A program made the translations under genes and the position numbers. The notes beneath the pieces are model-generated. The model made no database searches, was not told where the DNA came from, and saw only the letters and a program-made list of their open reading frames with translations. DNA of 64,000 nt from Halorubrum vacuolatum (GTDB lineage Archaea; Halobacteriota; Halobacteria; Halobacteriales; Haloferacaceae): the NCBI RefSeq assembly GCF_900188065.1, contig NZ_FZNQ01000016.1:1-64000 (forward strand), read 5' to 3'. Positions 1 through 64,000 of this stretch are shown here, one piece after another. Position 1 is the first letter of the stretch. Every line of letters starts with the position of its first letter.

Positions 1-148
1 GAAGCTAAACAACCCTCTCCCGGTCGAAAAACGCTGTTAGAGGAGGTGTGTAGTGACCTCACCGCCAATGCGGGGGCTTAAACGAATACGAATGGTGTAG
101 AGACCTATTAGCACAGCACTTATGGAATTTCGTTATATTCTCACTGAC

Positions 149-499
149 ATGGGAGATTCATCGGAAGAAGCAGATCCAATCAAAGAATCACCTCTTTGGG
201 AGTTTGTGAAAGAACAAGAAGAGGACATGCAGGTAGGTGGAGAGTCACTTGATTATCTAAAAGTTCAGTTAGAGGAGACTACGCGAATTGTTTGGCATAT
301 AGCTGCAGAAAATGCACGGGAGCGTAATGTAAAGACGATTGAAGAAGAAGATGTGAGAGAAGCGTTCAAAGAATTGGTCCACCCACATATGATGCTGGTT
401 GATGCTCGTGAGATGCTAAACAAATATCAGAATGAGTTTCAGTCTATGATTGATGAAGATCCGGTTTTACCGTCTGAAGGGGGTGAAAACGATGGCTGA
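149..499 (+). CDS. Histone-fold protein, first gene of a four-gene operon
   Basis: A protein of about 116 residues whose residues 15-76 resemble the archaeal histone fold: a short first helix (PLWEFVKEQ), a long central helix (LEETTRIVWHIAAENARERN), the loop motif KTI at 62-64 and a third helix EEEDVREAFKEL. This matches the HMf-type pattern LEE..R.I...A...AR...KTI..ED...A. An acidic tail of about 40 residues follows, which canonical archaeal histones lack. Histone-fold proteins bind DNA or pair with other histone-fold partners; here the acidic tail and operon context suggest a specialised role rather than bulk chromatin. The start at 149 (MGDSSEEAD) was preferred over an in-frame ATG at 122 because acidic, Ser-rich starts are typical of haloarchaea. 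It overlaps the next gene by 8 nt. Fold assignment is by pattern only. Confidence 0.7.
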   Translation: MGDSSEEADPIKESPLWEFVKEQEEDMQVGGESLDYLKVQLEETTRIVWHIAAENARERNVKTIEEEDVREAFKELVHPHMMLVDAREMLNKYQNEFQSMIDEDPVLPSEGGENDG

Positions 500-1175
500 C
501 AACCGCTATCTATTCAGAGATGAATATAAACGTGATGAAAAGATTGATCGGATCCGGGTCGGTAAATTCCGAACAGAGGAAGAGCCTCTTGTACAGGAGA
601 TTCTGGAAGAAGCAGATCTGGATATTAATTATCTCTTAGAGAATGAGAAGTGGGATTTCCTCGAAGAGATCTCGGACCGTGTAGAGCAGGATCGGTTCGA
701 TCAATTCATTGATTCAATGTTTGAAAAACACGGTGAGAAAGGCGACCAATTCAATATCCAGTTCTATGTGGTTGATGAACTTGAATATGATTTGTTAGTT
801 GATAAAGCAACCGAACGTGAAGGTGATGAATTGACGTACTTAGAAGGAGAGGACTTTCGACGGCCGACCACTCTTAGTAAGGTACGAACAGACGCTGGTG
901 AAGATATAGTCGATCTGCAATTTGAGGTGGTAGACCATCCGGAAGATATCGAAGCAGAGGGGCTACAAAGGGCAATGACAGAAGACGGTGACTTCATTGA
1001 TCTAAGTGAAACAGAATTAGAAGATGCTGAACGTCTGATACGCGAAAACCGTTATACAATAGAGGTTCGTGCCTATGTTGATGACGGGTTCGTTGGCATC
1101 TCTAATTCAGTAGGACGTGATTCAATTCAAAACGAAATCAAAGATGCAGTCAAGCGTTGGGGGATCAATACATGA
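492..1175 (+). CDS. Hypothetical protein, histone-fold operon gene 2
   Basis: About 227 residues, strongly acidic, no recognised domain. The ATG at 492 was chosen over an upstream in-frame start because it gives an 8-nt overlap (ATGGCTGA) with the histone-fold gene and a typical start (MADNRYLF). The first third looks helical and charged; the remainder alternates short predicted strands and helices (for example FNIQFYVVDELEYDLLVDKA and YTIEVRAYVDDGFVGI). There are no membrane segments, Cys clusters or obvious catalytic motifs. The stop overlaps the next start as ATGA, so it is probably co-translated with both neighbours and works with them. Function unknown. Confidence 0.75.
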   Translation: MADNRYLFRDEYKRDEKIDRIRVGKFRTEEEPLVQEILEEADLDINYLLENEKWDFLEEISDRVEQDRFDQFIDSMFEKHGEKGDQFNIQFYVVDELEYDLLVDKATEREGDELTYLEGEDFRRPTTLSKVRTDAGEDIVDLQFEVVDHPEDIEAEGLQRAMTEDGDFIDLSETELEDAERLIRENRYTIEVRAYVDDGFVGISNSVGRDSIQNEIKDAVKRWGINT

Positions 1176-1966
1176 GTCACGATAAATTGGAGCTACGCGA
1201 AACCGATCTCCTTATGCTTCAAAATTTGATGCGAGGAGATAACTCAGGTCTAGATTACAGCGACTTCCGTGATTCGAGTGTGAATACAGCCAGATATCGC
1301 GGAGATCGGTCAGAGTCGTTGTATGGTTCCCCGGTATTAGAACCAGCGCATGAAGAAGGCAGAATCACACAGGTTCGGTTCTATGTTGATTATGATGATG
1401 GCACGGTTGAAAAACCCGTCCAAGTCCAGGCATATAATGACGGCCACATCAACACGACAAAACCCACTCAAGAAGACTTTCTGAATGAGTTAGAAGGACA
1501 TCTCGCTGCAATCCGAGACCACAGAGAATTTCTTGATCCACTTGATGACCTGATTGACGAATACGTTTACCAAGCTTTCGGCGGTTCTTTCGCTTCCCCT
1601 GAAGAAGTCCACAGAGAGAGGGTCAATCGAGCATTCAGTAGCTTGGTAAACAATTACTTTGATGAGGATGACTATCAGGATGAAGAACGACACGTATTTG
1701 AGTCGATAATTGCAAATACCGGAATCGAATTGTCGAAACTTGATCTGGAAGATGATTCCTATCCAAATGTTGATGAAGACGAGACACTCCCATATCAGGA
1801 TGGCAGGATTGAAGAGTTCTTTGAGAAGTACGCAGTAACTGCCGAAGAGACTACCCGCCCAGATTTTGATAAGCTCTCAAGTCACCTTCATGCGCTATTG
1901 CATCAACGTTGGGATACGCCACTTGAAATAATAGAAGAAGCCATTGATGATTATGCTCTCAGATGA
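1172..1966 (+). CDS. Hypothetical protein, histone-fold operon gene 3
   Basis: About 264 residues, acidic and soluble, family not recognised. The start at 1172 lies in an ATGA overlap with the previous stop and is preferred over an ORF start 15 nt upstream. Residues 65-95 (QVRFYVDYDDGTVEKPVQVQ) look like a beta hairpin; the rest is mainly helical, with an Asp/Glu-rich stretch around 175-210. No nucleotide-binding or metal-binding motif is visible. It overlaps the start of the downstream membrane-protein gene by 14 nt. Being in the middle of a tightly coupled operon, it is most likely part of a complex or signalling chain with the histone-fold and membrane proteins (inference). Confidence 0.75.
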   Translation: MSHDKLELRETDLLMLQNLMRGDNSGLDYSDFRDSSVNTARYRGDRSESLYGSPVLEPAHEEGRITQVRFYVDYDDGTVEKPVQVQAYNDGHINTTKPTQEDFLNELEGHLAAIRDHREFLDPLDDLIDEYVYQAFGGSFASPEEVHRERVNRAFSSLVNNYFDEDDYQDEERHVFESIIANTGIELSKLDLEDDSYPNVDEDETLPYQDGRIEEFFEKYAVTAEETTRPDFDKLSSHLHALLHQRWDTPLEIIEEAIDDYALR

Positions 1967-3119
1967 GGATACCCAGTTTCTTAATCGTGTACTGACGGAG
2001 ATCCCAGCGCATGGAAACGTCACTGATTACCGATTTTTTGAGCCTGAAATGGATGAATTTCTGCATCAAGCAGGCGTAGACGAGACTACACTAAGTTCAA
2101 ACTGGCGTTCCTTCTTCAAATCAGTGGACCAAGAGGTCTGTACCTCATGTCGAGCAAGTGTTTCTGAATGTACTTGCTCGGACCAAAATCACGTCTCCAC
2201 AGTCTACTTTATTGATCCAGATTATGTTTTCAGAGAGTGGGCAGCACGGATCGAGGATCATAACTGGTTTACTGAAATTACCACCGAATCAATTGATAAT
2301 CTAAATAAGCGACTGATTGCAGAGTCAGATAGCGTAGGAACGATTATATTCCGAATATTCTTTGACGGTCAAAGGTTCGAGAATCATTCACCAGATCCAC
2401 TGAAGCCAAGATTGTCTGTTGGTTTTGTGAATGGTAAACATGCCGATGAAGAAGAGTACGCGTATTTTTGGACTGAGTTCATAGATGTAGGATTCTGGAA
2501 GGGACTACACAACCAACTAGTACAACTACAGAACCCACTTTCACTTCGCCTTTGTCGGAAGGAAACAGCAGCTGTTGAAATTAATGCGGAGAGTATTGAA
2601 GATGAGTTGAAAAACTACTTCCAAGGTGTTGGATGGGACGTTTCCGAACAACCCCAGCTAGTTTGCCACGAAGTTGATGATTATATTGATATTGAAGATG
2701 TGAATTTTGTTGCCTCTGAAAATGAAAATTCACGAGCGCTGCTTTGTGAATGTGACTCTGATCCGGAACACTGGCACTTCCATTATTTTACTGATGGTAA
2801 GTTATCAGATGTCACAAGCTCTGAAGTCATAGAAACAAGCCGAGATCGCATGCGAGGAAACGTCAATGATTACAACAACCTTTCCGAATCTCGGCAAGAT
2901 TTGGGTCCATTCGTCCGGATCTTTGCTGTTATTATTGGTGTAATAAATATAGGGCCGCTCGCACAGTTCTTTGAAATTCTTGAGGTGGATTTAACGACTC
3001 AGCAGACTGTCGGCATTCTAATTGGGATTATAGTTGTGAATCTCATACTCGTGCTGGCGCTCGTCTATTTAGCTCTCTGGCCAGTATATCGTCACAGAAC
3101 TTTCGATTGGTCAATCTAA
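1953..3119 (+). CDS. Cys-cluster protein with two C-terminal membrane helices, operon gene 4
   Basis: About 388 residues. Most of the protein is soluble. A four-Cys cluster at 63-75 (CTSC then CTC) could bind zinc. The last 70 residues hold two hydrophobic helices, about 320-342 and 352-377, followed by a short basic tail (YRHRTFDWSI), so the large N-terminal part and the tail would face the same side. Possible starts are ATG at 1947 and 1953; 1953 (MLSDEDTQFL) is used. A large cytoplasmic sensor region ending in two membrane helices is a common layout for membrane-acting effectors of antiviral systems, and this is the last gene of an operon beside a restriction system. No family recognised; the effector role is inference. 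Confidence 0.75.
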   Translation: MLSDEDTQFLNRVLTEIPAHGNVTDYRFFEPEMDEFLHQAGVDETTLSSNWRSFFKSVDQEVCTSCRASVSECTCSDQNHVSTVYFIDPDYVFREWAARIEDHNWFTEITTESIDNLNKRLIAESDSVGTIIFRIFFDGQRFENHSPDPLKPRLSVGFVNGKHADEEEYAYFWTEFIDVGFWKGLHNQLVQLQNPLSLRLCRKETAAVEINAESIEDELKNYFQGVGWDVSEQPQLVCHEVDDYIDIEDVNFVASENENSRALLCECDSDPEHWHFHYFTDGKLSDVTSSEVIETSRDRMRGNVNDYNNLSESRQDLGPFVRIFAVIIGVINIGPLAQFFEILEVDLTTQQTVGILIGIIVVNLILVLALVYLALWPVYRHRTFDWSI

Positions 3120-3307
3120 TCTACAGTCTGAACCTGGCTTGGAGAATTATCAACTATCGCCAGACCATAGATCAGTTCAACAGTCTGCCATTTCTTTTTT
3201 ATAATAATGGGTGACAGGATTACTGGGAATTCTGTCGTATTATAAAAGAGACGGAATATATCGTGCCGAGCCTTTTGTGCGATAACGCGGCCAACTACGG
3301 TCCCAGA

Positions 3308-3655
3308 ATGAAGGTAGTACAAGAGATTCTCGCCCAATTTGGCATCCACTCAATCGAGCAGATGGACGTCAACGAGAGCTATACCGTCGAAGTCCCTGGG
3401 TACAACGACTTGACGATCGAGAAAGTCGGCCAACAGCAAATTAGCGTGGCTCATCACTACGTCCAGCGATGTGATCTGATGTGTGATCCCGAGATCGTCT
3501 TCCGTGTCGAAAACGGTGAGTGGGTCCCGATCGAATACACGCAGCATCCACGAGTGTACCAGCGTGACGAAGACGGTCTTCAGCTGAACGGCTTCATCGA
3601 GCGCTGGGACCGAAATCTCCGGCAACAGGGATTCGTAGAGGCCGCGGAAAAGTAA
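3308..3655 (+). CDS. DUF6908-like haloarchaeal protein
   Basis: About 115 residues, starting at the ATG at 3308 (MKVVQEILAQFGI) rather than an in-frame start 45 nt upstream. The pattern of a beta-rich body with HHYVQRCDLMCDPEIVF, a WVPIEYTQ strand and HPRVYQRDEDGL near the C terminus matches my recollection of the haloarchaeal DUF6908 family, small proteins common on plasmids and islands; molecular function is unknown. Monocistronic, with about 190 nt of AT-rich sequence before it. Family name is from memory. Confidence 0.65.
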   Translation: MKVVQEILAQFGIHSIEQMDVNESYTVEVPGYNDLTIEKVGQQQISVAHHYVQRCDLMCDPEIVFRVENGEWVPIEYTQHPRVYQRDEDGLQLNGFIERWDRNLRQQGFVEAAEK

Positions 3656-3757
3656 CTCAGCGAAGCTGCAGTCCTGATCGCTTCGTTCTTGGGATTGCCC
3701 ACAGGATGTGCCAAGGCTTCTACGTTCCTGAATTAGGACGTAGCGAGCAATAGTCTT

Positions 3758-4297
3758 TCAAAACAAGTCCTCGATACGTGTCTGGAGATCTGAAAACGCC
3801 TGTTCTGCGTACTCGATGTCGGTTGCGCCGGTTATGACTACCTGTCCTGAACCAAATACCAAGAGAACACAATCGTGCTCCGATGGGCGATACACTAATC
3901 CGGGGAACTGTTCCGGCTCGTATTCCGTGACCTCTAGTCCAAGTCCGATGGCCAGCGCCGAGAGATTCAGTTGTTCCCCCACGTCTGCGGTACACACGTA
4001 GTTCTGGATATCGAACCACTGGTCATCAGGCTCAGAAAGGATCCCACACCTGGTTAGGGTACTGAGGAACTCTTCACGAGTGGTTTCCGCTTCTCCTTCT
4101 GAATCTGCGCCGGTGATGATGTATTTCCCTGTTCGATACAGCGTAATCAGCGGAGTATCTTCGTCAAGATGAACGTACGCGCCAGGATACTTTTCAGGGT
4201 CGTACTCGGCAATATCACCTAAGTCTCGGGACACAGCGGATAGATCTAACTCCAGACCGAGAGATCCAGATGAGACGACGTTGACGATCTCGACCAT
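3758..4297 (-). CDS. tbp: TATA-box binding protein (TBP) paralogue
   Basis: TBP binds the archaeal TATA box and recruits TFB and RNA polymerase. The 179-residue product has the expected two-fold repeat: repeat 1 includes IVNVVSSGSLGLELDLSAV and YPGAYVHLDEDTPLITLYRTGKYIITGA; repeat 2 includes NYVCTADVGEQLNLSALAIG and FPGLVYRPSEHDCVLLVF followed by GSGQVVITGA. The start at 4297 aligns with the usual TBP N terminus, so the 30 upstream in-frame residues are excluded. Repeat 1 is clearly more divergent than repeat 2, which suggests an accessory TBP of the kind that haloarchaeal plasmids and islands carry alongside the main one. It is divergent from the hsdM operon across about 130 nt. Confidence 0.93.
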   Translation of the reverse strand: MVEIVNVVSSGSLGLELDLSAVSRDLGDIAEYDPEKYPGAYVHLDEDTPLITLYRTGKYIITGADSEGEAETTREEFLSTLTRCGILSEPDDQWFDIQNYVCTADVGEQLNLSALAIGLGLEVTEYEPEQFPGLVYRPSEHDCVLLVFGSGQVVITGATDIEYAEQAFSDLQTRIEDLF

Positions 4298-4386
4298 CGA
4301 ACCTGTCGTATAGGTGTCTTCGGGGATACGAGTTATAATCTTCCGATGTAGACCAACCGAGAAAGCGAACACACTCGACAATCGCA

Positions 4387-4397
4387 ATAGTTAAATT
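4387..4397 (+). promoter_or_regulatory. TATA-like element for the hsdMSR operon
   Basis: The AT-rich sequence TAGTTAAATTT lies about 30-40 nt before the GTG start of hsdM at 4427, close to the spacing for a leaderless archaeal transcript. Assigned by sequence and spacing only. Confidence 0.35.
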
Positions 4398-4426
4398 TGA
4401 AGTTGGTGGCAGATTCTTCTTTGAGT

Positions 4427-5992
4427 GTGAGTATTAACGGCGACAACGGGGAATTTGAGAAGAGCCTCTGGCAGTCTGCGGAAGGCCTTCGTGGGCCGGT
4501 TGAGTCTGCAGAATACAAGCACATCGTACTCGGCCTTCTTTTTCTCAAGTACATGTCCGACGCGTTCGAACAGCGTCGGAACGAACTACGAGAGCTGACG
4601 TACGACGAGGAGTCGATGTACTACTGTGGAGACGACGATGAGGAGCGGCAGTTCATTTTGGAGGACATTGACGCCTATCACGAGGAAAATGTCTTCTACA
4701 TCCCCGAAGAAGCTCGCTGGGAAGGCCTGATGGAGCGAGCTACGCATCCAGACATCGGTGCGCAAATCGATGATGCGATGCGGGCTATCGAGGACAAAAA
4801 TCCGGATCGGCTCGACGGAATGCTTCCGAAGCGGTATTCTCGAATCCCACAGGATACTCTTGAAGGCCTTCTTAACGAATTCTCTGAACTCGATCTTGGA
4901 AATGGTAAAGACACGCAGGATGAGGATGTCTTTGGTCGGGTCTATGAGTACTTCATTAAGGAATTCGCCCGCCAAGAAGGGCACCGTGGCGGTGAATTCT
5001 ACACACCAAAGCACGTAGTCGAGTTACTGGTAGAGATTCTGGAACCCTTTGAGGGGCGGATATTCGATCCATTCTGTGGATCTGGTGGGATGTTCGTGCA
5101 AAGCCACAAATTCCTTGAGGAGAAAGGTGGTGACGAGAGTCAGATTTCCATCTATGGGCAAGAGGTGAATCAGGCAACTTGGCGTATCTGTAAGATGAAT
5201 CTTTATTTACGGGGAATTGACGGCAACATTCAACTTGGAGATAGTATTAGAGACGATAAATTTTCAAACCTTCGTGCAGACACCATTATTACCAATCCGC
5301 CATTTAATATGAGCGAATGGGGGAAAGAGACGGTCTCTGAAGACGATCCTCGATTTAAATATGGTCTCCCTCCCAGTAGTAATGCCAATTTGGCATTCCT
5401 GCAGCATATGTTATACCATGTCTCAGAGGATGGTATGATCGGCACGGTCATGGCAAAGGGTTCACTCTCATCAAGTGGTAAAGAAGCCGAGATTCGAAAA
5501 CAAATCGTAGAGGATGACTTATTGGACGCTATTATTGTGCTTTCAGATCAACTGTTCTACACTACAGAAATTCCGGTGTCTATTTGGGTTCTGTCCAAAT
5601 CGAAAGGTGAAGGAACGGATGAGAGAGAAAGAAAGGGAGAAACACTATTTATTGATGCTCGTGACATATACGAGCAGAAAGACATAAAACAGAAAATTCT
5701 AAGGCCAAAACACATCGATAAGATTGCATCCACTGTTCGCTCATACCGCCAAGGCTATGAAAACTATGAGGATGAGCCCGGCTTCTGTAAAGTTGTAGAT
5801 ATTGATGAGATAGCTGAAAATGACTATATACTGATTCCTGGCAGGTATGTAGGTATTGAAGATATTGAAAAGAATGATGTTCCATTTGAACCGAAAATGG
5901 AGCAAGTCACATCTGAACTTCGCCAGAAATTCAGAGAAAGTGACGAACTGCAAAAAAAGATCGATGAGAAAATTCGGGAGGTCGGATTTTGA
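4427..5992 (+). CDS. hsdM: Type I restriction-modification methyltransferase subunit HsdM
   Basis: N6-adenine methyltransferase subunit (about 521 residues) of a type I R-M complex, acting with HsdS and HsdR. The N-terminal HsdM domain (LWQSAEGLRG, LGLLFLKYMSDAFEQRR) precedes the SAM-binding motif DPFCGSGGMF near residue 214 and the catalytic motif NPPF near 290. A GTG start at 4427 gives the usual HsdM N terminus; a TTG 30 nt upstream is less likely. The stop overlaps the hsdS start. The first about 750 nt are GC-rich like the region, but from about 5180 the gene becomes clearly AT-richer, continuing through hsdS and into hsdR, which points to a recombination junction within hsdM. Confidence 0.96.
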   Translation: MSINGDNGEFEKSLWQSAEGLRGPVESAEYKHIVLGLLFLKYMSDAFEQRRNELRELTYDEESMYYCGDDDEERQFILEDIDAYHEENVFYIPEEARWEGLMERATHPDIGAQIDDAMRAIEDKNPDRLDGMLPKRYSRIPQDTLEGLLNEFSELDLGNGKDTQDEDVFGRVYEYFIKEFARQEGHRGGEFYTPKHVVELLVEILEPFEGRIFDPFCGSGGMFVQSHKFLEEKGGDESQISIYGQEVNQATWRICKMNLYLRGIDGNIQLGDSIRDDKFSNLRADTIITNPPFNMSEWGKETVSEDDPRFKYGLPPSSNANLAFLQHMLYHVSEDGMIGTVMAKGSLSSSGKEAEIRKQIVEDDLLDAIIVLSDQLFYTTEIPVSIWVLSKSKGEGTDERERKGETLFIDARDIYEQKDIKQKILRPKHIDKIASTVRSYRQGYENYEDEPGFCKVVDIDEIAENDYILIPGRYVGIEDIEKNDVPFEPKMEQVTSELRQKFRESDELQKKIDEKIREVGF

Positions 5993-7275
5993 GCGACCAA
6001 GAAAAACTAACTGAATTCATGGATGGAAATATGGATAACTCCTTAGGAGAATGGGAGGAAAGAACCTTCTCTGATATCATTGAAATAAACAATTATCCAT
6101 CTCTGGAAAAGGGAGAAAAGCAAACGTATGTGGCAATGGAACAACTTCGACCCAGTACGCGAGAAATCCAAGGCACTGAGCAGAAGGAGTACAAGTATTC
6201 GGCACCCCGGTTCGAAAACGGTGATACACTTTTTCCGAAGATGTCGCGCTGCCTTGAAATTGGAAAGACGGCATATGTAAATAATTTAGAGGAAGATGAA
6301 GTCGCCTTCGGTTCTACCGAATTCATGGTTATGCGCCCGAAAGGCGAAGAAGTACTTCCTAAGTTTGTGTATTATACAGTCAGGCGAGAAGACATTAGGC
6401 AACATGCGCTGAGCTGGGCGACTGGAAGCACCGCTCGACGGCAGAGAATCTCCACAGATTTTTTTGATGAATTAACCATCAAAATCCCACCCATTGAGGA
6501 ACAAAAAGAAATAGTTGAGTTATTGGATGCAATCGACACTAAAATACAGAAGAATAAAGAAATAAATGAAAAATTGGAAAAAACTGCTCGTACACTTTAT
6601 AAAGGGTGGTTCAAAGAGTTCTCACCATATACATCATTCCAAGATACAGATCTTGGCGAGATCCCGAAAGGTTGGAGTGTGGGTACTTTAGGGGATATAA
6701 TGCAAAAGAAATCAAAGAAGATCGATCCTGAACAAATGTCTCCTTCTACTCCATATTTCAGTCTGAAGCATATGCCTGAACAGTCCCTTTCGCTGGAGCG
6801 GTGGGATAATACAGAAGATGTGTCAAGTAGAAAGTCAGAATTCAAAAAAGGGGATATTCTATTCGGTAAATTGAGACCGTATTTCTGTAAAGTTGGGATT
6901 GCGCCTGTTGATGGAGTTTGTTCTACAGACATATTCGTTATCACACCAAAAGAAGAGTCGGAGTGGCGAGAATTCTTGCTCTGTCAGCTGAGTGACCAGT
7001 CCTTTATTGATTACTGCGACAATGTATCTACAGGAACACGAATGCCGAGAGTAGGTTGGGAAGAGATGTGCGAATATGAAATACCTCTCCCAAAATCAGA
7101 CGTTGTCAAAGAGTTTAGTGAAATAACTCGTCCGTTTTTCCAGAAAATAGTGAATAATATTCACGAATCAATAAAGCTCCATGAGCTACGAGATACGATC
7201 CTCCCTAAGCTGTTGTCAGGAGAAATACGGTTCAGTGCCGACACTTGTAAGACAGTTCCAAGTGAAATCCAATAG
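5989..7275 (+). CDS. hsdS: Type I restriction-modification specificity subunit HsdS
   Basis: DNA-recognition subunit (up to 428 residues). It has the expected layout of two target-recognition domains, each followed by a helical spacer: TRD1 in about residues 15-170 ending in KIPPIEEQKEIVELLDAID with the coiled spacer NEKLEKTARTLYKGWF; TRD2 from DLGEIPKGWSVGTLGDIM to about 395, followed by HELRDTILPKLLSGEI. Possible starts are TTG at 5989, overlapping the hsdM stop, or ATG at 6019. The gene is markedly AT-rich compared with the flanks, consistent with exchange of the specificity module. The recognised sequence cannot be read from the protein. Confidence 0.94.
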   Translation: MSDQEKLTEFMDGNMDNSLGEWEERTFSDIIEINNYPSLEKGEKQTYVAMEQLRPSTREIQGTEQKEYKYSAPRFENGDTLFPKMSRCLEIGKTAYVNNLEEDEVAFGSTEFMVMRPKGEEVLPKFVYYTVRREDIRQHALSWATGSTARRQRISTDFFDELTIKIPPIEEQKEIVELLDAIDTKIQKNKEINEKLEKTARTLYKGWFKEFSPYTSFQDTDLGEIPKGWSVGTLGDIMQKKSKKIDPEQMSPSTPYFSLKHMPEQSLSLERWDNTEDVSSRKSEFKKGDILFGKLRPYFCKVGIAPVDGVCSTDIFVITPKEESEWREFLLCQLSDQSFIDYCDNVSTGTRMPRVGWEEMCEYEIPLPKSDVVKEFSEITRPFFQKIVNNIHESIKLHELRDTILPKLLSGEIRFSADTCKTVPSEIQ

Positions 7276-7278
7276 AGA

Positions 7279-10242
7279 ATGGGAATGGATGAAGAGGGAC
7301 TCTCTGAACGACCCGCGATAAAAACTTTCGAAGAACTTGGGTATGAGTATATCTCCGCAGAGAATCTTAAATCTGAACGAGCTACAATTTCCCAAGTTAT
7401 ACTATATGAACGATTGAAAGAAAGTCTTCATCGGATTAATCCAAATATCCCTGAAGAGGGCCTTCAGGAAGCGATCCGTGCGCTCACCAGTACACAGTCA
7501 CCGAACCTTTTAGAAGATAACCAGGATTTCCACATCCAATTAATTGACGGCGTACAGGTCGAATATGAAAAAAGAGGTGAACAGATAGGGCGTTTTGTTA
7601 ATCCGATTGATTTTAGCAATCCAGAAAACAATGATTGGTTGGTAACGAATCAATTCTCGGTTCAAGTGGGTGAAAATCCTAGACGCCGTCCTGATCTGAT
7701 AGTATTCATTAATGGGTTGCCGATCGGTGTCCTTGAATTCAAAAGTCCAACAGATCCGAAAGCTACGTTGGAAAACGCATACAATCAGGTGAACAAGCGT
7801 TACCGGAACGATATACCCCCTTTGCTACGTTACAATGAAATAATTGGACTGATGGATCTGAATGAGGCCCGGATTGGCTGCCTTGATGCAGGGTGGCAGT
7901 GGTACCGCCCATGGCGATATATTGAGGGAGAAGGCGACGAACGCGATGACCTCCCTGAACAGGAGGTCCTCCTCCGCGGTGTGTTCGACAAAGAGCGTCT
8001 GCTGGACCTCATTGAGAACTTCATCGTCTTCAGCAAGAACGATGGGCAACTGGTGAAGATGATGGCTGGGTACCACCAGTTCTACGGCGTTCGTAAGGCC
8101 GTGGAAAGTGCAAAGGAGACGATGGGGAGTGATCTCGGACGGATCGGCGTTTATTGGCACACCCAGGGGTCCGGGAAGTCGCTCTCGATGGTCTACTTCG
8201 TCCGCAAGATCCGTCGGAGCAGCGACTTCGGAAATCCGACGTTCGTTATCGTCACCGACCGCAACGAACTGGACGAACAGATCACACACACGTTCAGCGA
8301 CGCTGGATTCAACGTACAGTGGGCGGACAGCATCACGGACCTCCGCGACGAACTCGATCGTGCGACTGGCGGCATCATCTTCACGACCATTCAAAAGTTC
8401 CAGACGGTAGGTGACGAACTCGACCATCCAGTCATCAACGAGCGGGAGGACGTCATCGTCATCGCTGACGAGGCGCACCGTTCCCAGACCGAGGATCTGG
8501 GGATGAATCTTCGAACCGCACTCCCGAACGCCTCGTTCCTCGGATTCACTGCAACACCGATCCACGAGGGCGACAAGGCAACGCGGCAGACGTTCGGAGA
8601 GTACGTGAGCACGTACACGATCGACCGGTCCGAAAAGGACGGCTCGACGGTCCCGATCTACTACGAATCCCGGTTCGTAAAGCTCCAACTCAACAAAGGC
8701 AAGATCAGCGATGCAGTTGAAGAACTGCTCGACCAAGGAACGGAGGACCTCGAAGGCGAACTCGTTCAGAAGTGGACCAACCTCCGCCGTATCATCGAAA
8801 ACGCGGATGACCGGTTAGAGAAGATCTCGGCCGACATTGTCGATCACTTCAACGACCGTGAGATCGAAGGTAAGGCGATGGCCGTTGCCATCAGCCGGAA
8901 GGCAGCGGTCAGATACAAGGAACTCATCGAACAGCAACCCGACGCCCCCGAGGTTGACGTCGTAATCTCGGATCCTGACGAGTACATCGACGACCCCGTC
9001 AGTGAAGACAAACTCAAGCGTCGATTCAAGGATCCCGACGATCCGTTGAAGATCATCGTAGTCTGCGACAAATGGACGACCGGATTCGACTGTCCGCCGC
9101 TGCACACGTTATACATCGACCGACCGATGAAGAACCACAACCTCCTCCAGACCATCGGTCGAGTCAACCGCGTCTACAAAGACAAGCCAGGAGGACTCGT
9201 CGTAGACTACATCGGGATTGCTGAAGACCTCCGCAAGGCGCTGGACAAGTACACGTCGGACATCCAGGACATGGCGATGGTTGACGTCGAAACAGCCGTC
9301 GAGGTGATGTGGAAGAAGTACCACGAGGTGGCTAGTTTCTTCAACAGGGTAGACTACAAGAACTGGCAAGAGCTGGATGACCTGGAGCTTTCCCGACTCA
9401 TCCATCGAGCCGAAAGCGAGGTGATCGCAACTGAAGAGAAGAAAGAGGAGTTCATGCAGGCTGTCACGGAACTGCGGAAAGCATTCGCGCTTGTGACGCC
9501 TCACGATGAAGCGAGTGAGATCCGCTCGGACCTGCTGTTCTTCGAAGCGGTCCGTGACAGCCTTCGATCTCTAGAGACAGACTCTACCACGAAAGATGAG
9601 GACGTCGAATCGGCGATGAAAGAGCTCATCGCCGAAGGAATCACCGCCGATGACGTCGTGACCGTTGCTGGGTTCGATAAGTGGAAGTCCGAGGATCCGA
9701 TCGTCAGCGAGGAGTTCCTTTCTGATGTCGAACGAGTCGAAGAGCCGGAACTCCAGGTGGAGATGCTTGAGTCGCTTCTTCGTAGTGAGATTTCGACCCG
9801 GAAACAACAGAACCTCGCCAAGTACGAATCTTTTGAAGAGGAGTTAGAGGAGACCCTCAACAAGTACAATAACCAGTTCCTGACTACAGAGGAAGTGATC
9901 GAGGAGCTGAAAGCATACGCGAATGAACTCCAGCAGGAAGATAGACGAAAGGAACGGCTGGGACTGACTGCCGAAGAACTCGCCTTCTACGATGCGGTTG
10001 CGACGAATACTGAGGAAGAGATTTCCGAAGAGCAACTCCAAGAAATAGCACAGGAATTGTGCGAGATGTTGAAAGAGAACGTCAATATCGACTGGACGAA
10101 TCGAAAAGCAATGCGTTCCAAACTCAAGGTCCGGGTCAAGGGTCTTCTCCGAAAAAATGGTCTCTCTCACGGAGAATACGAACCATTAATCGATCCGATC
10201 GTGCACCAGGCAGAAGCACTATACGGCGATGTTGGCACATAG
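7279..10242 (+). CDS. hsdR: Type I restriction endonuclease and translocase subunit HsdR
   Basis: Motor-nuclease subunit, 987 residues. The N-terminal nuclease domain carries PDLIVFINGLPIGVLEFKS (PD..ExK) near residues 138-155. The superfamily 2 motor has Walker A HTQGSGKS near 295, DEAHRSQ near 396, GFTATPI, and motif VI QTIGRVNR near 623. The C-terminal part is helical and charged and would contact the methylase. It starts 4 nt after the hsdS stop and is intact, so the R-M system looks functional. Base composition changes at about 7860 (residue 195): the nuclease end is AT-rich like hsdS, the motor is GC-rich like the island. Confidence 0.96.
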   Translation: MGMDEEGLSERPAIKTFEELGYEYISAENLKSERATISQVILYERLKESLHRINPNIPEEGLQEAIRALTSTQSPNLLEDNQDFHIQLIDGVQVEYEKRGEQIGRFVNPIDFSNPENNDWLVTNQFSVQVGENPRRRPDLIVFINGLPIGVLEFKSPTDPKATLENAYNQVNKRYRNDIPPLLRYNEIIGLMDLNEARIGCLDAGWQWYRPWRYIEGEGDERDDLPEQEVLLRGVFDKERLLDLIENFIVFSKNDGQLVKMMAGYHQFYGVRKAVESAKETMGSDLGRIGVYWHTQGSGKSLSMVYFVRKIRRSSDFGNPTFVIVTDRNELDEQITHTFSDAGFNVQWADSITDLRDELDRATGGIIFTTIQKFQTVGDELDHPVINEREDVIVIADEAHRSQTEDLGMNLRTALPNASFLGFTATPIHEGDKATRQTFGEYVSTYTIDRSEKDGSTVPIYYESRFVKLQLNKGKISDAVEELLDQGTEDLEGELVQKWTNLRRIIENADDRLEKISADIVDHFNDREIEGKAMAVAISRKAAVRYKELIEQQPDAPEVDVVISDPDEYIDDPVSEDKLKRRFKDPDDPLKIIVVCDKWTTGFDCPPLHTLYIDRPMKNHNLLQTIGRVNRVYKDKPGGLVVDYIGIAEDLRKALDKYTSDIQDMAMVDVETAVEVMWKKYHEVASFFNRVDYKNWQELDDLELSRLIHRAESEVIATEEKKEEFMQAVTELRKAFALVTPHDEASEIRSDLLFFEAVRDSLRSLETDSTTKDEDVESAMKELIAEGITADDVVTVAGFDKWKSEDPIVSEEFLSDVERVEEPELQVEMLESLLRSEISTRKQQNLAKYESFEEELEETLNKYNNQFLTTEEVIEELKAYANELQQEDRRKERLGLTAEELAFYDAVATNTEEEISEEQLQEIAQELCEMLKENVNIDWTNRKAMRSKLKVRVKGLLRKNGLSHGEYEPLIDPIVHQAEALYGDVGT

Positions 10243-10310
10243 AGGTTCCAGGTGAATAGTATGAAACTCTGTTTGTTAGTTTGAAACGTATGAATCGCTT
10301 GACGGATGGT

Positions 10311-10517
10311 CTAGTCTTCGCAAACGACTTCACGCAGTTCTTCGAGTAGATCTTCTCGATTCTCGGCTAGAATCTCCACGTCTTCGTCTACATTTTCTAT
10401 CTTTGTTCGAATCCGACTTACCACCCGATATCGATAGTTATCCGAGACATCTGCATCACCTCGCAGAATTTCGCGCTCCCGCTCTGTGAGGAGGCCCCGA
10501 TACTGATCATCAACCAT
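10311..10517 (-). CDS. Small haloarchaeal protein, function unknown
   Basis: A 68-residue acidic helical protein, start at ATG 10517 (MVDDQYRGLLTEREREILRG). The pattern LTEREREIL then YRYRVVSRIRTKIENVDED and a C-terminal LLEELREVV resembles a widespread haloarchaeal family of small proteins often found singly in accessory regions; I know no function. It is divergent from the gene starting at 10727. The 210-nt intergenic region contains a TATATG box near 10611 flanked by two AGTAACCT copies, which may control one or both genes. Confidence 0.7.
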   Translation of the reverse strand: MVDDQYRGLLTEREREILRGDADVSDNYRYRVVSRIRTKIENVDEDVEILAENREDLLEELREVVCED

Positions 10518-10726
10518 ATCCCCGATTGAGCACGACTCACCAAAGAAGTTCTTACTACCGACAGTCACAAAGGTACTGTAAACAGTCACATTACCAATTA
10601 CAGTAACCTTTATATGACCACATGTAGTAACCTATGGCGTGAAGTCCGGTCTAGCGGCCATAGGTGATGAAATCGCCCGGATGCCAGCACATCCGGACCG
10701 GGCTCTCCATGAGGATTCGAGAACCC

Positions 10727-11284
10727 ATGTACGATTCGAACACGTCGAACGAAGAAACCATCGAAGAATCGATCGGGAATGACAAACACCAACTCCACTG
10801 CATCGGGTTCGGGGCTGACACTGCTATTTGTCAGGAATGCAGTGCTAAACTCCGAAAGGGTGAGTCGGTAACGGTGTACGCTGTCCGACCAGCTTCTGAG
10901 CCGGGCTTCGAGGTTGGATTCGTCTTGTGTGAAGAACACGAAAATGAGTTTTCTGTGGTATGGTCGCGTGGGGTACGCGAGCTGATTGTTCGCGGGCGTG
11001 TTGGGAGAGTGCTAGATGCGGGGAAGAAGGCATCGTGGAAGGTGTTGTTGGATCCTGAGATTGCGTTGGTGAGCCCGTCAGAGGCGATGGAGGCATACTC
11101 TGTAGAGGAGTTGCAGGAAATTCGTGGACCATCGACGGCGGAAATTGAGGCTGCCGTTGCCGGTAAGGAAGATGGGAGTGATGTCAACGAGGCAGTAACC
11201 GAAATAAATCAGCTTCAGGAGCCTGCGGATGACATTCGGCCCGCAGCAGAAGCGTTCTCCGAGGAAGATCAGAGGGAAAGATGA
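10727..11284 (+). CDS. Hypothetical protein with Cys/His zinc-binding pattern
   Basis: About 185 residues from ATG 10727 (an ATG at 10709 is also possible). The N-terminal half has CQECSAKLRKGESVTVYAV and, about 30 residues on, LCEEHENEF: a CxxC then CxxH pattern like a small zinc-stabilised domain. A mixed alpha/beta middle (LIVRGRVGRVLDAGKK, WKVLLDPEIALVSPSEAM) precedes an acidic, probably disordered tail. It lies 84 nt upstream of an HNH nuclease gene on the same strand, so the two may be expressed together. I recognise no characterised family. Confidence 0.65.
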   Translation: MYDSNTSNEETIEESIGNDKHQLHCIGFGADTAICQECSAKLRKGESVTVYAVRPASEPGFEVGFVLCEEHENEFSVVWSRGVRELIVRGRVGRVLDAGKKASWKVLLDPEIALVSPSEAMEAYSVEELQEIRGPSTAEIEAAVAGKEDGSDVNEAVTEINQLQEPADDIRPAAEAFSEEDQRER

Positions 11285-11368
11285 GCGGTAACCGTGTCAG
11301 CCGATTAAGAAACCAGCTCGGACGGCGTACTGGCGAGGAGCAACTTTGCAAGCAACCTCTCTGAAATC

Positions 11369-12430
11369 ATGTCACAGACTGAGCCACGAGATCGAAGCGA
11401 CAGTGGAGATTCAGGTGAACAAGAAGCAGCTGGCGACGCGGACGAAGAGGCAGACGTCCGTGATCCACATGAGTGTCACGAAACGGTAGATTCGGAGACG
11501 CGAGCGGAGGCGCTGGAGAGAGACGGACATCGGTGCCAAGTGTGTGGGAGATGTGGCCCGGAGCGTGGAGGATTGGCAACGCTGCATATCCATCATATTG
11601 AGCGTGATCCAGATGGAATGGATGAGGATGATCCGAGGAATCTAACAACGTTGTGCAGGTCGTGTCACAGTTGGATTCACCAGCAAGCGTCGCCGGACGA
11701 GTCGCCAGTCTCACTGTCAGAAGATGACTTGACGGTGTTGCTAGCGCAGGATATCGAAATGTTGCGATTCCTGGCGGAGGATGGGCCGGCGAGAACAGGG
11801 GATATCGCGGCCGGATTGACGGCGGACTTGTCGGTTTCAGCTGTTCGAGAACGCCTGTGGGTATTGATGGGGCTAGATAATATTGTCGAGTCGCGTGACC
11901 GGCAGATCGTCGATAAAGATATTGAAACTGGTGAGTGGGGATTAACCGGACAGATTGAGACGTCGGCGCGTGGACACATCCCAGATGATCCACAGCTGTT
12001 GCTGCAACGCATGGAAGATGAACAGGTCAGACAAGCGTTAGAGCGTGGATGCGACCGACACTCAATCATGGACGTGTTCGGTGTGTCTCGTCGAACGACG
12101 TTCCACAAAGAGAAGCGTGCGTGTGCGTACGGGTTTCCCTTAGAAGCGTTCAGCAGAGGTGGACCACAAAGAGGAGGCGACGATCATGATCGTAAGTCGC
12201 CTTCAGATAGGGCGGATGATACGGCAGAAGACGAGCAGCAGCAATTGGACGCGGTCGTTGACAGCACTAATAAAGCCCGCAAGCAGGCCGAAACTGTAGG
12301 TGTGTCTGGTGCTGGGGACGTTCCCAACGAGGTAAGCACAACGACACAGTCGGATCGTAACGCTGTGGTGGTCCGAAATCAGCTAGAGACAGCGATCGAA
12401 GCATTAGAAGAGGTTCAAGAAGCCCTCTGA
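11369..12430 (+). CDS. HNH endonuclease with C-terminal helix-turn-helix
   Basis: 353 residues. After an acidic 40-residue leader, residues 45-108 form a Cys-containing HNH domain: RDGHRCQVCGRCG, then LHIHHIERD (catalytic HH) and LTTLCRSCHSWIH. A winged-helix-like segment follows (MLRFLAEDGPARTGDIAAGL, then SVSAVRERLWVL), and near residue 235 a helix-turn-helix (RHSIMDVFGVSRRTTFHKEK). The C-terminal third is acidic and low-complexity. HNH domains cleave DNA with a metal; fused DNA-binding modules suggest site-directed cleavage. It could be a restriction-type enzyme or a selfish nuclease; no methylase is adjacent. Upstream is a zinc-pattern protein that may be a partner. Confidence 0.8.
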   Translation: MSQTEPRDRSDSGDSGEQEAAGDADEEADVRDPHECHETVDSETRAEALERDGHRCQVCGRCGPERGGLATLHIHHIERDPDGMDEDDPRNLTTLCRSCHSWIHQQASPDESPVSLSEDDLTVLLAQDIEMLRFLAEDGPARTGDIAAGLTADLSVSAVRERLWVLMGLDNIVESRDRQIVDKDIETGEWGLTGQIETSARGHIPDDPQLLLQRMEDEQVRQALERGCDRHSIMDVFGVSRRTTFHKEKRACAYGFPLEAFSRGGPQRGGDDHDRKSPSDRADDTAEDEQQQLDAVVDSTNKARKQAETVGVSGAGDVPNEVSTTTQSDRNAVVVRNQLETAIEALEEVQEAL

Positions 12431-12548
12431 GCGTCCGCGGATCGCTTGGACAGGATTTTCTGAAATTCGTTTCGAAAAATGAACTCAAGCCGCTTGGTAG
12501 CGTCTTGAAAAAGGATACTTTGATTTCCCGCGTGAGAAACCATAACAT

Positions 12549-13898
12549 GTGGCAGAACGTATCGAATCTCGGCTGGCGGAGATACGACAACAGCTCGCCG
12601 TGTTACCGAAAGCGGAAGAACCCCCGCCCACGTCGCTGCAGGTTCTCGGACGGAGCACACAGGAACGAGACTGGCAGCAGTTTCTGGTGTATTTTTTGAC
12701 CCCACGCGAGGCACATGGACTCGATCACGCGGTGCTCGAACACGTATTGGCAGCGCTGGCTGATCGAGAAGGGTTGGAGTATTCGTTTTCGCGGTTCGAG
12801 ATTAATGACATCAAAATCGCACAGGAGGTTTCGACGTCAGAAGGCATTCCAGATGTCATGTTGTGGGTGCCTGAGGAGTGGTTCATGTGCTGGGAATTGA
12901 AGATAGAAGCATCGGAAGGGCAGGATCAGACAGTCAGGTACGTTAATGTAGACGCGTTCGATGGGATCGACCTCGATAAGTCAGAGATTCCCAGCGACGG
13001 TCATCACTACGTCTATTTAACACCAGACGAGGCGTCACCACCAGCTGCAGACGATTTTGTGCAAGTGTCGTGGGAGTGGATAGCATCGGAACTCCAGACG
13101 TTCCTCGCGGAAAGTTACGACGCATATCCAGCGCGGACGACAGCACAATTGCGTGATTTCATCGATACGATTCGGAGTGAACTCACCGTGACCGACTATC
13201 AGGAGAATCAACAAGAGATGGTTGAACTGTACGTCAAAAACTACGATATCATCGCGGATATAGAAGCCGCGTTTAACGATGCGTGGTCGGCGTTCGAAGA
13301 GACGTGGGGAACGCGATTGGCTCAGACGCTCGATGCGGCCGAACTGGTTGACGATCCAGATGTCCCTGATGAGTACGCAGCGGTCGAATTGGAGATGAAT
13401 GGCGATGAACGACGGCAGTGGACGTTCCGCCAGGGGAAGTCGGACTGGTCGTGGATGTTCCCACGGGAGTGGTGGTGGAAGCTGGACGAGGATCGTCCGG
13501 TATCGAATGCCATCAAACCGAACGCGAGAGTTGGATTCCTCCATCGCTTAGAAAGGAACCAAGAGGATGCGGTCCGCGATCATACACTTATCGTGTACGT
13601 TCGAAATGCTCCGTCTGGTCACGAAGACTTCTACAACGGGTTCGCGGACCGCTTCGCTGAGGCACGGAATGAAATCGAAGCGACGATTGCTGGAACGAAT
13701 TTCACAGTGACAGGAAACAAGTCCAATGTGCTCCGCGGGGAATATGGTATAAAGACTGACGGACACGGGGACTTCTTTGAGGCGTATCTGGCTGCGTTAG
13801 CGCGTGCGATTGACGAAGGTGTTGTCTCAAATCCGGAGTTGATTGGAACGATCGATCGACTCTACAAAACGACGATCGACGAAGACGTAGCAGTGTGA
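12549..13898 (+). CDS. PD-(D/E)XK nuclease family protein
   Basis: 449 residues, GTG start at 12549 (MAERIESRLAEIRQQL). The N-terminal half carries the nuclease signature: GIPDVMLWVPEEWFMCWELK around residues 97-117 gives the acidic PD and the ExK-type strand, followed by DQTVRYVNV. Such stand-alone PD-(D/E)XK proteins occur in defence islands and are predicted DNA nucleases. The C-terminal half (EMVELYVKNYDIIADIEAAF onward, ending in a Trp-rich region with PREWWWKL) may sense or bind a partner. It is the third nuclease-like gene in this cluster. A TTTGATTTCC sequence about 25 nt before the start is a weak promoter candidate. Substrate unknown. Confidence 0.78.
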   Translation: MAERIESRLAEIRQQLAVLPKAEEPPPTSLQVLGRSTQERDWQQFLVYFLTPREAHGLDHAVLEHVLAALADREGLEYSFSRFEINDIKIAQEVSTSEGIPDVMLWVPEEWFMCWELKIEASEGQDQTVRYVNVDAFDGIDLDKSEIPSDGHHYVYLTPDEASPPAADDFVQVSWEWIASELQTFLAESYDAYPARTTAQLRDFIDTIRSELTVTDYQENQQEMVELYVKNYDIIADIEAAFNDAWSAFEETWGTRLAQTLDAAELVDDPDVPDEYAAVELEMNGDERRQWTFRQGKSDWSWMFPREWWWKLDEDRPVSNAIKPNARVGFLHRLERNQEDAVRDHTLIVYVRNAPSGHEDFYNGFADRFAEARNEIEATIAGTNFTVTGNKSNVLRGEYGIKTDGHGDFFEAYLAALARAIDEGVVSNPELIGTIDRLYKTTIDEDVAV

Positions 13899-14360
13899 GC
13901 AGTCAAGCTCGTTGAGACGGTATGAGTCTTAGTAGACATGCGTAACAAGAGATCGGGGATCTCGTTCAACAGCCCTGGTAAGATATTTCCAGACCGGATC
14001 TCGATTTTCGATGGATCGTTGCAACGTCGGCAGGCATACTTCATAGAATCCGGCTGCATCAAGGTTTAGAGAGCATGTAGGTAGTTTATCTGGCGCAATA
14101 GATTCAAATCAGGGATACGGGTATTGCAACGGTTTATGCTGAATCCCCGGACAGCGGAAGGAAAGAGAATCGATCATCTGGGGCTGGGATGTGGGAACGT
14201 CAACTGGGAATGTGTCACATTTGGCGATATGGTCGTGTTGTCAGTCTGATACCCATGCTGTGAATCTGATTTCACCAGATACAAGGATTCTATCAAGGGA
14301 ATTTGCCAGATAAGGCCCTAACCATTTTAAATATCCATTTCATATGCCGCTCTGCGCTAT
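13899..14360. other. Intergenic region without a convincing gene
   Basis: About 460 nt between the PD-(D/E)XK gene and the integrase. The minus-strand frame near 14062-13862 begins with a CxxC-containing peptide (MKYACRRCND) but then runs through the 3' end of the nuclease gene with low-quality sequence, so I do not call it. The last 40 nt hold the integrase promoter. Confidence 0.5.
14325..14334 (+). promoter_or_regulatory. TATA-like box for integrase
   Basis: TTTTAAATAT centred about 31 nt before the integrase ATG at 14361, consistent with a leaderless transcript. Confidence 0.45.
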
Positions 14361-15737
14361 ATGACAGAAGCTGAATCACCAGCGGCCATAACGATGACGT
14401 TGAGGGATATGCTCGGCGATGAGGCGTCAGTCGTTCAGCAAGAATACGATGAGCTGTATGAGTGGATGTTGAGTAAAGGGAAGAACCCACGTCGAAGGAA
14501 GGGTATCAAGCGGTCAACGGCAGACAATTACATGCCTCGCCTTGATCAGCTCCATCGACTTGTCATCCAGCATTTCGAACCTGACGATCCGACTCGCATC
14601 GATACTGAGCATGCGGATGAGGTATTACGCCTGATCGACCGCGGAGAGATAACCCAACAGCATGGCTCGAACAAGGGTGAAGAGTACAGCGAATCATCCA
14701 AACGAAAGTTCGCCAATACACTGGAGATCTACTTCAGATGGCACTATTACGAGAAAGAGACGATAGACTACGAGTGGGAACCGAAGATCAGCTTCACAGA
14801 CGGAAACAGCACTTCGGCGGATCGTTTCACCTACCAAGAACTCGGCCAGTTGTTCGACGAAGCCAAATCGTACGGCTCACTCCCCTCGTATTATAATACG
14901 TCCGAAGAGGAGCGTGAGACGATCAACGGATTGGTTGCTCAACGCTTGGGCAAAGCAAAAGAGGAAGTGGTGCGCGAGGACTGGTTGCACGCAGATTGGA
15001 GCCAGAAAGTCTACGCCATGGTCGTGGTCGGATACGACGCCGGGCTGGCCCCTATCGAAATTGCTAATGCTGAGACTTCCTGGTACAACCCGAAGTCCAA
15101 GGTCCTACGCATTCCATCCGAATACGCCTGCAAAGAGCGCAAAAAGGAGGAGGTCGCCCTGTCCGACCCCTCAGTTGAAGCGCTGAGCACGTGGTTACAG
15201 GAGCGCCGTCATCTGAGCAAATATGATGGAAGCAACAAGATCTGGCTCAACCGGAACGGGAATCCCTACGAGTCCGGTAGTCTCTGCCGACTCATAAGAA
15301 AGCTCTGTAGACAGGCGGGGATTTCCGTCGAAGGTCGAAAAATCGTCTGGTACTCGCTCAGACAGACCATGGGCAGGAATGTCACTGACGAAGGCGAACT
15401 ATCGGAAGCAAACGACCAGCTGCGACACGATCGATTGGAGACAACCCAAGGGAATTATAACGAAACACCCGTCGAAAGACGTCAAGCTCGACTCAATGAA
15501 ACCCATCGGAAGGCCGAGCGAGCGAAAGACGATCCAGGATATAACCCGTTCGAGGAAGAGGCCACCCCAATGAACGCTACGTCAACGGCCAACACTAAGG
15601 ACGGGACAGCTGGGAACGAAGGGGCTGTCACGCGAACGAACGGTGGCGGCATCCATGTAGATGCAGTGATTCCGGATACGACGGGAGCGAGAGTTGATAT
15701 TACAAGCCAGATTCTCAACGAGGAATCGAGCGACTGA
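14361..15737 (+). CDS. Tyrosine recombinase/integrase, probably catalytically altered
   Basis: 458 residues with a SAM-like core-binding domain (STADNYMPRLDQLHRLVIQ) and a C-terminal catalytic domain. Visible elements are WYSLRQTMG (box II Arg), QLRHDRLETTQGNYNE (His and the probable nucleophilic Tyr) and a basic beta hairpin KERKKEEVAL. However, the box I motif reads GLAPIEI, with Ala at residue 230, where the neighbouring integrase has GLRPIEV: the first catalytic Arg is missing. Tyrosine recombinases normally need this Arg, so the protein may be inactive in strand exchange or serve as a DNA-binding partner. A 50-residue Thr/Asn-rich tail extends beyond the catalytic domain. It converges on the other integrase with only 15 nt between stops. 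Confidence 0.88.
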   Translation: MTEAESPAAITMTLRDMLGDEASVVQQEYDELYEWMLSKGKNPRRRKGIKRSTADNYMPRLDQLHRLVIQHFEPDDPTRIDTEHADEVLRLIDRGEITQQHGSNKGEEYSESSKRKFANTLEIYFRWHYYEKETIDYEWEPKISFTDGNSTSADRFTYQELGQLFDEAKSYGSLPSYYNTSEEERETINGLVAQRLGKAKEEVVREDWLHADWSQKVYAMVVVGYDAGLAPIEIANAETSWYNPKSKVLRIPSEYACKERKKEEVALSDPSVEALSTWLQERRHLSKYDGSNKIWLNRNGNPYESGSLCRLIRKLCRQAGISVEGRKIVWYSLRQTMGRNVTDEGELSEANDQLRHDRLETTQGNYNETPVERRQARLNETHRKAERAKDDPGYNPFEEEATPMNATSTANTKDGTAGNEGAVTRTNGGGIHVDAVIPDTTGARVDITSQILNEESSD

Positions 15738-15752
15738 CCGAGCCAGGGACCG

Positions 15753-16880
15753 TCAGCCCATCCGATCGAGTGCGTCCTGTCTGTCCTCAACTGGAGCCTG
15801 ATCGTACTTCATTGTTGTCTCTGGAGTTCTGTGCCGGAGCTGCGTCTGTGCAGCAGCCAGTCCTTCCTCTCTCGCCATGTAGGTGCCAGTCGAGTGGCGA
15901 ATAGCGTACCAGCTCATCTGGCGGTTTTCTGTCGATATGTCCGCGATTTCACAGAGCTTTCTGAGCAACCGACCGAGCGTCGCTGACTGGTAGGGATTGC
16001 TTCGTCTCGTCAGCCACAATGCGTCTGTATCATCGTACTTCTCCTTCGCCGTTCGTTGCTGGAGCCACCGATCAAGCATGGTGACGGTTTGCTCCTGTAG
16101 CCCGACGATCCAGTTTTCCGTGTTCTTCGACGAGTCCTCTTTCGGGATGCGAAGCACCTCGTTTTCGGTATCCACCCAGGTCGTTCGTGCTCGCTCAACC
16201 TCGATCGGGCGCAATCCGGCGTCGAGACTCGTAGCGATGAGACTCGGGATTTTCCAGCTGTTCGCTCGCTCCCAGTCTTCTTCCGTGACCGCTTCTTTCG
16301 GCTTCTCGAATCGCTGGGAGAGGTATCGAACCCATCGGTCTCGTTCTTCACCCCAGACCTTCTCCCGGCTCGGTACACTCCCATATTCCAGCGATGCGTT
16401 CCGAATCTTCGTTCGCTCTTTACGCGTCAGGTAGTCCCGTGGCGTTGTAGACTGGTTCTTCCGCGAGAACGTAATTTCCTTTTCCCACTTGTCGGCACCT
16501 CGCTGGTGATGCAGCCATTTGTAGAGCATCATCACCGCTTTCGTACACGTGTTTTTGTGCGCGTTCGATGTCTCAGTCCCGGCGAGATACCGTTGGTATT
16601 CGTCGGCGTGTTCGTGTGTGAGGTTTGTCGTGTAACCGTCTTCGTACTCCCACACCCATCGGTAGAATTGGTCCATCCGGTAGGCTCGGTTGCTCACCGT
16701 CGTTTTGGCGTACCCCTCTGCTTTTTCAGGATCCTTGCCGAAGGTTAGCAACCATTCGAGACACCGCTCGCGCTCGTTCCGATAGTCGAGATACTGCCGC
16801 TCGTTGAGTAACTTCTCTGATGGTTCCGGGATGAGTTTGATGCCATCCAAGGGGTCGGTTGCCTGGTCGCTGTTCTTCAT
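15753..16880 (-). CDS. Tyrosine recombinase/integrase
   Basis: 375 residues, start at ATG 16880 (MKNSDQATDP); in-frame sequence upstream is excluded because this start sits in an ATGA overlap with a small upstream ORF. It has the core-binding domain (TTVSNRAYRMDQFYRWVW) and catalytic domain with GLRPIEVERA (box I Arg), SWYAIRHSTGTYM (box II) and QLRHRTPETTMKYDQ (His and Tyr). It is homologous to the plus-strand integrase but keeps the box I Arg, so it is the likelier active enzyme. It lies beside a repeat array and a tRNA-like sequence, the expected place for an integrase and its attachment site. Confidence 0.93.
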   Translation of the reverse strand: MKNSDQATDPLDGIKLIPEPSEKLLNERQYLDYRNERERCLEWLLTFGKDPEKAEGYAKTTVSNRAYRMDQFYRWVWEYEDGYTTNLTHEHADEYQRYLAGTETSNAHKNTCTKAVMMLYKWLHHQRGADKWEKEITFSRKNQSTTPRDYLTRKERTKIRNASLEYGSVPSREKVWGEERDRWVRYLSQRFEKPKEAVTEEDWERANSWKIPSLIATSLDAGLRPIEVERARTTWVDTENEVLRIPKEDSSKNTENWIVGLQEQTVTMLDRWLQQRTAKEKYDDTDALWLTRRSNPYQSATLGRLLRKLCEIADISTENRQMSWYAIRHSTGTYMAREEGLAAAQTQLRHRTPETTMKYDQAPVEDRQDALDRMG

Positions 16881-17044
16881 TGCCTGACCCTCCTGACGGG
16901 AACCCAGATCATTGCCCCTCGATTTTGCCGATCGCCAGACGGCGGCGGGTTTTCCCCCGCTAACCGTATTGCCCACTCGAAATCGGAAATCGCCGGACGG
17001 CGTCGGGGTCGATGCACTCTCCGAATGTAATTGCCCTCGATCAT
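16877..17044 (-). CDS. Possible small basic protein coupled to integrase
   Basis: A 55-residue frame (MIEGNYIRRVHRPRRRP at its start, VPVRRVRQ at its end), very basic, whose TGA overlaps the integrase ATG as ATGA. The coupling and basic composition would suit an excisionase-like factor. Against it, the sequence lies wholly inside the GGCAAT repeat array, so the frame may be open by chance. Confidence 0.3.
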   Translation of the reverse strand: MIEGNYIRRVHRPRRRPAISDFEWAIRLAGENPPPSGDRQNRGAMIWVPVRRVRQ

Positions 17045-17140
17045 GCGTTTACCTCGGGTTAGTGCATGACCGAAAACCGGCAGAAGGCGTCGGGGTGTGA
17101 ATGCTCCGGCGGGGATTTGAACCCCGGTCATTGCCTCGAG
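16879..17140 (-). repeat. Array of degenerate GGCAAT-containing repeats at the integrase/tRNA junction
   Basis: On the minus strand the core (T)CGAGnGGCAAT recurs; ATTGCC on the plus strand starts at 16879, 16911, 16968, 17030 and 17130. The last copy lies inside the tRNA-like sequence (TCGAGGCAATGACC). A second element, CGCCnGACGGCGnCGGG, recurs at 16933, 16991 and in weaker form near 17077. Spacings of 32-100 nt and partial matches suggest integrase/excisionase arm sites or remains of repeated insertion at one target. Seen by eye; functional reading is inference. Confidence 0.5.
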
Positions 17141-17180
17141 AGTACAACCCTCGCCTAATCGTCATTAAACCACCCACAGA
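17102..17180 (-). tRNA. Degenerate tRNA-like sequence, probable integrase attachment site
   Basis: The minus strand shows a perfect T arm (CGGGG-TTCAAAT-CCCCG) followed by a 3' acceptor strand CCGGAGC and discriminator A, ending at 17102. Upstream, CTCTCGA followed by GGCAA fits the anticodon loop and 3' stem of a tRNA-Glu(CTC). The 5' half does not fold properly: the strand TCTGTGG pairs at only five of seven acceptor positions, and TTGTA pairs at four of five anticodon-stem positions. The simplest reading is a 3' tRNA-Glu fragment left as an att site, joined to a diverged 5' half. An alternative loop would give a Thr(TGT) anticodon but leaves a 10-nt variable region. Confidence 0.45.
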
Positions 17181-17759
17181 GATGGTTCAACTCCTGAGAT
17201 GCTGATTTTCGTCCGTCTGAGTCATTATAGGAACTGGAAGGTTATAAAAAACCCAGTTAATTGCCTTAGCGGTAGGGTGGATCTACCCAGACACACTGCC
17301 AGCAAGCGAGACCCTCACAGAACACAGGCGACGGGACACCAACCAGGGGTATCATCCAAATATCGCTTGAATCCTGCACCGGGCAGTGCACGAGCCCGAT
17401 ACCCACGGACGTTCGGTCTCACGATCGCTTCAACACCACACACAAGTATGCGATATAGTCGTGCTCACAATCGACACCACACGCCATCAGCTACCGTGTT
17501 CCGCTGTTGGGGGTCGACCCTTCCCATACTGTCTCACCCGTTTCCCAACGTGGAGAAACTCGCACACAAGCCAGCTCGTTGAGGTCATCCGCGCGTATTC
17601 AGTGTTTGAGAACGAGTGGGATCTCTGACGTTCCGAACTGGCTCAAAGTCTTCGCTGTCCTGTATCATGCACGGCAAACGTACGCGACAGATCTCATCGT
17701 TGTGCAAACCGCAGAACAATCCAGACTGTGGACGCCACGTGCGCTCTGTTTGCTTACAC
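17181..17759. other. Intergenic region without a convincing gene
   Basis: About 580 nt. Open frames exist on both strands but look like random sequence (Arg/His/Pro/Ser-rich). A strong TATA-like stretch GTTATAAAAAACCC lies near 17240, followed by another ATTGCC near 17260. Probably the debris-rich border of the integrated element. Confidence 0.5.
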
Positions 17760-18005
17760 TCAGGACTGATCCAACCGTGTGTGGGTCCGATCGGTCCGAT
17801 CGTTGAGAGAGTCACTGAAAGCTGTTCTCTCATCATCCATATGCTGTTCAATATCGTTGTCAGCGAAGCCAGCCAGTGCTTCGACATCATCTTCAGTTCT
17901 TTCGATTATAAGGCGAGACAGCAACTCGTCGAACGTCTCGTCGGGACGCTTAATGACTTCGAGTTTCCGCTTGGTTTCCTTGCTAATTTTAATCGACGTA
18001 GTCAT
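17760..18005 (-). CDS. Antitoxin-like small protein (DUF7557/RHH-type)
   Basis: 81 residues from ATG 18005. The N terminus MTTSIKISKETKRKLEVIK followed by RPDETFDELLSRLI matches the haloarchaeal antitoxin-like family with a ribbon-helix-helix DNA-binding start, usually the antitoxin of VapBC-type pairs. No PIN toxin is recognisable next to it; the sequence downstream on the same strand is a low-quality frame with a few Cys residues. It may be an orphan antitoxin left beside the att site. Family name from memory. Confidence 0.65.
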   Translation of the reverse strand: MTTSIKISKETKRKLEVIKRPDETFDELLSRLIIERTEDDVEALAGFADNDIEQHMDDERTAFSDSLNDRTDRTHTRLDQS

Positions 18006-18101
18006 ATCGGATACAAGGTAGTTGAGAGTGCTAAACGTACTGTTGGCTGGATCCGAGACAGTGCCTCCAGACACGTGTTAAAGAGATTGTTTGGACTATA
18101 A

Positions 18102-18146
18102 TAGTTGAGGCTACACTAGTTGAGGCTACACTATCGGTGGCTATAT
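18102..18146 (+). repeat. 15-bp tandem repeat upstream of DUF234 ATPase
   Basis: TAGTTGAGGCTACAC occurs twice back to back (18102-18116, 18117-18131), followed by a degenerate third copy (TATCGGTGGCTATAT). It ends 26 nt before the ATPase ATG, next to a TATAAT sequence, so it could be an operator or a replication-slippage duplication in the promoter. Confidence 0.7.
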
Positions 18147-18171
18147 CTCCGGTGAAAACGAAGAATAGCTC

Positions 18172-19572
18172 ATGGTGGAGTTCGTCAATCGGGAAAAAGA
18201 ACTCGCGCGTTTGCAAGCCCTCTATGCGAGTGACGAAGCGGAACTCGCCGTCGTATGGGGGCGTCGCCGGATCGGTAAGACGAGACTGGTCGCAGAATCG
18301 ATCCGCGAGCGGGACGACGCAGTGTATCACCAGGCGACAGAAACAACCGCGAAGGCCCAACTCGACGCTTTCGTGACCGACGCGGGTGCGACGTATCCTG
18401 ACATCGAACGTCTCCAACGTGACTGGGAAACAATTCTGGACTATCTCATCGATCAGGACGCGATCATCGTTCTCGACGAATTCCCTTACCTCGCAGACGC
18501 TGATGAGGAACTCCCATCGTTGATTCAGCGACTGTGGGACCACAACGTCGAGGACTCCGCAGCGACGCTCGTCATTACCGGATCAGCGATCGGGATGATG
18601 TACGACCTTACGCTTGATGGACGGGCTCCACTATACGGCCGTATCTCACAGAATCCCAGCGGGAAGTTTCCGATCAATCAACTCGATTTCGGGGCAGCGA
18701 TGGAGTTTTTCCCCAACTACAGTCCTGAGGAACAGGTGTTCGCGTACGGGGTGTTTGGGGGTGTCCCTCACTATCTCCAGGCGGTCGATGACACGCAGTC
18801 ACTTGGCGAGAACATTACGCGAACGTTGCTGTATCAACAGGGTAGCCTTCACGAGGAGCCAGAACTGATCCTTCGAATGGAAGTTGATGAGGTGAATCGC
18901 TTCTTCGCTATTCTCGAAGCGATCGCTAAAGGGAATCGAACGCGGAATGAAATCGCTGGTGATGCGGGTATCGAGGCGAACAGTTCGAGTTACTATCTCG
19001 ACCGATTGGTGGATCTGGAGCTTATCGAACCCGACTACCCCGTGACGGCGGATCCGACGCGCAGTCGGAAACGTCGGTATCGGATCAGTGATCACCTCTT
19101 CCGCTTCTGGTTTCGGTTCGTTCACGGCCGCGGTGGTCGATACGAAATGTACGGTGACACGGCGTATAGTGAACTCGTCGAGCCTGAACTCCCGAACTTC
19201 GTCAGTGATGTCTTCGAGCAACTGTGCCAGCAGGCTGTCCCCGCACTGTATTCAGATCTCACGTTTACCGAGCAACCGGGGAGCTGGTGGCACAGAGAAC
19301 ACGAAATTGATGTTGTTGGGCTCACTGCCGAGGGAACACTTCTCGCAGGAGAAGTGAAGTTCACCAATCAGCCCGTTGGATACGCCGTGCTTTCTCGACT
19401 ACAGGAAGAAGCCAAGCAGATCGATTGGACGCCGCCAGCTGGTGGGAAGCCCGATTACGAGTACGTACTGTTCAGCCGAAACGGGTTCAAACAGTCAGTT
19501 CGAGAGGCAGCCGACGAAGAGGACTCCCTTCGACTATTCACGCTTGAAGATGTTATCGGTGCTCTTATGTGA
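18172..19572 (+). CDS. AAA ATPase with DUF234 nuclease-like domain
   Basis: 466 residues. N-terminal STAND/AAA-type ATPase: NREKELARL motif, Walker A WGRRRIGKTRL near residue 33, Walker B IIVLDEFPYL near 104, and sensor ITGSAIGMM. A winged-helix segment (RNEIAGDAGIEANSSSYYLDRL) follows, then DUF234 with HEIDVVGLTAEGTLLAGEVK, a PD-(D/E)XK-like strand pair at about 382-402. Archaea carry many such ATPases; their function is poorly known but mobile-element and defence links are common. A paralogue of nearly identical length lies at 44917-46320 on the other strand. ATG 18172 (MVEFVNREKEL) is the natural start. Confidence 0.88.
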   Translation: MVEFVNREKELARLQALYASDEAELAVVWGRRRIGKTRLVAESIRERDDAVYHQATETTAKAQLDAFVTDAGATYPDIERLQRDWETILDYLIDQDAIIVLDEFPYLADADEELPSLIQRLWDHNVEDSAATLVITGSAIGMMYDLTLDGRAPLYGRISQNPSGKFPINQLDFGAAMEFFPNYSPEEQVFAYGVFGGVPHYLQAVDDTQSLGENITRTLLYQQGSLHEEPELILRMEVDEVNRFFAILEAIAKGNRTRNEIAGDAGIEANSSSYYLDRLVDLELIEPDYPVTADPTRSRKRRYRISDHLFRFWFRFVHGRGGRYEMYGDTAYSELVEPELPNFVSDVFEQLCQQAVPALYSDLTFTEQPGSWWHREHEIDVVGLTAEGTLLAGEVKFTNQPVGYAVLSRLQEEAKQIDWTPPAGGKPDYEYVLFSRNGFKQSVREAADEEDSLRLFTLEDVIGALM

Positions 19573-19857
19573 AGATCATAGTGGCACGGTACTAAATAGT
19601 TAATCTATACTTGCGTTTAAAGTAATAATTTCATGACGGTATGATTATCTTTAGTTTATTTTTTCTGCTTCTATATCGAATCTATCTATCTAGATTTAAC
19701 ATGAAATCAGGTTTATACGGTCTGAAAAGTCGACATTATGCAGAATACTACATAGTTTCCCAGACGTTTAAGTCAATGCAGTTAATATTTTATCATACTG
19801 GCAGCAAACCGATCCAGTCCGCTGAACACATCGAGCTACAGACGACACAATTCAACA

Positions 19858-20430
19858 ATGACAGACTCAGTAAACGACAACGGAACGATCAACGTGGAAA
19901 CGGCCAGCGAAGACGACCACTCCAGAACGTCACGTTCTGACGAGCAGTGGGAACAAGGAGAAAAGAGCCAAGATCAGCCGGATCGTGGGGCCAAATACTA
20001 TAATCGCCTCATTGATCTCGATACTTGGTCCTACACCTATATTAGGTACGAATCGACGCTCGAATTTAGATGGCAAGGAGAACTTCGTGACACGAACGAG
20101 TTCAAGGACGCGCTCTACGAACTGTACAGATCAACGTATCTCTCAGATCTATCACCAGCAGACCTCCGCCCGAAAGCGTTCCGGACGTTTGTCAGTAAGA
20201 CGATCTCGAATCAACTCGCAAATACTCTCCAGCAGAGAAAACTGATCGAGGGGTCACCCGGCTCTCATAAACAAGAACACGAGCAACTCTACGAGCGTAT
20301 TGCCGGACAGCTCTATAAATCCGTAGTTCTGGCTTGTGAACACCGCGCGGAACACGGACGACGACCACAATCCAGGGACGAATTCCTCCAAGAAGTACTG
20401 CCTGCGTCCGTGCACGAATCATCTGCCTAA
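19858..20430 (+). CDS. Hypothetical protein
   Basis: 190 residues from ATG 19858. The first 45 residues are polar and acidic; the rest is largely helical (LRPKAFRTFVSKTISNQLAN, then QLYERIAGQLYKSVVLACEH). There are no membrane segments, Cys clusters or catalytic motifs I can name. The 285 nt before it are AT-rich, with an ATTTTATC stretch about 70 nt upstream. Neighbours are an ATPase upstream and a dehydrogenase operon downstream, neither tightly linked. Function unknown. Confidence 0.6.
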   Translation: MTDSVNDNGTINVETASEDDHSRTSRSDEQWEQGEKSQDQPDRGAKYYNRLIDLDTWSYTYIRYESTLEFRWQGELRDTNEFKDALYELYRSTYLSDLSPADLRPKAFRTFVSKTISNQLANTLQQRKLIEGSPGSHKQEHEQLYERIAGQLYKSVVLACEHRAEHGRRPQSRDEFLQEVLPASVHESSA

Positions 20431-20569
20431 TCGTCTTTTGACGTTCACCTACGAGTAGAGCCGTCGGCCCTCTCCTTGACGTTCTGTATCATCGAGCGAG
20501 CCATGAGAATTGAATCCGTACATTTCACCCGAATGAACTAATATGATTAACCATGTACAATAAAGAGGC

Positions 20570-21616
20570 ATGTTATCACAAGACACGATGTTGGATCTGT
20601 ACGCCGATATGGTGACGGCACGGTACTACGAAGAGCGCCTTCAAGAGGAATATCTAGAGGGCAAGCAACCAGCGTTCGACATCTCCGCCGGACCAATTCC
20701 CGGGGAGCTCCATCTCGCAGCCGGTCAAGAAGCAGCCGCGGTCGGTGTCTGCCATCATCTCCGTCCGGATGACACCGTTACAGCACCTCACCGACCACAC
20801 CATGTCGCCATCGCAAAAGGCGTTGATCTGAAACGGATGACCGCCGAGATATTCGGGCGAACAACCGGCCTCAGCAGCGGGAAGGGTGGACACATGCACC
20901 TGTTCGATCCCGACGTGAAATTCGCGTGTAGCGGCATCATTGCCGAGGGCTGTCCGCCGGCCGTCGGAGCAGCGCTCGCAGCAAAGAAACGCAACACCGA
21001 TTCAGTAGCCGTCGCATTCCTTGGCGAAGGCGCGATAGACCAGGGTGCGTTCTTCGAGTCGCTCAACTTCGCCAGCGTTCACAACCTCCCAGCCGTGTTC
21101 GTCATCGAGGACAACGACTGGGCGATCAGCATGCCGAAAGAACGCGTCACTGACGTTGAGGACGGCTCTGAAAGGGCGGCTGGATTCGATATGCCCGGCG
21201 TTCGTGTCGATCATGACGACGCACTCGCCGTCTACGAGGCGGCCGGTGATGCGATCCACCGGGCACGCGATCGAAACGGTCCAACGCTTCTTGAGGTACA
21301 GGTTCACCGTCGAATGGGACACTTCATGTGGGATCCGCAAACGTACCGCCCGGAAGAGGACGAAGAAGCAGCACTCGCCCGTGACTCAATAGAGCGCCTC
21401 ACATCCAGACTCCTCAGTCACGGTGTTGACGAAGACACGCTTTCAGAGCTACGAAGTCAGGCTGAAAAGCGGGTGGATGACGCCATTGCGTGGGCGAAAG
21501 AGCAGCCGCACCCTGCTCCCGAGGATGCATACGAAGACGTGTTTGTCAATCCACCCTCGGGCGTGACAACAGAAGAGCCTGACTTCGAACTCGCGGAGGT
21601 GACCACCGATGAGTGA
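20570..21616 (+). CDS. 2-oxoacid dehydrogenase E1 component, alpha subunit
   Basis: Thiamine-diphosphate-dependent E1 alpha subunit (348 residues) of the pyruvate/branched-chain 2-oxoacid/acetoin dehydrogenase family; it decarboxylates a 2-oxo acid (or acetoin) and passes the acyl group to lipoyl E2. Seen: YYEERLQEEYLEGK, GGHMHLFD, the ThDP/Mg region GEGAIDQGAFFESLNFASVH with IEDNDWAIS about 20 residues on, and HRRMGHFMWD. Its last 8 nt overlap the E1 beta start (ATGAGTGA). Next come a broken E1 beta gene and a free lipoyl domain, with no E2 acyltransferase or E3 here. Substrate cannot be decided from sequence; acetoin-type or pyruvate-type are both possible. Confidence 0.92.
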   Translation: MLSQDTMLDLYADMVTARYYEERLQEEYLEGKQPAFDISAGPIPGELHLAAGQEAAAVGVCHHLRPDDTVTAPHRPHHVAIAKGVDLKRMTAEIFGRTTGLSSGKGGHMHLFDPDVKFACSGIIAEGCPPAVGAALAAKKRNTDSVAVAFLGEGAIDQGAFFESLNFASVHNLPAVFVIEDNDWAISMPKERVTDVEDGSERAAGFDMPGVRVDHDDALAVYEAAGDAIHRARDRNGPTLLEVQVHRRMGHFMWDPQTYRPEEDEEAALARDSIERLTSRLLSHGVDEDTLSELRSQAEKRVDDAIAWAKEQPHPAPEDAYEDVFVNPPSGVTTEEPDFELAEVTTDE

Positions 21617-22637
21617 GTCTGACCACGTCATCGATCGGGAACTCACGATGAGCCGGGCGATGGTCGAGTCGATCGCCCATGAGATGCGCGCAAACGACGA
21701 CGTGTTCTACATGGGTGAAGACGTCGCAGATTATGGCGGTATTTTCGATAGCACACAGGGACTGCTTGAGGAGTTCGGCCGTGATCGGATCATGGACGTC
21801 CCGATCAGCGAGACGGCGTACATCGGTGCCGCCGTCGGTGCCGCACAGGATGGGATGCGTCCCATCGCGGAGCTGATGTTCGTCGACTTCTTCGGCGTCG
21901 CAATGGACCAGATCTACAATTAACTCGCAAAAAACACCTACATGAGTGGCGGCGCCGTGAACGTTCCACTCGTCTTAACAGCTGCTGTCGGGGGGACCTA
22001 CAACGACGCCGCCCAACACTCACAGACCCTGTATGGAACGTTCGCGCATCTTCCCGGCTTGAAGATCGTCGTCCCGTCAACCGCATACGACGCCAAAGGC
22101 CTGATGCACAACGCGATCCGCGATGACGACCCGGTACTGTATCTCTTCCATAAGCGGTTGATGGGGATCGGGTGGATGCCCGCACCCGATGGCCCGAAAA
22201 CACCGGTACCAGAGACGGATTACACGATTCCGTTCGGAGCGGCGGACGTGAAACGCGAAGGTGCAGACGCCACTGTGGTTACGCTGGGACTCCATGTCCA
22301 CCGTGCCCTCAAAGCAGCTGAGTCACTCTCGAAAGAAGGGATTGACGTAGAGGTAATCGACCTCCGAACGCTTGTTCCCTTGGACACAGAGACGATCGTC
22401 GAGTCAGTCCAAAAGACCGGCCGACTCGTGGTTGTTGACGAGGATTACCAGTCCTTCGGTGTCACCGGTGAGGTCATAGCGAGGGTCGCTGACCGCGATC
22501 TCGGTGCCCTCGAAGCGGTTGAGCGGGTGGCGGTCCCAGATGTACCGATCCCGTATGCCCGTCCGATGGAAAACGAAGTGATTCCCGATAGCGATGACAT
22601 CGAAGCGCACGTCCGGAGCGTCATAGCTGACGAATGA
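21609..22637 (+). pseudogene. 2-oxoacid dehydrogenase E1 beta subunit, broken by an in-frame stop
   Basis: Two pieces in the same frame together give a full E1 beta of about 342 residues. The first ends at TAA 21921-21923 after VDFFGVAMDQIYN; the second continues LAKNTYMSGGAVNVPLVLTA. Family members have a Gln at this spot, so a single C-to-T change (CAA to TAA) explains the break. The rest is intact: YMGEDVADYGG, DVPISETAYIGAAVGAA, VIDLRTLVPLDTETI and DEDYQSFGVTGEV. Unless the stop is a sequencing error or is read through, the E1 heterotetramer cannot form. A restart at ATG 21942 would lack the ThDP-binding N-terminal region. Confidence 0.85.
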
Positions 22638-22921
22638 ACCCGCGAAAACTCGTTCCAGACGGTGGGTCCGGGATGCGGGTCGCCATCCGTGCGACTGGCG
22701 AATGGGAAGCGGATATCGATGAGACAGAAGGGATCGTCGTCGATTGGTTCGTTCGTGCAGGCCGCTCCGTTGAGGCCGGTGAGACGCTCTGTGAAATACA
22801 GGTCGAGAAGGTAGGTATTGACATTGAAGCACCCGTCGACGGGACGCTTGATGAAATCTTGGTGGCGGAAGACGACGTGTTCGAGATCGGAGCAACCCTC
22901 GGATGGATCACTACGAAATAA
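22634..22921 (+). CDS. Stand-alone lipoyl-domain protein
   Basis: 95 residues, start overlapping the E1 beta stop as ATGA (an ATG at 22673 is also possible). The body is a single biotinyl/lipoyl domain: EADIDETEGIVVDWFVRAG, VEAGETLCEIQVEKVGIDIE with the modifiable Lys in EKV, and PVDGTLDEILVAEDD. It would carry the lipoamide arm that accepts the acyl group from E1. Unlike a full E2 it has no catalytic acyltransferase domain, so acyl transfer would need another protein encoded elsewhere. Confidence 0.88.
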   Translation: MNPRKLVPDGGSGMRVAIRATGEWEADIDETEGIVVDWFVRAGRSVEAGETLCEIQVEKVGIDIEAPVDGTLDEILVAEDDVFEIGATLGWITTK

Positions 22922-22966
22922 CAGTGTAAAAAATCTTACTGGACACCCCAATCATAGCCGAGTCAC

Positions 22967-22975
22967 AATTATATG
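22967..22975 (+). promoter_or_regulatory. TATA box of the lipoprotein gene
   Basis: AATTATATG centred about 27 nt upstream of the ATG at 22998, the spacing expected for a leaderless haloarchaeal transcript. Confidence 0.55.
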
Positions 22976-22997
22976 TGGCCATCGAATATCACAAATT

Positions 22998-24764
22998 ATG
23001 TCTCTCCGTCGTCGTCGCCTTTTACAACTTGCCGGGGGAGCGACCGTCAGTGGGATGGCTGGCTGCAGCGGAACTGATGATGACGAAACTGGCAGTGAAG
23101 AACCGACTCACACCGATGACGATGATGAAATCGATCCACCTGTCGGCACGCCAATACCCGAGCGCCCTATTGAGCGTCGCGTCGGCTCCAACCACGTCAG
23201 TCCAAAGTATCGATTCGATACAGACACAGACGTATTAAATGAAGGTGCAGCAGTTCTTGAGGAACTCGGCGTGTCGGTCATTTCCTGTTGGTTACATGAA
23301 CCCGATATTTATTACAACCTCTCCACTGATTGGGAGCCAGTTCGTTCGCTCCGGGAAGCAGCAGAGCATCCGTACTATGATGAACTGTTTAGACGTGATT
23401 TCGACACGTACGTTCTCACCGCCAACTCTCATCAAGGGTCAACGAGGCAAAGCGGCGGATACTTTATTTATGGAATCTCCGAAGAGGATGCAGCTGCGGA
23501 GGAAGACGAGTTTTTCGATGTGACCGCCCATCTGCTTGAGACGTACGATGGAACTGGGTCGGAGTTCATATTCATGAACTGGGAACTTGACAACATTATT
23601 GCAGGGACCGGTGGGGCCCGCTCGTGGGATCCAACGGTGGTTGAGGATACGATCACGTGGCTGAACGCCAGACAGCGTGGTATCATCAACGCCCGGGAGT
23701 CGATTGAGAGTGACGTGGCCGTCCTTGGGGCCTGTGAGATCGTGGACGTCTTTCCCGCATTGGACGATGGGGAGGAGTGGGCAATAAACACGGTCGTACC
23801 TGAACTCGATGTTGACCTGATCGGCTTCTCATCACATGGTCAGATAGACCACGAAGCAGGCCACGTTCTCCGTGATCGTGACGCGGTTCGTGAACGTGTT
23901 TTTGAGACGCTCGATTACATCGAAGCGTACGCTCCAGACCCGAATCCGTATCTTCGCTCGGTCATGGGCGATGACGTTCGGCCCGTTATACTGAGCGAAT
24001 TTGGACAGCCAGAGGTCCGGGATGACTATCTCGACGTGATGCAGGCGTTTCGGGTCGTTCCACCGGCGTTAGAGTGGGGTTGTCCACTCCTGTTGTATTG
24101 GACGTTGTTCGATAACGAGGTCGTGATTGACGGTCGGATTGACACCTACGCCTCCGAAAGCGAGTTGGAGGATGCCTTCGGAGACCGACCGGATCGTGAG
24201 GATGTGATCGGTTGGTACCTCATCGATCCGACCGGTGAGCCCGGAACTCGTTGGTATCTCTTCGAGGAACTGCTATCGAACCCTGAGGAGTTTGAGCTGT
24301 CCTTCGCGTCCATCATGGAGCAGTACGTCTCGTTCATCGGCGGAGCGGATATGATCCACGTGACACTTGAGTTTGACACGGTTATCAGCGAGTCCGAAGT
24401 GAATCCGGATATTCCCGAGGAAGACGCCCGAGACTTGGCTGTGGCACTATCTGACCTCACCGTACACACTGGGGACTCTGAGCGTTCATACGGACTCGAT
24501 GACGACGAGCAACTCGTCATTGAGTACGGAGCGCACAATCCAGAGGTGGACGCGACCGACACGACGTTCCGATGGTTCGGGACCGAAGAGGCGGCAACCT
24601 CGATGTACCTTGTTACTGAAGAGCCCACTGATGGGCCTTTGGAACTGGAGATGACAAGTTGGGCCGTCAAAGAGTCGATTGAAGTCGAGGTAACTATCGA
24701 CGGTGAACCGATCGATACCGTCGTCGTTGATGAAGAACGTGAAACGTTCTCAGTATCTTGGTGA
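22998..24764 (+). CDS. Secreted lipoprotein, glycosidase-like (GH-A type) protein
   Basis: 588 residues. The N terminus (SLRRRRLLQLAGGATVSGMA followed by GC) is a twin-arginine signal with a lipobox, so the protein should be exported folded and anchored outside the membrane. An acidic Asp/Thr linker precedes a TIM-barrel-like domain of about 380 residues. FIFMNWELDN carries a candidate acid/base Glu, and PVILSEFGQPE a candidate nucleophile Glu at the end of a strand, as in clan GH-A enzymes. A beta-rich C-terminal domain (from about 450) may bind sugar. I cannot assign a GH family or substrate. It is monocistronic with its own TATA box. Confidence 0.65.
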   Translation: MSLRRRRLLQLAGGATVSGMAGCSGTDDDETGSEEPTHTDDDDEIDPPVGTPIPERPIERRVGSNHVSPKYRFDTDTDVLNEGAAVLEELGVSVISCWLHEPDIYYNLSTDWEPVRSLREAAEHPYYDELFRRDFDTYVLTANSHQGSTRQSGGYFIYGISEEDAAAEEDEFFDVTAHLLETYDGTGSEFIFMNWELDNIIAGTGGARSWDPTVVEDTITWLNARQRGIINARESIESDVAVLGACEIVDVFPALDDGEEWAINTVVPELDVDLIGFSSHGQIDHEAGHVLRDRDAVRERVFETLDYIEAYAPDPNPYLRSVMGDDVRPVILSEFGQPEVRDDYLDVMQAFRVVPPALEWGCPLLLYWTLFDNEVVIDGRIDTYASESELEDAFGDRPDREDVIGWYLIDPTGEPGTRWYLFEELLSNPEEFELSFASIMEQYVSFIGGADMIHVTLEFDTVISESEVNPDIPEEDARDLAVALSDLTVHTGDSERSYGLDDDEQLVIEYGAHNPEVDATDTTFRWFGTEEAATSMYLVTEEPTDGPLELEMTSWAVKESIEVEVTIDGEPIDTVVVDEERETFSVSW

Positions 24765-25202
24765 ATCGTTCTGCACCACTGGTGACAGGACTCCGAGAAC
24801 ATGCAGGGGATAACCAGTGATGTGCTCTCCGTCAACGTCGATCGCGGTCACCGAGCTTTCAGGTACTCCTAGTGGGAGGTCGGTGATAGCGAGCGTTCGT
24901 AGGCCACGATCTGGTGTTGATGTCTGGTTTCGTTCCAGATTCGGATTGCGCGCGGTCTCCGGTACCGATCCAGCAGGCATTACCGGCCGATAACAGGGTG
25001 TGATCGACCAGTTGAATCCCGGATTCAAGCATCGGTAGAATCGGAGTGATGCTCCACGGTGACTGTCATACGAATCTGAAAGACCGAACGATGTAATAAG
25101 TAGACTGCGGGGACTTCCGGGTTTCCGGACAGTCACCACTACTGCACATCCCAGACTATGGTCAGACACACCGGGACACAGCAGGAAGACACGGCGAACC
25201 AG
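24765..25202. other. Intergenic region, possible degenerate gene on minus strand
   Basis: About 440 nt. A 139-residue minus-strand frame (25169-24750) remains open and reads partly protein-like (for example GLRTLAITDLPLGVPES, AIDVDGEHITGYPLH), but its start region is poor and it runs into the 3' end of the lipoprotein gene. It may be the remains of a gene; I recognise no family. Confidence 0.35.
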
Positions 25203-26111
25203 TTACCCCAACGCAACGAGTTCGTCCGCGACCGCTTCGATTTCATTCGTTTCGTCGATCGCGGCGAGCCACCGCTCGGGCAGTTGTGAGGCTCCGAACC
25301 GCGCGCCAGCGACTGCCCCGGTAATCGCGCCGATCGTGTCCGTATCACCGCCTCTGTTCACCGCCATCACGATCGCGTCCGTCGCACTCTCAGCGAACAG
25401 TCCATCATGAAGCGCCGTTTGAAGCGAATGCACCACGTAGCCCGATGTCTCCAACGTTTTGGGCGATTCACCACGCGCGATGGGTTTGAGCGCCTGCACC
25501 AGTTCGTCGGGTGCATCTGGCTCGACGTACGAGAGTGCGTCTCGAAACGGGGTATCAGCGTGTGCTAACAGGCCAGCTATCGTGAGGTTCAACACGGCAC
25601 AGCCAACCGTACATCGCGGGTCAGCGTGCGTGATCCGTGACGAGTCGCGGCTCACTTTGACGAGATGATCCCACTCCGTCGTGTACGGAATCGCAAGCGG
25701 CGGGCACCGCATCACGCTCCCGTTGCCCGCATTCTGCCCTTCCGGACTCTCCTCCCACACGTGCTGTCCGGCTTCATCCCACGCATCACCATGTTTGAGA
25801 CGGTCCAAGGCCCGCCGCGTCATGCCTCCAATATCGAACGGACCACCATCATACCATCCCACGAATCGAGCAGCGATATCCGCTGGATCGAATCCGTGCT
25901 GTTCCACGACGCTTCGTGCGATACATAACGCTTGGTCCGTATCGTCCGTGATCGTTCCGGCAGGCTGATTCCACGTGCCATAGCCGACCATCTCATCAAG
26001 CGTGCCATACTCGGCACGGATCGCTGCGGCGCTTTTGAACTCGACCGGACGACCAAGCGCATCCCCACACGCCAATCCGAGCAGCACACCGCGAGCCTGA
26101 TCTGATTTCAT
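25203..26111 (-). CDS. ADP-ribosylglycohydrolase family protein
   Basis: 302 residues, DraG/ARH-type: removes ADP-ribose from proteins or nucleic acids using Mg2+. The metal-binding motifs are present: GLACGDALGRPVEF at the N terminus, GTITDDTDQAL around residue 54, and RGGDTDTIGAITGAVAGARFG near 255. Length and motif order fit the family, so it should be active. It lies about 150 nt downstream of the AddA-like gene on the same strand, perhaps at the end of that transcript. Specific target unknown; in accessory regions such enzymes can serve as antitoxins to ADP-ribosylating toxins, but no such toxin is visible here. Confidence 0.92.
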   Translation of the reverse strand: MKSDQARGVLLGLACGDALGRPVEFKSAAAIRAEYGTLDEMVGYGTWNQPAGTITDDTDQALCIARSVVEQHGFDPADIAARFVGWYDGGPFDIGGMTRRALDRLKHGDAWDEAGQHVWEESPEGQNAGNGSVMRCPPLAIPYTTEWDHLVKVSRDSSRITHADPRCTVGCAVLNLTIAGLLAHADTPFRDALSYVEPDAPDELVQALKPIARGESPKTLETSGYVVHSLQTALHDGLFAESATDAIVMAVNRGGDTDTIGAITGAVAGARFGASQLPERWLAAIDETNEIEAVADELVALG

Positions 26112-26264
26112 AGTCTATTGATGAGGTTCGATACAAGAATGTGCTACGTCTGTTGGCATGAAGTTGGTAGGTTCTCTGCGGTCCTAGATGCATCTTCTAT
26201 GAACTGACTGGGAAGAGTGACGAGCAGCGAGATCAGGCACACGATTGGGTGCAGTCACGTGCCG

Positions 26265-29200
26265 CTACGTGTCGGGTAGCGTCGGCTGGATCGGTGTCTG
26301 GCTGAGGAGCGTTTCGAGATGGTGTACACAGTCGGCTATCGTGGTGCTCCGATCAGGTGAGTGCCACGTGTACGGTTCGGTGATCTCGGTGAAATACAAC
26401 GTCATGACAACGTCACGTGTTGGGTCTTGTTGTGTGAGTGCGGCGGCATACGCGTGGAGCTGTGGGCGGTGGTGAGCTGCTCGCTCATCAAGGAACTCGT
26501 CAGTAGACTGCATGTTGGGTTTTCGGTCGGTCTTGTAGTCGATGATATGATAGGTGTCGTCGGTGACGATGAGATGATCAATGAACCCGCTGATCGTGCC
26601 TGTCTCAAGCGTGAACTCGATGTAGTACTCGTCGAAGGTGTGTTGGACGCTAGGGTCAGCGTGGAGTTCATCAAGATAGGCGATCGCCGATTCGGCATCG
26701 GCTTCGATAGCGTCGTACACCGAGTCAGGATACGTGACGGTCGTTCGTCCAGCCGTTCGATCCTGTTGTTCACGGATGGCTTGATCGATAACGAAGCGGC
26801 GTTTCCCGGCCGGTGGCCGGGTTTCACACAGGCGATGGACGGCCTCACCGTATATGACAGCCGGGATGTCGTCGTCTCCACGGTCGGCGGACTCAAGTTT
26901 GGCGTGCTCGCTGGAACGGGGTGTTGCAGCAGCGGTTATCTGCCGGGTGTCGTCGTGTTGTCTCAGTTCAACCCCACCGGCTGGGATGCGGCTCAAATCG
27001 GATGCTGAGAGCCTGAACTCCCACGGTTGTTCGTACGTGTACGGGGACCGGCGAGTCACGGCAGGACGTGGGTCCGGGTCGTCATCATAGGGGTCAGGCT
27101 CCGGCGGGAGACGTACGGTGACGGTGCCGTGTTCGGTGGTTCCATCCATCTCGTAATCGAGGGTTGTGGTGAACGACCCGGTAGTTTCGAGGTCGGACCA
27201 CGCGGCAGCGGCCTCGTCGTCAGTGCCGAAAAGAGCGGGTTGAAGCCAGTCCCGGTACGAGGAAGGATCATTCGGGGTGGGTTGTTTGATACCGGTTTCA
27301 TGCTCCTCGTCGGCGGTGTGGCGACCGGTGAGGATGAGGTGATCTTCGGCGCGAGTGGCTGCGACGTACAGAATGCGTTTCTCTTCAGCGCGCTCCTCTG
27401 CGCGGCGGCGATCACGGGCGACATACCGCATCAGCGTGGATTCGGAATCGGTACGATCGTCCGTAGGTACATTGACGCCGAGGATCGGTCGGCGTTCCCC
27501 TGAGAGAGGAACGCGTTCGAACTCGATACTCCCGTTGCTGATCCGAGCTTTATCATTGAAGCCTTTGCCAAGCCCGGGAACGACGATCACAGGATATTCT
27601 TGCCCTTTCGCTTCGTGAACAGTCATGATTCGGACGCCGGTCGAACCGGTCGCGTCGTTGGCTTCCGCTTCCGTTCGGCCTTGTGCAGCTTGCGCGGTGA
27701 ATCGACCGGTGACGCGGTCAAGACTGGGGACGCCACTCCGGTCGAATTCTCGAAGTTTACGCCGGAGTTTGTCGATGTTAGCGAGCGCCGTAGTGCCGCG
27801 TTCGTCGGCGGCGATAGCCGTGAGATACCCGGTCTCTTCGAGTATCCGATCGGCGAGTTCCTCCCACGTGTTGACGGTGGGTCCAGCCGTACCGGCGGTT
27901 CCAGCGTACTCACGCCACCGTTCGAGATCGGTCACGACGCGTTCTATCGCGGGATCGTCGCTCGTTTGCAGTGAGATCCACAGCGATGCGTCCGGATCGT
28001 GTGCGGACGCAAGTTGGGTATCCGTGAGTCCACAGAGTGGTGATCGTGCGGCGGCGTAAAGTGAGATGTCGTCAGCCGGATCGGTGAGTGCGTTCAATAG
28101 GGCGGTGAACGCGCGGATCTCAGGGGTTTCGAAGAAACCCTCGCCTTTGATCACGGTGTACGGGATTCCTGCCGTCCTGAGCCCACGCTCGTAATCTTTC
28201 AGATCGCTTCGTGATCGAATGAAAACTGCGATGTCTTCGGGTTCGATGGGACGGGTGTCAGCGTTGGCGTCCGTCTTGTCGGTGACACGCGTGTCACTGT
28301 TCAAGAGTCGAGCGATCCGGGCAGCAAGTGCTCCGGCTTCGATGTCTGCGGGTTCTGATTCCGGGAGATCAGTGAGGTCATGATCGGTTCCTAAATATCG
28401 CTCTCGAAGCCCGGTTTCCACGGGGACAGGGAGGTATTCGACGAGCGATGTGAGTCGAGTAGGCGTGTTGCGTCCGGCGGCGAGTGGACCGCTTTCTGCT
28501 TCGTACGGTTCGGTGTCGCCGTACGCGAACACGCGGTCGAACAGCCCATTGATGGCGCGCAGTGTCGCGGGAAGCGTTCGGAAATTGGTCATGAGTTCCG
28601 GGTCACACTCGGTCGTTCCGTTGGCGGTGTTTGCGGTGTGCATCGCGGTGGCGGCTGCGTCGAAGACGGTGACGTCGGCGTCACGAAAGCGGTAGATGCT
28701 CTGTTTAACGTCACCAACCACGCACACGTTGTCCGCATCGAACGACTCCGCACCGCTTGTGAGTGCTTGTGCGAGCTCCCACTGCCGCGTGTTCGTGTCC
28801 TGAAACTCGTCGATCATGACGTACCAGAGGTTCGCTCGAAGATCGGTGACCGCGTGATGATCGGTGTCAGCAAGGAACGTAAGCGTGTGACCGATCAGGT
28901 CGTTGTAATCGAGGACGCCGCGCTGCTGTTTCCGATCGTCGTACGCGTCAAGGACGGCTTCGCTCACGTCTGCGAGAGAGAGCAAGAGTTGGTGAGCGTC
29001 ACGGTCAGGGTCGAGCGAAGTGTCAGTAGGCTGCGCCTCGGGTTGAAGCGCGTCGAGAACGGTATCCATCGCGGCACGGAACTGTGTTGCAGTCGATCCA
29101 TCGCTCTCACGGAACGACTTGTTCCCGTAGTACGCGCCGTCACCGTATCGATCGCCATCGCCGTTCGTGAACACATCACAGACTCGGAGACAGAGCGACA

Positions 29201-30125
29201 GGTGTTCGACCGGTGATGCGGCATCCAGATCCGTCCCGGCCAGTTCATCTTGTAGTGCCAGCAGGTCGTTTCCAACGTATTTCATCGGGTTCGCGCCAAG
29301 CTGGTCGGCTACCTTGTCGTTCGCATAGAACTCACAGAGGATTACCAGGTCATCGATGACGGATTTGAGCAATCGCTGTGGATCGGTATCCAGTGGATGC
29401 AACTCGACAAGGTGTGCTTCATACGCGTCCGGATCTTCCAATTCTCGAATGTCTTCGATCCAGGCTTGCGTCATGTCGTACTCGGCGAGCAACCCGGTGA
29501 GCACATTGATGAGCTTTGATCGGGTGAACAGGGATGCGAGCTCCCGCGTCCCTGGCGGTTCAGCCTCAACGAGTTCGGTGGCAACAGTGGATCGGAGTTG
29601 CGCGGCATCGGTGCCTTCCAGCACCTCAAAGTCGGGGTCAACCGCGGGATGCGTGATGGCGTACTCTTCGAGTATCCGGCTGCAGAAGCCGTGTGTGGTG
29701 TGTATGTATCCGGCTTCGACGCCGTCGGCCGCCGCACGCCAGAGTGCCCACCGATCCGGATCGGTGATGTCAGCGAGGCGATCGCGGATCTTCTCACGGA
29801 TCGATCGTTTCAGGTCCTCCGCCGCGCGGTCAGTGAAAGTTGTGACGACGATGCGTTCCGGGAGCCGTCGCGCGGCTTCAGGGTCGGTAATTCGGGTGAG
29901 ATCGGACGGAACGTGGTACGGTGGTTCCTCGTCACCGGCGGTGAGGCTATCTGGGCCGTCGATATGAGCGCGGAGAATGGTGAGGTATCGTTCCGTGAGA
30001 GTGGTCGTTTTTCCCGTTCCAGCCCCGGCTTCGATGGTGACGTTCCGGTCGATGGTGCGGGCTGCGTGTTGTTGTGCACGAGTGAGCGTGAGTTCCGCAT
30101 CGTCGCTGGATGTATCATCGGTCAT
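26265..30125 (-). CDS. UvrD/AddA-like helicase-nuclease (pair 1)
   Basis: 1286 residues. Superfamily 1A helicase with Walker A EAGAGTGKTTTLT near residue 35, motif Ia VVTTFTDRAAEDLK, Walker B MIDEFQDTNTRQWEL, motif III VGDVKQSIYRFRDAD, motif IV TNFRTLP, motif V MTVHEAKGQEYPV and motif VI YVAATRAEDHL. The C-terminal RecB-type nuclease has GEAVHRLCE, GFIDHLIV, IIDYKTD near 1200 and RPQLHAYAAAL. It is therefore a complete AddA-like subunit that would unwind and cut DNA ends. Its start overlaps the stop of the AddB-like gene by 4 nt, so the two should form a complex for double-strand-break resection or degradation of foreign DNA. Confidence 0.93.
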   Translation of the reverse strand: MTDDTSSDDAELTLTRAQQHAARTIDRNVTIEAGAGTGKTTTLTERYLTILRAHIDGPDSLTAGDEEPPYHVPSDLTRITDPEAARRLPERIVVTTFTDRAAEDLKRSIREKIRDRLADITDPDRWALWRAAADGVEAGYIHTTHGFCSRILEEYAITHPAVDPDFEVLEGTDAAQLRSTVATELVEAEPPGTRELASLFTRSKLINVLTGLLAEYDMTQAWIEDIRELEDPDAYEAHLVELHPLDTDPQRLLKSVIDDLVILCEFYANDKVADQLGANPMKYVGNDLLALQDELAGTDLDAASPVEHLSLCLRVCDVFTNGDGDRYGDGAYYGNKSFRESDGSTATQFRAAMDTVLDALQPEAQPTDTSLDPDRDAHQLLLSLADVSEAVLDAYDDRKQQRGVLDYNDLIGHTLTFLADTDHHAVTDLRANLWYVMIDEFQDTNTRQWELAQALTSGAESFDADNVCVVGDVKQSIYRFRDADVTVFDAAATAMHTANTANGTTECDPELMTNFRTLPATLRAINGLFDRVFAYGDTEPYEAESGPLAAGRNTPTRLTSLVEYLPVPVETGLRERYLGTDHDLTDLPESEPADIEAGALAARIARLLNSDTRVTDKTDANADTRPIEPEDIAVFIRSRSDLKDYERGLRTAGIPYTVIKGEGFFETPEIRAFTALLNALTDPADDISLYAAARSPLCGLTDTQLASAHDPDASLWISLQTSDDPAIERVVTDLERWREYAGTAGTAGPTVNTWEELADRILEETGYLTAIAADERGTTALANIDKLRRKLREFDRSGVPSLDRVTGRFTAQAAQGRTEAEANDATGSTGVRIMTVHEAKGQEYPVIVVPGLGKGFNDKARISNGSIEFERVPLSGERRPILGVNVPTDDRTDSESTLMRYVARDRRRAEERAEEKRILYVAATRAEDHLILTGRHTADEEHETGIKQPTPNDPSSYRDWLQPALFGTDDEAAAAWSDLETTGSFTTTLDYEMDGTTEHGTVTVRLPPEPDPYDDDPDPRPAVTRRSPYTYEQPWEFRLSASDLSRIPAGGVELRQHDDTRQITAAATPRSSEHAKLESADRGDDDIPAVIYGEAVHRLCETRPPAGKRRFVIDQAIREQQDRTAGRTTVTYPDSVYDAIEADAESAIAYLDELHADPSVQHTFDEYYIEFTLETGTISGFIDHLIVTDDTYHIIDYKTDRKPNMQSTDEFLDERAAHHRPQLHAYAAALTQQDPTRDVVMTLYFTEITEPYTWHSPDRSTTIADCVHHLETLLSQTPIQPTLPDT

Positions 30126-33100
30126 TGGTGATCCTCCGTATCGAGTCCCGGGGCGTACTGTGGGATGTTCGCGTCCGTGAGTTTTCGGTGAATGGTGTGT
30201 CGTCGATGATGTCGAACATCACACGCGTCCCGGTATGGACACCACTCACAGCCGGCGGTTCCCGGATCAAGCACGGTCGGGTGGAACGAGCCGGCGTCGA
30301 TCGCGGTGGCGATGCGGTCGATCCGGTTCGGAACCGTCCCGTGAAGGAAATCGATGAATTCGTCGCGCGTGCCGAATGTTAACGTCCGAGACCGTCGCAG
30401 TGGGACGGGATCGTCCGCTCCCCAATACACGTGTGCGGCGTCAGCCTCGCTCCCGATCGTTCCGGCGTGTGGTGAGATCGAACTGGTTGGTTTCACCTGA
30501 TAGTATGACGCGCCGACGGGGTCCCCATCGAGGGCGGTCTCGGCCATTAATAGATAGGCAGGGAGTTGAAACGCGTGGCCGTCAATCGTGTCGCGCTCAC
30601 TCGGCGTGCTCCCGGTTTTGTAATCCATCCCGACGATTCCGCCAGTCGGGGTTACGTCAAGTCGGTCGATCTTCCCGCGAAGCCGGACGTCCGTTCCCGG
30701 TACCGGTATGGGGTCATCGGCGATCACTGGTGGTCCAGGTTCATCAGGATCGAGTCCGACATGGGCTTCGAAGTACGTTGGCGTTGCATCCCGAGCGGTA
30801 AGTCCAATTTCAGCCGTGAGGAATCGTTTGAACACGCCGGGTGCGGCCTCTGGGTCGCCGTACTGGTTATCGGGCACGTTGAGTCCATCGAACAGCGCGG
30901 CGGTCCATCTGTCGTGGAACGCGGTCTCGCGCGTGTCAAGCTCGGCGAGTTCCTCGACGGCAACCGTATACAGAGCCGCTTGTGCCTCCGCGATGGTGTC
31001 GTCGGTCACACCGTCGTGTCCGCGGTCTCGCCACTCACGGTAGAATCGTTCGAGAACGTCATGAACGTACGTACCAGCAGCGAGCGCGTTCAGTTCCAGC
31101 GAAATCTCGTCGTCCGGTTCGATCTTGAGGATATATTTGAGGTAGTATTTGAATCCGCAGTCGGCGTAGGTTTCCAACCGGCTGGGACTATAGGGCCTGT
31201 CGCTGTCACGCAATGCCGAGACGACGCTGGATGTTACCTGACCATCGTGTTCGCCGACGTCGTCTTCGGCGCGTGCGGCAGCGACCGTCACACCTTTCGA
31301 GAGGCGTGTCGGCGCGTTCGCCCCGGGTACGCTCACGTCGTACGTATCGACGTTCGAAGCGATCTCGTCAGGTGTCAGTACATCCGTGTTCAGCGCCGCA
31401 GCGAGCGACCGGTGAATGTCCGTTCGCGTCGCTGGTGTGCTGTCCTCACCGGCACTCGTTATTTCAAGATCGGTTATGCGTTCGAGTTCCAACAGCGGAT
31501 CAGCGAGAACGTACGGATCACCGTTCGCGTCGTACTCGGGAGTGGAGATCGAGAGCGTGGACTCACCGGCAATAAACTGTGCGAACGCGTACCGCATCCC
31601 GGCGACCGGGTCCGCAGCCGCGAACTCGGGGTGTGCCTCGTTCAGTGGTCGTGCGAACGCTAATCGCCGCGGCGGCGATGGCGTGTGTTCGGTCGTCAAT
31701 CCCGGCAGAAACACGTACTCCGCGTGTGTCGCCGTTGCTTCGGTCGGCACACGTACACGCACGCTATCCGAGTCCCGGCCGGTCGAAGTACTGATCGACA
31801 ATTGTTCGAAGGCACGCCGAACCGCCTCGATATCCGACGTTTCATCGGTACCCTGCGTATGAGTGGTCCATCGCTCCGTCAGCGATGCACACACCTCGAT
31901 CGCTTTTTCGACCGCCTGGCGTTCTTGATCCCTGACGGACCGTGAGAACGTGACCGTGTCCGTGAGCGTCCCGTCGGTGACCGGTACGTGAAGCGCGTCG
32001 AACAGCGCCTGTCGTTCCGTATCGAGATCGGTCGCGTGCACGAATCGTTCACACGCGCTCACGACATCGTGAATCAACGCCTCAGCGTTCCCGTCGAGGT
32101 GTGCAATCAACGTTGACACGCGAGTGGATTCGAGGAGATCTGCAGTGTGAACGATGTCACGAACGACGATTGGCTGGTCGGGAGCGACCAGTGGGTTTGA
32201 CATCAGTCTGATGAGGGGTTCCTGCCGGTCCGGTTCGACACCGAGGTTGATCGCTGCCTCGAACAGGTTCCCGGTCAGTGTGGTGAAAAACGAGCGTGAG
32301 GTAGTCACCGACACCGGTACCTCGGCGTCTCGGAGCGCATTGACAATCTGATCGGCGTACGTTTGTTCATCGAACGGGGCGACAACGATTGCGCTCGGGT
32401 CCACGCCGGACCCGATAAGCGATCTGACGGATTTCGCTATCGCTCGCACTTCGGCTTCGACTGACGGGTACGTTGTCATCGAAACCGTGGTATCGAGCTC
32501 GATGGTATCACTCAGATCCTCGGTGTGTCGATAGAGTGTGGCTGCTGCACGCTCTCTCGCGGAACACGCAGGTTGGTGACTCGTTTCGTGAGGTGTGAAG
32601 CCGAGTTCGTCATACCACGTTTTGAGCCGTCGGATGGCTTCGTCTGCACCACTAACTTCGGAACGCTCCGTAACACGCGTCAGGGCCACCCCGGTGTCGA
32701 AGGTTTCCGAAAGCACACCGATCACATCCCGTTCTAAAGGTGAGAGCGTTCGGAACGGCCCGATGATCACGACATCAGTTGCCGACAGCACCGAGTCAAA
32801 GAGCGGTTGTCCACCATCACGCACGTGCCTGAACCGTTCACTACGAAACGATTTCTCCTCTGTAAATCCGTCGGCACGAGCGTCATGGACGAGCGCAACG
32901 AACCGTGAAAGCGTTCGCGCGAGCCCCGGAAGTCCCACACTCTCAAGACGGCGTGCCACCTCGTCGCTCGTAATCACATCAGCGAACTCAAGCAGCGTTA
33001 ACAGGGTTTCCGCCTGCGTAATCAGCCCAACAGACGGCGCATCTTCGCTATATAACGGATTATCGGGGTCATCAATGCGGGTGAGCGCCTCCTCTACGAT

Positions 33101-33394
33101 CCATCGTCGTTCCGTGTCTGTAACGTGTGTCGCCGGTCCCGCGTACGTATCCGCTTCGTACAGGGTGTCAACGAGTGTTCCAAACCGTTCACGGTGGAGT
33201 TCGATCGGTGTCCCAAACGATTCCCATTGGTCGGCAACTGCGTCGTCGTCGGAGGCCGATGGTTCGAGATAGAGTACCGATCGCGGCGAGCCTGTGGAAC
33301 GGGTCGCTGCCCAGTTTAACGCCGCCGACCGGCTACTGGAAGGAGTCCTCTGAGAAAACAACCGGCATGCTGTCATTACGTCACTCACACGCAA
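30122..33394 (-). CDS. AddB-like PD-(D/E)XK nuclease (pair 1)
   Basis: About 1090 residues. The N-terminal two thirds resemble the helicase-like scaffold of AddB without a recognisable Walker A (VVIIGPFRTLSPLERDVIGV, PSAIVVAPFDEQ). The C-terminal nuclease domain has YSPSRLETYADCGFKYYLKY, RGKIDRLDV and GMDYKTG near 925, QLPAYLLMA, and the cluster CEWCPYRDAC near 1055. Together with the Cys in YADCGF this gives four cysteines placed like the AddB/Cas4 iron-sulfur cluster. With the overlapping AddA-like gene it makes a dual-nuclease helicase complex. The exact start is uncertain; the first 30 residues are Ser-rich and could be upstream of the true start. Confidence 0.85.
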   Translation of the reverse strand: MRVSDVMTACRLFSQRTPSSSRSAALNWAATRSTGSPRSVLYLEPSASDDDAVADQWESFGTPIELHRERFGTLVDTLYEADTYAGPATHVTDTERRWIVEEALTRIDDPDNPLYSEDAPSVGLITQAETLLTLLEFADVITSDEVARRLESVGLPGLARTLSRFVALVHDARADGFTEEKSFRSERFRHVRDGGQPLFDSVLSATDVVIIGPFRTLSPLERDVIGVLSETFDTGVALTRVTERSEVSGADEAIRRLKTWYDELGFTPHETSHQPACSARERAAATLYRHTEDLSDTIELDTTVSMTTYPSVEAEVRAIAKSVRSLIGSGVDPSAIVVAPFDEQTYADQIVNALRDAEVPVSVTTSRSFFTTLTGNLFEAAINLGVEPDRQEPLIRLMSNPLVAPDQPIVVRDIVHTADLLESTRVSTLIAHLDGNAEALIHDVVSACERFVHATDLDTERQALFDALHVPVTDGTLTDTVTFSRSVRDQERQAVEKAIEVCASLTERWTTHTQGTDETSDIEAVRRAFEQLSISTSTGRDSDSVRVRVPTEATATHAEYVFLPGLTTEHTPSPPRRLAFARPLNEAHPEFAAADPVAGMRYAFAQFIAGESTLSISTPEYDANGDPYVLADPLLELERITDLEITSAGEDSTPATRTDIHRSLAAALNTDVLTPDEIASNVDTYDVSVPGANAPTRLSKGVTVAAARAEDDVGEHDGQVTSSVVSALRDSDRPYSPSRLETYADCGFKYYLKYILKIEPDDEISLELNALAAGTYVHDVLERFYREWRDRGHDGVTDDTIAEAQAALYTVAVEELAELDTRETAFHDRWTAALFDGLNVPDNQYGDPEAAPGVFKRFLTAEIGLTARDATPTYFEAHVGLDPDEPGPPVIADDPIPVPGTDVRLRGKIDRLDVTPTGGIVGMDYKTGSTPSERDTIDGHAFQLPAYLLMAETALDGDPVGASYYQVKPTSSISPHAGTIGSEADAAHVYWGADDPVPLRRSRTLTFGTRDEFIDFLHGTVPNRIDRIATAIDAGSFHPTVLDPGTAGCEWCPYRDACDVRHHRRHTIHRKLTDANIPQYAPGLDTEDHQ

Positions 33395-33473
33395 CAGTCA
33401 ATTGAAACTTGCGCCGCTCACAGCGCGTAAAGTGTACGATAGATTGATACGAACAGGTCGTGAGTGACGGGAC

Positions 33474-33947
33474 ATGGATCGGGTCTGGATAACAAACGGG
33501 TCAACGAGTATCGCGCCGATCGTGAACCCGCTAGCAGCGGCCTGTCACAAGGAGTATCTCCCGACGCACATCTACATCCTCAACAACCCCGTTATTGACG
33601 ACGTTACCCGCAGCGCCACATCGCTAATGAAAACGATCGTCACCGCCCACGGCGGCGACGAGCCGGACATCACGGTCGAAACGATCGACGAAGAAACCGA
33701 CTTCAACCGGATCATCACGTACCTCACATCAGCGCTAGAGGCAGGCCAGGAAGCCGATGCCACGATCGCCGTCGATATCTCACCCGGCCGCCGATTCTGG
33801 TCGGTGATCAGCTTCCAAGCCGGCGTGAAACACGACGTTGAGCACATCTACTACTCGCACGTGGAAACCGAGGAGTACTTCGGGGACTGTTACCCGACGA
33901 TTCCGCGGACCGCCGTTGAACTGATCGACTTTACGGAGGTAATCTGA
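33474..33947 (+). CDS. CARF-like Rossmann-fold protein
   Basis: 157 residues with an alternating strand/helix pattern: strand DRVWITNG and a Ser/Thr-rich turn, strand THIYILNN, strand ITVETID, then ATIAVDISPGRRFWSV (residues 96-111) and strand HIYYSH. The D-I-S-x-G motif after the fourth strand, followed by a helix, is how CARF domains of the Csx1/Csm6 type and DUF6293 proteins look at the ligand-binding site. CARF domains bind cyclic oligoadenylates or similar nucleotides. There is no effector domain in this protein; instead it is joined by a TGATG overlap to a PIN-like nuclease gene, suggesting a split sensor-effector pair. It is divergent from the AddB-like gene across 79 nt. Confidence 0.65.
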   Translation: MDRVWITNGSTSIAPIVNPLAAACHKEYLPTHIYILNNPVIDDVTRSATSLMKTIVTAHGGDEPDITVETIDEETDFNRIITYLTSALEAGQEADATIAVDISPGRRFWSVISFQAGVKHDVEHIYYSHVETEEYFGDCYPTIPRTAVELIDFTEVI

Positions 33948-34981
33948 TGCGGATCAGACGCGATCACCTCACAGTCTTGCTGAACCGACTGTACGACCGC
34001 GGCGAGGAGACATTCACGATCTCCCACCCATCCGACGAGATCGGTGCGCTTCTGCGTGTCACGCTTGACGCGTACGACGACTGTACGGTCAAGTTTGTCA
34101 CAGACATGGATGAGTACGCCGCGGACCGGCAACAACTCGCGCTTGCGCATGGAGACACCGTTGCAAGCGATGTACCGGAAGTGTCGGCGTTCCGGAACGC
34201 GGTCATCGCCAGTGGGATCCTTGATTTCGCCAATCGCAACGAAATCAAAGCGTTCCTCGATCGATACGGTGATCCGGACTTAATGGCCGGTCATGCCCCC
34301 GTCTTCGCCGGGTTCGACACGAACCTCATGCCGTGGCGTGTTGACCGCGTTCTCGGGCTGCACGACCCCGACTCAGGACTCGGCTACGTCAACGGATTCG
34401 TCCTCGCAACCGGTGTCCGCGATGAACTCGACTGGGACTACAAATGCCACAATACCGACCCGTTCACCGACGCGTTCGGGCAGCCATTCGAGGAGTACTG
34501 GAACCAACCGCTCGGCTCCGCCCGAATCGGTCGGCTCGGACTGCTCACCTACCGCCGAATCCGTGATATCGAACAAGCCGTCGAAGTCCAAAGCGAGGAG
34601 GGCGATGAAGCGATCATCGACGCGTACGACGACTACGATCAAAATCAGCGAAGCGAAATCATCCTGTTCAGCAACGACCGGAACTTCGTTGAGCGCGCCC
34701 GAGCCCACCGCATGCTCGGTCAGCACGTCGAGTTCCCCAGCGCATTCCCACACACGGCGACCGCCTCATGGCGAGAACTGGAACTCCTCTTGTACCACTT
34801 GGCGGTCGTGTTCGGCGTGATCGACGTCCCGAGCATCACCATCCACGGCGTGTGGCGGGGCAAAGACGAACTTGATTGGCAACACGAGCGCGTCAAACTC
34901 GACGTCCGCAGTCCGAAACTCACCCCGAAAATCGAAGCTGATCTCTCAATCGTCGAATCGTACGACGAACTCACCCATTGA
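33947..34981 (+). CDS. PIN-like domain protein, partner of CARF-like protein
   Basis: 344 residues. The centre carries PIN-nuclease features: VFAGFDTNLMPWRVDRVL, where Asp124 opens the DTN motif, several downstream acids (DEAIIDAYDDYDQ) and IILFSNDRNFVERARAHRML, where Asp244 sits at the usual third acidic position after a strand. PIN domains are Mg-dependent RNases. The first 115 residues (MRIRRDHLTVLLNRLYDRGE onward) are a separate mixed domain that may contact the CARF-like protein. The start overlaps the CARF-like stop as TGATG. A cyclic-nucleotide-controlled RNase is the obvious hypothesis. No CRISPR array or cas gene is in the window. Confidence 0.65.
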   Translation: MRIRRDHLTVLLNRLYDRGEETFTISHPSDEIGALLRVTLDAYDDCTVKFVTDMDEYAADRQQLALAHGDTVASDVPEVSAFRNAVIASGILDFANRNEIKAFLDRYGDPDLMAGHAPVFAGFDTNLMPWRVDRVLGLHDPDSGLGYVNGFVLATGVRDELDWDYKCHNTDPFTDAFGQPFEEYWNQPLGSARIGRLGLLTYRRIRDIEQAVEVQSEEGDEAIIDAYDDYDQNQRSEIILFSNDRNFVERARAHRMLGQHVEFPSAFPHTATASWRELELLLYHLAVVFGVIDVPSITIHGVWRGKDELDWQHERVKLDVRSPKLTPKIEADLSIVESYDELTH

Positions 34982-35150
34982 CTGATAGACGCTTAGTATT
35001 CGTAAGTAGGGTATTCGTACTGAGCGAGACTATGGATGAAGATGTGGGCGAAGATCTTGCTATATTTGGGCTGTGTGCAGCACACTACTGCTCTTAACTA
35101 CGAAGAGTTGAAATAGCGTCGCTCCGCGGGATTTGTGATACGCTTCTCGA

Positions 35151-35657
35151 TCAGCGTATAGCTTGTTTTTGGACTCGTGGGGCCGTATGTTCCCACGTGA
35201 GGGAATTGAGGACGTCCACGAGATTATCGATTCGTTGATCGAATACGTTCAATGGGTGTGTGTCGAGAAATTCTGCTGGCTCTCGCTGGACTGTTTCTCC
35301 GTGGTGGTCGATCTGGAAGTGGCATTCACCGAGATCCATATGCGTCTCGTCTTGATGCCACCCGACCATGAGGTTCCGTTCAGGTTCGACCCACTGGATC
35401 CTGTAAAAATTGTACGCGTGGGTTTGTGGGAAATCGAAGGAGACGTGCAGCTCCGCTTCAGCGACTGGATAGGACGTATCGAGAAATGTCTCCGGTGTCA
35501 GTGTCGCTCGAACACCGGTTTTGTTCCCTGTAGACGTGTGATACCAGACGCGCTCAACGGGAGACGCTGCTTTTGATGCTTGTGTCTGTAACCGGTTGTG
35601 GATGCGGGTGAGTAGCGTTCGTTTATTGAGATTGGCGCGATTGGCGAGAAAAATCAT
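35151..35657 (-). CDS. TumE-like partner of DUF7342 protein (module 1)
   Basis: 168 residues, function not known. The central part (ELHVSFDFPQTHAYNFYRIQ, then VGWHQDETHMDLGECHFQID) has a beta-rich core with a W/H...D...HF pattern resembling the His-rich part of TumE/DUF6516 toxins and of the module 2 partner at 46752-47228. It follows the DUF7342 gene with 9 nt between stop and start. By position and size it may be the toxin of a toxin-antitoxin pair; that is inference. Confidence 0.55.
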   Translation of the reverse strand: MIFLANRANLNKRTLLTRIHNRLQTQASKAASPVERVWYHTSTGNKTGVRATLTPETFLDTSYPVAEAELHVSFDFPQTHAYNFYRIQWVEPERNLMVGWHQDETHMDLGECHFQIDHHGETVQREPAEFLDTHPLNVFDQRIDNLVDVLNSLTWEHTAPRVQKQAIR

Positions 35658-35666
35658 CAGGCAGGG

Positions 35667-36224
35667 TTACTGGGAAAGTGAGACCGAGGAATCCGGTGGA
35701 TTATCCTGTCCGGGGGAGAGTTCGCGGGCGTCATCGTAGAGCTCTAGCGCGTGTTTGAGCAGGCGTTTGTTGTCCTCGTACCGTTCCCACTTCCGCAGCA
35801 CACGGTTGCGTTCTCGGATCGCTTCGCTGTTGAGGCCATCATCGGTGAGTGTTTCTTCTAATTCGTCTCGTGATTCAACGGCGAAGTCGTCCTTCCACTC
35901 GTCGATCAGCTCTTGGATGGATGCGATTTCTGCACGAAGTTCCTCACGCGTGTGGGTATTGATTAACTCGGCTACTTCAGTGAAGTACCGAATTTGGTAG
36001 TTCGGTGCGTACTTTGTGTTCCCGTCGTCGCCTTCAACGGCCTGCACTTGCCCGAATTCGACGAGCATCTCCAACTCATCTTTCGCGGTTTGCCACGACG
36101 AGATCTGCGCCTCTTTCCGAACCCACTCAACGGAACGAGGTTCAGTGAGCGTCGTGGCGATCTCTCTGACACGCTCCCGAGCCGAGAGATCATCACTCCA
36201 CGAGCCGAGACCAGAGTCAGTCAT
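35667..36224 (-). CDS. DUF7342 family winged-helix protein (module 1)
   Basis: 185 residues. An N-terminal winged helix (ARERVREIATTLTEPRSVEW, then DELEMLVEFGQVQAVEGD) is followed by a long helical region (EELRAEIASIQELIDEWKDD, then LRKWERYEDNKRLLKHALEL). This is the arrangement of haloarchaeal DUF7342 proteins, which resemble DNA-binding antitoxins. An AT-rich TATA-like stretch lies about 25-35 nt upstream of the ATG (36248-36258). It leads a two-gene unit with 35151-35657; a second copy of the same module is at 46752-47758. Confidence 0.7.
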   Translation of the reverse strand: MTDSGLGSWSDDLSARERVREIATTLTEPRSVEWVRKEAQISSWQTAKDELEMLVEFGQVQAVEGDDGNTKYAPNYQIRYFTEVAELINTHTREELRAEIASIQELIDEWKDDFAVESRDELEETLTDDGLNSEAIRERNRVLRKWERYEDNKRLLKHALELYDDARELSPGQDNPPDSSVSLSQ

Positions 36225-36410
36225 ACACGAGAGTACCTGCTATACTCTATTATATTTTTGTATGCATCACACATATACGAGAACTGGTTGCAGTTAGATG
36301 ACACAGATTCAGTGTGACTGTTCTCGAAACTGGATCATGACACTGCGTTTCGACGATTGGCATCCAATATGCACGACATCAATTATGCTACTGTGTGTCT
36401 ATATTCCGGT

Positions 36411-36839
36411 ATGAACGATCTGGAGCGTGCAATTGACATCGCGTTGACTGCGCATACCGGAGATACCGACAAAGCGGGTGCGACCTATATCCGACATCCA
36501 CTTCGCCTCATGGAACAGATGGACTCCGAGACGGAGCGGATCGTCGCGGTCCTTCATGACGTAGTTGAGGATTCCGAGTACGAACTCGAAGACATCGAGG
36601 ATGAATTCGGGCCAGATGTGCGTGACGCTGTCGATGCGCTGACGAAACGTGAGGGTGAGGCGTACATTGAGGAGTTTATTTCACGATGCGCACAGAATGA
36701 GATCGCTCGCCGAGTCAAAGAGGCAGACATCAAAGATAACATGGACCTCACACGGCTTTCAGACGTTACTCAAGAGACTGCTGAGCGTCAAATCAGATAC
36801 CACAGAGCATTACAGCGGCTTGAATCCGCTAAGGAGTGA
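36411..36839 (+). CDS. Single-domain HD hydrolase, SpoT/MESH1-like
   Basis: 142 residues from ATG 36411 (MNDLERAIDIALTAHTGDTD). The HD-domain metal site is visible: YIRHPLRLM, then VAVLHDVVEDSEY (HDxxED) and a C-terminal ADIKDNMDLTRL. This order matches small alarmone hydrolases that remove the 3' pyrophosphate of (p)ppGpp, without synthetase, TGS or ACT domains. Archaea generally lack classical (p)ppGpp signalling, so the substrate could be another nucleotide; such small HD proteins also act as antitoxins to small alarmone synthetases in toxin-antitoxin pairs. No synthetase is adjacent. The start was chosen because upstream in-frame sequence is not family-like. Confidence 0.82.
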   Translation: MNDLERAIDIALTAHTGDTDKAGATYIRHPLRLMEQMDSETERIVAVLHDVVEDSEYELEDIEDEFGPDVRDAVDALTKREGEAYIEEFISRCAQNEIARRVKEADIKDNMDLTRLSDVTQETAERQIRYHRALQRLESAKE

Positions 36840-36867
36840 TACTGCTCAGGATCCAGCACGGATGGGT

Positions 36868-38205
36868 TCACGATCCTCTGATTTCGTCAAGCGCCTGTGA
36901 TGCGACGTGACGAACTCGTTCATTCGGGTCGGACTCAGCAAGTGAGGTAAGCGCTTGCTCGGCCGTCGTTGCTCTGAGATACCCGAGAGCCCAGCAAGCA
37001 TTCTCGCGTGCTTCCGGACGGTCCACGTTGAGGGCATCGATGAGTGCCGCGGTCGCAGGCTCAACTGGTTCCGGGTTCTCGTTCGCAACTCGAGCGAGGA
37101 TGGACGTGGCATTATACCGCGCGTAGTCGTCCTCGTCACTGAGCAACTCGATCGCATCAGGAACGGCCGGTTGTACGTGTTCAGGATATTCACCGGCTAG
37201 ATCCGCAAGCAACCCGGCTGCGTTTGCTCGAAGTCTGTCGTTGTCTGCCGAGAGTAACTCGTGGGCCGTCGGGATGACTTCTGTAGCTACGTTCGGGTAT
37301 GCTTTCGAAACGTGTCCCAGTACCGCGAGTGCACCGACACGATGATCACGAGACACGTCTGTTACCTGGTCGATTAAGGTCGGAACAATGGGAAGGATAG
37401 CTTCCGGGTGGGCTTTGGCGACTCGTGACAGTAGCCGCAGTATCGCTCCGGTTTCGTTCGTCTTATCTTTCAGTAACACCTCAAGTTTCGGAACCACATC
37501 AGTAACGACAGATGAGTCGTTCTCAGCGATAGTGTTGAGTATCGTGATAGCGTCTTTACGGAGCCGATCATCGATCTCTGCGGTGAGAAACCCACCCAGC
37601 GAGTCAATCACCGGGCTAACGAGTTCCGGTTCTTCGTCGGCGAGTTCTTGAAAGATCCCGAGGATTTCCGCCTGCACTGCAATGTCAGCTGACGGCAGTA
37701 TGTTGACGAGGGTGGGGATGGCTGGTTCGCAAGCGCCAGGAGACTGCTCGGCGATCCGCCTGATACGGACTAACTCGATCCTCACATCCTTGGTGTCGCC
37801 GTCTTCAATCGTCGAAACCGCTTCCGAGACGCTTTCTGGATCTGGTTCTTCCGGGAGATTTTGAAAATCTCGGCTCACGTAGTCGTTCGTATACCGATCG
37901 AACACCGACCAGTCGGTGAATTCGGAACTTGGTGGAATAGACACGTCGGAGAGTCTCAGCCACCATCGACTCGTTTGCCCGATCCGCTCTGCCGGTGGTT
38001 TGAGCATATCCCATTCGGCGAGACGATACCCCGTGTCAGGTGATGCCGCTCGTTTTGCGTCACGGACACGATCAAGTGTGGAACGAGATTCGTTATTTTC
38101 TTCTGGAGCATCCGAAGGTGCCTTCCCAGCATTTTCCCGCATGTGTTCGAGCGCATCTTCGAGTGTTCTTTCACCATCATCCTCGTCATCATCTTCATCG
38201 CTCAT
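36868..38205 (-). CDS. HEAT-repeat protein
   Basis: 445 residues. A very acidic first 50 residues and a linker region precede at least six HEAT-like helical repeats from about residue 150 to the end, each with the pattern A...L..IA...P....P.IP.L...L (for example LVNILPSADIAVQAEILGIF, LLADLAGEYPEHVQPAVPDA). The solenoid is a protein-binding scaffold; there is no enzymatic domain. It is divergent from another HEAT protein at 38273-39586 with 67 nt between starts, and the two share repeat wording, so they look like paralogues serving the same process. Role unknown. Confidence 0.85.
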   Translation of the reverse strand: MSDEDDDEDDGERTLEDALEHMRENAGKAPSDAPEENNESRSTLDRVRDAKRAASPDTGYRLAEWDMLKPPAERIGQTSRWWLRLSDVSIPPSSEFTDWSVFDRYTNDYVSRDFQNLPEEPDPESVSEAVSTIEDGDTKDVRIELVRIRRIAEQSPGACEPAIPTLVNILPSADIAVQAEILGIFQELADEEPELVSPVIDSLGGFLTAEIDDRLRKDAITILNTIAENDSSVVTDVVPKLEVLLKDKTNETGAILRLLSRVAKAHPEAILPIVPTLIDQVTDVSRDHRVGALAVLGHVSKAYPNVATEVIPTAHELLSADNDRLRANAAGLLADLAGEYPEHVQPAVPDAIELLSDEDDYARYNATSILARVANENPEPVEPATAALIDALNVDRPEARENACWALGYLRATTAEQALTSLAESDPNERVRHVASQALDEIRGS

Positions 38206-38272
38206 GCCCTACCTTTCAATTCGTCTGAATTTATTCCTTCTCACAAAATTTCCCGTATCCGTTCCATAGTGA

Positions 38273-39586
38273 ATGCCGGATAAGATGTATTACTGTAACG
38301 ACACAAGTAGTGTTATGCCCTGTCCGCTCTGCCGTGACGGCCCGATGAGACCACGTGGTGAGTTTCCTGTAGAGGTTTGTGAGGAGTGCGATCAGCGGGC
38401 GGTGAATGCAGATGGGGAGACGCCCTGGACAGGGTATCCCCCGGACACACAAGCAGAGATGGACGAGTCAACATCCGTGGAACCGCCTGACGATGGGGAA
38501 AACCCCGTGTTCATTGATGGCCACAAGTGTTGGCGACGGTACCGATTCGGCGGCTGGATAACGTTCCTGGATCACTACGACTGTGACACACTCAACGAAT
38601 TTTACGTCCGACATGGGTTGATGGAACCCCGCGAATCTCGTCCGCGAATCACTTCGGACGACCGACCAGCGGATGCAAACCAGAATACCGATCCAGACTT
38701 ATCACCAGTGGACCACCGGGATGAGACGCTTCCCAATGATATCCCAGTTGTCGAAATCGGTTCGGAACACTCTGAGACGGATCGAGAGAGGCTTCGAAAC
38801 CTGATCATACAGGGAGCATCGATCGATGCTGACTCTGAGACGGCCGCCAGCGAAATACAGCAGATCGCCGAGCTCGTAAACGAACCCCCGTGGTCTTCGC
38901 TAGCCATCAAGTATCTAGCGATGCTGGCGACTGCTGAACCAGAAGAAGCGCTTGAGGCACTGCCGCTCGTGGCGAGTTCGTATACTACAGCCGAAGAGGA
39001 CACACAGCAGTGGATCATGTACTATTTTTCATCTCTCTCAAAAACTCATCCTGATGCGCTGTTTCCGGTTCTTGATACACTCATTGACGGGGCAACTGGA
39101 GACAGTCCTGAGAGTCAAGTGAATGCATTAGCAGCTCTGGGACGAATCGTCTCTGCATACCCACACGTCGGAGCTGGGCTGGTAGATGAGATCGCCGAAT
39201 TACTCGTCCATGACAATCCGATAATCCGGAAGAACGCTGTCGGCCTGCTCGGTGATACTGCACAAGAGTATCAGCGTCACGTGGTCGTGCATGCAGCTAC
39301 AATCGCTGCGTGTCTCACCGACGAGGAACCTCACGTTCGCCGAAATGCCTCAATCACCCTCGTCAGATCCGGTGAAGCCGATCCTGACGCAATTCGACAG
39401 CAAAGCGACCAGATCGTACACGCGCTAACTGATGACCAGCCAGAAGTTCGCAAAAACGCCTGCGTCCTGATCGGCAACGCTCAACCGACAGTCCCAACGG
39501 AGATCCTTGAACGACTTGCTGAACACGACCCACATCCTGAAACAAGAGACATGGCCCAGTGGGCACTCAAGGAAATTACTTCTTAG
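38273..39586 (+). CDS. Zinc-ribbon HEAT-repeat protein
   Basis: 437 residues from ATG 38273; later in-frame ATGs (38285, 38315) are possible. A short zinc-ribbon-like motif CPLCRDGPMRPRGEF with VCEECDQR lies at residues 17-40. A small globular region (FIDGHKCWRRYRFGGWITFL) and a linker follow, then HEAT-like repeats from about 185 to the C terminus (RIVSAYPHVGAGLVDEIAEL, RKNAVGLLGDTAQEY). Repeats resemble those of the divergent neighbour. The zinc ribbon suggests contact with nucleic acid or protein. Together the pair may be a recognition/scaffold module; no nuclease is obviously attached. Confidence 0.8.
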   Translation: MPDKMYYCNDTSSVMPCPLCRDGPMRPRGEFPVEVCEECDQRAVNADGETPWTGYPPDTQAEMDESTSVEPPDDGENPVFIDGHKCWRRYRFGGWITFLDHYDCDTLNEFYVRHGLMEPRESRPRITSDDRPADANQNTDPDLSPVDHRDETLPNDIPVVEIGSEHSETDRERLRNLIIQGASIDADSETAASEIQQIAELVNEPPWSSLAIKYLAMLATAEPEEALEALPLVASSYTTAEEDTQQWIMYYFSSLSKTHPDALFPVLDTLIDGATGDSPESQVNALAALGRIVSAYPHVGAGLVDEIAELLVHDNPIIRKNAVGLLGDTAQEYQRHVVVHAATIAACLTDEEPHVRRNASITLVRSGEADPDAIRQQSDQIVHALTDDQPEVRKNACVLIGNAQPTVPTEILERLAEHDPHPETRDMAQWALKEITS

Positions 39587-39689
39587 TTATAGGCCGCATT
39601 CGGTTCAACGGTCTCCTGGTTATTATTGACAGAGACAGCCGATGTAGGTTTTTAATACTGTGTCAACAAAATAAGGGGCTATATCACGC

Positions 39690-39927
39690 CTACACCGATT
39701 CATCGAACGGTGACCGTAGATCCTGCCAACGGAAGTCGACTATCTCGCCGTTTTCAAGCGCGACACGATACAGCTGAGAATCCCGTTCGTCCGGAGTAAC
39801 TACCTCTGCGTCATCATTAAGAACCGTAACTTCCTTTCCATGTTCCCTATCATATTTGCTAGTGTTCTGGATCTGTCTCGTCCGGGATGTCGACTAGGAC
39901 ACGATCACCCTCAGCAAACCTCGCCAC
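39690..39927 (-). pseudogene. Frameshifted small haloarchaeal gene (GDRVxVDIPDE family)
   Basis: From GTG 39927 one frame reads VARFAEGDRVLVDIPDE and stops at TAG right after DPEH. The next frame continues SKYDREHGKEVTVLNDDAE through RDSQLYRVALENGEIVDFRW and QDLRSPFDESV to a stop at 39690-39692. Dropping one T (CACTAGC to CACAGC) restores a single protein of about 78 residues. It matches a small haloarchaeal family I recall with EGDRVRVDIPDETDPDH and DFRWRDLRP ends. A single-base insertion has probably inactivated it, or it is a sequencing error. Too short and broken to show up in ordinary ORF calling. Confidence 0.65.
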
Positions 39928-40010
39928 TATCTCTTCTATTGAACTCAGCCACGATAGCCTCGTGGATCTACAGGTACGTATTTATGACTTCCTCGTGTTC
40001 AATGTGTGTA

Positions 40011-41906
40011 ATGAGCGAGGCTGGCTCACCGCTCGACATTAACGCTCTCGTAAAGGAGTACACTAGCGAAAAAGACTGGGAGCAAGACAAAGCACATGTC
40101 AGGAACACATCCGAGGCTGTACAAACCCTTGTCCGCGCTATTGTCGATACTGGATCGATCGACGAGTATGCGATGCGAACGGTCTACAATCTGTGTCAGA
40201 ATGACCGCGCACTGACTCCAGAAAAAAAGAAAGAGCGGATTGAAAATATTGAGATCGATCAAGACGCCAAAAGTGAAATAAAACAATGTATTGATGCGGG
40301 AACAGGGATCGTAGGAAAAGGGAGATTTACGGTGCCAATAGAAGGATATGAGCAGGAATCCTACGAATTTCTTAAAAAAGTAATTGAATCCGATGACAAG
40401 GAAACAATTGACAAAGCAATCAATGAATTTGCTTCGTTGAACATAGATGGAATCCAAGCTGGAATTATATCTGCCATTCTATATTTTATCCACCCAGAAA
40501 AATATCCGATAAGCAACAAGCGATCACGGAATGCAATGGAAAGATATTTTGATTTCGAAATATCTAGTCGGCTAAATCAATACGTTGAAGACACTAGTAA
40601 ATTTTGGACAGTAAAAGAGAAGTATCCGTTTGAAGATGATTTCCGTCACTTAGATAGCTTCTTCAATTGGATGAACCAACAGGATTTTCCAAGGGAAGAT
40701 AATAAAGATGACAAATCAGGAGCTCAACAATTTACTGGCAATAATGAAAATACGCCGCCAACAAAGCCTGCAGTGGACGGTGTTACTCAAGAGGTACTTG
40801 ACCGGTTCAAACAGAAGCTCACCCCACCGCAGATTGAAGCACAGATCCCAGAGACACTCTACTTCGAAGACAACGACCGGTTGCGACGCGAAATCGAAGC
40901 ATCGCTCCGCTCTGGCAAACACATCATCTTCACCGGGCCGCCAGGAACCGGGAAAACCAAGCTCGCCAAAGCGGTTTGTAACGAAGCGACAGCTTACAAG
41001 CAAGTAGACGGGTACCGATTTACCACGGCTACCTCAGAATGGACCGCTTTCGACACGATCGGTGGGTACGTCCCGTCCACGAGCGATGGTGGTCAGGAGC
41101 TCCTGTTTGAACCAAGGCTGTTCCTGAAGTGCTTTCGGCAGGACCGTATCGTCAACGAGTGGCTCATCATTGACGAAATCAATCGGTCCGACATCGACAA
41201 AGCGTTCGGGCAGTTGTTCTCGGTGCTATCCGGTGACTCGCCGGAACTTCCATACGAACGCGAACGCACCGTCAAACTGCTCTCCGTGACCGGACAAGAA
41301 AGCCAAAATAAACTCTCAGAGATTATTGCGAACCCGGACGCATTCCCTGTGACGCCGTCGTGGCGGCTCATCGCCACGATGAATACGTACGACAAAACCT
41401 CGCTGTACGAGATGTCCTATGCGTTCATGCGCCGCTTCAATTTCATTCACGTCGGCGTCCCGCCACTGAAGACCGACGACGGCGCAGTCCGTACCTCGCT
41501 TCTGGACCCGGATGCTGATGACAATTATTCGGCTGCGTGGCTCGTCGATAACCCAGATCTTCGCCCCGTACTTGAGAGAGCATATCCAACTATCGCAGTT
41601 CTGTGGCAGCGTATCAACGAATACCGCGTGATCGGTCCGTCAATCGTTTACGACATCATGCGATACCTAGACTCCTACGAGCACGCTGGCGGAACACAGC
41701 GTGATGCGCTCTCGTCAGCTATCGTCTCACTCGTGTACCCACAACTCGAAGGGATGCGCCCCGAGGATCAAAAACGACTGATCCGGTCGCTCACTGGTAC
41801 AGGGATAGATACTGAAGACGGAGAAGTTGATCTTAATTTGGACGAGGAGCGGTTGCAGACGAAAGCCGCGGACTTCTTCGGCATCAGTTTCGACGATGAC
41901 GCGTAG
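40011..41906 (+). CDS. McrB-like AAA+ ATPase/GTPase of a modified-DNA restriction system
   Basis: About 631 residues from ATG 40011 (MSEAGSPLDINALVKEY). The AAA+ motor has FTGPPGTGKTKLAKAV near residue 309, ATSEWTAFDTIGGY, Walker B IIDEINRSDIDKAFGQLFSV, and sensor ATMNTYDKTSLYEMSYAFMR, the MNT-type sensor of McrB. The N-terminal about 260 residues (GKGRFTVPIEGYEQESYEFL, IISAILYFIHPEKYPISNK) would recognise modified DNA or another trigger. They are clearly AT-richer than the motor, with the switch around 40790. It overlaps the McrC-like gene by 11 nt, so the two should act as a two-subunit restriction complex. Confidence 0.88.
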   Translation: MSEAGSPLDINALVKEYTSEKDWEQDKAHVRNTSEAVQTLVRAIVDTGSIDEYAMRTVYNLCQNDRALTPEKKKERIENIEIDQDAKSEIKQCIDAGTGIVGKGRFTVPIEGYEQESYEFLKKVIESDDKETIDKAINEFASLNIDGIQAGIISAILYFIHPEKYPISNKRSRNAMERYFDFEISSRLNQYVEDTSKFWTVKEKYPFEDDFRHLDSFFNWMNQQDFPREDNKDDKSGAQQFTGNNENTPPTKPAVDGVTQEVLDRFKQKLTPPQIEAQIPETLYFEDNDRLRREIEASLRSGKHIIFTGPPGTGKTKLAKAVCNEATAYKQVDGYRFTTATSEWTAFDTIGGYVPSTSDGGQELLFEPRLFLKCFRQDRIVNEWLIIDEINRSDIDKAFGQLFSVLSGDSPELPYERERTVKLLSVTGQESQNKLSEIIANPDAFPVTPSWRLIATMNTYDKTSLYEMSYAFMRRFNFIHVGVPPLKTDDGAVRTSLLDPDADDNYSAAWLVDNPDLRPVLERAYPTIAVLWQRINEYRVIGPSIVYDIMRYLDSYEHAGGTQRDALSSAIVSLVYPQLEGMRPEDQKRLIRSLTGTGIDTEDGEVDLNLDEERLQTKAADFFGISFDDDA

Positions 41907-43254
41907 CCTGACTGCCGACGAGCTCGTCGACGCCACGACCGAAGAACTCGCTACGTACCTTCGAAGCGGCGCGATCAACACACGCGCGCTTGCAGAGTCG
42001 CTCGATTACGAAGGCCTCGACATCGACGACTGGGCGAGACTCAAACGCATTCATTTCTGCCTAAGCGAGGACGTTCACGAATTCATCGCCAAGCTCCCGG
42101 AACGCGTTCGCCGGATCAAAACCGAAAACCAACGCCAGCACGTCAATACCCAAGGTGAGGTCCGTGGTTCGATCAACTGGAGCGGGACGCTACGAACGTG
42201 GGCAGACACCGGCTACGCTGATCGGAGTCGCTTCGTCTGCGATACGCCCTATACCGAGTACGACATCGCGGAAAATCGGGTACTGAAACGCCTACTTTGG
42301 CATATCCACCGTACGGTCACGACCGACCTTCGCGGTGTCAAGTACGACTGGCGTCGCCAGTACTGGACCGGTAACCAAATCGACCGCTTTGACCGGCTCT
42401 ACAAGCACAACGTCCACTTGAACCGGATCGCTGCCGGGCAGCAAATCACCGTAACCGACCAAGATCTCACGGCGGCGCGGCGCTCCCGGCTTGACCTGTA
42501 CACGGACGCTTACGAACTGCTCGACAGATACCAGCGACTACAGGCCGACCGGTTCGATCCAGACATCACCAAGCTACTGACCGAGACGCTCATCATACCT
42601 GCATCCGAGCCAACGCTCTTCGAACTATTTTGTATTTTCCGCATTCTCCGGTATCTTAACGACGAAACTACAGGCGTTCAACTGCACCCAATCGCTGGTG
42701 AAACCACTGCTCTGGCCCAGCTCGAAACCGACGACCGACGTATCGAAGTCTACCATGACCAGAACGGCGCGATCGACTTCCATGAAACTCTTAACCCGGA
42801 AATTGTGCCGGAGCACTCGACGTTTAGACGCTATCAGGACGCGCTCGTCGATTATACTGATGCGCTCCGTGGATTGACTGGTGCCGAGAAAGATCCTGTG
42901 CTGTACCGGGGGCGGCCTGACATCGTGATCGAGATCTACGACACGAGTTCCTCAAACGACGAACTGGTTGCGGTGCTTATCGGCGAGGTCAAGTACTCAT
43001 CCAGAGCGCAAACCTTCCGGCAAGGTCTCGAAGAGCTAGCTACCTACCGCCGGTTTGCTCACTACGACGGCTACATCGTCGACAACCCAAACGTGCCGAT
43101 CACCAGTCTTCTCATAACCAATGGCTATTCCACAGACGGTATCGCTGACGACATCACCCACCTGAACGGTGGCGACCTACGTACCGCAGATGTCGCAGTA
43201 CTCCGGTCATTCGCAACCAACCTACTCACGTCAACCCCTACGATTGGATCGTAG
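41896..43254 (+). CDS. McrC-like nuclease subunit (DUF2357-type)
   Basis: 452 residues from ATG 41896. The N-terminal half is a helical region (NWSGTLRTWADTGYADRSRF and EYDIAENRVLKRLLWHIHRT, typical of McrC/DUF2357 proteins). The C-terminal nuclease shows GRPDIVIEIYD and, about 15 residues on, AVLIGEVKYS, a D...ExK catalytic pair near residues 337-365. McrC is the nuclease partner of McrB and cuts when the motor is triggered by modified DNA. The gene is intact. A diverged copy of its last 17 codons lies 1.4 kb downstream. Confidence 0.83.
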   Translation: MTRSLTADELVDATTEELATYLRSGAINTRALAESLDYEGLDIDDWARLKRIHFCLSEDVHEFIAKLPERVRRIKTENQRQHVNTQGEVRGSINWSGTLRTWADTGYADRSRFVCDTPYTEYDIAENRVLKRLLWHIHRTVTTDLRGVKYDWRRQYWTGNQIDRFDRLYKHNVHLNRIAAGQQITVTDQDLTAARRSRLDLYTDAYELLDRYQRLQADRFDPDITKLLTETLIIPASEPTLFELFCIFRILRYLNDETTGVQLHPIAGETTALAQLETDDRRIEVYHDQNGAIDFHETLNPEIVPEHSTFRRYQDALVDYTDALRGLTGAEKDPVLYRGRPDIVIEIYDTSSSNDELVAVLIGEVKYSSRAQTFRQGLEELATYRRFAHYDGYIVDNPNVPITSLLITNGYSTDGIADDITHLNGGDLRTADVAVLRSFATNLLTSTPTIGS

Positions 43255-43356
43255 CACGACTTTTTCGATCGGCACGTTATCCAAGAGTCCCAGTTACTGG
43301 GGGTATTCAGTGAGGAAAATTTTCGGGGCTTGCTCGAATAATCGCTAACACTTTCT

Positions 43357-43403
43357 ATTGGTATTTGAACCAATAATCTTATTGCATTGGTCTGTCTACC
43401 AAT
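43357..43403 (+). promoter_or_regulatory. Two perfect inverted repeats (ATTGGT-N6-ACCAAT), probable TA operator
   Basis: ATTGGT-ATTTGA-ACCAAT at 43357-43374 and ATTGGT-CTGTCT-ACCAAT at 43386-43403. Both have six-nt spacers and their centres are 29 nt apart. The second ends 8 nt before the TumE ATG at 43412. Identical half-sites with unrelated spacers point to selection for protein binding, most likely by the HVO_A0114-type regulator encoded downstream. Confidence 0.8.
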
Positions 43404-43411
43404 AAACGAGG

Positions 43412-43749
43412 ATGGGCTCACTGACCGACGACGAGCTTAATGGCGTGAGTGAGGGACGAGCATACCCCGACGGGACGGTCGTCCGTGTGTTCTGCATGCG
43501 GACGAATCGTGACGCGTACCCGTCTGAATGGGCGTCAAGCTCCACTACGGCGCAACGGAGCCGGACCCGCCCCGCACGCTTGAGGATGGAACGATTCGTC
43601 GGTATGACAACTCGCACGAGGACACCAAAGGGCACGAACTACACGTGGCACCAAACCATAACCCAGACATCATCAAGTTTCCCAGGATGGTCGAACTCTG
43701 GGACCGGTTCTGGAGCGAGATTTCGAAACCCGAGTTCAATGTCACGTGA
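43412..43749 (+). pseudogene. TumE family toxin, disrupted by a frameshift
   Basis: TumE (DUF6516) toxins are small proteins paired with a helix-turn-helix antitoxin. The first frame gives MGSLTDDELNGVSEGRAYPD followed by GTVVRVF and DAYPSEW; the rest is in another frame: VKLHYGATEP, then GTIRRYDNSHEDTKGHEL and DIIKFPRMVELWDRFWSEI, ending at 43749. Adding one G at the TGGG near 43530 joins them into a normal protein of about 113 residues. The break suggests an inactive toxin, or a sequencing error in the G run. The antitoxin-type gene follows after 24 nt. Confidence 0.8.
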
Positions 43750-43773
43750 AGCCATCACACCACAGTGATACCC

Positions 43774-44223
43774 ATGACTGATACCACCCCACCAATGCAC
43801 CCGATGGAACGCGAACAGCTGCGGGCCAAATCAACCCTCGTCGTGACTGTAAAGTCATCCAACGAGTTCCACGACAGCGTTAGCAACGGGATCGAGGCGC
43901 TTGAACAGGGGGACGCGGTCGATTCCACGCCGACGCTCTCGTTCACCAGCTACGACGATCTGATGAAGACGCTGACGCCGCGCGTGCTCGATCTCATCGA
44001 AGCTGTCCGCCAAGAAGAACCAGCCAGTATCAACGAAACTGCACGGGTCGTTGACCGGGACGTGAAGAACGTCCATGAGGAACTCAGTCGGCTCGCCCAA
44101 CTGGGCATCATCTTCTTCGAGGAAAACGGACAGAATAAGCGACCGGTTGTCTGGTTCGACGAACTCGTTATCAACCTGCCGTTCGATCCAGAAGCCGACG
44201 ACACGGCGGCTACCGCACCGTAG
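43774..44223 (+). CDS. HVO_A0114 family DNA-binding protein (TumA-like antitoxin)
   Basis: 149 residues from ATG 43774. After a variable start, the LTFTSYDDLMKTLTPRVLDL-type block is recognisable as LSFTSYDDLMKTLTPRVLDL, followed by a helix-turn-helix (EEPASINETARVVDRDVKNV, HEELSRLAQLGIIFFEENG) and a beta wing (RPVVWFDELVINLPF). This is the haloarchaeal HVO_A0114 family, which normally accompanies TumE toxins and represses the operon. Two inverted repeats upstream of the pair are likely its binding sites. It looks intact although the toxin is broken. Confidence 0.85.
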   Translation: MTDTTPPMHPMEREQLRAKSTLVVTVKSSNEFHDSVSNGIEALEQGDAVDSTPTLSFTSYDDLMKTLTPRVLDLIEAVRQEEPASINETARVVDRDVKNVHEELSRLAQLGIIFFEENGQNKRPVVWFDELVINLPFDPEADDTAATAP

Positions 44224-44231
44224 CCGACATG

Positions 44232-44465
44232 CTAGAGACGGATCTTCCGGGCCTCGACGCCTGTACTCAGCGCAGCCCGCACAGATGTTGAGTCAACCAC
44301 TCCAGTCCTCATTTGGAAACCTCTCTGCAACACGTTCAACGAATCGTTCGCGTCTCGGTCAGGCTCCAATCGACATGACTCCTCATCTTGGATACCATCG
44401 CTCAGTAAGGAAGTCAGAGTTCCGCCATCCACAAATGAGAACTCGGGGGCTGCTCGGCGATACAA
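44232..44465 (-). pseudogene. C-terminal remnant of an IS200/IS605 TnpB
   Basis: A minus-strand frame contains EESCRLEPDRDANDSLNVLQ followed by RGFQMRTGVVDSTSVRAAL. This matches the end of haloarchaeal TnpB/OrfB proteins: the last zinc Cys, the DRDANAxLNxLxRG block with the final RuvC-type Asp, and the STPVETAL-like tail. The rest of the gene is not found upstream, so it is a decayed insertion sequence fragment. It lies between the TumE locus and a stray McrC tail, marking a past rearrangement. Confidence 0.6.
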
Positions 44466-44615
44466 TCGTGCTCCCAGTCAGGAGAACATGTTGTAAGTCT
44501 CTCTCATCAGTCTGTTTCCGTGCTCTCCTTGAGTGGATCGATGCTTCTGGTACTCCCTCACCCGTTTCTACTCACAACGGAACTTGATCGCACGGATCCC
44601 GCAAGGACAATCAAC

Positions 44616-44682
44616 GGAGCCTTCGCTCCTAATCTACTCGCGTCAACTCCGACGATTAGCCCGTAGCACGACTTTCTCGATC
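44616..44682 (+). pseudogene. Stray copy of the McrC C terminus
   Basis: The frame GAFAPNLLASTPTISP-stop (ends 44666) mirrors the McrC-like end SFATNLLTSTPTIGS-stop, and the next 16 nt (CACGACTTTcTCGATC) match those after the McrC stop at 43254 with one change. It is a diverged duplicate of the mcrC 3' end, 1.4 kb downstream on the same strand. It suggests that a second, now lost, McrC-like gene stood here, or that a segment was duplicated around the TumE locus. Confidence 0.6.
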
Positions 44683-44916
44683 ACTGCCCTGACGAGTACC
44701 TCGGCTACTCATGTCGTTCACGAAGCCCACCGGAAAATTCACCCGAAGGATCCTTCCGAGGCGCAGAATGGGTCAGTCTTCAACCGCTGACGACGGAGTT
44801 GACCGATTCTATTCGTCAGAGGTTGTCCTCGGAGCTGCTGACATTGGGACGACTCATATCATGTTTGGCATCTATATGAAGAAGCGACCGGAGGTTGGAG
44901 TGTCTGGGTGGAATGT

Positions 44917-46320
44917 TCAGAGTCTGTTGTTGATTTCTCCGACGATATCCTCAGGTACAAACAGCGAAACATCGTCGCGGTCGGCAGCTGTCTGGCACAA
45001 CCCGTCGGAAAATCCGGAGCGACAGAAGCAGCAGTAGTGATAGTCGGGCTCCCCGCCTTCTGGTGGTGTCCAGTCTACTTGCCTGGCGCTCCGTTCAAGA
45101 TCAGCGAGATCGCCCTCGTGCATCTCCCGCGTCGTGTACTTGCACTCGCCGACGACGAGCGTGTCGTCGCTTGCGAGACCGACAACATCAAGCTCGTGAT
45201 CTCTGTGCCACCAGTAACCGATTCCACGATACGTCTTCGACACAAGGTCCGGAAGCGCGTTCTGACAGACGAGTTCGAACATCGGTCCCATGTACTCTGT
45301 GAAAGAGGGAGCGACAAGCTCCTCATACGCCTCTTCACCGAGCTGAGCTATCTTCCCCTCCTGACCGTACACATACCGGAACCAGAAACGAAACAGCGGC
45401 TCTTTCAACCGATATCGACTTTTCCGCGTAGCGTTCGGATTCGCAGTCACCGGAATATCGCGTTCGACGAGACGGAGTCGGCGAAGCTTCGAGAGGTACG
45501 ATCCGAGCGCGTTCGAATCGACACCTGCGAAATCCGCGATCTCGTTTGCTGCGCGTCGGCCCGTGGCAATGGCCCGAAGGACCGTGTAGTAGGTCTGTGG
45601 CTCTCGAATACCGAACTCTGTCCGGAGAAGGAATTCGGGCTCGTTGTGGAGGATACCGTGTTCGGAGAGCACGTGTGTCTGGATGTTCTCCGCCAGCGAC
45701 GCTTCGGCCGTGAGGGCGCGGAGATAGTAGGGAGTTCCACCGAAGACGCCCCACGACTGGACGGTGCCATCGGGATCGTCGCTCGGATAGAACGCTCGGG
45801 CGTCCCTGATGTCGAGTGGTGGCAGATCAATTGTTGCGGTCCGTCGTCCATAAAGCGGGCTACCACCACCCAGCACCTTCTCTTCCATGATGCTAATCGA
45901 CGACCCAACGAGCACGAGCGTCATCTCGGTATCCGCGAGATGCAGATCCCAGACGCGCTGGACTTTCGAAGGCAGGGCGTCGTCCGACTCAATGAGGTAC
46001 GGGAATTCGTCAAGTACCACGACGGCATCCTCACGGCCGAGCGTACGGAGCAGTGCCTCCCAGTCCCGCTGAATGTCTCCGAGAAGAGGAAACGTCTCAC
46101 TCGCTATATCGACGAAGTTGGCGAGTTGTACCTCAGGGGTCTCTTCGGTCGCTTGCCAGTAGACTGCGCCGTCGCGGTCGGAGATCGCTTCTCGAACGAG
46201 CGCACTCTTCCCGAGACGACGGCGCCCGTAAATAACGATGAGATCTGCTTCCTCACGTTCGAAGCGTGAACGGAGTAAATCGAGTTCGTCGCGCCGGTCA
46301 ACGAACTGTGGTTGTACCAT
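44917..46320 (-). CDS. AAA ATPase with DUF234 nuclease-like domain (second copy)
   Basis: 467 residues, paralogue of 18172-19572. N-terminal FVDRRDELDLLRSRFEREEA, Walker A YGRRRLGKSALV, Walker B VVVLDEFPYLIESDDALPS, sensor LVGSSISIMEEKVLGG; winged helix ANEIADFAGVDSNALGSYLS; C-terminal DUF234 with HELDVVGLASDDTLVVGECK, where D and ExK-type residues line up with the first copy. The two share the DWTPPxGGxPDYxYxxF block near the end. The first 44 nt of the upstream region lead to a 15-bp tandem repeat, as in the other copy. Role unknown; possibly defence or mobile-element related. Confidence 0.87.
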   Translation of the reverse strand: MVQPQFVDRRDELDLLRSRFEREEADLIVIYGRRRLGKSALVREAISDRDGAVYWQATEETPEVQLANFVDIASETFPLLGDIQRDWEALLRTLGREDAVVVLDEFPYLIESDDALPSKVQRVWDLHLADTEMTLVLVGSSISIMEEKVLGGGSPLYGRRTATIDLPPLDIRDARAFYPSDDPDGTVQSWGVFGGTPYYLRALTAEASLAENIQTHVLSEHGILHNEPEFLLRTEFGIREPQTYYTVLRAIATGRRAANEIADFAGVDSNALGSYLSKLRRLRLVERDIPVTANPNATRKSRYRLKEPLFRFWFRYVYGQEGKIAQLGEEAYEELVAPSFTEYMGPMFELVCQNALPDLVSKTYRGIGYWWHRDHELDVVGLASDDTLVVGECKYTTREMHEGDLADLERSARQVDWTPPEGGEPDYHYCCFCRSGFSDGLCQTAADRDDVSLFVPEDIVGEINNRL

Positions 46321-46364
46321 ATGCTTCCCACGTTGGCACCATCCATAATAATGTCGAATATCTA

Positions 46365-46394
46365 AATCAGGATTTTACTAATCATGATTTTATA
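46365..46394 (-). repeat. 15-bp imperfect tandem repeat upstream of second DUF234 ATPase
   Basis: AATCAGGATTTTACT (46365-46379) is followed at once by AATCATGATTTTATA (46380-46394): 12 of 15 positions identical. It lies 45-74 nt upstream of the ATPase start, in an AT-rich promoter-like stretch. The unit length equals that of the repeat before the paralogue at 18172. Confidence 0.55.
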
Positions 46395-46504
46395 ATTTTA
46401 TTTGTTCAACGGGTGTTCACGCGCGACGTTTACGTTGAAAAAAGAGCTGTGTGTAACCGAGTTCGGGATGCTTACGCTCGCAGGCATCGCAACAACGATG
46501 CCTG

Positions 46505-46711
46505 TCAAATATCGCTGAGCGTTGCCTGCTCCCCAGGGATCTCCCGTTCGCTGGATCTTTTCCGGCTGCCAGAACTTTCACCGCTGTTCACGACTTCTTT
46601 GAAGTGTGCTAGGACATCATGCCACGAAGCGAGTTCCACCCCGCACGTGCAGCAATATGTGGGCTCAAAGCCAACGGCATCTAGTGGATACAACTCAAGC
46701 GTATCGGGCAC
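46505..46711 (-). CDS. Small possible zinc-finger protein
   Basis: 68 residues with a GTG start at 46711. The centre YCCTCGVELASWHDVLAHFK resembles a C2H2-type finger (CxxC, then HxxxxxH-like), as in many small haloarchaeal proteins. It follows the module 2 partner gene by 40 nt on the same strand and may be its third cistron. Short, so moderate confidence. Confidence 0.45.
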   Translation of the reverse strand: MPDTLELYPLDAVGFEPTYCCTCGVELASWHDVLAHFKEVVNSGESSGSRKRSSEREIPGEQATLSDI

Positions 46712-46751
46712 GATTTCCGGTGTCCCGTCGTCTCCCGGTCGATGACATTGT

Positions 46752-47228
46752 TCAGGGCTGGTTCGTTCCAGCGTTTATGTTCGTCATTGACCCCTCGTCA
46801 AGTGCCTGTCGCCACAAGAGATGAGTTGCCCGGGCAACGACATCAACTGAGTATTCCCTGAGGCACGATTGCTCTACGTGGGTATCCGCGCTTGATGCGT
46901 CTGGTGGTGGGTGGAAGTGTCGATCGTCGGACGGTGCTGTAAAGTCGTGAGGGTGGATATCCCACCGGAGGTTGCGCCCGGACGTATCTGAGTAGTGAAT
47001 ATTGTAGTCGTTCGCCGTCGTCCATCGAACCGTGAATATCGTTGTCTCTGCCTCCCCGACGGCATACGGTATCGTGAGCCGGAGTTCTCGCGGGTTGAGT
47101 CGATCATCGATTTCGCCTGAAGCCATCGGTTCGATGGTAGTGAATGCCTCTCGGAACGCATCGAGTTTCGTCACGTCGATCGTACCTCGAAGTGTGTGAG
47201 ACTCGCCGTCTCCATCGTCGAATTGCAT
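46752..47228 (-). CDS. TumE-like partner of DUF7342 protein (module 2)
   Basis: 158 residues from ATG 47228, in a TGATG overlap with the DUF7342 stop. Two strands LRLTIPYAVGEAETTIFTVR lead to LRWDIHPHDFTAPSDDRHFH, a W..H......HFH pattern shared in outline with the module 1 partner (35151-35657) and with TumE toxins. Probable toxin-like or effector partner; no biochemical assignment possible. Confidence 0.6.
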   Translation of the reverse strand: MQFDDGDGESHTLRGTIDVTKLDAFREAFTTIEPMASGEIDDRLNPRELRLTIPYAVGEAETTIFTVRWTTANDYNIHYSDTSGRNLRWDIHPHDFTAPSDDRHFHPPPDASSADTHVEQSCLREYSVDVVARATHLLWRQALDEGSMTNINAGTNQP

Positions 47229-47758
47229 CAAACTGCTTCTGCGGCATCAGTGGGATTTTCGACCGCGCTGAGCGCGAGCGCCACCTCCGCGAATGCGAGG
47301 TTCCGCCGCGTCGTTCGCCACTCCAGGAGCGTCTCTGCGTCGATATCCGCGTGGGATCGGACGGCGTCATCGGGCGAGTTAGCGCCGAACCGATCGCCGT
47401 ACTCTCGAAGCTCCTCGCGCATCTCCAGAACGCGTGCCGAGAGCGTTTCGGTGTCCGTCTCGTCGAGGATACGCCGAGCCTGTTCGAGAGCGATTGAGTC
47501 CTTGGCTCGCTGATACAGGGTCCCCGTCGAGTCCGGCGACGCGGTCTCTGCCACGTAGCCGTGCTCGGCTAACGAGCGAAGGTGCTTGCGGGCTGTCTGC
47601 TCTGACGTGAGGGCGTTGTCGGCAACGGTCGCCGCGCTCATGGGTTCGTACGCCGTGCGCATCACTGATCGCACACGGTCGAAAGGACTGGTCTCACGCT
47701 TCCAGTCTTTCTTGGCGCGCTCGTTCACATCATCGAACGCCGGCGCAGAGTCTGGCAT
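47228..47758 (-). CDS. DUF7342 family winged-helix protein (module 2)
   Basis: 176 residues from ATG 47758. Typical DUF7342 order: DVNERAKKDWKRETSPFDRV, winged helix (AATVADNALTSEQTARKHLR, AEHGYVAETASPDSTGTLYQ), then a helical tail with VLEMREELREYGDRFGANSP and LLEWRTTRRNLAFAEVALAL. Likely DNA-binding antitoxin or regulator. Coupled by TGATG to its partner. The 275-nt upstream region has no other gene; GTATGAAACATAAGTATATC just before the start is a TATA-bearing, partly palindromic promoter candidate. Confidence 0.78.
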   Translation of the reverse strand: MPDSAPAFDDVNERAKKDWKRETSPFDRVRSVMRTAYEPMSAATVADNALTSEQTARKHLRSLAEHGYVAETASPDSTGTLYQRAKDSIALEQARRILDETDTETLSARVLEMREELREYGDRFGANSPDDAVRSHADIDAETLLEWRTTRRNLAFAEVALALSAVENPTDAAEAV

Positions 47759-48036
47759 CAAGTCAACGTATGAAACATAAGTATATCACCCTTTGGAATG
47801 ATATTCTTACCTGCGGGGACTGGCGAGTGTTTATCAGTACACCTGAATGATATCCCGACGCGATCGCTGGCGCCAGAATCGACATCCGATGGTTCACAAC
47901 CGGAGATTTACCCATCCAATACCTCGAAATCCGGGGAGACAACACCCACTGGGAGCGACGGTGGGATCGGCATCCAAATACACACAACACCTGACGCCAC
48001 TTTCACGAACCACCAACACCCCACTGGCCGGAATCG

Positions 48037-49920
48037 TTAATTACCGTGTCGGGTGACGCAGTACGGGAGGCCTTTCACTTCAACAGCCTCTACATCCGGT
48101 GCTTTCACGACGGCTTGTCCTTTGCCGAAATTCGGAAGATCTTTTTTGAACTCAGAAGGGATTGATGGCACGTCATCGACGACCTCTGCCTTCAGTCCAA
48201 GGAAGATGTTCGTGTTAATTTGCTTGATTACGTCGTCATCCACGTCATCGGGGTTCTGTGTGATGAGACACAGTCCAAGCTTGTATTTTCGACCCTGCTT
48301 GACGGCGACGCGCGCCCGTCGGAGAATATACTCTTCGCGGAGACTGCTCGCACTCGCTAAGTAATTATGCGCTTCGTCAACCGCGACGAGCATAGGCGTG
48401 TCACGAACCGCCGGATCAACCTGATAATCATCAATTTTGTTCTCGATGATGTATGAGAGGATCGACAGTACGGTCAGGCTCTCTTTCCCGCCGTTGAGGT
48501 GACTCGTCGGGATCACCGTCACCTGCCCCTCGCGGAACACCGTATCGGAGATGTCTGGAAGGAACGCAGTCCCCTGATCGAACACCTGCCGGAACGTGTC
48601 ACGGTCGACACGCCGGTTCACTGCACTCCACGTTCCCCCGCCAATGTTGTTCTCCTCGCGTAGTCGGCTCTCATCGTCATCGTGCTCGTCGAGGAACTCG
48701 AGGAAATCAATATACTTCGGACGGTCCACGGAGCGGTCCGGGTAGCCACCCTGCGAATCGAAGCACGAGAAGTACGCGTTGATGCAGTCTTCGATTGCGC
48801 CGCGCGTGACCTCGGTCGGCGTGTACGGCATCAGCATTTCCGGCCGACCGCGAACGATCTCAAAGGGGATCGAGAGTTCACGACTCTCCATCGTCGAGGG
48901 GGCGTTCGTGCCGGCAACCTGCGGGACGAACACGTTGAGGTCGTCGACGCCGCCGTGTTTGATGTTGTGTCGGCGGAGTTCTCGCTGTATCGCGTCATCG
49001 TTCACGACAGCGTCGCTGTCCTCGCGCATCTCCCAGTACTCGTTCTCGGGGTCGATGATAACGAGATTGAGCCGTCGCTGTTCTTCTTCACCTGTCTCGT
49101 GATGGCGAATTGGATAGCGCTTCTCAGAGACGAACTGTCGCAACACGTTCTTCGTAAAATGGGTCTTCCCCTTCCCGGTCGAACCCGCAACGAGAGCGTG
49201 TCTGAACACGGCGGGCTCACCGTCCTCAACGTCTCCCGTCTCTCGATCGATCCCGGGGTTGCTGAGGTAGTATGGGAAGTTGTCGTTGTTAACCGTCATC
49301 GGCTCGCCGCCGACAGAGAGCCATCCGGTGAAGATCCCCTCGCCCGGAATGTTCAGTCCCGTTCGGAGACAGTCTTCATCACGAGCCAGCCGTGCTGGGG
49401 AGTTCGGTTTCGGAATCCGATTGACAATGCCGCTCTCGATGTCATCCGAGCCAACGTTTTTGAGAATAGCCAACGGTTCCAACTCCGCAACTTGGACGAA
49501 CTCTGACTCGTCAAGGTCAACATGCGCGCTGATCTGGTTGTGCGCGTCAGATTTGTCGTCAAGATCAGTGTACGGCTCATAGCGCAGCGAATCCGTCACT
49601 GCGAACAACTCACTCCCATCGTCCGGATACGGGATCTGTACGTAATCACCGAGGCGTATCCCCTCTCTCGCGCCCGTACGAATGAACGCGTTCACTTGAT
49701 AGTCACGTCTGCTGACGTGTATCTCCTCGCTTGCGAGGACGTGCCCGAGTTCGTCATCTGTAGGTGTGGACACGCCACTTGGGACCGTTCTTTCCGGCAC
49801 CGCAGTGCTGTCTGACTCGGTGTCCGTCGCACCTGGTTCGTCAGTTCGTGTCTGTTCGGACTCTTCGGAGTCGTTTGCGACCGGGTCGTTGTCGAGAATG
49901 TCGTCGATGTTGTCACTCAT
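48037..49920 (-). CDS. herA: HerA-like hexameric DNA translocase
   Basis: 627 residues from ATG 49920 (MSDNIDDILDNDPVAND), overlapping the NurA stop by 8 nt. After an acidic leader comes a HAS-barrel-like N-terminal region (VSRRDYQVNAFIRTGAREGI, RLGDYVQIPYP), the Walker A ALVAGSTGKGKTHFTKNVL, Walker B MLVAVDEAHNYLAS, and the C-terminal LCLITQNPDDVDDDVIKQIN typical of HerA/FtsK-like pumps. HerA forms a hexamer that drives NurA nuclease along DNA during 5'-end resection of double-strand breaks. Last gene of the Mre11-Rad50-NurA-HerA operon. Intact. Confidence 0.93.
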   Translation of the reverse strand: MSDNIDDILDNDPVANDSEESEQTRTDEPGATDTESDSTAVPERTVPSGVSTPTDDELGHVLASEEIHVSRRDYQVNAFIRTGAREGIRLGDYVQIPYPDDGSELFAVTDSLRYEPYTDLDDKSDAHNQISAHVDLDESEFVQVAELEPLAILKNVGSDDIESGIVNRIPKPNSPARLARDEDCLRTGLNIPGEGIFTGWLSVGGEPMTVNNDNFPYYLSNPGIDRETGDVEDGEPAVFRHALVAGSTGKGKTHFTKNVLRQFVSEKRYPIRHHETGEEEQRRLNLVIIDPENEYWEMREDSDAVVNDDAIQRELRRHNIKHGGVDDLNVFVPQVAGTNAPSTMESRELSIPFEIVRGRPEMLMPYTPTEVTRGAIEDCINAYFSCFDSQGGYPDRSVDRPKYIDFLEFLDEHDDDESRLREENNIGGGTWSAVNRRVDRDTFRQVFDQGTAFLPDISDTVFREGQVTVIPTSHLNGGKESLTVLSILSYIIENKIDDYQVDPAVRDTPMLVAVDEAHNYLASASSLREEYILRRARVAVKQGRKYKLGLCLITQNPDDVDDDVIKQINTNIFLGLKAEVVDDVPSIPSEFKKDLPNFGKGQAVVKAPDVEAVEVKGLPYCVTRHGN

Positions 49921-51193
49921 AGCTTCGGGAATCTTCGAGGTGGCTCCAACGGCCGTCGCGGTTGTAGTCAAACGCAGACTCGACGGTTTGGAGCGTGTCG
50001 CGGATCGTTTCGCGGTTGTCGGGACTGATGCGTGCGATGCGGTCGGCACGCGCGACGGCTCGCGGTACGTCGCTCTGACGAGCGATCTCTTTGAGCGCTT
50101 TTAAGAGGATCTGCTCTCGACGGTCGTCGTCAGTGAGGAACAGTGCTGGCGTCTCGATTCGGAACACGTTCCCCGTTTTCGGCGTGCGAACATACGCGAA
50201 CGCCCGCCGGTATGCGTCTGGTTGGCCGTGGCTGAGTTCGTCGGATACGGCTGTCAGCAGGTCGTACGCGTTGCCTCGGAGTTCGACGTCTGTTTGGACG
50301 AACCAGGAGGTGTACGTGAGGTGGTCAAGGCTGTCATCGCGGAGTACTTCTCCGATGAACTGGTGGTCTCGGAGCCATGGAACGTCGTGTAGCGTCCCGT
50401 ATGGGCCTCGGAGATCGTGCCGACTGATCTTCGTTCGGAGTGAGTCTGTGAGCTCACCCATGGACGAGGTTTTCACGACGCCTAACACTGGGACATCGCG
50501 TTCAAAACATGCATCAACGACTGTGACGTAGTTTTTGATGACGTCAGTGGGAAGGTCCCAGTTACCGATCGGTGCGCCTTGTCCGGCACGGTCGAGCAGC
50601 GTCCAATAAATAACGCTGAGCGGGTACACAGAGCCGTCGAGAAATAGTGGGCCGTCCACCACATCGAGACACCGCCGTGCGTGTTTCCCTTCTGCAAGCC
50701 GCTGTACGGTGGACGTGAGTATCGAGGTGACGTTCGCCCGTTGGCGCATCTCGGGGATGCGGATAATCTCTCCTTCGACACTCCCGCGCTCGGTTTGTTC
50801 GTTGTGGAGCGTCACGTCGTCGTCTTCGAGATACACCCCAGTGATCACAGTCCCTCGCCGCTCGGCATCTCGATCGCTGTCAGCACCACTTACCCCGAGT
50901 TTTGCGTGTGCGGTGTCGACGACGAGTCCATTGTTGTATTCCAACGGCCGGGTCGTGCTAGCATCAACACCGTATGTCGGCTCGCTCCACGGGTCATCAG
51001 TCCACGTCCCGAGTTCCGCCTTGCGGGTTTTGAAATACTCCGGCTCACCGATCGGTTCGACCGTCCCCCCGTTATGGGTGAGCAGGTTGAACAGATCGCG
51101 GGCGTGTGCGGCCTGATCGTCCACCTCGCGTGGGATACCAGCATCAACGCGTTCGGCGAGTTGTCGCACCACGTCGAAAGCGCGTTCGTCCAT
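49913..51193 (-). CDS. nurA: NurA 5'-3' nuclease
   Basis: 426 residues. NurA has an RNase H-like fold with conserved acids; YGVDASTTRPLEYNNGLVVD near residue 75 supplies the first Asp, and GPLFLDGSVYPLSVIYW a second. The C-terminal part has RADRIARISPDNRETIRDTL. It starts immediately after the Rad50 stop and overlaps herA, giving a translationally coupled resection operon. NurA works inside the HerA ring to degrade the 5' strand, with Mre11-Rad50 opening the end. Confidence 0.9.
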   Translation of the reverse strand: MDERAFDVVRQLAERVDAGIPREVDDQAAHARDLFNLLTHNGGTVEPIGEPEYFKTRKAELGTWTDDPWSEPTYGVDASTTRPLEYNNGLVVDTAHAKLGVSGADSDRDAERRGTVITGVYLEDDDVTLHNEQTERGSVEGEIIRIPEMRQRANVTSILTSTVQRLAEGKHARRCLDVVDGPLFLDGSVYPLSVIYWTLLDRAGQGAPIGNWDLPTDVIKNYVTVVDACFERDVPVLGVVKTSSMGELTDSLRTKISRHDLRGPYGTLHDVPWLRDHQFIGEVLRDDSLDHLTYTSWFVQTDVELRGNAYDLLTAVSDELSHGQPDAYRRAFAYVRTPKTGNVFRIETPALFLTDDDRREQILLKALKEIARQSDVPRAVARADRIARISPDNRETIRDTLQTVESAFDYNRDGRWSHLEDSRSYE

Positions 51194-54100
51194 TTACTCG
51201 TCACCTGGGATGCGTCCACCTCGATGTACGTCAACTCTACTGGCGTTCGTTTCTTCGTCGATTGAGACTTCAATCTCGTGTTCAGCACCCTGAATGAGTC
51301 GCTCGTCATGGGAGACGACGATCACTTGCGGCACATCCCACTCGGCGATGCTGTCAAGCATTTGTTCGAGACGTCCGATGTGGCCCTTATCGAGGAACGT
51401 CGTCGGCTCATCGAGGATGAACGGTGGGAGGCGACCGCTGTCACCCTCGCGCATCTCGGCGATGAGTTTGTAGATACCGGCTCGGAGCGCGAGATTGACG
51501 ATGGCGCGTTCCCCGCCGCTGGCGTTACTCGGGTGTTCGAGCGTCCCGTCGTCACGAAGCAACTGAATCGCGTACGGCGTCCCATCAGGCCCTTCCTCAA
51601 GGATGCGTACCTGCTGGTAGCTACTGTTCTTGTAGATGTCGCTGAATATGTCGTTCGTGTACTGGTTGATGTAGGCGAGGTACTGCTCACGGAGGTCCGC
51701 CTTCGTACTTCGATACACCGCCATCATGCGATCGAACTCGTCAGAACGCTCTTCCGCCCACTTGCGTTTTTCCTCTTCGAGTGCGAGTCGCTCGCGGAAG
51801 TACTCTAGATTTTCAAGATCGTTTTCGAGCACTGTCCGCGCTTCCTTGAGCGAGTCTAGTTCGGCGTTCAGTTCTTCGACCGTGGCCTCGCGCTCCTCAA
51901 TCTTCCGTGATGCCGTTTCTAACTTGTCTCTCTGTGCTTCGACGTCGATCGATCCGAGTTCCTCGGTGAGTTCATCAATGTTGTCTTCAACGCCAGCGAT
52001 CTGTGCGTTGAGATTCTCGATCGTGTCCTGTGCATGACCGATATCTTTCTGATGGCCTGCGATCGCCGTCTCTAACTCGTCGATCTCGTCGTATGCATCC
52101 ACCACGTCTACAACGAGTTCGCGCTGTTTCATCGCGGTGTGAACTGCTTGCTGAGCGTCTTCAAGCGCTGCTTTGGCCCCAGCGACCGCATCGCGCTGCG
52201 CTTCAATCTGCTCGTCGTAGTCGTCGAGTTCTGTGTCAGCGTCAGCGATCTCTGCTTCAAGCTCCTCTCGTTCAGCTTCGAGATCAGCAAGCTCGTCCGC
52301 AAGGTCGTCCCGTTCCTGTCGACGTTCTTCGACGGTCTCGAAGGCCGCCACAACCTCTTCGCCGTCCTCAATCTCCGCTTCGAGCGACTCGATGTCAGAG
52401 TTGAGGTCAGCGATCGTGTGTTCAAGATCGTTGACCTCCGACTCTGCAGACTCAAGCTTGGCCTCAGCGTCGGCGAGCTCGGACTCGGCTTCAGTATGAT
52501 CGTCCTGTAACGACTCACACTCGTCTTCGAGTGTACTCACGCGCTCAGCTTTCACCTCAACCATGTCGTCACGGAAGCCCCGGAGTTCGATCGCCTCTTC
52601 ACGACACTCGTCAAGAGCGTCCCGCCGGTCGAGGAGTTCATCGCGCTCTTTTCTCGCCTCGGCAAGGTCGGATTCAATCTCGGTGAGTTCGGCTTCAATG
52701 TCCGCGAGTTCGGTCTCAACGTGAGACGGATCGACGTCTTGGCCGCACTTGGGGCACGTCGCTACTCCATCGAGTGCCTGTAGCTCCTCGCGGTCCTCCT
52801 CAAGCGCCGTTTGACGGGCCTTGAGTTCGGTGACTGTCGTGTTCGCCGTCTCGATTGCGTCCTGTATCTCTCCTTTTGCTTCTGGGATCTGGTTGTCGAT
52901 GAGACTCTGTAGCGTGTCACCCGACACACTCAACTCAACGGTGGCGAGATCAGCATCAAGACTCTGTAGCTCCTCGTCGAATTGATTTTCTGCCTCCGTT
53001 TTCGCCTCACGTGCGGCTTCGAGCTCTGACTCCACCTCTGCGATGTCGTCCGACAACTGGTCTCTCTCGTCACGTGCGTCTGTGACGGCTGCTTGCATCT
53101 GTTCACGTGTTGATTCGGCTGCCTCAAGAGACGCCTCTGCCGCTGCGCGCTCTTCTGACAGTTCATTCTTTTCTGTCGTCAACGCCTCAACGCGTGTCTC
53201 GATAGTCTCCCGCGTCTCGTCAGCAATTGTGTCCGGACAGGACTCGTCTGGGAGGAAATCGGTGGTTACAGCGTCTCGCTTCTCGACAGCAGCCGCAACG
53301 TCTTCCTCCGCGGTTTCGACATCATCCGAGATACTATCCTTCTCTTCGAGCAGGTGATCGAGGTCTGCTTCGAGCTCTTCCGCCTCCTCGCGTAACGCAT
53401 CTCGTTCGTCGATGAGTCGGTCTCGCTCGGTCTCCACCCGGTCAAGCGTTCCCTCCCGATCTGTGTGTTCGATCTGTGCCGTCTCGACCGCGTCTTGTGC
53501 GGCACTCAGCGCCTCCTCAGCACGCTCTTCCGTCGACAGATCGGCATCTATCGGATCTGTCGTGGATGGATCATCGAGCTGGTCGAGTGCTTCTTGCTTC
53601 TCATCGATATCACCGTGGAGTGTGTCAACCTCCGTTTCAGTCTCCGCAATTGCCGTCTGGGCGTCTTCGATTTCACGTTGTTTCGCTGCTCGCTCTTCGA
53701 CGAGTTCCTCGCGCTCATCTTTGGCTTGTTCAAGCTCGGTTTGTAACTCGTCGTGATTCTCAAGCCGTTGCTCGACGTCCTCTTTTGCGTCCCGGAGATC
53801 CTGTAGGAACTCCTCTACTTCTTCAATCTCTGCTTGTTGCTCCGAGATCTCCGCCTCTTTGTCGGCGATGGCAGCCTCGTAGCCCTCAACGTCATGATCG
53901 AACTGCTCATCGATGGTCTCACGATGATTCTCAGCGGATTGCTCGTTCTCACTCGCAATGCGACCCATCGCACGACGAGCCCCTTTTGCCCAAAGCTCAT
54001 ATCGATCAATCCGATCGAGTCCCAGCAGGTCATCAATGAGTTCTGCCCGAGCGTCGTCGTCAAACAGGCTATCGACCTCTCCCTGCTGTACGTACACTGA

Positions 54101-54502
54101 ACGAGAGAAACTGTCCTCGTCCATCCCGACCACATCGACGACTTCTGAACTGACATCACGAATCCCTGAGATGGGCTCCGAGAGGGCGGGCGAGTCAAGC
54201 TCTGCTCTGTTTTGGCCCTCCGTATCGATTGACCACGTGACGGTGTACGGTGTCCCTGCCACCTCGAATGTCAACACGATCTCGCCTTCTCTCGTGCCTC
54301 GCCTGACGATATCGTCGAGATTGAAATCGTTCGCCCCGACATTCCGGATATTCGAGAGGAAGAGTCCACCGAAAATCCCCATGAGCAGTGTCGTCTTCCC
54401 GGCACCGTTCTCCCCGTGAACGAGCATTGTTCCCTCGGGGAATGCGATCGATTCGTCTTCGTAACTCCGGATGTTCCGTAGGTGGAGATCAGTGACTTTC
54501 AT
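51194..54502 (-). CDS. rad50: Rad50-type SMC ATPase
   Basis: 1102 residues. Walker A HGENGAGKTTLLMG (30-41), Q-loop YVQQGEVDSLFDDDARAELI, about 750 residues of Glu/Asp-rich coiled coil interrupted near residue 585 by the zinc hook CPKCGQDVD, signature NASGGERAIVNLALRAGIYK and Walker B PFILDEPTTFLDKGHIGRLE, then SHDERLI. All ATPase and hook elements are present. Start overlaps the Mre11 stop by 4 nt (ATGA). It holds DNA ends and controls Mre11. Its presence in an accessory island suggests a second complex beside the chromosomal one usual in haloarchaea. Confidence 0.96.
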   Translation of the reverse strand: MKVTDLHLRNIRSYEDESIAFPEGTMLVHGENGAGKTTLLMGIFGGLFLSNIRNVGANDFNLDDIVRRGTREGEIVLTFEVAGTPYTVTWSIDTEGQNRAELDSPALSEPISGIRDVSSEVVDVVGMDEDSFSRSVYVQQGEVDSLFDDDARAELIDDLLGLDRIDRYELWAKGARRAMGRIASENEQSAENHRETIDEQFDHDVEGYEAAIADKEAEISEQQAEIEEVEEFLQDLRDAKEDVEQRLENHDELQTELEQAKDEREELVEERAAKQREIEDAQTAIAETETEVDTLHGDIDEKQEALDQLDDPSTTDPIDADLSTEERAEEALSAAQDAVETAQIEHTDREGTLDRVETERDRLIDERDALREEAEELEADLDHLLEEKDSISDDVETAEEDVAAAVEKRDAVTTDFLPDESCPDTIADETRETIETRVEALTTEKNELSEERAAAEASLEAAESTREQMQAAVTDARDERDQLSDDIAEVESELEAAREAKTEAENQFDEELQSLDADLATVELSVSGDTLQSLIDNQIPEAKGEIQDAIETANTTVTELKARQTALEEDREELQALDGVATCPKCGQDVDPSHVETELADIEAELTEIESDLAEARKERDELLDRRDALDECREEAIELRGFRDDMVEVKAERVSTLEDECESLQDDHTEAESELADAEAKLESAESEVNDLEHTIADLNSDIESLEAEIEDGEEVVAAFETVEERRQERDDLADELADLEAEREELEAEIADADTELDDYDEQIEAQRDAVAGAKAALEDAQQAVHTAMKQRELVVDVVDAYDEIDELETAIAGHQKDIGHAQDTIENLNAQIAGVEDNIDELTEELGSIDVEAQRDKLETASRKIEEREATVEELNAELDSLKEARTVLENDLENLEYFRERLALEEEKRKWAEERSDEFDRMMAVYRSTKADLREQYLAYINQYTNDIFSDIYKNSSYQQVRILEEGPDGTPYAIQLLRDDGTLEHPSNASGGERAIVNLALRAGIYKLIAEMREGDSGRLPPFILDEPTTFLDKGHIGRLEQMLDSIAEWDVPQVIVVSHDERLIQGAEHEIEVSIDEETNASRVDVHRGGRIPGDE

Positions 54503-55692
54503 TCGTCGGCCTCCATCGGTTCGACGCCCACCGGTGTTTCCTCGGGCCCGGCATCGTCAAACGCTTCGCGCTGTGCATCACGGAGCGACTCAGCAAAGCT
54601 GTCCGCGACACGATTCACGTTCGTGTCGAGTTCATCCGCTTTCCGAACTTGCTGATCGACGTCGAGCGCAACCGTCGAAAAGTCCTCATCCGCGAGTTTC
54701 TCCTCAATGGCCCCGTCAAGTCCCTGTAGCGACATGGCCTCAATTGATTCCACGTCAAGGTCGACGCGTCCACGATTATCGTCGACGCTTACGACAGCAG
54801 CACCGGCTTCACGTGCCATCTGCGTCACTTCGTTTGCGGTGACTGCGGCCCGGTCGCCGCTCAACTCAATCTTCGCCACAGCTCCCTCAAGGTCATGTCT
54901 CTCAAGCACGTCACGGGCATGGGTCGCCCCGTCGTCCTCACCGAATGCGATCTCAAACACCGCGAACGGTCGCGTCTCCAACTCAATCTGCCGGCGGTGA
55001 ATCCCGCTGTTGTCGATATCGAGGAGCTGTACGACGCCCGTCTCCTCTTGATCTTTCCCGCCGCGTTCCGTCGCACTCGCGTACCAGACATCGGTCCCAT
55101 CCACAACCGAACTCGCCGGCTGATGAAGATCCCCGAGCGCGAGCCCATCAAGATTGATCCCAGCCCGTTCAATAACTTCAGAGGCGGGGTACACACGCCC
55201 CATCCCATGAACAAGCGGCGTGAGGAGTTCATGCATACACAGGATCGTCCACGCTGCTTCCGCAGGCGGTTCTTCGAGTTCCAAGTCGATGTTGTCCCAT
55301 ACGCTCGGACGAACGGCATCGATCCCGTACAGTGCAACATTGCCGACCATCGTCGGCTCTTTGCCGAGTCGAGCAGCAGCGCTCGTTCGCCGCAGCAGAT
55401 CAAGCCACTGCTCATCGTTTTTCCGTTCGTGATTACCCACAATCCCGTAAAACGGAATTCCGTGTTCTTCGAGTGGTTTCAACGCATCAGCAGCCCGCAT
55501 CACCGTCGGGAGCGACGGAACCGGATCGTCAAACAAATCTCCCGTGTGAATCACGGCATCAACGTCCCGCTCGATTGCGACTTCGATCGCCTGTTCGAAT
55601 GCGTTCGTAAAATCCTCACGCCGAATATCTGATCCGTACTGTCGCTTCCCCAGATGGGTGTCACTGATGTGGAGGATACGTGTTCTAGGCAT
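54499..55692 (-). CDS. mre11: Mre11 nuclease
   Basis: 397 residues, calcineurin-like phosphoesterase with all metal-binding motifs: HISDTHLGKRQYG, HTGDLFDDPVP, GIVGNHERKNDEQ, CMHELLTPLVHG and ALGDLHQP. The C-terminal part includes the capping region and an acidic helix that would contact Rad50. It is the first gene of the operon, with a TATA box about 27 nt before the ATG. It makes the initial cuts at double-strand ends. Confidence 0.95.
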   Translation of the reverse strand: MPRTRILHISDTHLGKRQYGSDIRREDFTNAFEQAIEVAIERDVDAVIHTGDLFDDPVPSLPTVMRAADALKPLEEHGIPFYGIVGNHERKNDEQWLDLLRRTSAAARLGKEPTMVGNVALYGIDAVRPSVWDNIDLELEEPPAEAAWTILCMHELLTPLVHGMGRVYPASEVIERAGINLDGLALGDLHQPASSVVDGTDVWYASATERGGKDQEETGVVQLLDIDNSGIHRRQIELETRPFAVFEIAFGEDDGATHARDVLERHDLEGAVAKIELSGDRAAVTANEVTQMAREAGAAVVSVDDNRGRVDLDVESIEAMSLQGLDGAIEEKLADEDFSTVALDVDQQVRKADELDTNVNRVADSFAESLRDAQREAFDDAGPEETPVGVEPMEADE

Positions 55693-55713
55693 TACTAGTA
55701 AGTGTTAGCGCGA

Positions 55714-55725
55714 GTATATAAAATT
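55714..55725 (-). promoter_or_regulatory. TATA box of the mre11-rad50-nurA-herA operon
   Basis: GTATATAAAATT (plus-strand reading), centred about 27 nt upstream of the mre11 ATG at 55692; classic spacing for a leaderless transcript. Confidence 0.6.
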
Positions 55726-56296
55726 CAAGTAACCGAAGTGAAAGTGGATGACGGCAGTGACTCTGGCGTTTGGCGATGTAGCTGTCGTACGGGCAGGACG
55801 CACATTCCGGCAATCCGTCAACCCGAGCCTCCAAAGAACCAGCGAGAGTTCCACGAACCATCCGACCCGTAGTTGTTTATTTTTGATGGCTAGTGCTGCT
55901 TCAAGCTTGATCAGCTACAATCAACTAAGAGACTCTGTAGCGGATGAACCTAGCGATTCACAGTTGAAGCGGCACTAGGTTAATTGAGTAAATCAAGCAA
56001 ATTGTTTCGGTCGCAACCAAAGTACGTGTAAATTATTGAATCAAATACTTCACCAATCATCAAATTGAATGACACTATCAACACCACTTCACCAGCTGGG
56101 ATGGTCTTGTTTGGTGCTGTGAACCGCCTCGGGGTTACGCCCCGAGGCACTCGCCTCGCCTTCTCTGTAGAAAGAGGCGGAGTGACGGTTGAAGCGAACT
56201 ATATTGAGGAGGGATAACAGTTGCACTACTAAGCTGGTGACGCGAGTGCATTCATTCATATTCATCTGAAGATTTGCGTGCCGCACTGTTCACTCG
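55726..56296. other. Intergenic region between the two repair operons
   Basis: About 570 nt without a convincing gene; short frames on both strands look random. It holds a strong hairpin at 56126-56148 and, before it, an AT-rich stretch near 55980-56090. The hairpin side resembles transposon-end sequence rather than coding DNA. Confidence 0.5.
56126..56148. repeat. Perfect 9-bp hairpin, possible IS end or terminator
   Basis: GCCTCGGGG and CCCCGAGGC flank a 5-nt loop TTACG. A second, imperfect hairpin follows (GCCTTCT...AGAAAGAGGC near 56158-56180). Paired small hairpins are typical of IS200/IS605 ends; a transcription terminator is the alternative, although no T-run follows. Confidence 0.5.
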
Positions 56297-59200
56297 CTAT
56301 CCGAATCTACACGGCCCTCCTTTACTCGCTCCAAACGGACAGGATCCACACCGAGTGGTCGTATTGAGCTCAGCCCGATTTGGATGGACTTCAGGATCGG
56401 GGGCTGGATCGGTTGCGAGCATGATCCGACCGTCATTATCGCGGGTCAACGAGAGCTGATCTGGGATACGTTCAAGTGATGCTTCGAACGCGGTAGGATC
56501 GACCGGAACCTCGCATGTCGTCCCGCCGTCGTGGACGTAGATGAGCTGTGCGCCGACGATATCGATGTCATAGAGTTCCGTGAGCAACCACGCGTATGCC
56601 TGTAGCTGGGTGGTGTAGCGTGCAGTTTCGTACTCAGTGTCGGCCCGTACCCCGCCGGTTTTGTAATCCGCGATATACCACTCGCCATCATAGTTGTAGA
56701 TGAGGTCGATCTCACCTCTGATCATGACGGTCATCTCGCCGATTTTATACGTCAGGTCAAACGTCTCCTCGGCGAGAACGTCCGCATCAGCGACGTCGTG
56801 TTGCAAGCGGCCGCCAGTCTCGGTTGCATCGAAGTTCGGGATCACCGTGTGAGTGAGTTCATCGACGACCTCGTCTCCGTATTGGGCCTGGACAGTTGCG
56901 AGTTCAGTATCAAGGTCGCGGCCGGCAACGACGTGTGCTTCGAGCACGTCGTGGACGATGGTGCCCCATTCAGCCGGTGCGAGATCGGCCGGTGGCGAGA
57001 TATCCTGGTCACGAGGCGGCGACATCGGGGTGACATCTTGCACGTGCTGATACTGGTAGCGGCGAGGACAAGACAACAGGTCGTGAACGGCCGTGGCCGT
57101 CAATGACTGTGGCCGCAACGGCATGGCGTCAATCGCATCCGTTGATGGCGTGCTGGTCAGGAATTCGTCGACATCAGGGAGCGGATCAGGGTCGTGAGAC
57201 ACCTGTGCGTGCGAGTCAAGCGGGATGTCATCAATACCGAGCGTGAACGGAGAGTGGGCGTTCCCGGGTCGTCCAGCGAGATCATTGAGTTGCTCGTCGG
57301 TTGGCGTCACCGTTGTCGTCCCGGGGGTGAAGCCAGTGTCTGGACGCATCGTATCCCGCAAGGGCGCCATCCATGTGGTGTGCTCGCCGTTGTAGATCCG
57401 GTTAGTACAGACGCCGAAGAACACGTGATCGGCCGCGCGAGTGAATGCGACGTACAGGTTCCGCCATGATTCAGCGACCTCCCGCTCAAGATGTCGGTTC
57501 AACGGGTTTCCGTACCGGAATTGACCGTCAGAATCCCGCTCGTCAGAGAGCCAAATCGGCCCGGTTGCGGTGGCGATTGGCCCGTCCGACCGGTCCGTAC
57601 CGATCCAGACGCCGTCATCATCCGGACTGTCGATATCGAGCCCGTCCGGGAACGGCGTGTCGCTTGGCTGGGGACGTATCCCGAGCCCATCCCGGCGACT
57701 ACAGACGAGGTGGTTGAGTTGCGTCCGGGGGAAATTAAGCCGGTTCAACAGATCGACGAGGAAGACGACCGGGAATTCACGGCCCTTCGATGCGTGGACT
57801 GTTGTCAACACGACCGCGTCGTCGTTTTCCTCGCTCGCAATCGGCGCCACGGTGAAATCCGGCTGATCACGCGGCGTCATATCACGCAGCGTCGTCAACC
57901 GATCAACCAGCTCTCGGTACGCGAGCAGTTCCTCATCTTCCCATTGGTCGATCAGTTCGGTGAGCATCCAGAGGTTACCGTACTCACGGATCGCTTCCGG
58001 GTTCGTCAGCAACACGGCCTCAAACCCGGAGTGGCGCAGAATCTTATGGACGAGATCGGATTTCGCCTCTTCACGGCTCCAGCGCAGATCATCGCGTAGC
58101 GCCACGAGACCAGCAATACGGGCGCGGTCATCGCCCGGTAATCCGGGAGGCCAGTCATCAAGCAAAGCTTGTACACTGCCGGCAAACCGGGGAACGGTCC
58201 GTAGCGTCTCGTCGGAAACAGCGACCAGTGGCGATCGGAGGATCCGAAGCAGTGACGGGCGGGAATGTGGGTTGGCGAACCATTCGAGGATGTCGATGAT
58301 GAGTTTGATCTCACTCGTGTCGAACAGGTCATCGCTCGCATCAACGGCCGCACGAAGGCCGCGTTCCCGAAGTGCCTGTGCGTACTCCGCCATCCGGGTC
58401 CGAGATCGGAATAACAGCGTCACGTCACCCGGGTCCGGAGGGACGGGCGTGCTCGCACCCGATTTCGTGTACGGATCGAGTAAGACCGGTGGATCGCCGT
58501 CGGGATCGACGATCGTCGCCACGATAGACGCGATACGCTCGGTTTCAGCACGCACCCAGTCATCACGCCTCGTCTGTCCGGAGAAGTCCATGGCGTGCAC
58601 ATGAGCCTGGTCAGACTCGTCACCATCGCGGAACGCATCCAGCGGTTCGTATGCGATATCGATGTCGCCCATACCGCCGAGACTCGGGTGTGAAAATACG
58701 TGCGTGAACAGCCGGTTGGCTGCCGCAATGATATCCGGGTGACTGCGGAAGTTCAGCGTCAACGGCACGTGCGTCAACCCACGAATACCAAAGTAGTCAT
58801 CAACGACGACCGGTTCAACATCCCGATCCCGCAGGTTATCCGCTCGCTGCGCGGCATCGATCACGTCACCGAAAATCTCCGGCTCCGCTGACCGCCATTC
58901 ATAGATGGACTGTTTCACGTCACCGATCAACAGAACCTGTGTCGGAGACGAGTCATTCCGAATGAGAGGTGACAGGACCCGGCATTGTGCGTAGCTCGTG
59001 TCCTGTACCTCGTCAACGAACACGTACTGGTATCGTGCTGCGAGACTCTCTCGCCAGCGCTCAGCGATTTCCGGGGACAGACGCGCCTTGAGATCGTGTT
59101 CATCGCCGTCGAGTTCCCGGACGAGCAGAAACGTCACGTCCGTGTGGGATAACGCACCGGTTTCCCGCGTCAAGCGGTCGTAGTGACGCTCGAACGATTC

Positions 59201-60040
59201 GAGGACAGTCCCAAACGCATCGATCACGGCGGCCGTGTTATCGTACGTTTCCTGCACGTGCACGAGTAGTTGTGAAAGTACGTCATCGTCGGCGTCAGCC
59301 AACACCGGCGGGTTCGGGACGAGCTCGTCAAGAATCGCCTGCACGTCCGCGATATCGACTGGTCGGTCATGGCCCGCATGCATTTCGGTGAGGCTCTCAT
59401 GCAGGATTTGTGTGGCTTTCGCCGGTGTCCAACAGTACTCACGGCACTTCTGTTGAATCTGCATGATGAGCTCCCGGTATCCAGGTAGTCGGTCATCTGT
59501 TGGCGAGAACGCGTTCCGCACTCGCGTCAGTTCCGATGGACAGTCAGCCCGCACGGCGGCGAAGACGTCATCGATAAGATCGGATTCCGTCACTGAATCG
59601 CGGATATCGAACGACGCTGGCACCCCGATATCGACGGCGATCTCATCAAGGAGACCACGGAGGAACCCATCAATCGTCCCGATATCCGCGTTCGTCTCGA
59701 TGTTTCGCCACACCCGCTCACTGAGTGGGGTAGCAGCGACCGCATCGTGTTCACGCAACTGGGCTTTCAACCGCGTTTTGAGCTCGTGTGCCGCATCGTT
59801 CGAGAACGTCGTCAAGAGGATCTGATCGAACGGATCCTGCCCGGCAGCGTCCGCCGCGACGACCGCTTGTGCGACCGTGCGGATCATCGTCATCGTCTTC
59901 CCGGTTCCCGCACCGGCATTCACACACACGCGACCGTACTCCGGATCATGGAACCGGTCGAACACAGTTTGTTGTGGCCCTTCCAACGAGACGCTACCGC
60001 GCGTTTGCAGCGGCGGAGTGGCGGAGTCATGAGCGGTCAT
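56297..60040 (-). CDS. UvrD/AddA-like helicase-nuclease (pair 2)
   Basis: 1247 residues from ATG 60040 (MTAHDSATPPL). Helicase motifs: NAGAGTGKTMTMIR, LLTTFSNDAAHELK, FVDEVQDTSYAQC, IGDVKQSIYEWRSAEPE, NFRSHPDIIAAANRLF, TTVHASKGREFPVV and YVAFTRAADHV. The C-terminal nuclease has LLSCPRRYQYQHV, GTIVHDVLEAHV, RGEIDLIYNYDGEWYIADYK with TG following, and a final Cys cluster CGSCPFGASKGGPC, so it looks like an Fe-S nuclease of the AddB/Cas4 style placed on an AddA-like protein. It overlaps its partner by 4 nt. It differs strongly from pair 1 in sequence, so the two are not a recent duplication. Confidence 0.92.
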   Translation of the reverse strand: MTAHDSATPPLQTRGSVSLEGPQQTVFDRFHDPEYGRVCVNAGAGTGKTMTMIRTVAQAVVAADAAGQDPFDQILLTTFSNDAAHELKTRLKAQLREHDAVAATPLSERVWRNIETNADIGTIDGFLRGLLDEIAVDIGVPASFDIRDSVTESDLIDDVFAAVRADCPSELTRVRNAFSPTDDRLPGYRELIMQIQQKCREYCWTPAKATQILHESLTEMHAGHDRPVDIADVQAILDELVPNPPVLADADDDVLSQLLVHVQETYDNTAAVIDAFGTVLESFERHYDRLTRETGALSHTDVTFLLVRELDGDEHDLKARLSPEIAERWRESLAARYQYVFVDEVQDTSYAQCRVLSPLIRNDSSPTQVLLIGDVKQSIYEWRSAEPEIFGDVIDAAQRADNLRDRDVEPVVVDDYFGIRGLTHVPLTLNFRSHPDIIAAANRLFTHVFSHPSLGGMGDIDIAYEPLDAFRDGDESDQAHVHAMDFSGQTRRDDWVRAETERIASIVATIVDPDGDPPVLLDPYTKSGASTPVPPDPGDVTLLFRSRTRMAEYAQALRERGLRAAVDASDDLFDTSEIKLIIDILEWFANPHSRPSLLRILRSPLVAVSDETLRTVPRFAGSVQALLDDWPPGLPGDDRARIAGLVALRDDLRWSREEAKSDLVHKILRHSGFEAVLLTNPEAIREYGNLWMLTELIDQWEDEELLAYRELVDRLTTLRDMTPRDQPDFTVAPIASEENDDAVVLTTVHASKGREFPVVFLVDLLNRLNFPRTQLNHLVCSRRDGLGIRPQPSDTPFPDGLDIDSPDDDGVWIGTDRSDGPIATATGPIWLSDERDSDGQFRYGNPLNRHLEREVAESWRNLYVAFTRAADHVFFGVCTNRIYNGEHTTWMAPLRDTMRPDTGFTPGTTTVTPTDEQLNDLAGRPGNAHSPFTLGIDDIPLDSHAQVSHDPDPLPDVDEFLTSTPSTDAIDAMPLRPQSLTATAVHDLLSCPRRYQYQHVQDVTPMSPPRDQDISPPADLAPAEWGTIVHDVLEAHVVAGRDLDTELATVQAQYGDEVVDELTHTVIPNFDATETGGRLQHDVADADVLAEETFDLTYKIGEMTVMIRGEIDLIYNYDGEWYIADYKTGGVRADTEYETARYTTQLQAYAWLLTELYDIDIVGAQLIYVHDGGTTCEVPVDPTAFEASLERIPDQLSLTRDNDGRIMLATDPAPDPEVHPNRAELNTTTRCGSCPFGASKGGPCRFG

Positions 60041-63000
60041 CGCTCGTTCACCTGCTGGGGGAGCTGACACAGATCCTGATACACACAGGTAGCACAGCCG
60101 TTGTCACCGCTGTCAGTGTGGTTACCGTACCGATCCGTCCCTGCGGCCACAAACTCACGATCAACGTGATACACACTCGGCTCGTTGGCCTCTCCCTGCA
60201 TCGATTCGAGATGTGCCGAGAGGTCCGTCCGCCACGACTCTGCAAGCCGCTCCCACGTTGTCGGCGACATAGTTCGCCCGGTCTGTTCAACCGCCGCAAG
60301 CCCGTCATCCGTCCCCGGCTGGTCAATGAGGTACCCGTCACGACCGCTCGGACCGCTCACTCCTTGCTCAACGAACACCGCACCGAGTGGCGCATCGTAT
60401 CCGAGCGCCGTTCCGTGTAACCGGTGATCAAGGTCGAATTTCGACCCGATCCGGCACCACGTCGATTTCTCACACTGTCGGCAGACCTCCCGGCACTCCT
60501 GTGGCTGCATCGCTCCCTCTCGTGGCGGCTCCCAGCACAGTTTCGGAGCGTACGCGGCCGCGCCGCGTTCGGCGACATAAAACACGGGCAACTGATACGC
60601 GTCAACTGTTTCCTCGTCAGCCGTTGCGGCATCGGACGAGTGGAACCGTACCGTGTCAACCCGATGCGCGCCGAGTTCCAACGAGACGTCCCCGACGGTG
60701 ATGGTTCGCTCAGTAACCCACTCCCAGTCGCGAGACACGTCGGCAGCCAGTTCCGATTGTACGCGCTTGTACTCACGAATGAGCGACTGCGCAATCGATT
60801 GTGGTGCCGACGCCGGAGCGTTTTCTCGCCACCATGCGATGACCTCACTTGGGTCGCTGAATGAACCCAAATCGGCTTGCCGGTCGGGTGCAAGCTCCTC
60901 GATCACCGCCCGAATCGCCGCTTGATATCGCTCAGTGACGTGCTGCTCGCGCAACACCCGTGGCACACGTCCGAACCGACTCGTCGGATTCGCCCGCCGC
61001 GACTCCGGGATCCGCCCACGGTCTATCGTATCGCCGTCGCGGTTGAACAGGTACTGGTAAAAATAATATTTCAACTCACACTGTGCGTATAGATCGGCCT
61101 CGTACGTCCGCACTGGATCGCCCGTCAGGGAAGCAGGGCTCAAAGACCCTGCGAACGCCGCATCCGACTCTCCAACGGTAATACGGAACGTCGGTGTCGT
61201 CAACCGGTCAATCCGAGGGCGGATCGTCTCATGATACGCCGACCCATCTGTCCACAACGCCAACCGCGTCAACCCAACCGGTGAGATCGACGGCCCCGAG
61301 ACGTGATCCGCATCAGCCGCGTGAAACGCATACGCCCGTAACCGATCCCGACCTGCTAATTCACTCCACGCTGACGCCACACCGTGTTTTGACACGTCAT
61401 CGCCGCCATCGCCGGCACTCGAAGCCTCACCGGCTGCACCGGATATTGGCAACCAGTCATCCACGGCGATCCGCGAGACGTACGCATCCTCAGTGGCATC
61501 CGGGTCAAGGTAATCAACGAACGACGACCACGCCACCGGATCCGACGCGGAATCCAGATAGTTGTGCAGCACCGTCACGGATTCAGCACTCGTACCGGCA
61601 GCCGCCTCGTACAGATCAAGGTCCTGGTTGTACTGACTCTGACGACTCTCATAGAACACGTGCGGGTCAACGTCCCCTCCCGACGCGTCCACCCGGTCAT
61701 GAGCCACATCGTGCACCGCATCGAACAAGTCCTCGTGCAGAAACGTCGGTGGGGTAAACGAGTGTGGGAACGTCTCAGCAGAGACACCGAGGATGAACAC
61801 GTGCTCGGCATCCAGAAAATAGGTGTTACCGGCATCCACCACGCGTACCGCGCTCGCATCAGCGCTACGTGTCCCAATCGACTCCCCACCCATCACGTCA
61901 CCGACCGCCCGGGCGGCAAGCTCCCACCCCGCACCGGAATCAGCCTCTGGCGTCATCGCCCGTGCCCGATCCACGTACGCATGCACTCGGCCAGCTTGGT
62001 CCTGCACGCGCCGTGCATAATGACTCTCGTGTTTCGATGAGAGATCACCCCGACTCGGGTCCACCATCGGCCCCGCCGGACTCTCCACATCAGCCCCAAC
62101 GGTCTCTTCGATATGTCGCTGTAACAGCCGCTGAATCCACGCACGCAGCCATGCCCCGTCCGTTACTGTCAGATCAGCCTGTTCGCGTATCCATGCCACG
62201 TACGCCGACATAATCTCCCACTCTGGGCCAGCCCGCTCAACGGCAAAAGTCTCCCACTCCGCCAGACTCCTCGGCCCTGATGTGTCTTCCGCCGCCGCGA
62301 GTTCCTCCTCTAACCGCAGGAACTCAGCCTGCGGGACTGGCCACGACCCCACGTCCGCCCGTGGGACACACAGCCCGAGCCGCAGCGGATCGATTACAGC
62401 TTCATATCCAACGGCTCCGTCGGGTGCCGTGGATGTCGCCGCGATCACATCAATCGTCGCTTTCACAAATCGATACGCCGGTACATTCGCCATCGGCACC
62501 CGCGTCTCGATGTGGTACGGGAACTCGTTCGTCGTAAAGACGTCCTCAACCACCGACCGATACGCCCCGGCATCACGCGCCACCACGACCACATCCTCGG
62601 GCACTACCCCATCCGCGAACAACTCGCGTAATCGAGCCGCCACCGCCTCCACCTCCCGCCGATGATCCGGGGCCTCGATCAGCTCCACACCGGACGCTGG
62701 AGCCAAACCTTCGAACTCGTTGTGCGCCACCGCCAACACGTCCGCTGCCGCCTCGCTCAGCTCCGGCTGTCGCGCCGTGACTTCACGAACATCCATGCCA
62801 ATGGCAGTCATCCGTGCCACCAGATCCTCACGCGTCCCTGATCGACCGAACACGGTCACCGTCGGTCCACCCGGCAGATCATCAAGCGCCTCAAGCAACC
62901 GTATCGTAGGATTATCGAACACGTTCACCGTCGCCACGCCGACCCAATCGATAGTCGGGAACACCGCCTCCCACTCGGCGGCGAGGTGATCGCACGCCGC

Positions 63001-63603
63001 CGCAACCAAATGACTCCGCGACAAATACACGTGTGACGGTAACGCCTGCATACGCTCCTGTAATACCCCGTGAATCTCGCCGAAGGCAGCGACTCCCTGT
63101 GATGACTTCCACGCCGCAAACGGATCCGACAATTCCTCAGCGACCGCCGCTATCGATCCGTGATCCCGAGCGGCTTCATCAGCCGCCCCGACGTTCGACG
63201 CCCGAAAATACTCCTCCAACTCCTTCGTGAGCCGCGCATACGCATCCTCATCCCACTCAATGCGGCTCACAAACCGCTCAAGTTCAGTCTCCGGATCCTC
63301 ACACGTTGCCGCCGAGACGATCTCAACGATCGCCCGCTGACGCAACGCCCCATCCACCAGCGCCGCTCGTGACCCGTGATGAGCTGACAGGACAGTTCGT
63401 GCAATCTCCTCAATCGAGGAGTACCCCGCCGCCTGCGATGCCGGCACCCCAGCCGCCACCAGCGACCGCTTCAAATTCCGTTCCGCGATTGACCCGGCCG
63501 TCACACACAACCGCCCCGACCGATCCCCAAGTCCATGCGGCGCCCCCTCTTCCCACCGCCGAATCAGGAACCGATCTAACCGCTCCCCCCGGACCACAAC
63601 CAT
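60037..63603 (-). CDS. AddB-like protein, nuclease motif apparently lost (pair 2)
   Basis: 1188 residues from ATG 63603 (MVVVRGERLDRFLIRRWEEG); 26 upstream in-frame residues are excluded. AddB-like scaffold: VELIEAPDHRREVEAVAARL, PEDVVVVARDAGAYRSVVED, then FILGVSAETFPHSFTPP. Near the C terminus YAQCELKYYFYQYLFNRDGD and the final CATCVYQDLCQL keep the Fe-S-type cysteines, but where pair 1 has GKIDRLDV and GMDYKTG this protein reads LGAHRVDTVRFHSSD and VFYVAERGAAAYAP, with no (D/E)xK. An extra Cys-rich insert, CREVCRQCEKSTWC, is present. So nuclease activity in this pair would reside only in the AddA-like subunit. No Walker A visible. Confidence 0.8.
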   Translation of the reverse strand: MVVVRGERLDRFLIRRWEEGAPHGLGDRSGRLCVTAGSIAERNLKRSLVAAGVPASQAAGYSSIEEIARTVLSAHHGSRAALVDGALRQRAIVEIVSAATCEDPETELERFVSRIEWDEDAYARLTKELEEYFRASNVGAADEAARDHGSIAAVAEELSDPFAAWKSSQGVAAFGEIHGVLQERMQALPSHVYLSRSHLVAAACDHLAAEWEAVFPTIDWVGVATVNVFDNPTIRLLEALDDLPGGPTVTVFGRSGTREDLVARMTAIGMDVREVTARQPELSEAAADVLAVAHNEFEGLAPASGVELIEAPDHRREVEAVAARLRELFADGVVPEDVVVVARDAGAYRSVVEDVFTTNEFPYHIETRVPMANVPAYRFVKATIDVIAATSTAPDGAVGYEAVIDPLRLGLCVPRADVGSWPVPQAEFLRLEEELAAAEDTSGPRSLAEWETFAVERAGPEWEIMSAYVAWIREQADLTVTDGAWLRAWIQRLLQRHIEETVGADVESPAGPMVDPSRGDLSSKHESHYARRVQDQAGRVHAYVDRARAMTPEADSGAGWELAARAVGDVMGGESIGTRSADASAVRVVDAGNTYFLDAEHVFILGVSAETFPHSFTPPTFLHEDLFDAVHDVAHDRVDASGGDVDPHVFYESRQSQYNQDLDLYEAAAGTSAESVTVLHNYLDSASDPVAWSSFVDYLDPDATEDAYVSRIAVDDWLPISGAAGEASSAGDGGDDVSKHGVASAWSELAGRDRLRAYAFHAADADHVSGPSISPVGLTRLALWTDGSAYHETIRPRIDRLTTPTFRITVGESDAAFAGSLSPASLTGDPVRTYEADLYAQCELKYYFYQYLFNRDGDTIDRGRIPESRRANPTSRFGRVPRVLREQHVTERYQAAIRAVIEELAPDRQADLGSFSDPSEVIAWWRENAPASAPQSIAQSLIREYKRVQSELAADVSRDWEWVTERTITVGDVSLELGAHRVDTVRFHSSDAATADEETVDAYQLPVFYVAERGAAAYAPKLCWEPPREGAMQPQECREVCRQCEKSTWCRIGSKFDLDHRLHGTALGYDAPLGAVFVEQGVSGPSGRDGYLIDQPGTDDGLAAVEQTGRTMSPTTWERLAESWRTDLSAHLESMQGEANEPSVYHVDREFVAAGTDRYGNHTDSGDNGCATCVYQDLCQLPQQVNER

Positions 63604-63854
63604 AAGACCATCAATCAGCCCGGAACGGAATGATACTTTGCATTTACACGATGAATTACCTGCGACTGTTTCGGGAACCAATGAACAGCACTATCAAAGA
63701 AACTCCAGCTCACCGAATGCATATCAGGTACTCTATTCATGTTACGAATGGTAGTCGGATCGAGTGAAGTTAGACATAGACACTCTGAAGGTGAGTACCT
63801 CAGGTCCTAACTTAACGCGACATCCGTTTGGGTATATGATTTAAAAGATTGGGG

Positions 63855-64000
63855 ATGACAACTACATCTACAGACAGTATGGGTCCACAGAGCCAAATTT
63901 TACAGACAACAGAACAAAGCATCCAGATTCTGCAAGTAGTCAAAGACGAAAAAGATATTTCTGTCGAACAAATCGCATCAAAAGTAGGTATATCAAAAAG
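63855..64000 (+). CDS. IclR-like transcriptional regulator, N-terminal part
   Basis: Runs off the window end. From ATG 63855 (an in-frame ATG at 63879 is also possible) the product reads ILQTTEQSIQILQVVKDEKD then ISVEQIASKVGISK, the first helices of an IclR-type winged helix as in haloarchaeal regulators. TATATGATTT at 63833-63842 is the likely promoter box. Effector domain not seen. Confidence 0.6.
   Translation, partial: MTTTSTDSMGPQSQILQTTEQSIQILQVVKDEKDISVEQIASKVGISK

Follow-up and report, generated by a model that had tools for sequence, protein, structure and literature searches.

The AT-rich middle of a type I restriction-modification operon in Halorubrum vacuolatum is probably in the main a general property of such operons; the operon nonetheless looks like a mosaic, with joints that lie elsewhere than its steps in base composition. 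We give this reading a probability of about 0.6. The window, meaning the whole stretch of DNA analysed and not the operon alone, comprises positions 1-64,000 of contig NZ_FZNQ01000016.1, from an assembly of 3.48 Mb whose sampled GC is 0.609 (80,826 non-N bases). A sequence-only reading had proposed that one recombination event replaced the middle of the operon, between sharp junctions near 5180 and 7860, and thereby changed DNA specificity while the ends were kept.

Three genes on the forward strand form the operon. The first, hsdM (4397..5992), encodes the methyltransferase, with both the N6-adenine methylase (PF02384, E 6.6e-109) and HsdM_N (PF12161, E 5.8e-23) domains present; it starts at TTG 4397 or, more likely, at GTG 4427, and homology to the nearest relative (L067) sets in at 4423. 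It is followed by hsdS (5989..7275), for a specificity subunit with two recognition domains (PF01420, E 2.7e-31, in two stretches), and by hsdR (7279..10242), for the restriction and translocation subunit (PF04313 at residues 4-201, PF18766 at 266-488 and PF11867 at 665-982). HsdR scores 560 bits against TIGR00348 (cut-off 284.55), and HsdM scores 219.6 against TIGR00497, under the cut-off of 242.75. The HsdR nuclease and SF2 motor domains are present, and PDLIVF...LEFKS, GSGKS and DEAH, which we take to be motifs of these domains, were all found. With three open frames, domains matched nearly in full and the motifs sought in place, hsdM-hsdS-hsdR is predicted to be an apparently intact type I operon of a haloarchaeal family.

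We compared the operon with 20 orthologous HsdR-bearing loci, 19 of which have all three genes. They fall into clade A (L038-L041, L067-L069 and the window operon) and clade B (L043-L048 and L070-L075, 12 rows). The family is found in few genomes, with 19 of 391 class genomes, H. vacuolatum included, having an HsdR match whose E value is 1e-160 or lower. As a control set we used 20 further haloarchaeal type I operons, picked from the lower part of the HsdR match list, with HsdR only 28-36% identical to that of the window. In the operon tallies the best-scoring ORF was taken as hsdS, and one locus (L076, genome G347) was left out because the stretch fetched held no HsdR match. The remaining locus, L042 (10209-12572, genome G056), is a 5'-truncated HsdR that aligns to the window's from residue ~227-230 on (83%). 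We considered this truncation as a possible trace of a breakpoint, but it has neither hsdM nor hsdS alongside and looks like a remnant, so it was excluded from the operon counts.

The first joint lies within hsdM. We measured how often the window's HsdM carries a residue of its own where the rest of clade A is nearly unanimous; the rate is 0.02 up to residue 315 and 0.30 beyond it (support 308-324; position ~5339, interval 5318..5368; gain 36.4 lnL). The support interval starts five residues behind the NPPF motif (residues 300-303, codons at 5294..5305), and of the eight 10-codon blocks from 271 to 350, that of residues 301-310 is the closest to clade A in DNA (identity 0.88). In a tree of residues 10-315 the window operon groups with L040 and L068 (98/95), its end branch being 0.032 long. 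That branch reaches 0.80 in the tree of residues 320-531, where clade A forms one group in 9% of 200 bootstraps; an AU test on this part does not reject the window's membership of clade A (p-AU 0.32), and L071 and L045 have long branches as well (1.07 and 0.64). The divergent 3' part (5339..5992) has a best match of 60%, and nothing nearer turned up in 381 class genomes, plasmids and viral contigs, nor in 392 order genomes, a set that overlaps the class genomes. Three clade B rows out of 12 were examined too: L071 has an HsdM break of its own at residue 311 (gain 24.3), and L045 and L043 have no break of that size (gains 4.5 and 2.6). Beside the L071 hsdM (genome G417) lies an HsdS ORF of about half length, at 9409-10083.

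The hsdM 3' part could have been imported from an unsampled sister lineage, or it could have diverged fast in place. On the second account, which combines a general composition trough with an hsdM that never recombined, the 3' third would have adapted to an HsdS that was newly acquired. It is indeed the HsdM 3' part that varies more throughout the family. After residue 320 the window protein retains 11 of 14 clade A/B-specific states and mismatches 9 of 63 universal columns, against 0 of 106 for residues 20-315 (consensus from seven rows of clade A and 10 out of 12 of clade B), a pattern that import and divergence in place would explain about equally well. Against it, the change is a step directly behind NPPF, a similar step occurs in L071, and the seven other clade A operons reach gains of 2.7-7.0 only, despite carrying other hsdS genes. 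Because the breakpoint is sharp and recurs in L071, import is favoured, and we consider divergence in place unlikely, if the least so of the competing accounts.

The second and third joints lie within hsdS. Residues 1-200 of HsdS match L040 or L038 at 64% of positions and L047 or L048 at 30%, and the relation is reversed at residues 241-395, where 67% match L047 or L048 and 36% match L040 or L038. The tail (residues 396-416) reverts to L040 or L038 (71%, against 33% for L047 or L048). This places crossovers at ~6661 and ~7168, so that the first half of the gene (5989..6661) resembles L040/L038 and the second recognition domain (about 6661..7168) resembles L047/L048; block identities likewise give the two recognition domains different nearest relatives. 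By these residue matches, HsdS is a chimera produced by recognition-domain exchange of the classical type. The change in specificity that the sequence-only reading had envisaged thus has a readable counterpart in the second recognition domain, as a separate exchange inside hsdS. Recombination around hsdS is supported, whereas base composition, the junctions at 5180 and 7860 and a single event are not what supports it. We also considered a phase-variable, inverting hsdS and rejected it: none of the 510 window frames that reach at least 60 codons is a second hsdS, and repeats in 4300-11000 are at most 30 nt long and imperfect.

By default blastn, L067 aligns at 3273-4298 (83%), 4423-5673 (76%) and 7477-10242 (76%), and within the gap a sensitive search adds just 5804-5992 (68%) and 6812-6893 (75%). 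The poorly alignable middle therefore comprises the last ~105 hsdM codons, hsdS and the first 66 hsdR codons, and is narrower than the proposed 5180-7860.

How do these joints relate to base composition? Along the operon, GC at third codon positions (GC3) is 0.644 in the hsdM 5' part, 0.400 in a trough made up of the hsdM 3' end, hsdS and the hsdR 5' end (third positions 4837-7848; hsdS itself 0.40) and 0.729 in the hsdR motor, with a last 3' stretch of hsdR at 0.552. An AT-rich middle between GC-richer flanks was thus confirmed, although the hsdM 5' part is only moderately GC-rich. The right-hand step is sharp, as had been claimed (best 7851, 2-lnL support 7767..7968, single-split gain 64.8 lnL), and falls close to where the HsdR nuclease domain ends. 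The left-hand change is gradual (best 4837, support 4738..5236, single-split gain 15.4 lnL), with 5180 barely inside its interval, and the HsdM breakpoint sits inside the AT-rich part, past the onset of the fall. Both gains exceed the biggest of 500 permutations (9.2). Plain-GC segmentation of 1-20000, however, recovers the right cut alone (7864, gain 68.9), with no separate left cut at its threshold. Nor does the operon stand out from uniform surroundings as an AT-rich island, since the four consecutive ORFs upstream of it, at 122-3119, match the trough in AT content (GC3 0.35-0.41). These ORFs have no Pfam match at 0.001, and the three scanned against NCBIfam gave one weak match, under its cut-off.

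The trough is not peculiar to this operon. The GC3 of hsdS lies below that of the hsdM 5' part, and also below that of the hsdR motor (codons 301-800), in 20/20 family operons, the window's included, and in 20/20 distant ones, making an hsdS-centred trough in 40/40 haloarchaeal operons and in 19/19 relatives apart from the window. It recurs in E. coli EcoKI (hsdS 0.32, hsdM 0.66, hsdR 0.64); the type I operons examined thus have the trough in common. Shallower dips than that of hsdS are seen at the hsdM 3' end and in the first hsdR codons: GC3 of the last 100 hsdM codons is below that of the first part in 20/20 family and 18/20 distant operons, and GC3 of the first 50 hsdR codons is below that of the motor in 16/20 and 20/20. 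Across 49 blocks, the GC3 profile of the window operon correlates with the mean profile of clade A at r 0.71, with that of clade B at r 0.66, and with those of single operons at r 0.31-0.79. Host GC is 0.61-0.70 for eight of the 19 relatives (seven hosts, one 20-kb chromosome sample each). The profile that was to refute a single replacement, one common to homologous operons of GC-rich hosts, is largely what these relatives show. In L069 (genome G341), the cleanest case, hsdM and hsdR are GC-rich along their entire length and hsdS alone is AT-rich (GC3 0.80, 0.42 and 0.73 in gene order). We dropped composition as a sign of foreign origin after the 40-operon comparison. Hitchhiking of the hsdR 5' end with hsdS as the cause of its low GC3 was rejected as well. 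Among the 20 distant operons the hsdR dip averages -0.109 where hsdS is adjacent (13 operons) and -0.085 where it is at least 288 bp away (six; p 0.70, with one further operon, whose gap is 103 bp, placed in neither group), and since the dip is similar in both arrangements, hitchhiking lacks support.

What is peculiar to the window operon is the rightward width of its trough. GC3 in hsdR codons 101-200 is 0.36/0.48 here, against 0.73 in the motor, and a dip in these codons is not general (12/20 family, 9/20 distant operons). We took the clade A relatives as the expected profile and fitted the GC3 of each operon, relative to it, with three segments. For the window operon this residual fit cuts at 7972 and 9547, with offsets of -0.37, +0.48 and -0.05 and a gain, as a measure without a null, of 28.6; a cut near 5180 is absent. 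L069 alone among the 20 operons exceeds this gain (33.5, likewise without a null), with cuts at 6007 and 7234, at the hsdS borders. Residual cuts in L039, at 5342 and 7207 (gain 21.6, again a measure without a null), lie near borders like the mosaic borders of the window operon. Comparison of profiles hence leaves the hsdS trough common to the relatives and the excess step near 7972 unshared.

This excess step, like the AT-rich hsdR codons 101-200, speaks for a single event that replaced ~4840-5180 to 7860 with AT-rich donor DNA, as originally proposed. A donor from clade A in an AT-rich genome would leave the HsdR protein without a break, and an AT-rich clade A operon does exist (L041). A residue-rate break at residue 112 of the clade B HsdR of L045 (gain 13.1) further indicates that a junction can occur in the nuclease part of hsdR. 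No such break is seen near residue 195 of the window's HsdR, and trees of residues 1-70, 71-195 and 196-980 each place the window on the clade A side of the A/B split (outgroup rows not counted). With HsdR on this side both left and right of 7860, no junction is detected there, and the composition step has no detected phylogenetic counterpart. Residues 1-70 evolve fast in several clade A rows, and their tree has low resolution and a long-branch warning (0.67 for the window's end branch, 0.04-0.82 for the other rows of clade A); with this long branch the right end of the exchange is not located. Neither at 4840-5180 nor at 7860 does the nearest relative change consistently, as judged by block-wise nucleotide identity to the seven clade A relatives. 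In most blocks, the same codon is used at about half or fewer of the shared residues, so silent sites are near saturation and the tests used would miss an exchange within clade A. The hsdR 5' part is, moreover, similarly AT-rich in L067 (GC3 0.36 and 0.43). The breaks in the window's proteins fall at HsdM residue 315 and twice within HsdS, not at the composition steps, which leaves replacement by a single event distinctly improbable.

Equally hard to credit is the notion that hsdS is AT-rich because it was recently imported from an AT-rich virus or plasmid pool and has yet to adapt to its host. It would account for the uniformly low hsdS GC3 of the family (0.29-0.47 in 20/20 operons) and for hsdS being the exchanged part; yet the same relation holds in AT-rich bacterial records (hsdS 0.23 against 0.43/0.41 in L037 and 0.21 against 0.32/0.26 in L108; more weakly, 0.11-0.16 against 0.17/0.19 in L106 and 0.27 against 0.33/0.36 in L107) as it does in EcoKI, such that hsdS seems to track its host at an offset, and plasmids gave no HsdS match that reached 60%.

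Our preferred reading, a mosaic operon with a generally AT-rich middle, is built on protein and DNA comparisons. These show an hsdM 5' part and an hsdR that group with clade A, an HsdM that changes abruptly after residue 315 and a chimeric HsdS. Homologous recombination in the conserved NPPF stretch may have brought in a foreign hsdM 3' end, either together with hsdS or separately. The part of HsdM predicted to contact HsdS would then travel with the imported segment. An additional exchange of a recognition domain would have altered the target. The step at 7860 would be a compositional feature, with AT-rich hsdR codons up to ~195 meeting an unusually GC-rich motor, or it may possibly stem from an exchange within clade A. 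Related operons, which had been expected to reveal breakpoints near 5180 and 7860, instead point to HsdM 5318-5368 and to none detected at 7860, with the proviso that exchange internal to clade A escapes detection.

Divergent from hsdM lies a gene for a TATA-box-binding protein (TBP) paralogue (3758..4297, reverse strand), which matches an NCBIfam TBP subfamily (E 4.6e-60, 202 bits over a cut-off of 181) and has both PF00352 repeats. Its ORF is open to 4387, with ATG 4297 as the likely start judging from start codons and the end of L067 homology. Next to it, a small forward-strand ORF (3263..3655) is common to L067 (88% identity over 119 aa). A TBP gene lies within 500 bp of the window operon and of 15 of 19 related operons (L038, L040, L041, L043-L045, L047, L067, L068 and L070-L075), as opposed to one of 20 distant type I operons. 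None occurs within 4.5 kb of L039, L046 or L069, and the contig of L048 stops 233 bp past its hsdM. The gene is found upstream in the same direction, upstream and divergent, downstream in the same direction or downstream and opposed, and its sequences are of two types, with 37-40% and 54-76% identity to the window's TBP. Chance adjacency would be expected in, generously, ~0.009 per operon at ~3.8 TBP genes per genome, taken as half of the 136 PF00352 matches in 18 operon-bearing genomes; the related operons share ancestry, so the 16 cases are not 16 independent events. The association suggests that TBP is a regulatory neighbour of the type I operon, and an unusual one. Among the titles and abstract openings of the matches listed in our literature search, neither TBP beside type I operons nor a general AT-richness of hsdS appears, which does not imply their absence from print.

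Further proteins of interest are encoded elsewhere in the window. A PDDEXK_4 nuclease-like protein (12549-13898) that matches the PADLOC candidate PDC-S26 is followed by a phage-integrase-family recombinase (14361-15737) and by an ORF in the opposite orientation (15753-16976) that looks like a second recombinase. UvrD-helicase/PDDEXK_1 proteins, presumably AddA-like, are encoded within 26265-33394, beside a second PDDEXK_1 protein that we take to be AddB-like, and within 56297-63681, next to a 1214-aa protein without a Pfam match. At 48037-54502, a HerA-like ATPase (DUF87) accompanies a 1102-aa SMC/Rad50-like AAA_23 protein with a partial match to the LmuB/PbeC/DndD defence models.

The joining of recognition domains is described as the classical route to new type I specificity in PMC3874165. 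The Salmonella SB/SP/SQ systems resemble the window operon in having three genes, a two-domain HsdS and a chimeric HsdS that joins the domains of relatives, but in the window operon the 3' third of hsdM has diverged as well, from a breakpoint behind NPPF onward. Inverting or duplicated hsdS loci of phase-variable systems are alike in diversifying by recombination of recognition domains; the window, by contrast, has one hsdS among frames of at least 60 codons and no repeats longer than 30 nt in 4300-11000. Haloarchaeal type I families A-G have a patchy distribution, as does the family of the window operon, and frequent transfer and substitution of their subunits is discussed in PMC6471742, in which a term search for TBP, TATA, transcription factor and base composition found none of these.

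Tentatively, and with more doubt than confidence, we propose that an hsdM-3'/hsdS cassette is the unit of exchange, entering behind NPPF, and that the operon's own TBP might supply or control transcription in each host. If this were true, TBP would be an archaeal counterpart of the controller proteins of bacterial restriction-modification systems. The junction behind the NPPF codons of hsdM is concrete and testable. The composition trough at hsdS is the rule in the operons examined, so it is not readable as the scar of a single recent replacement. The operon is a case of type I diversification of an ordinary kind and has an unusual, putatively regulatory neighbour.
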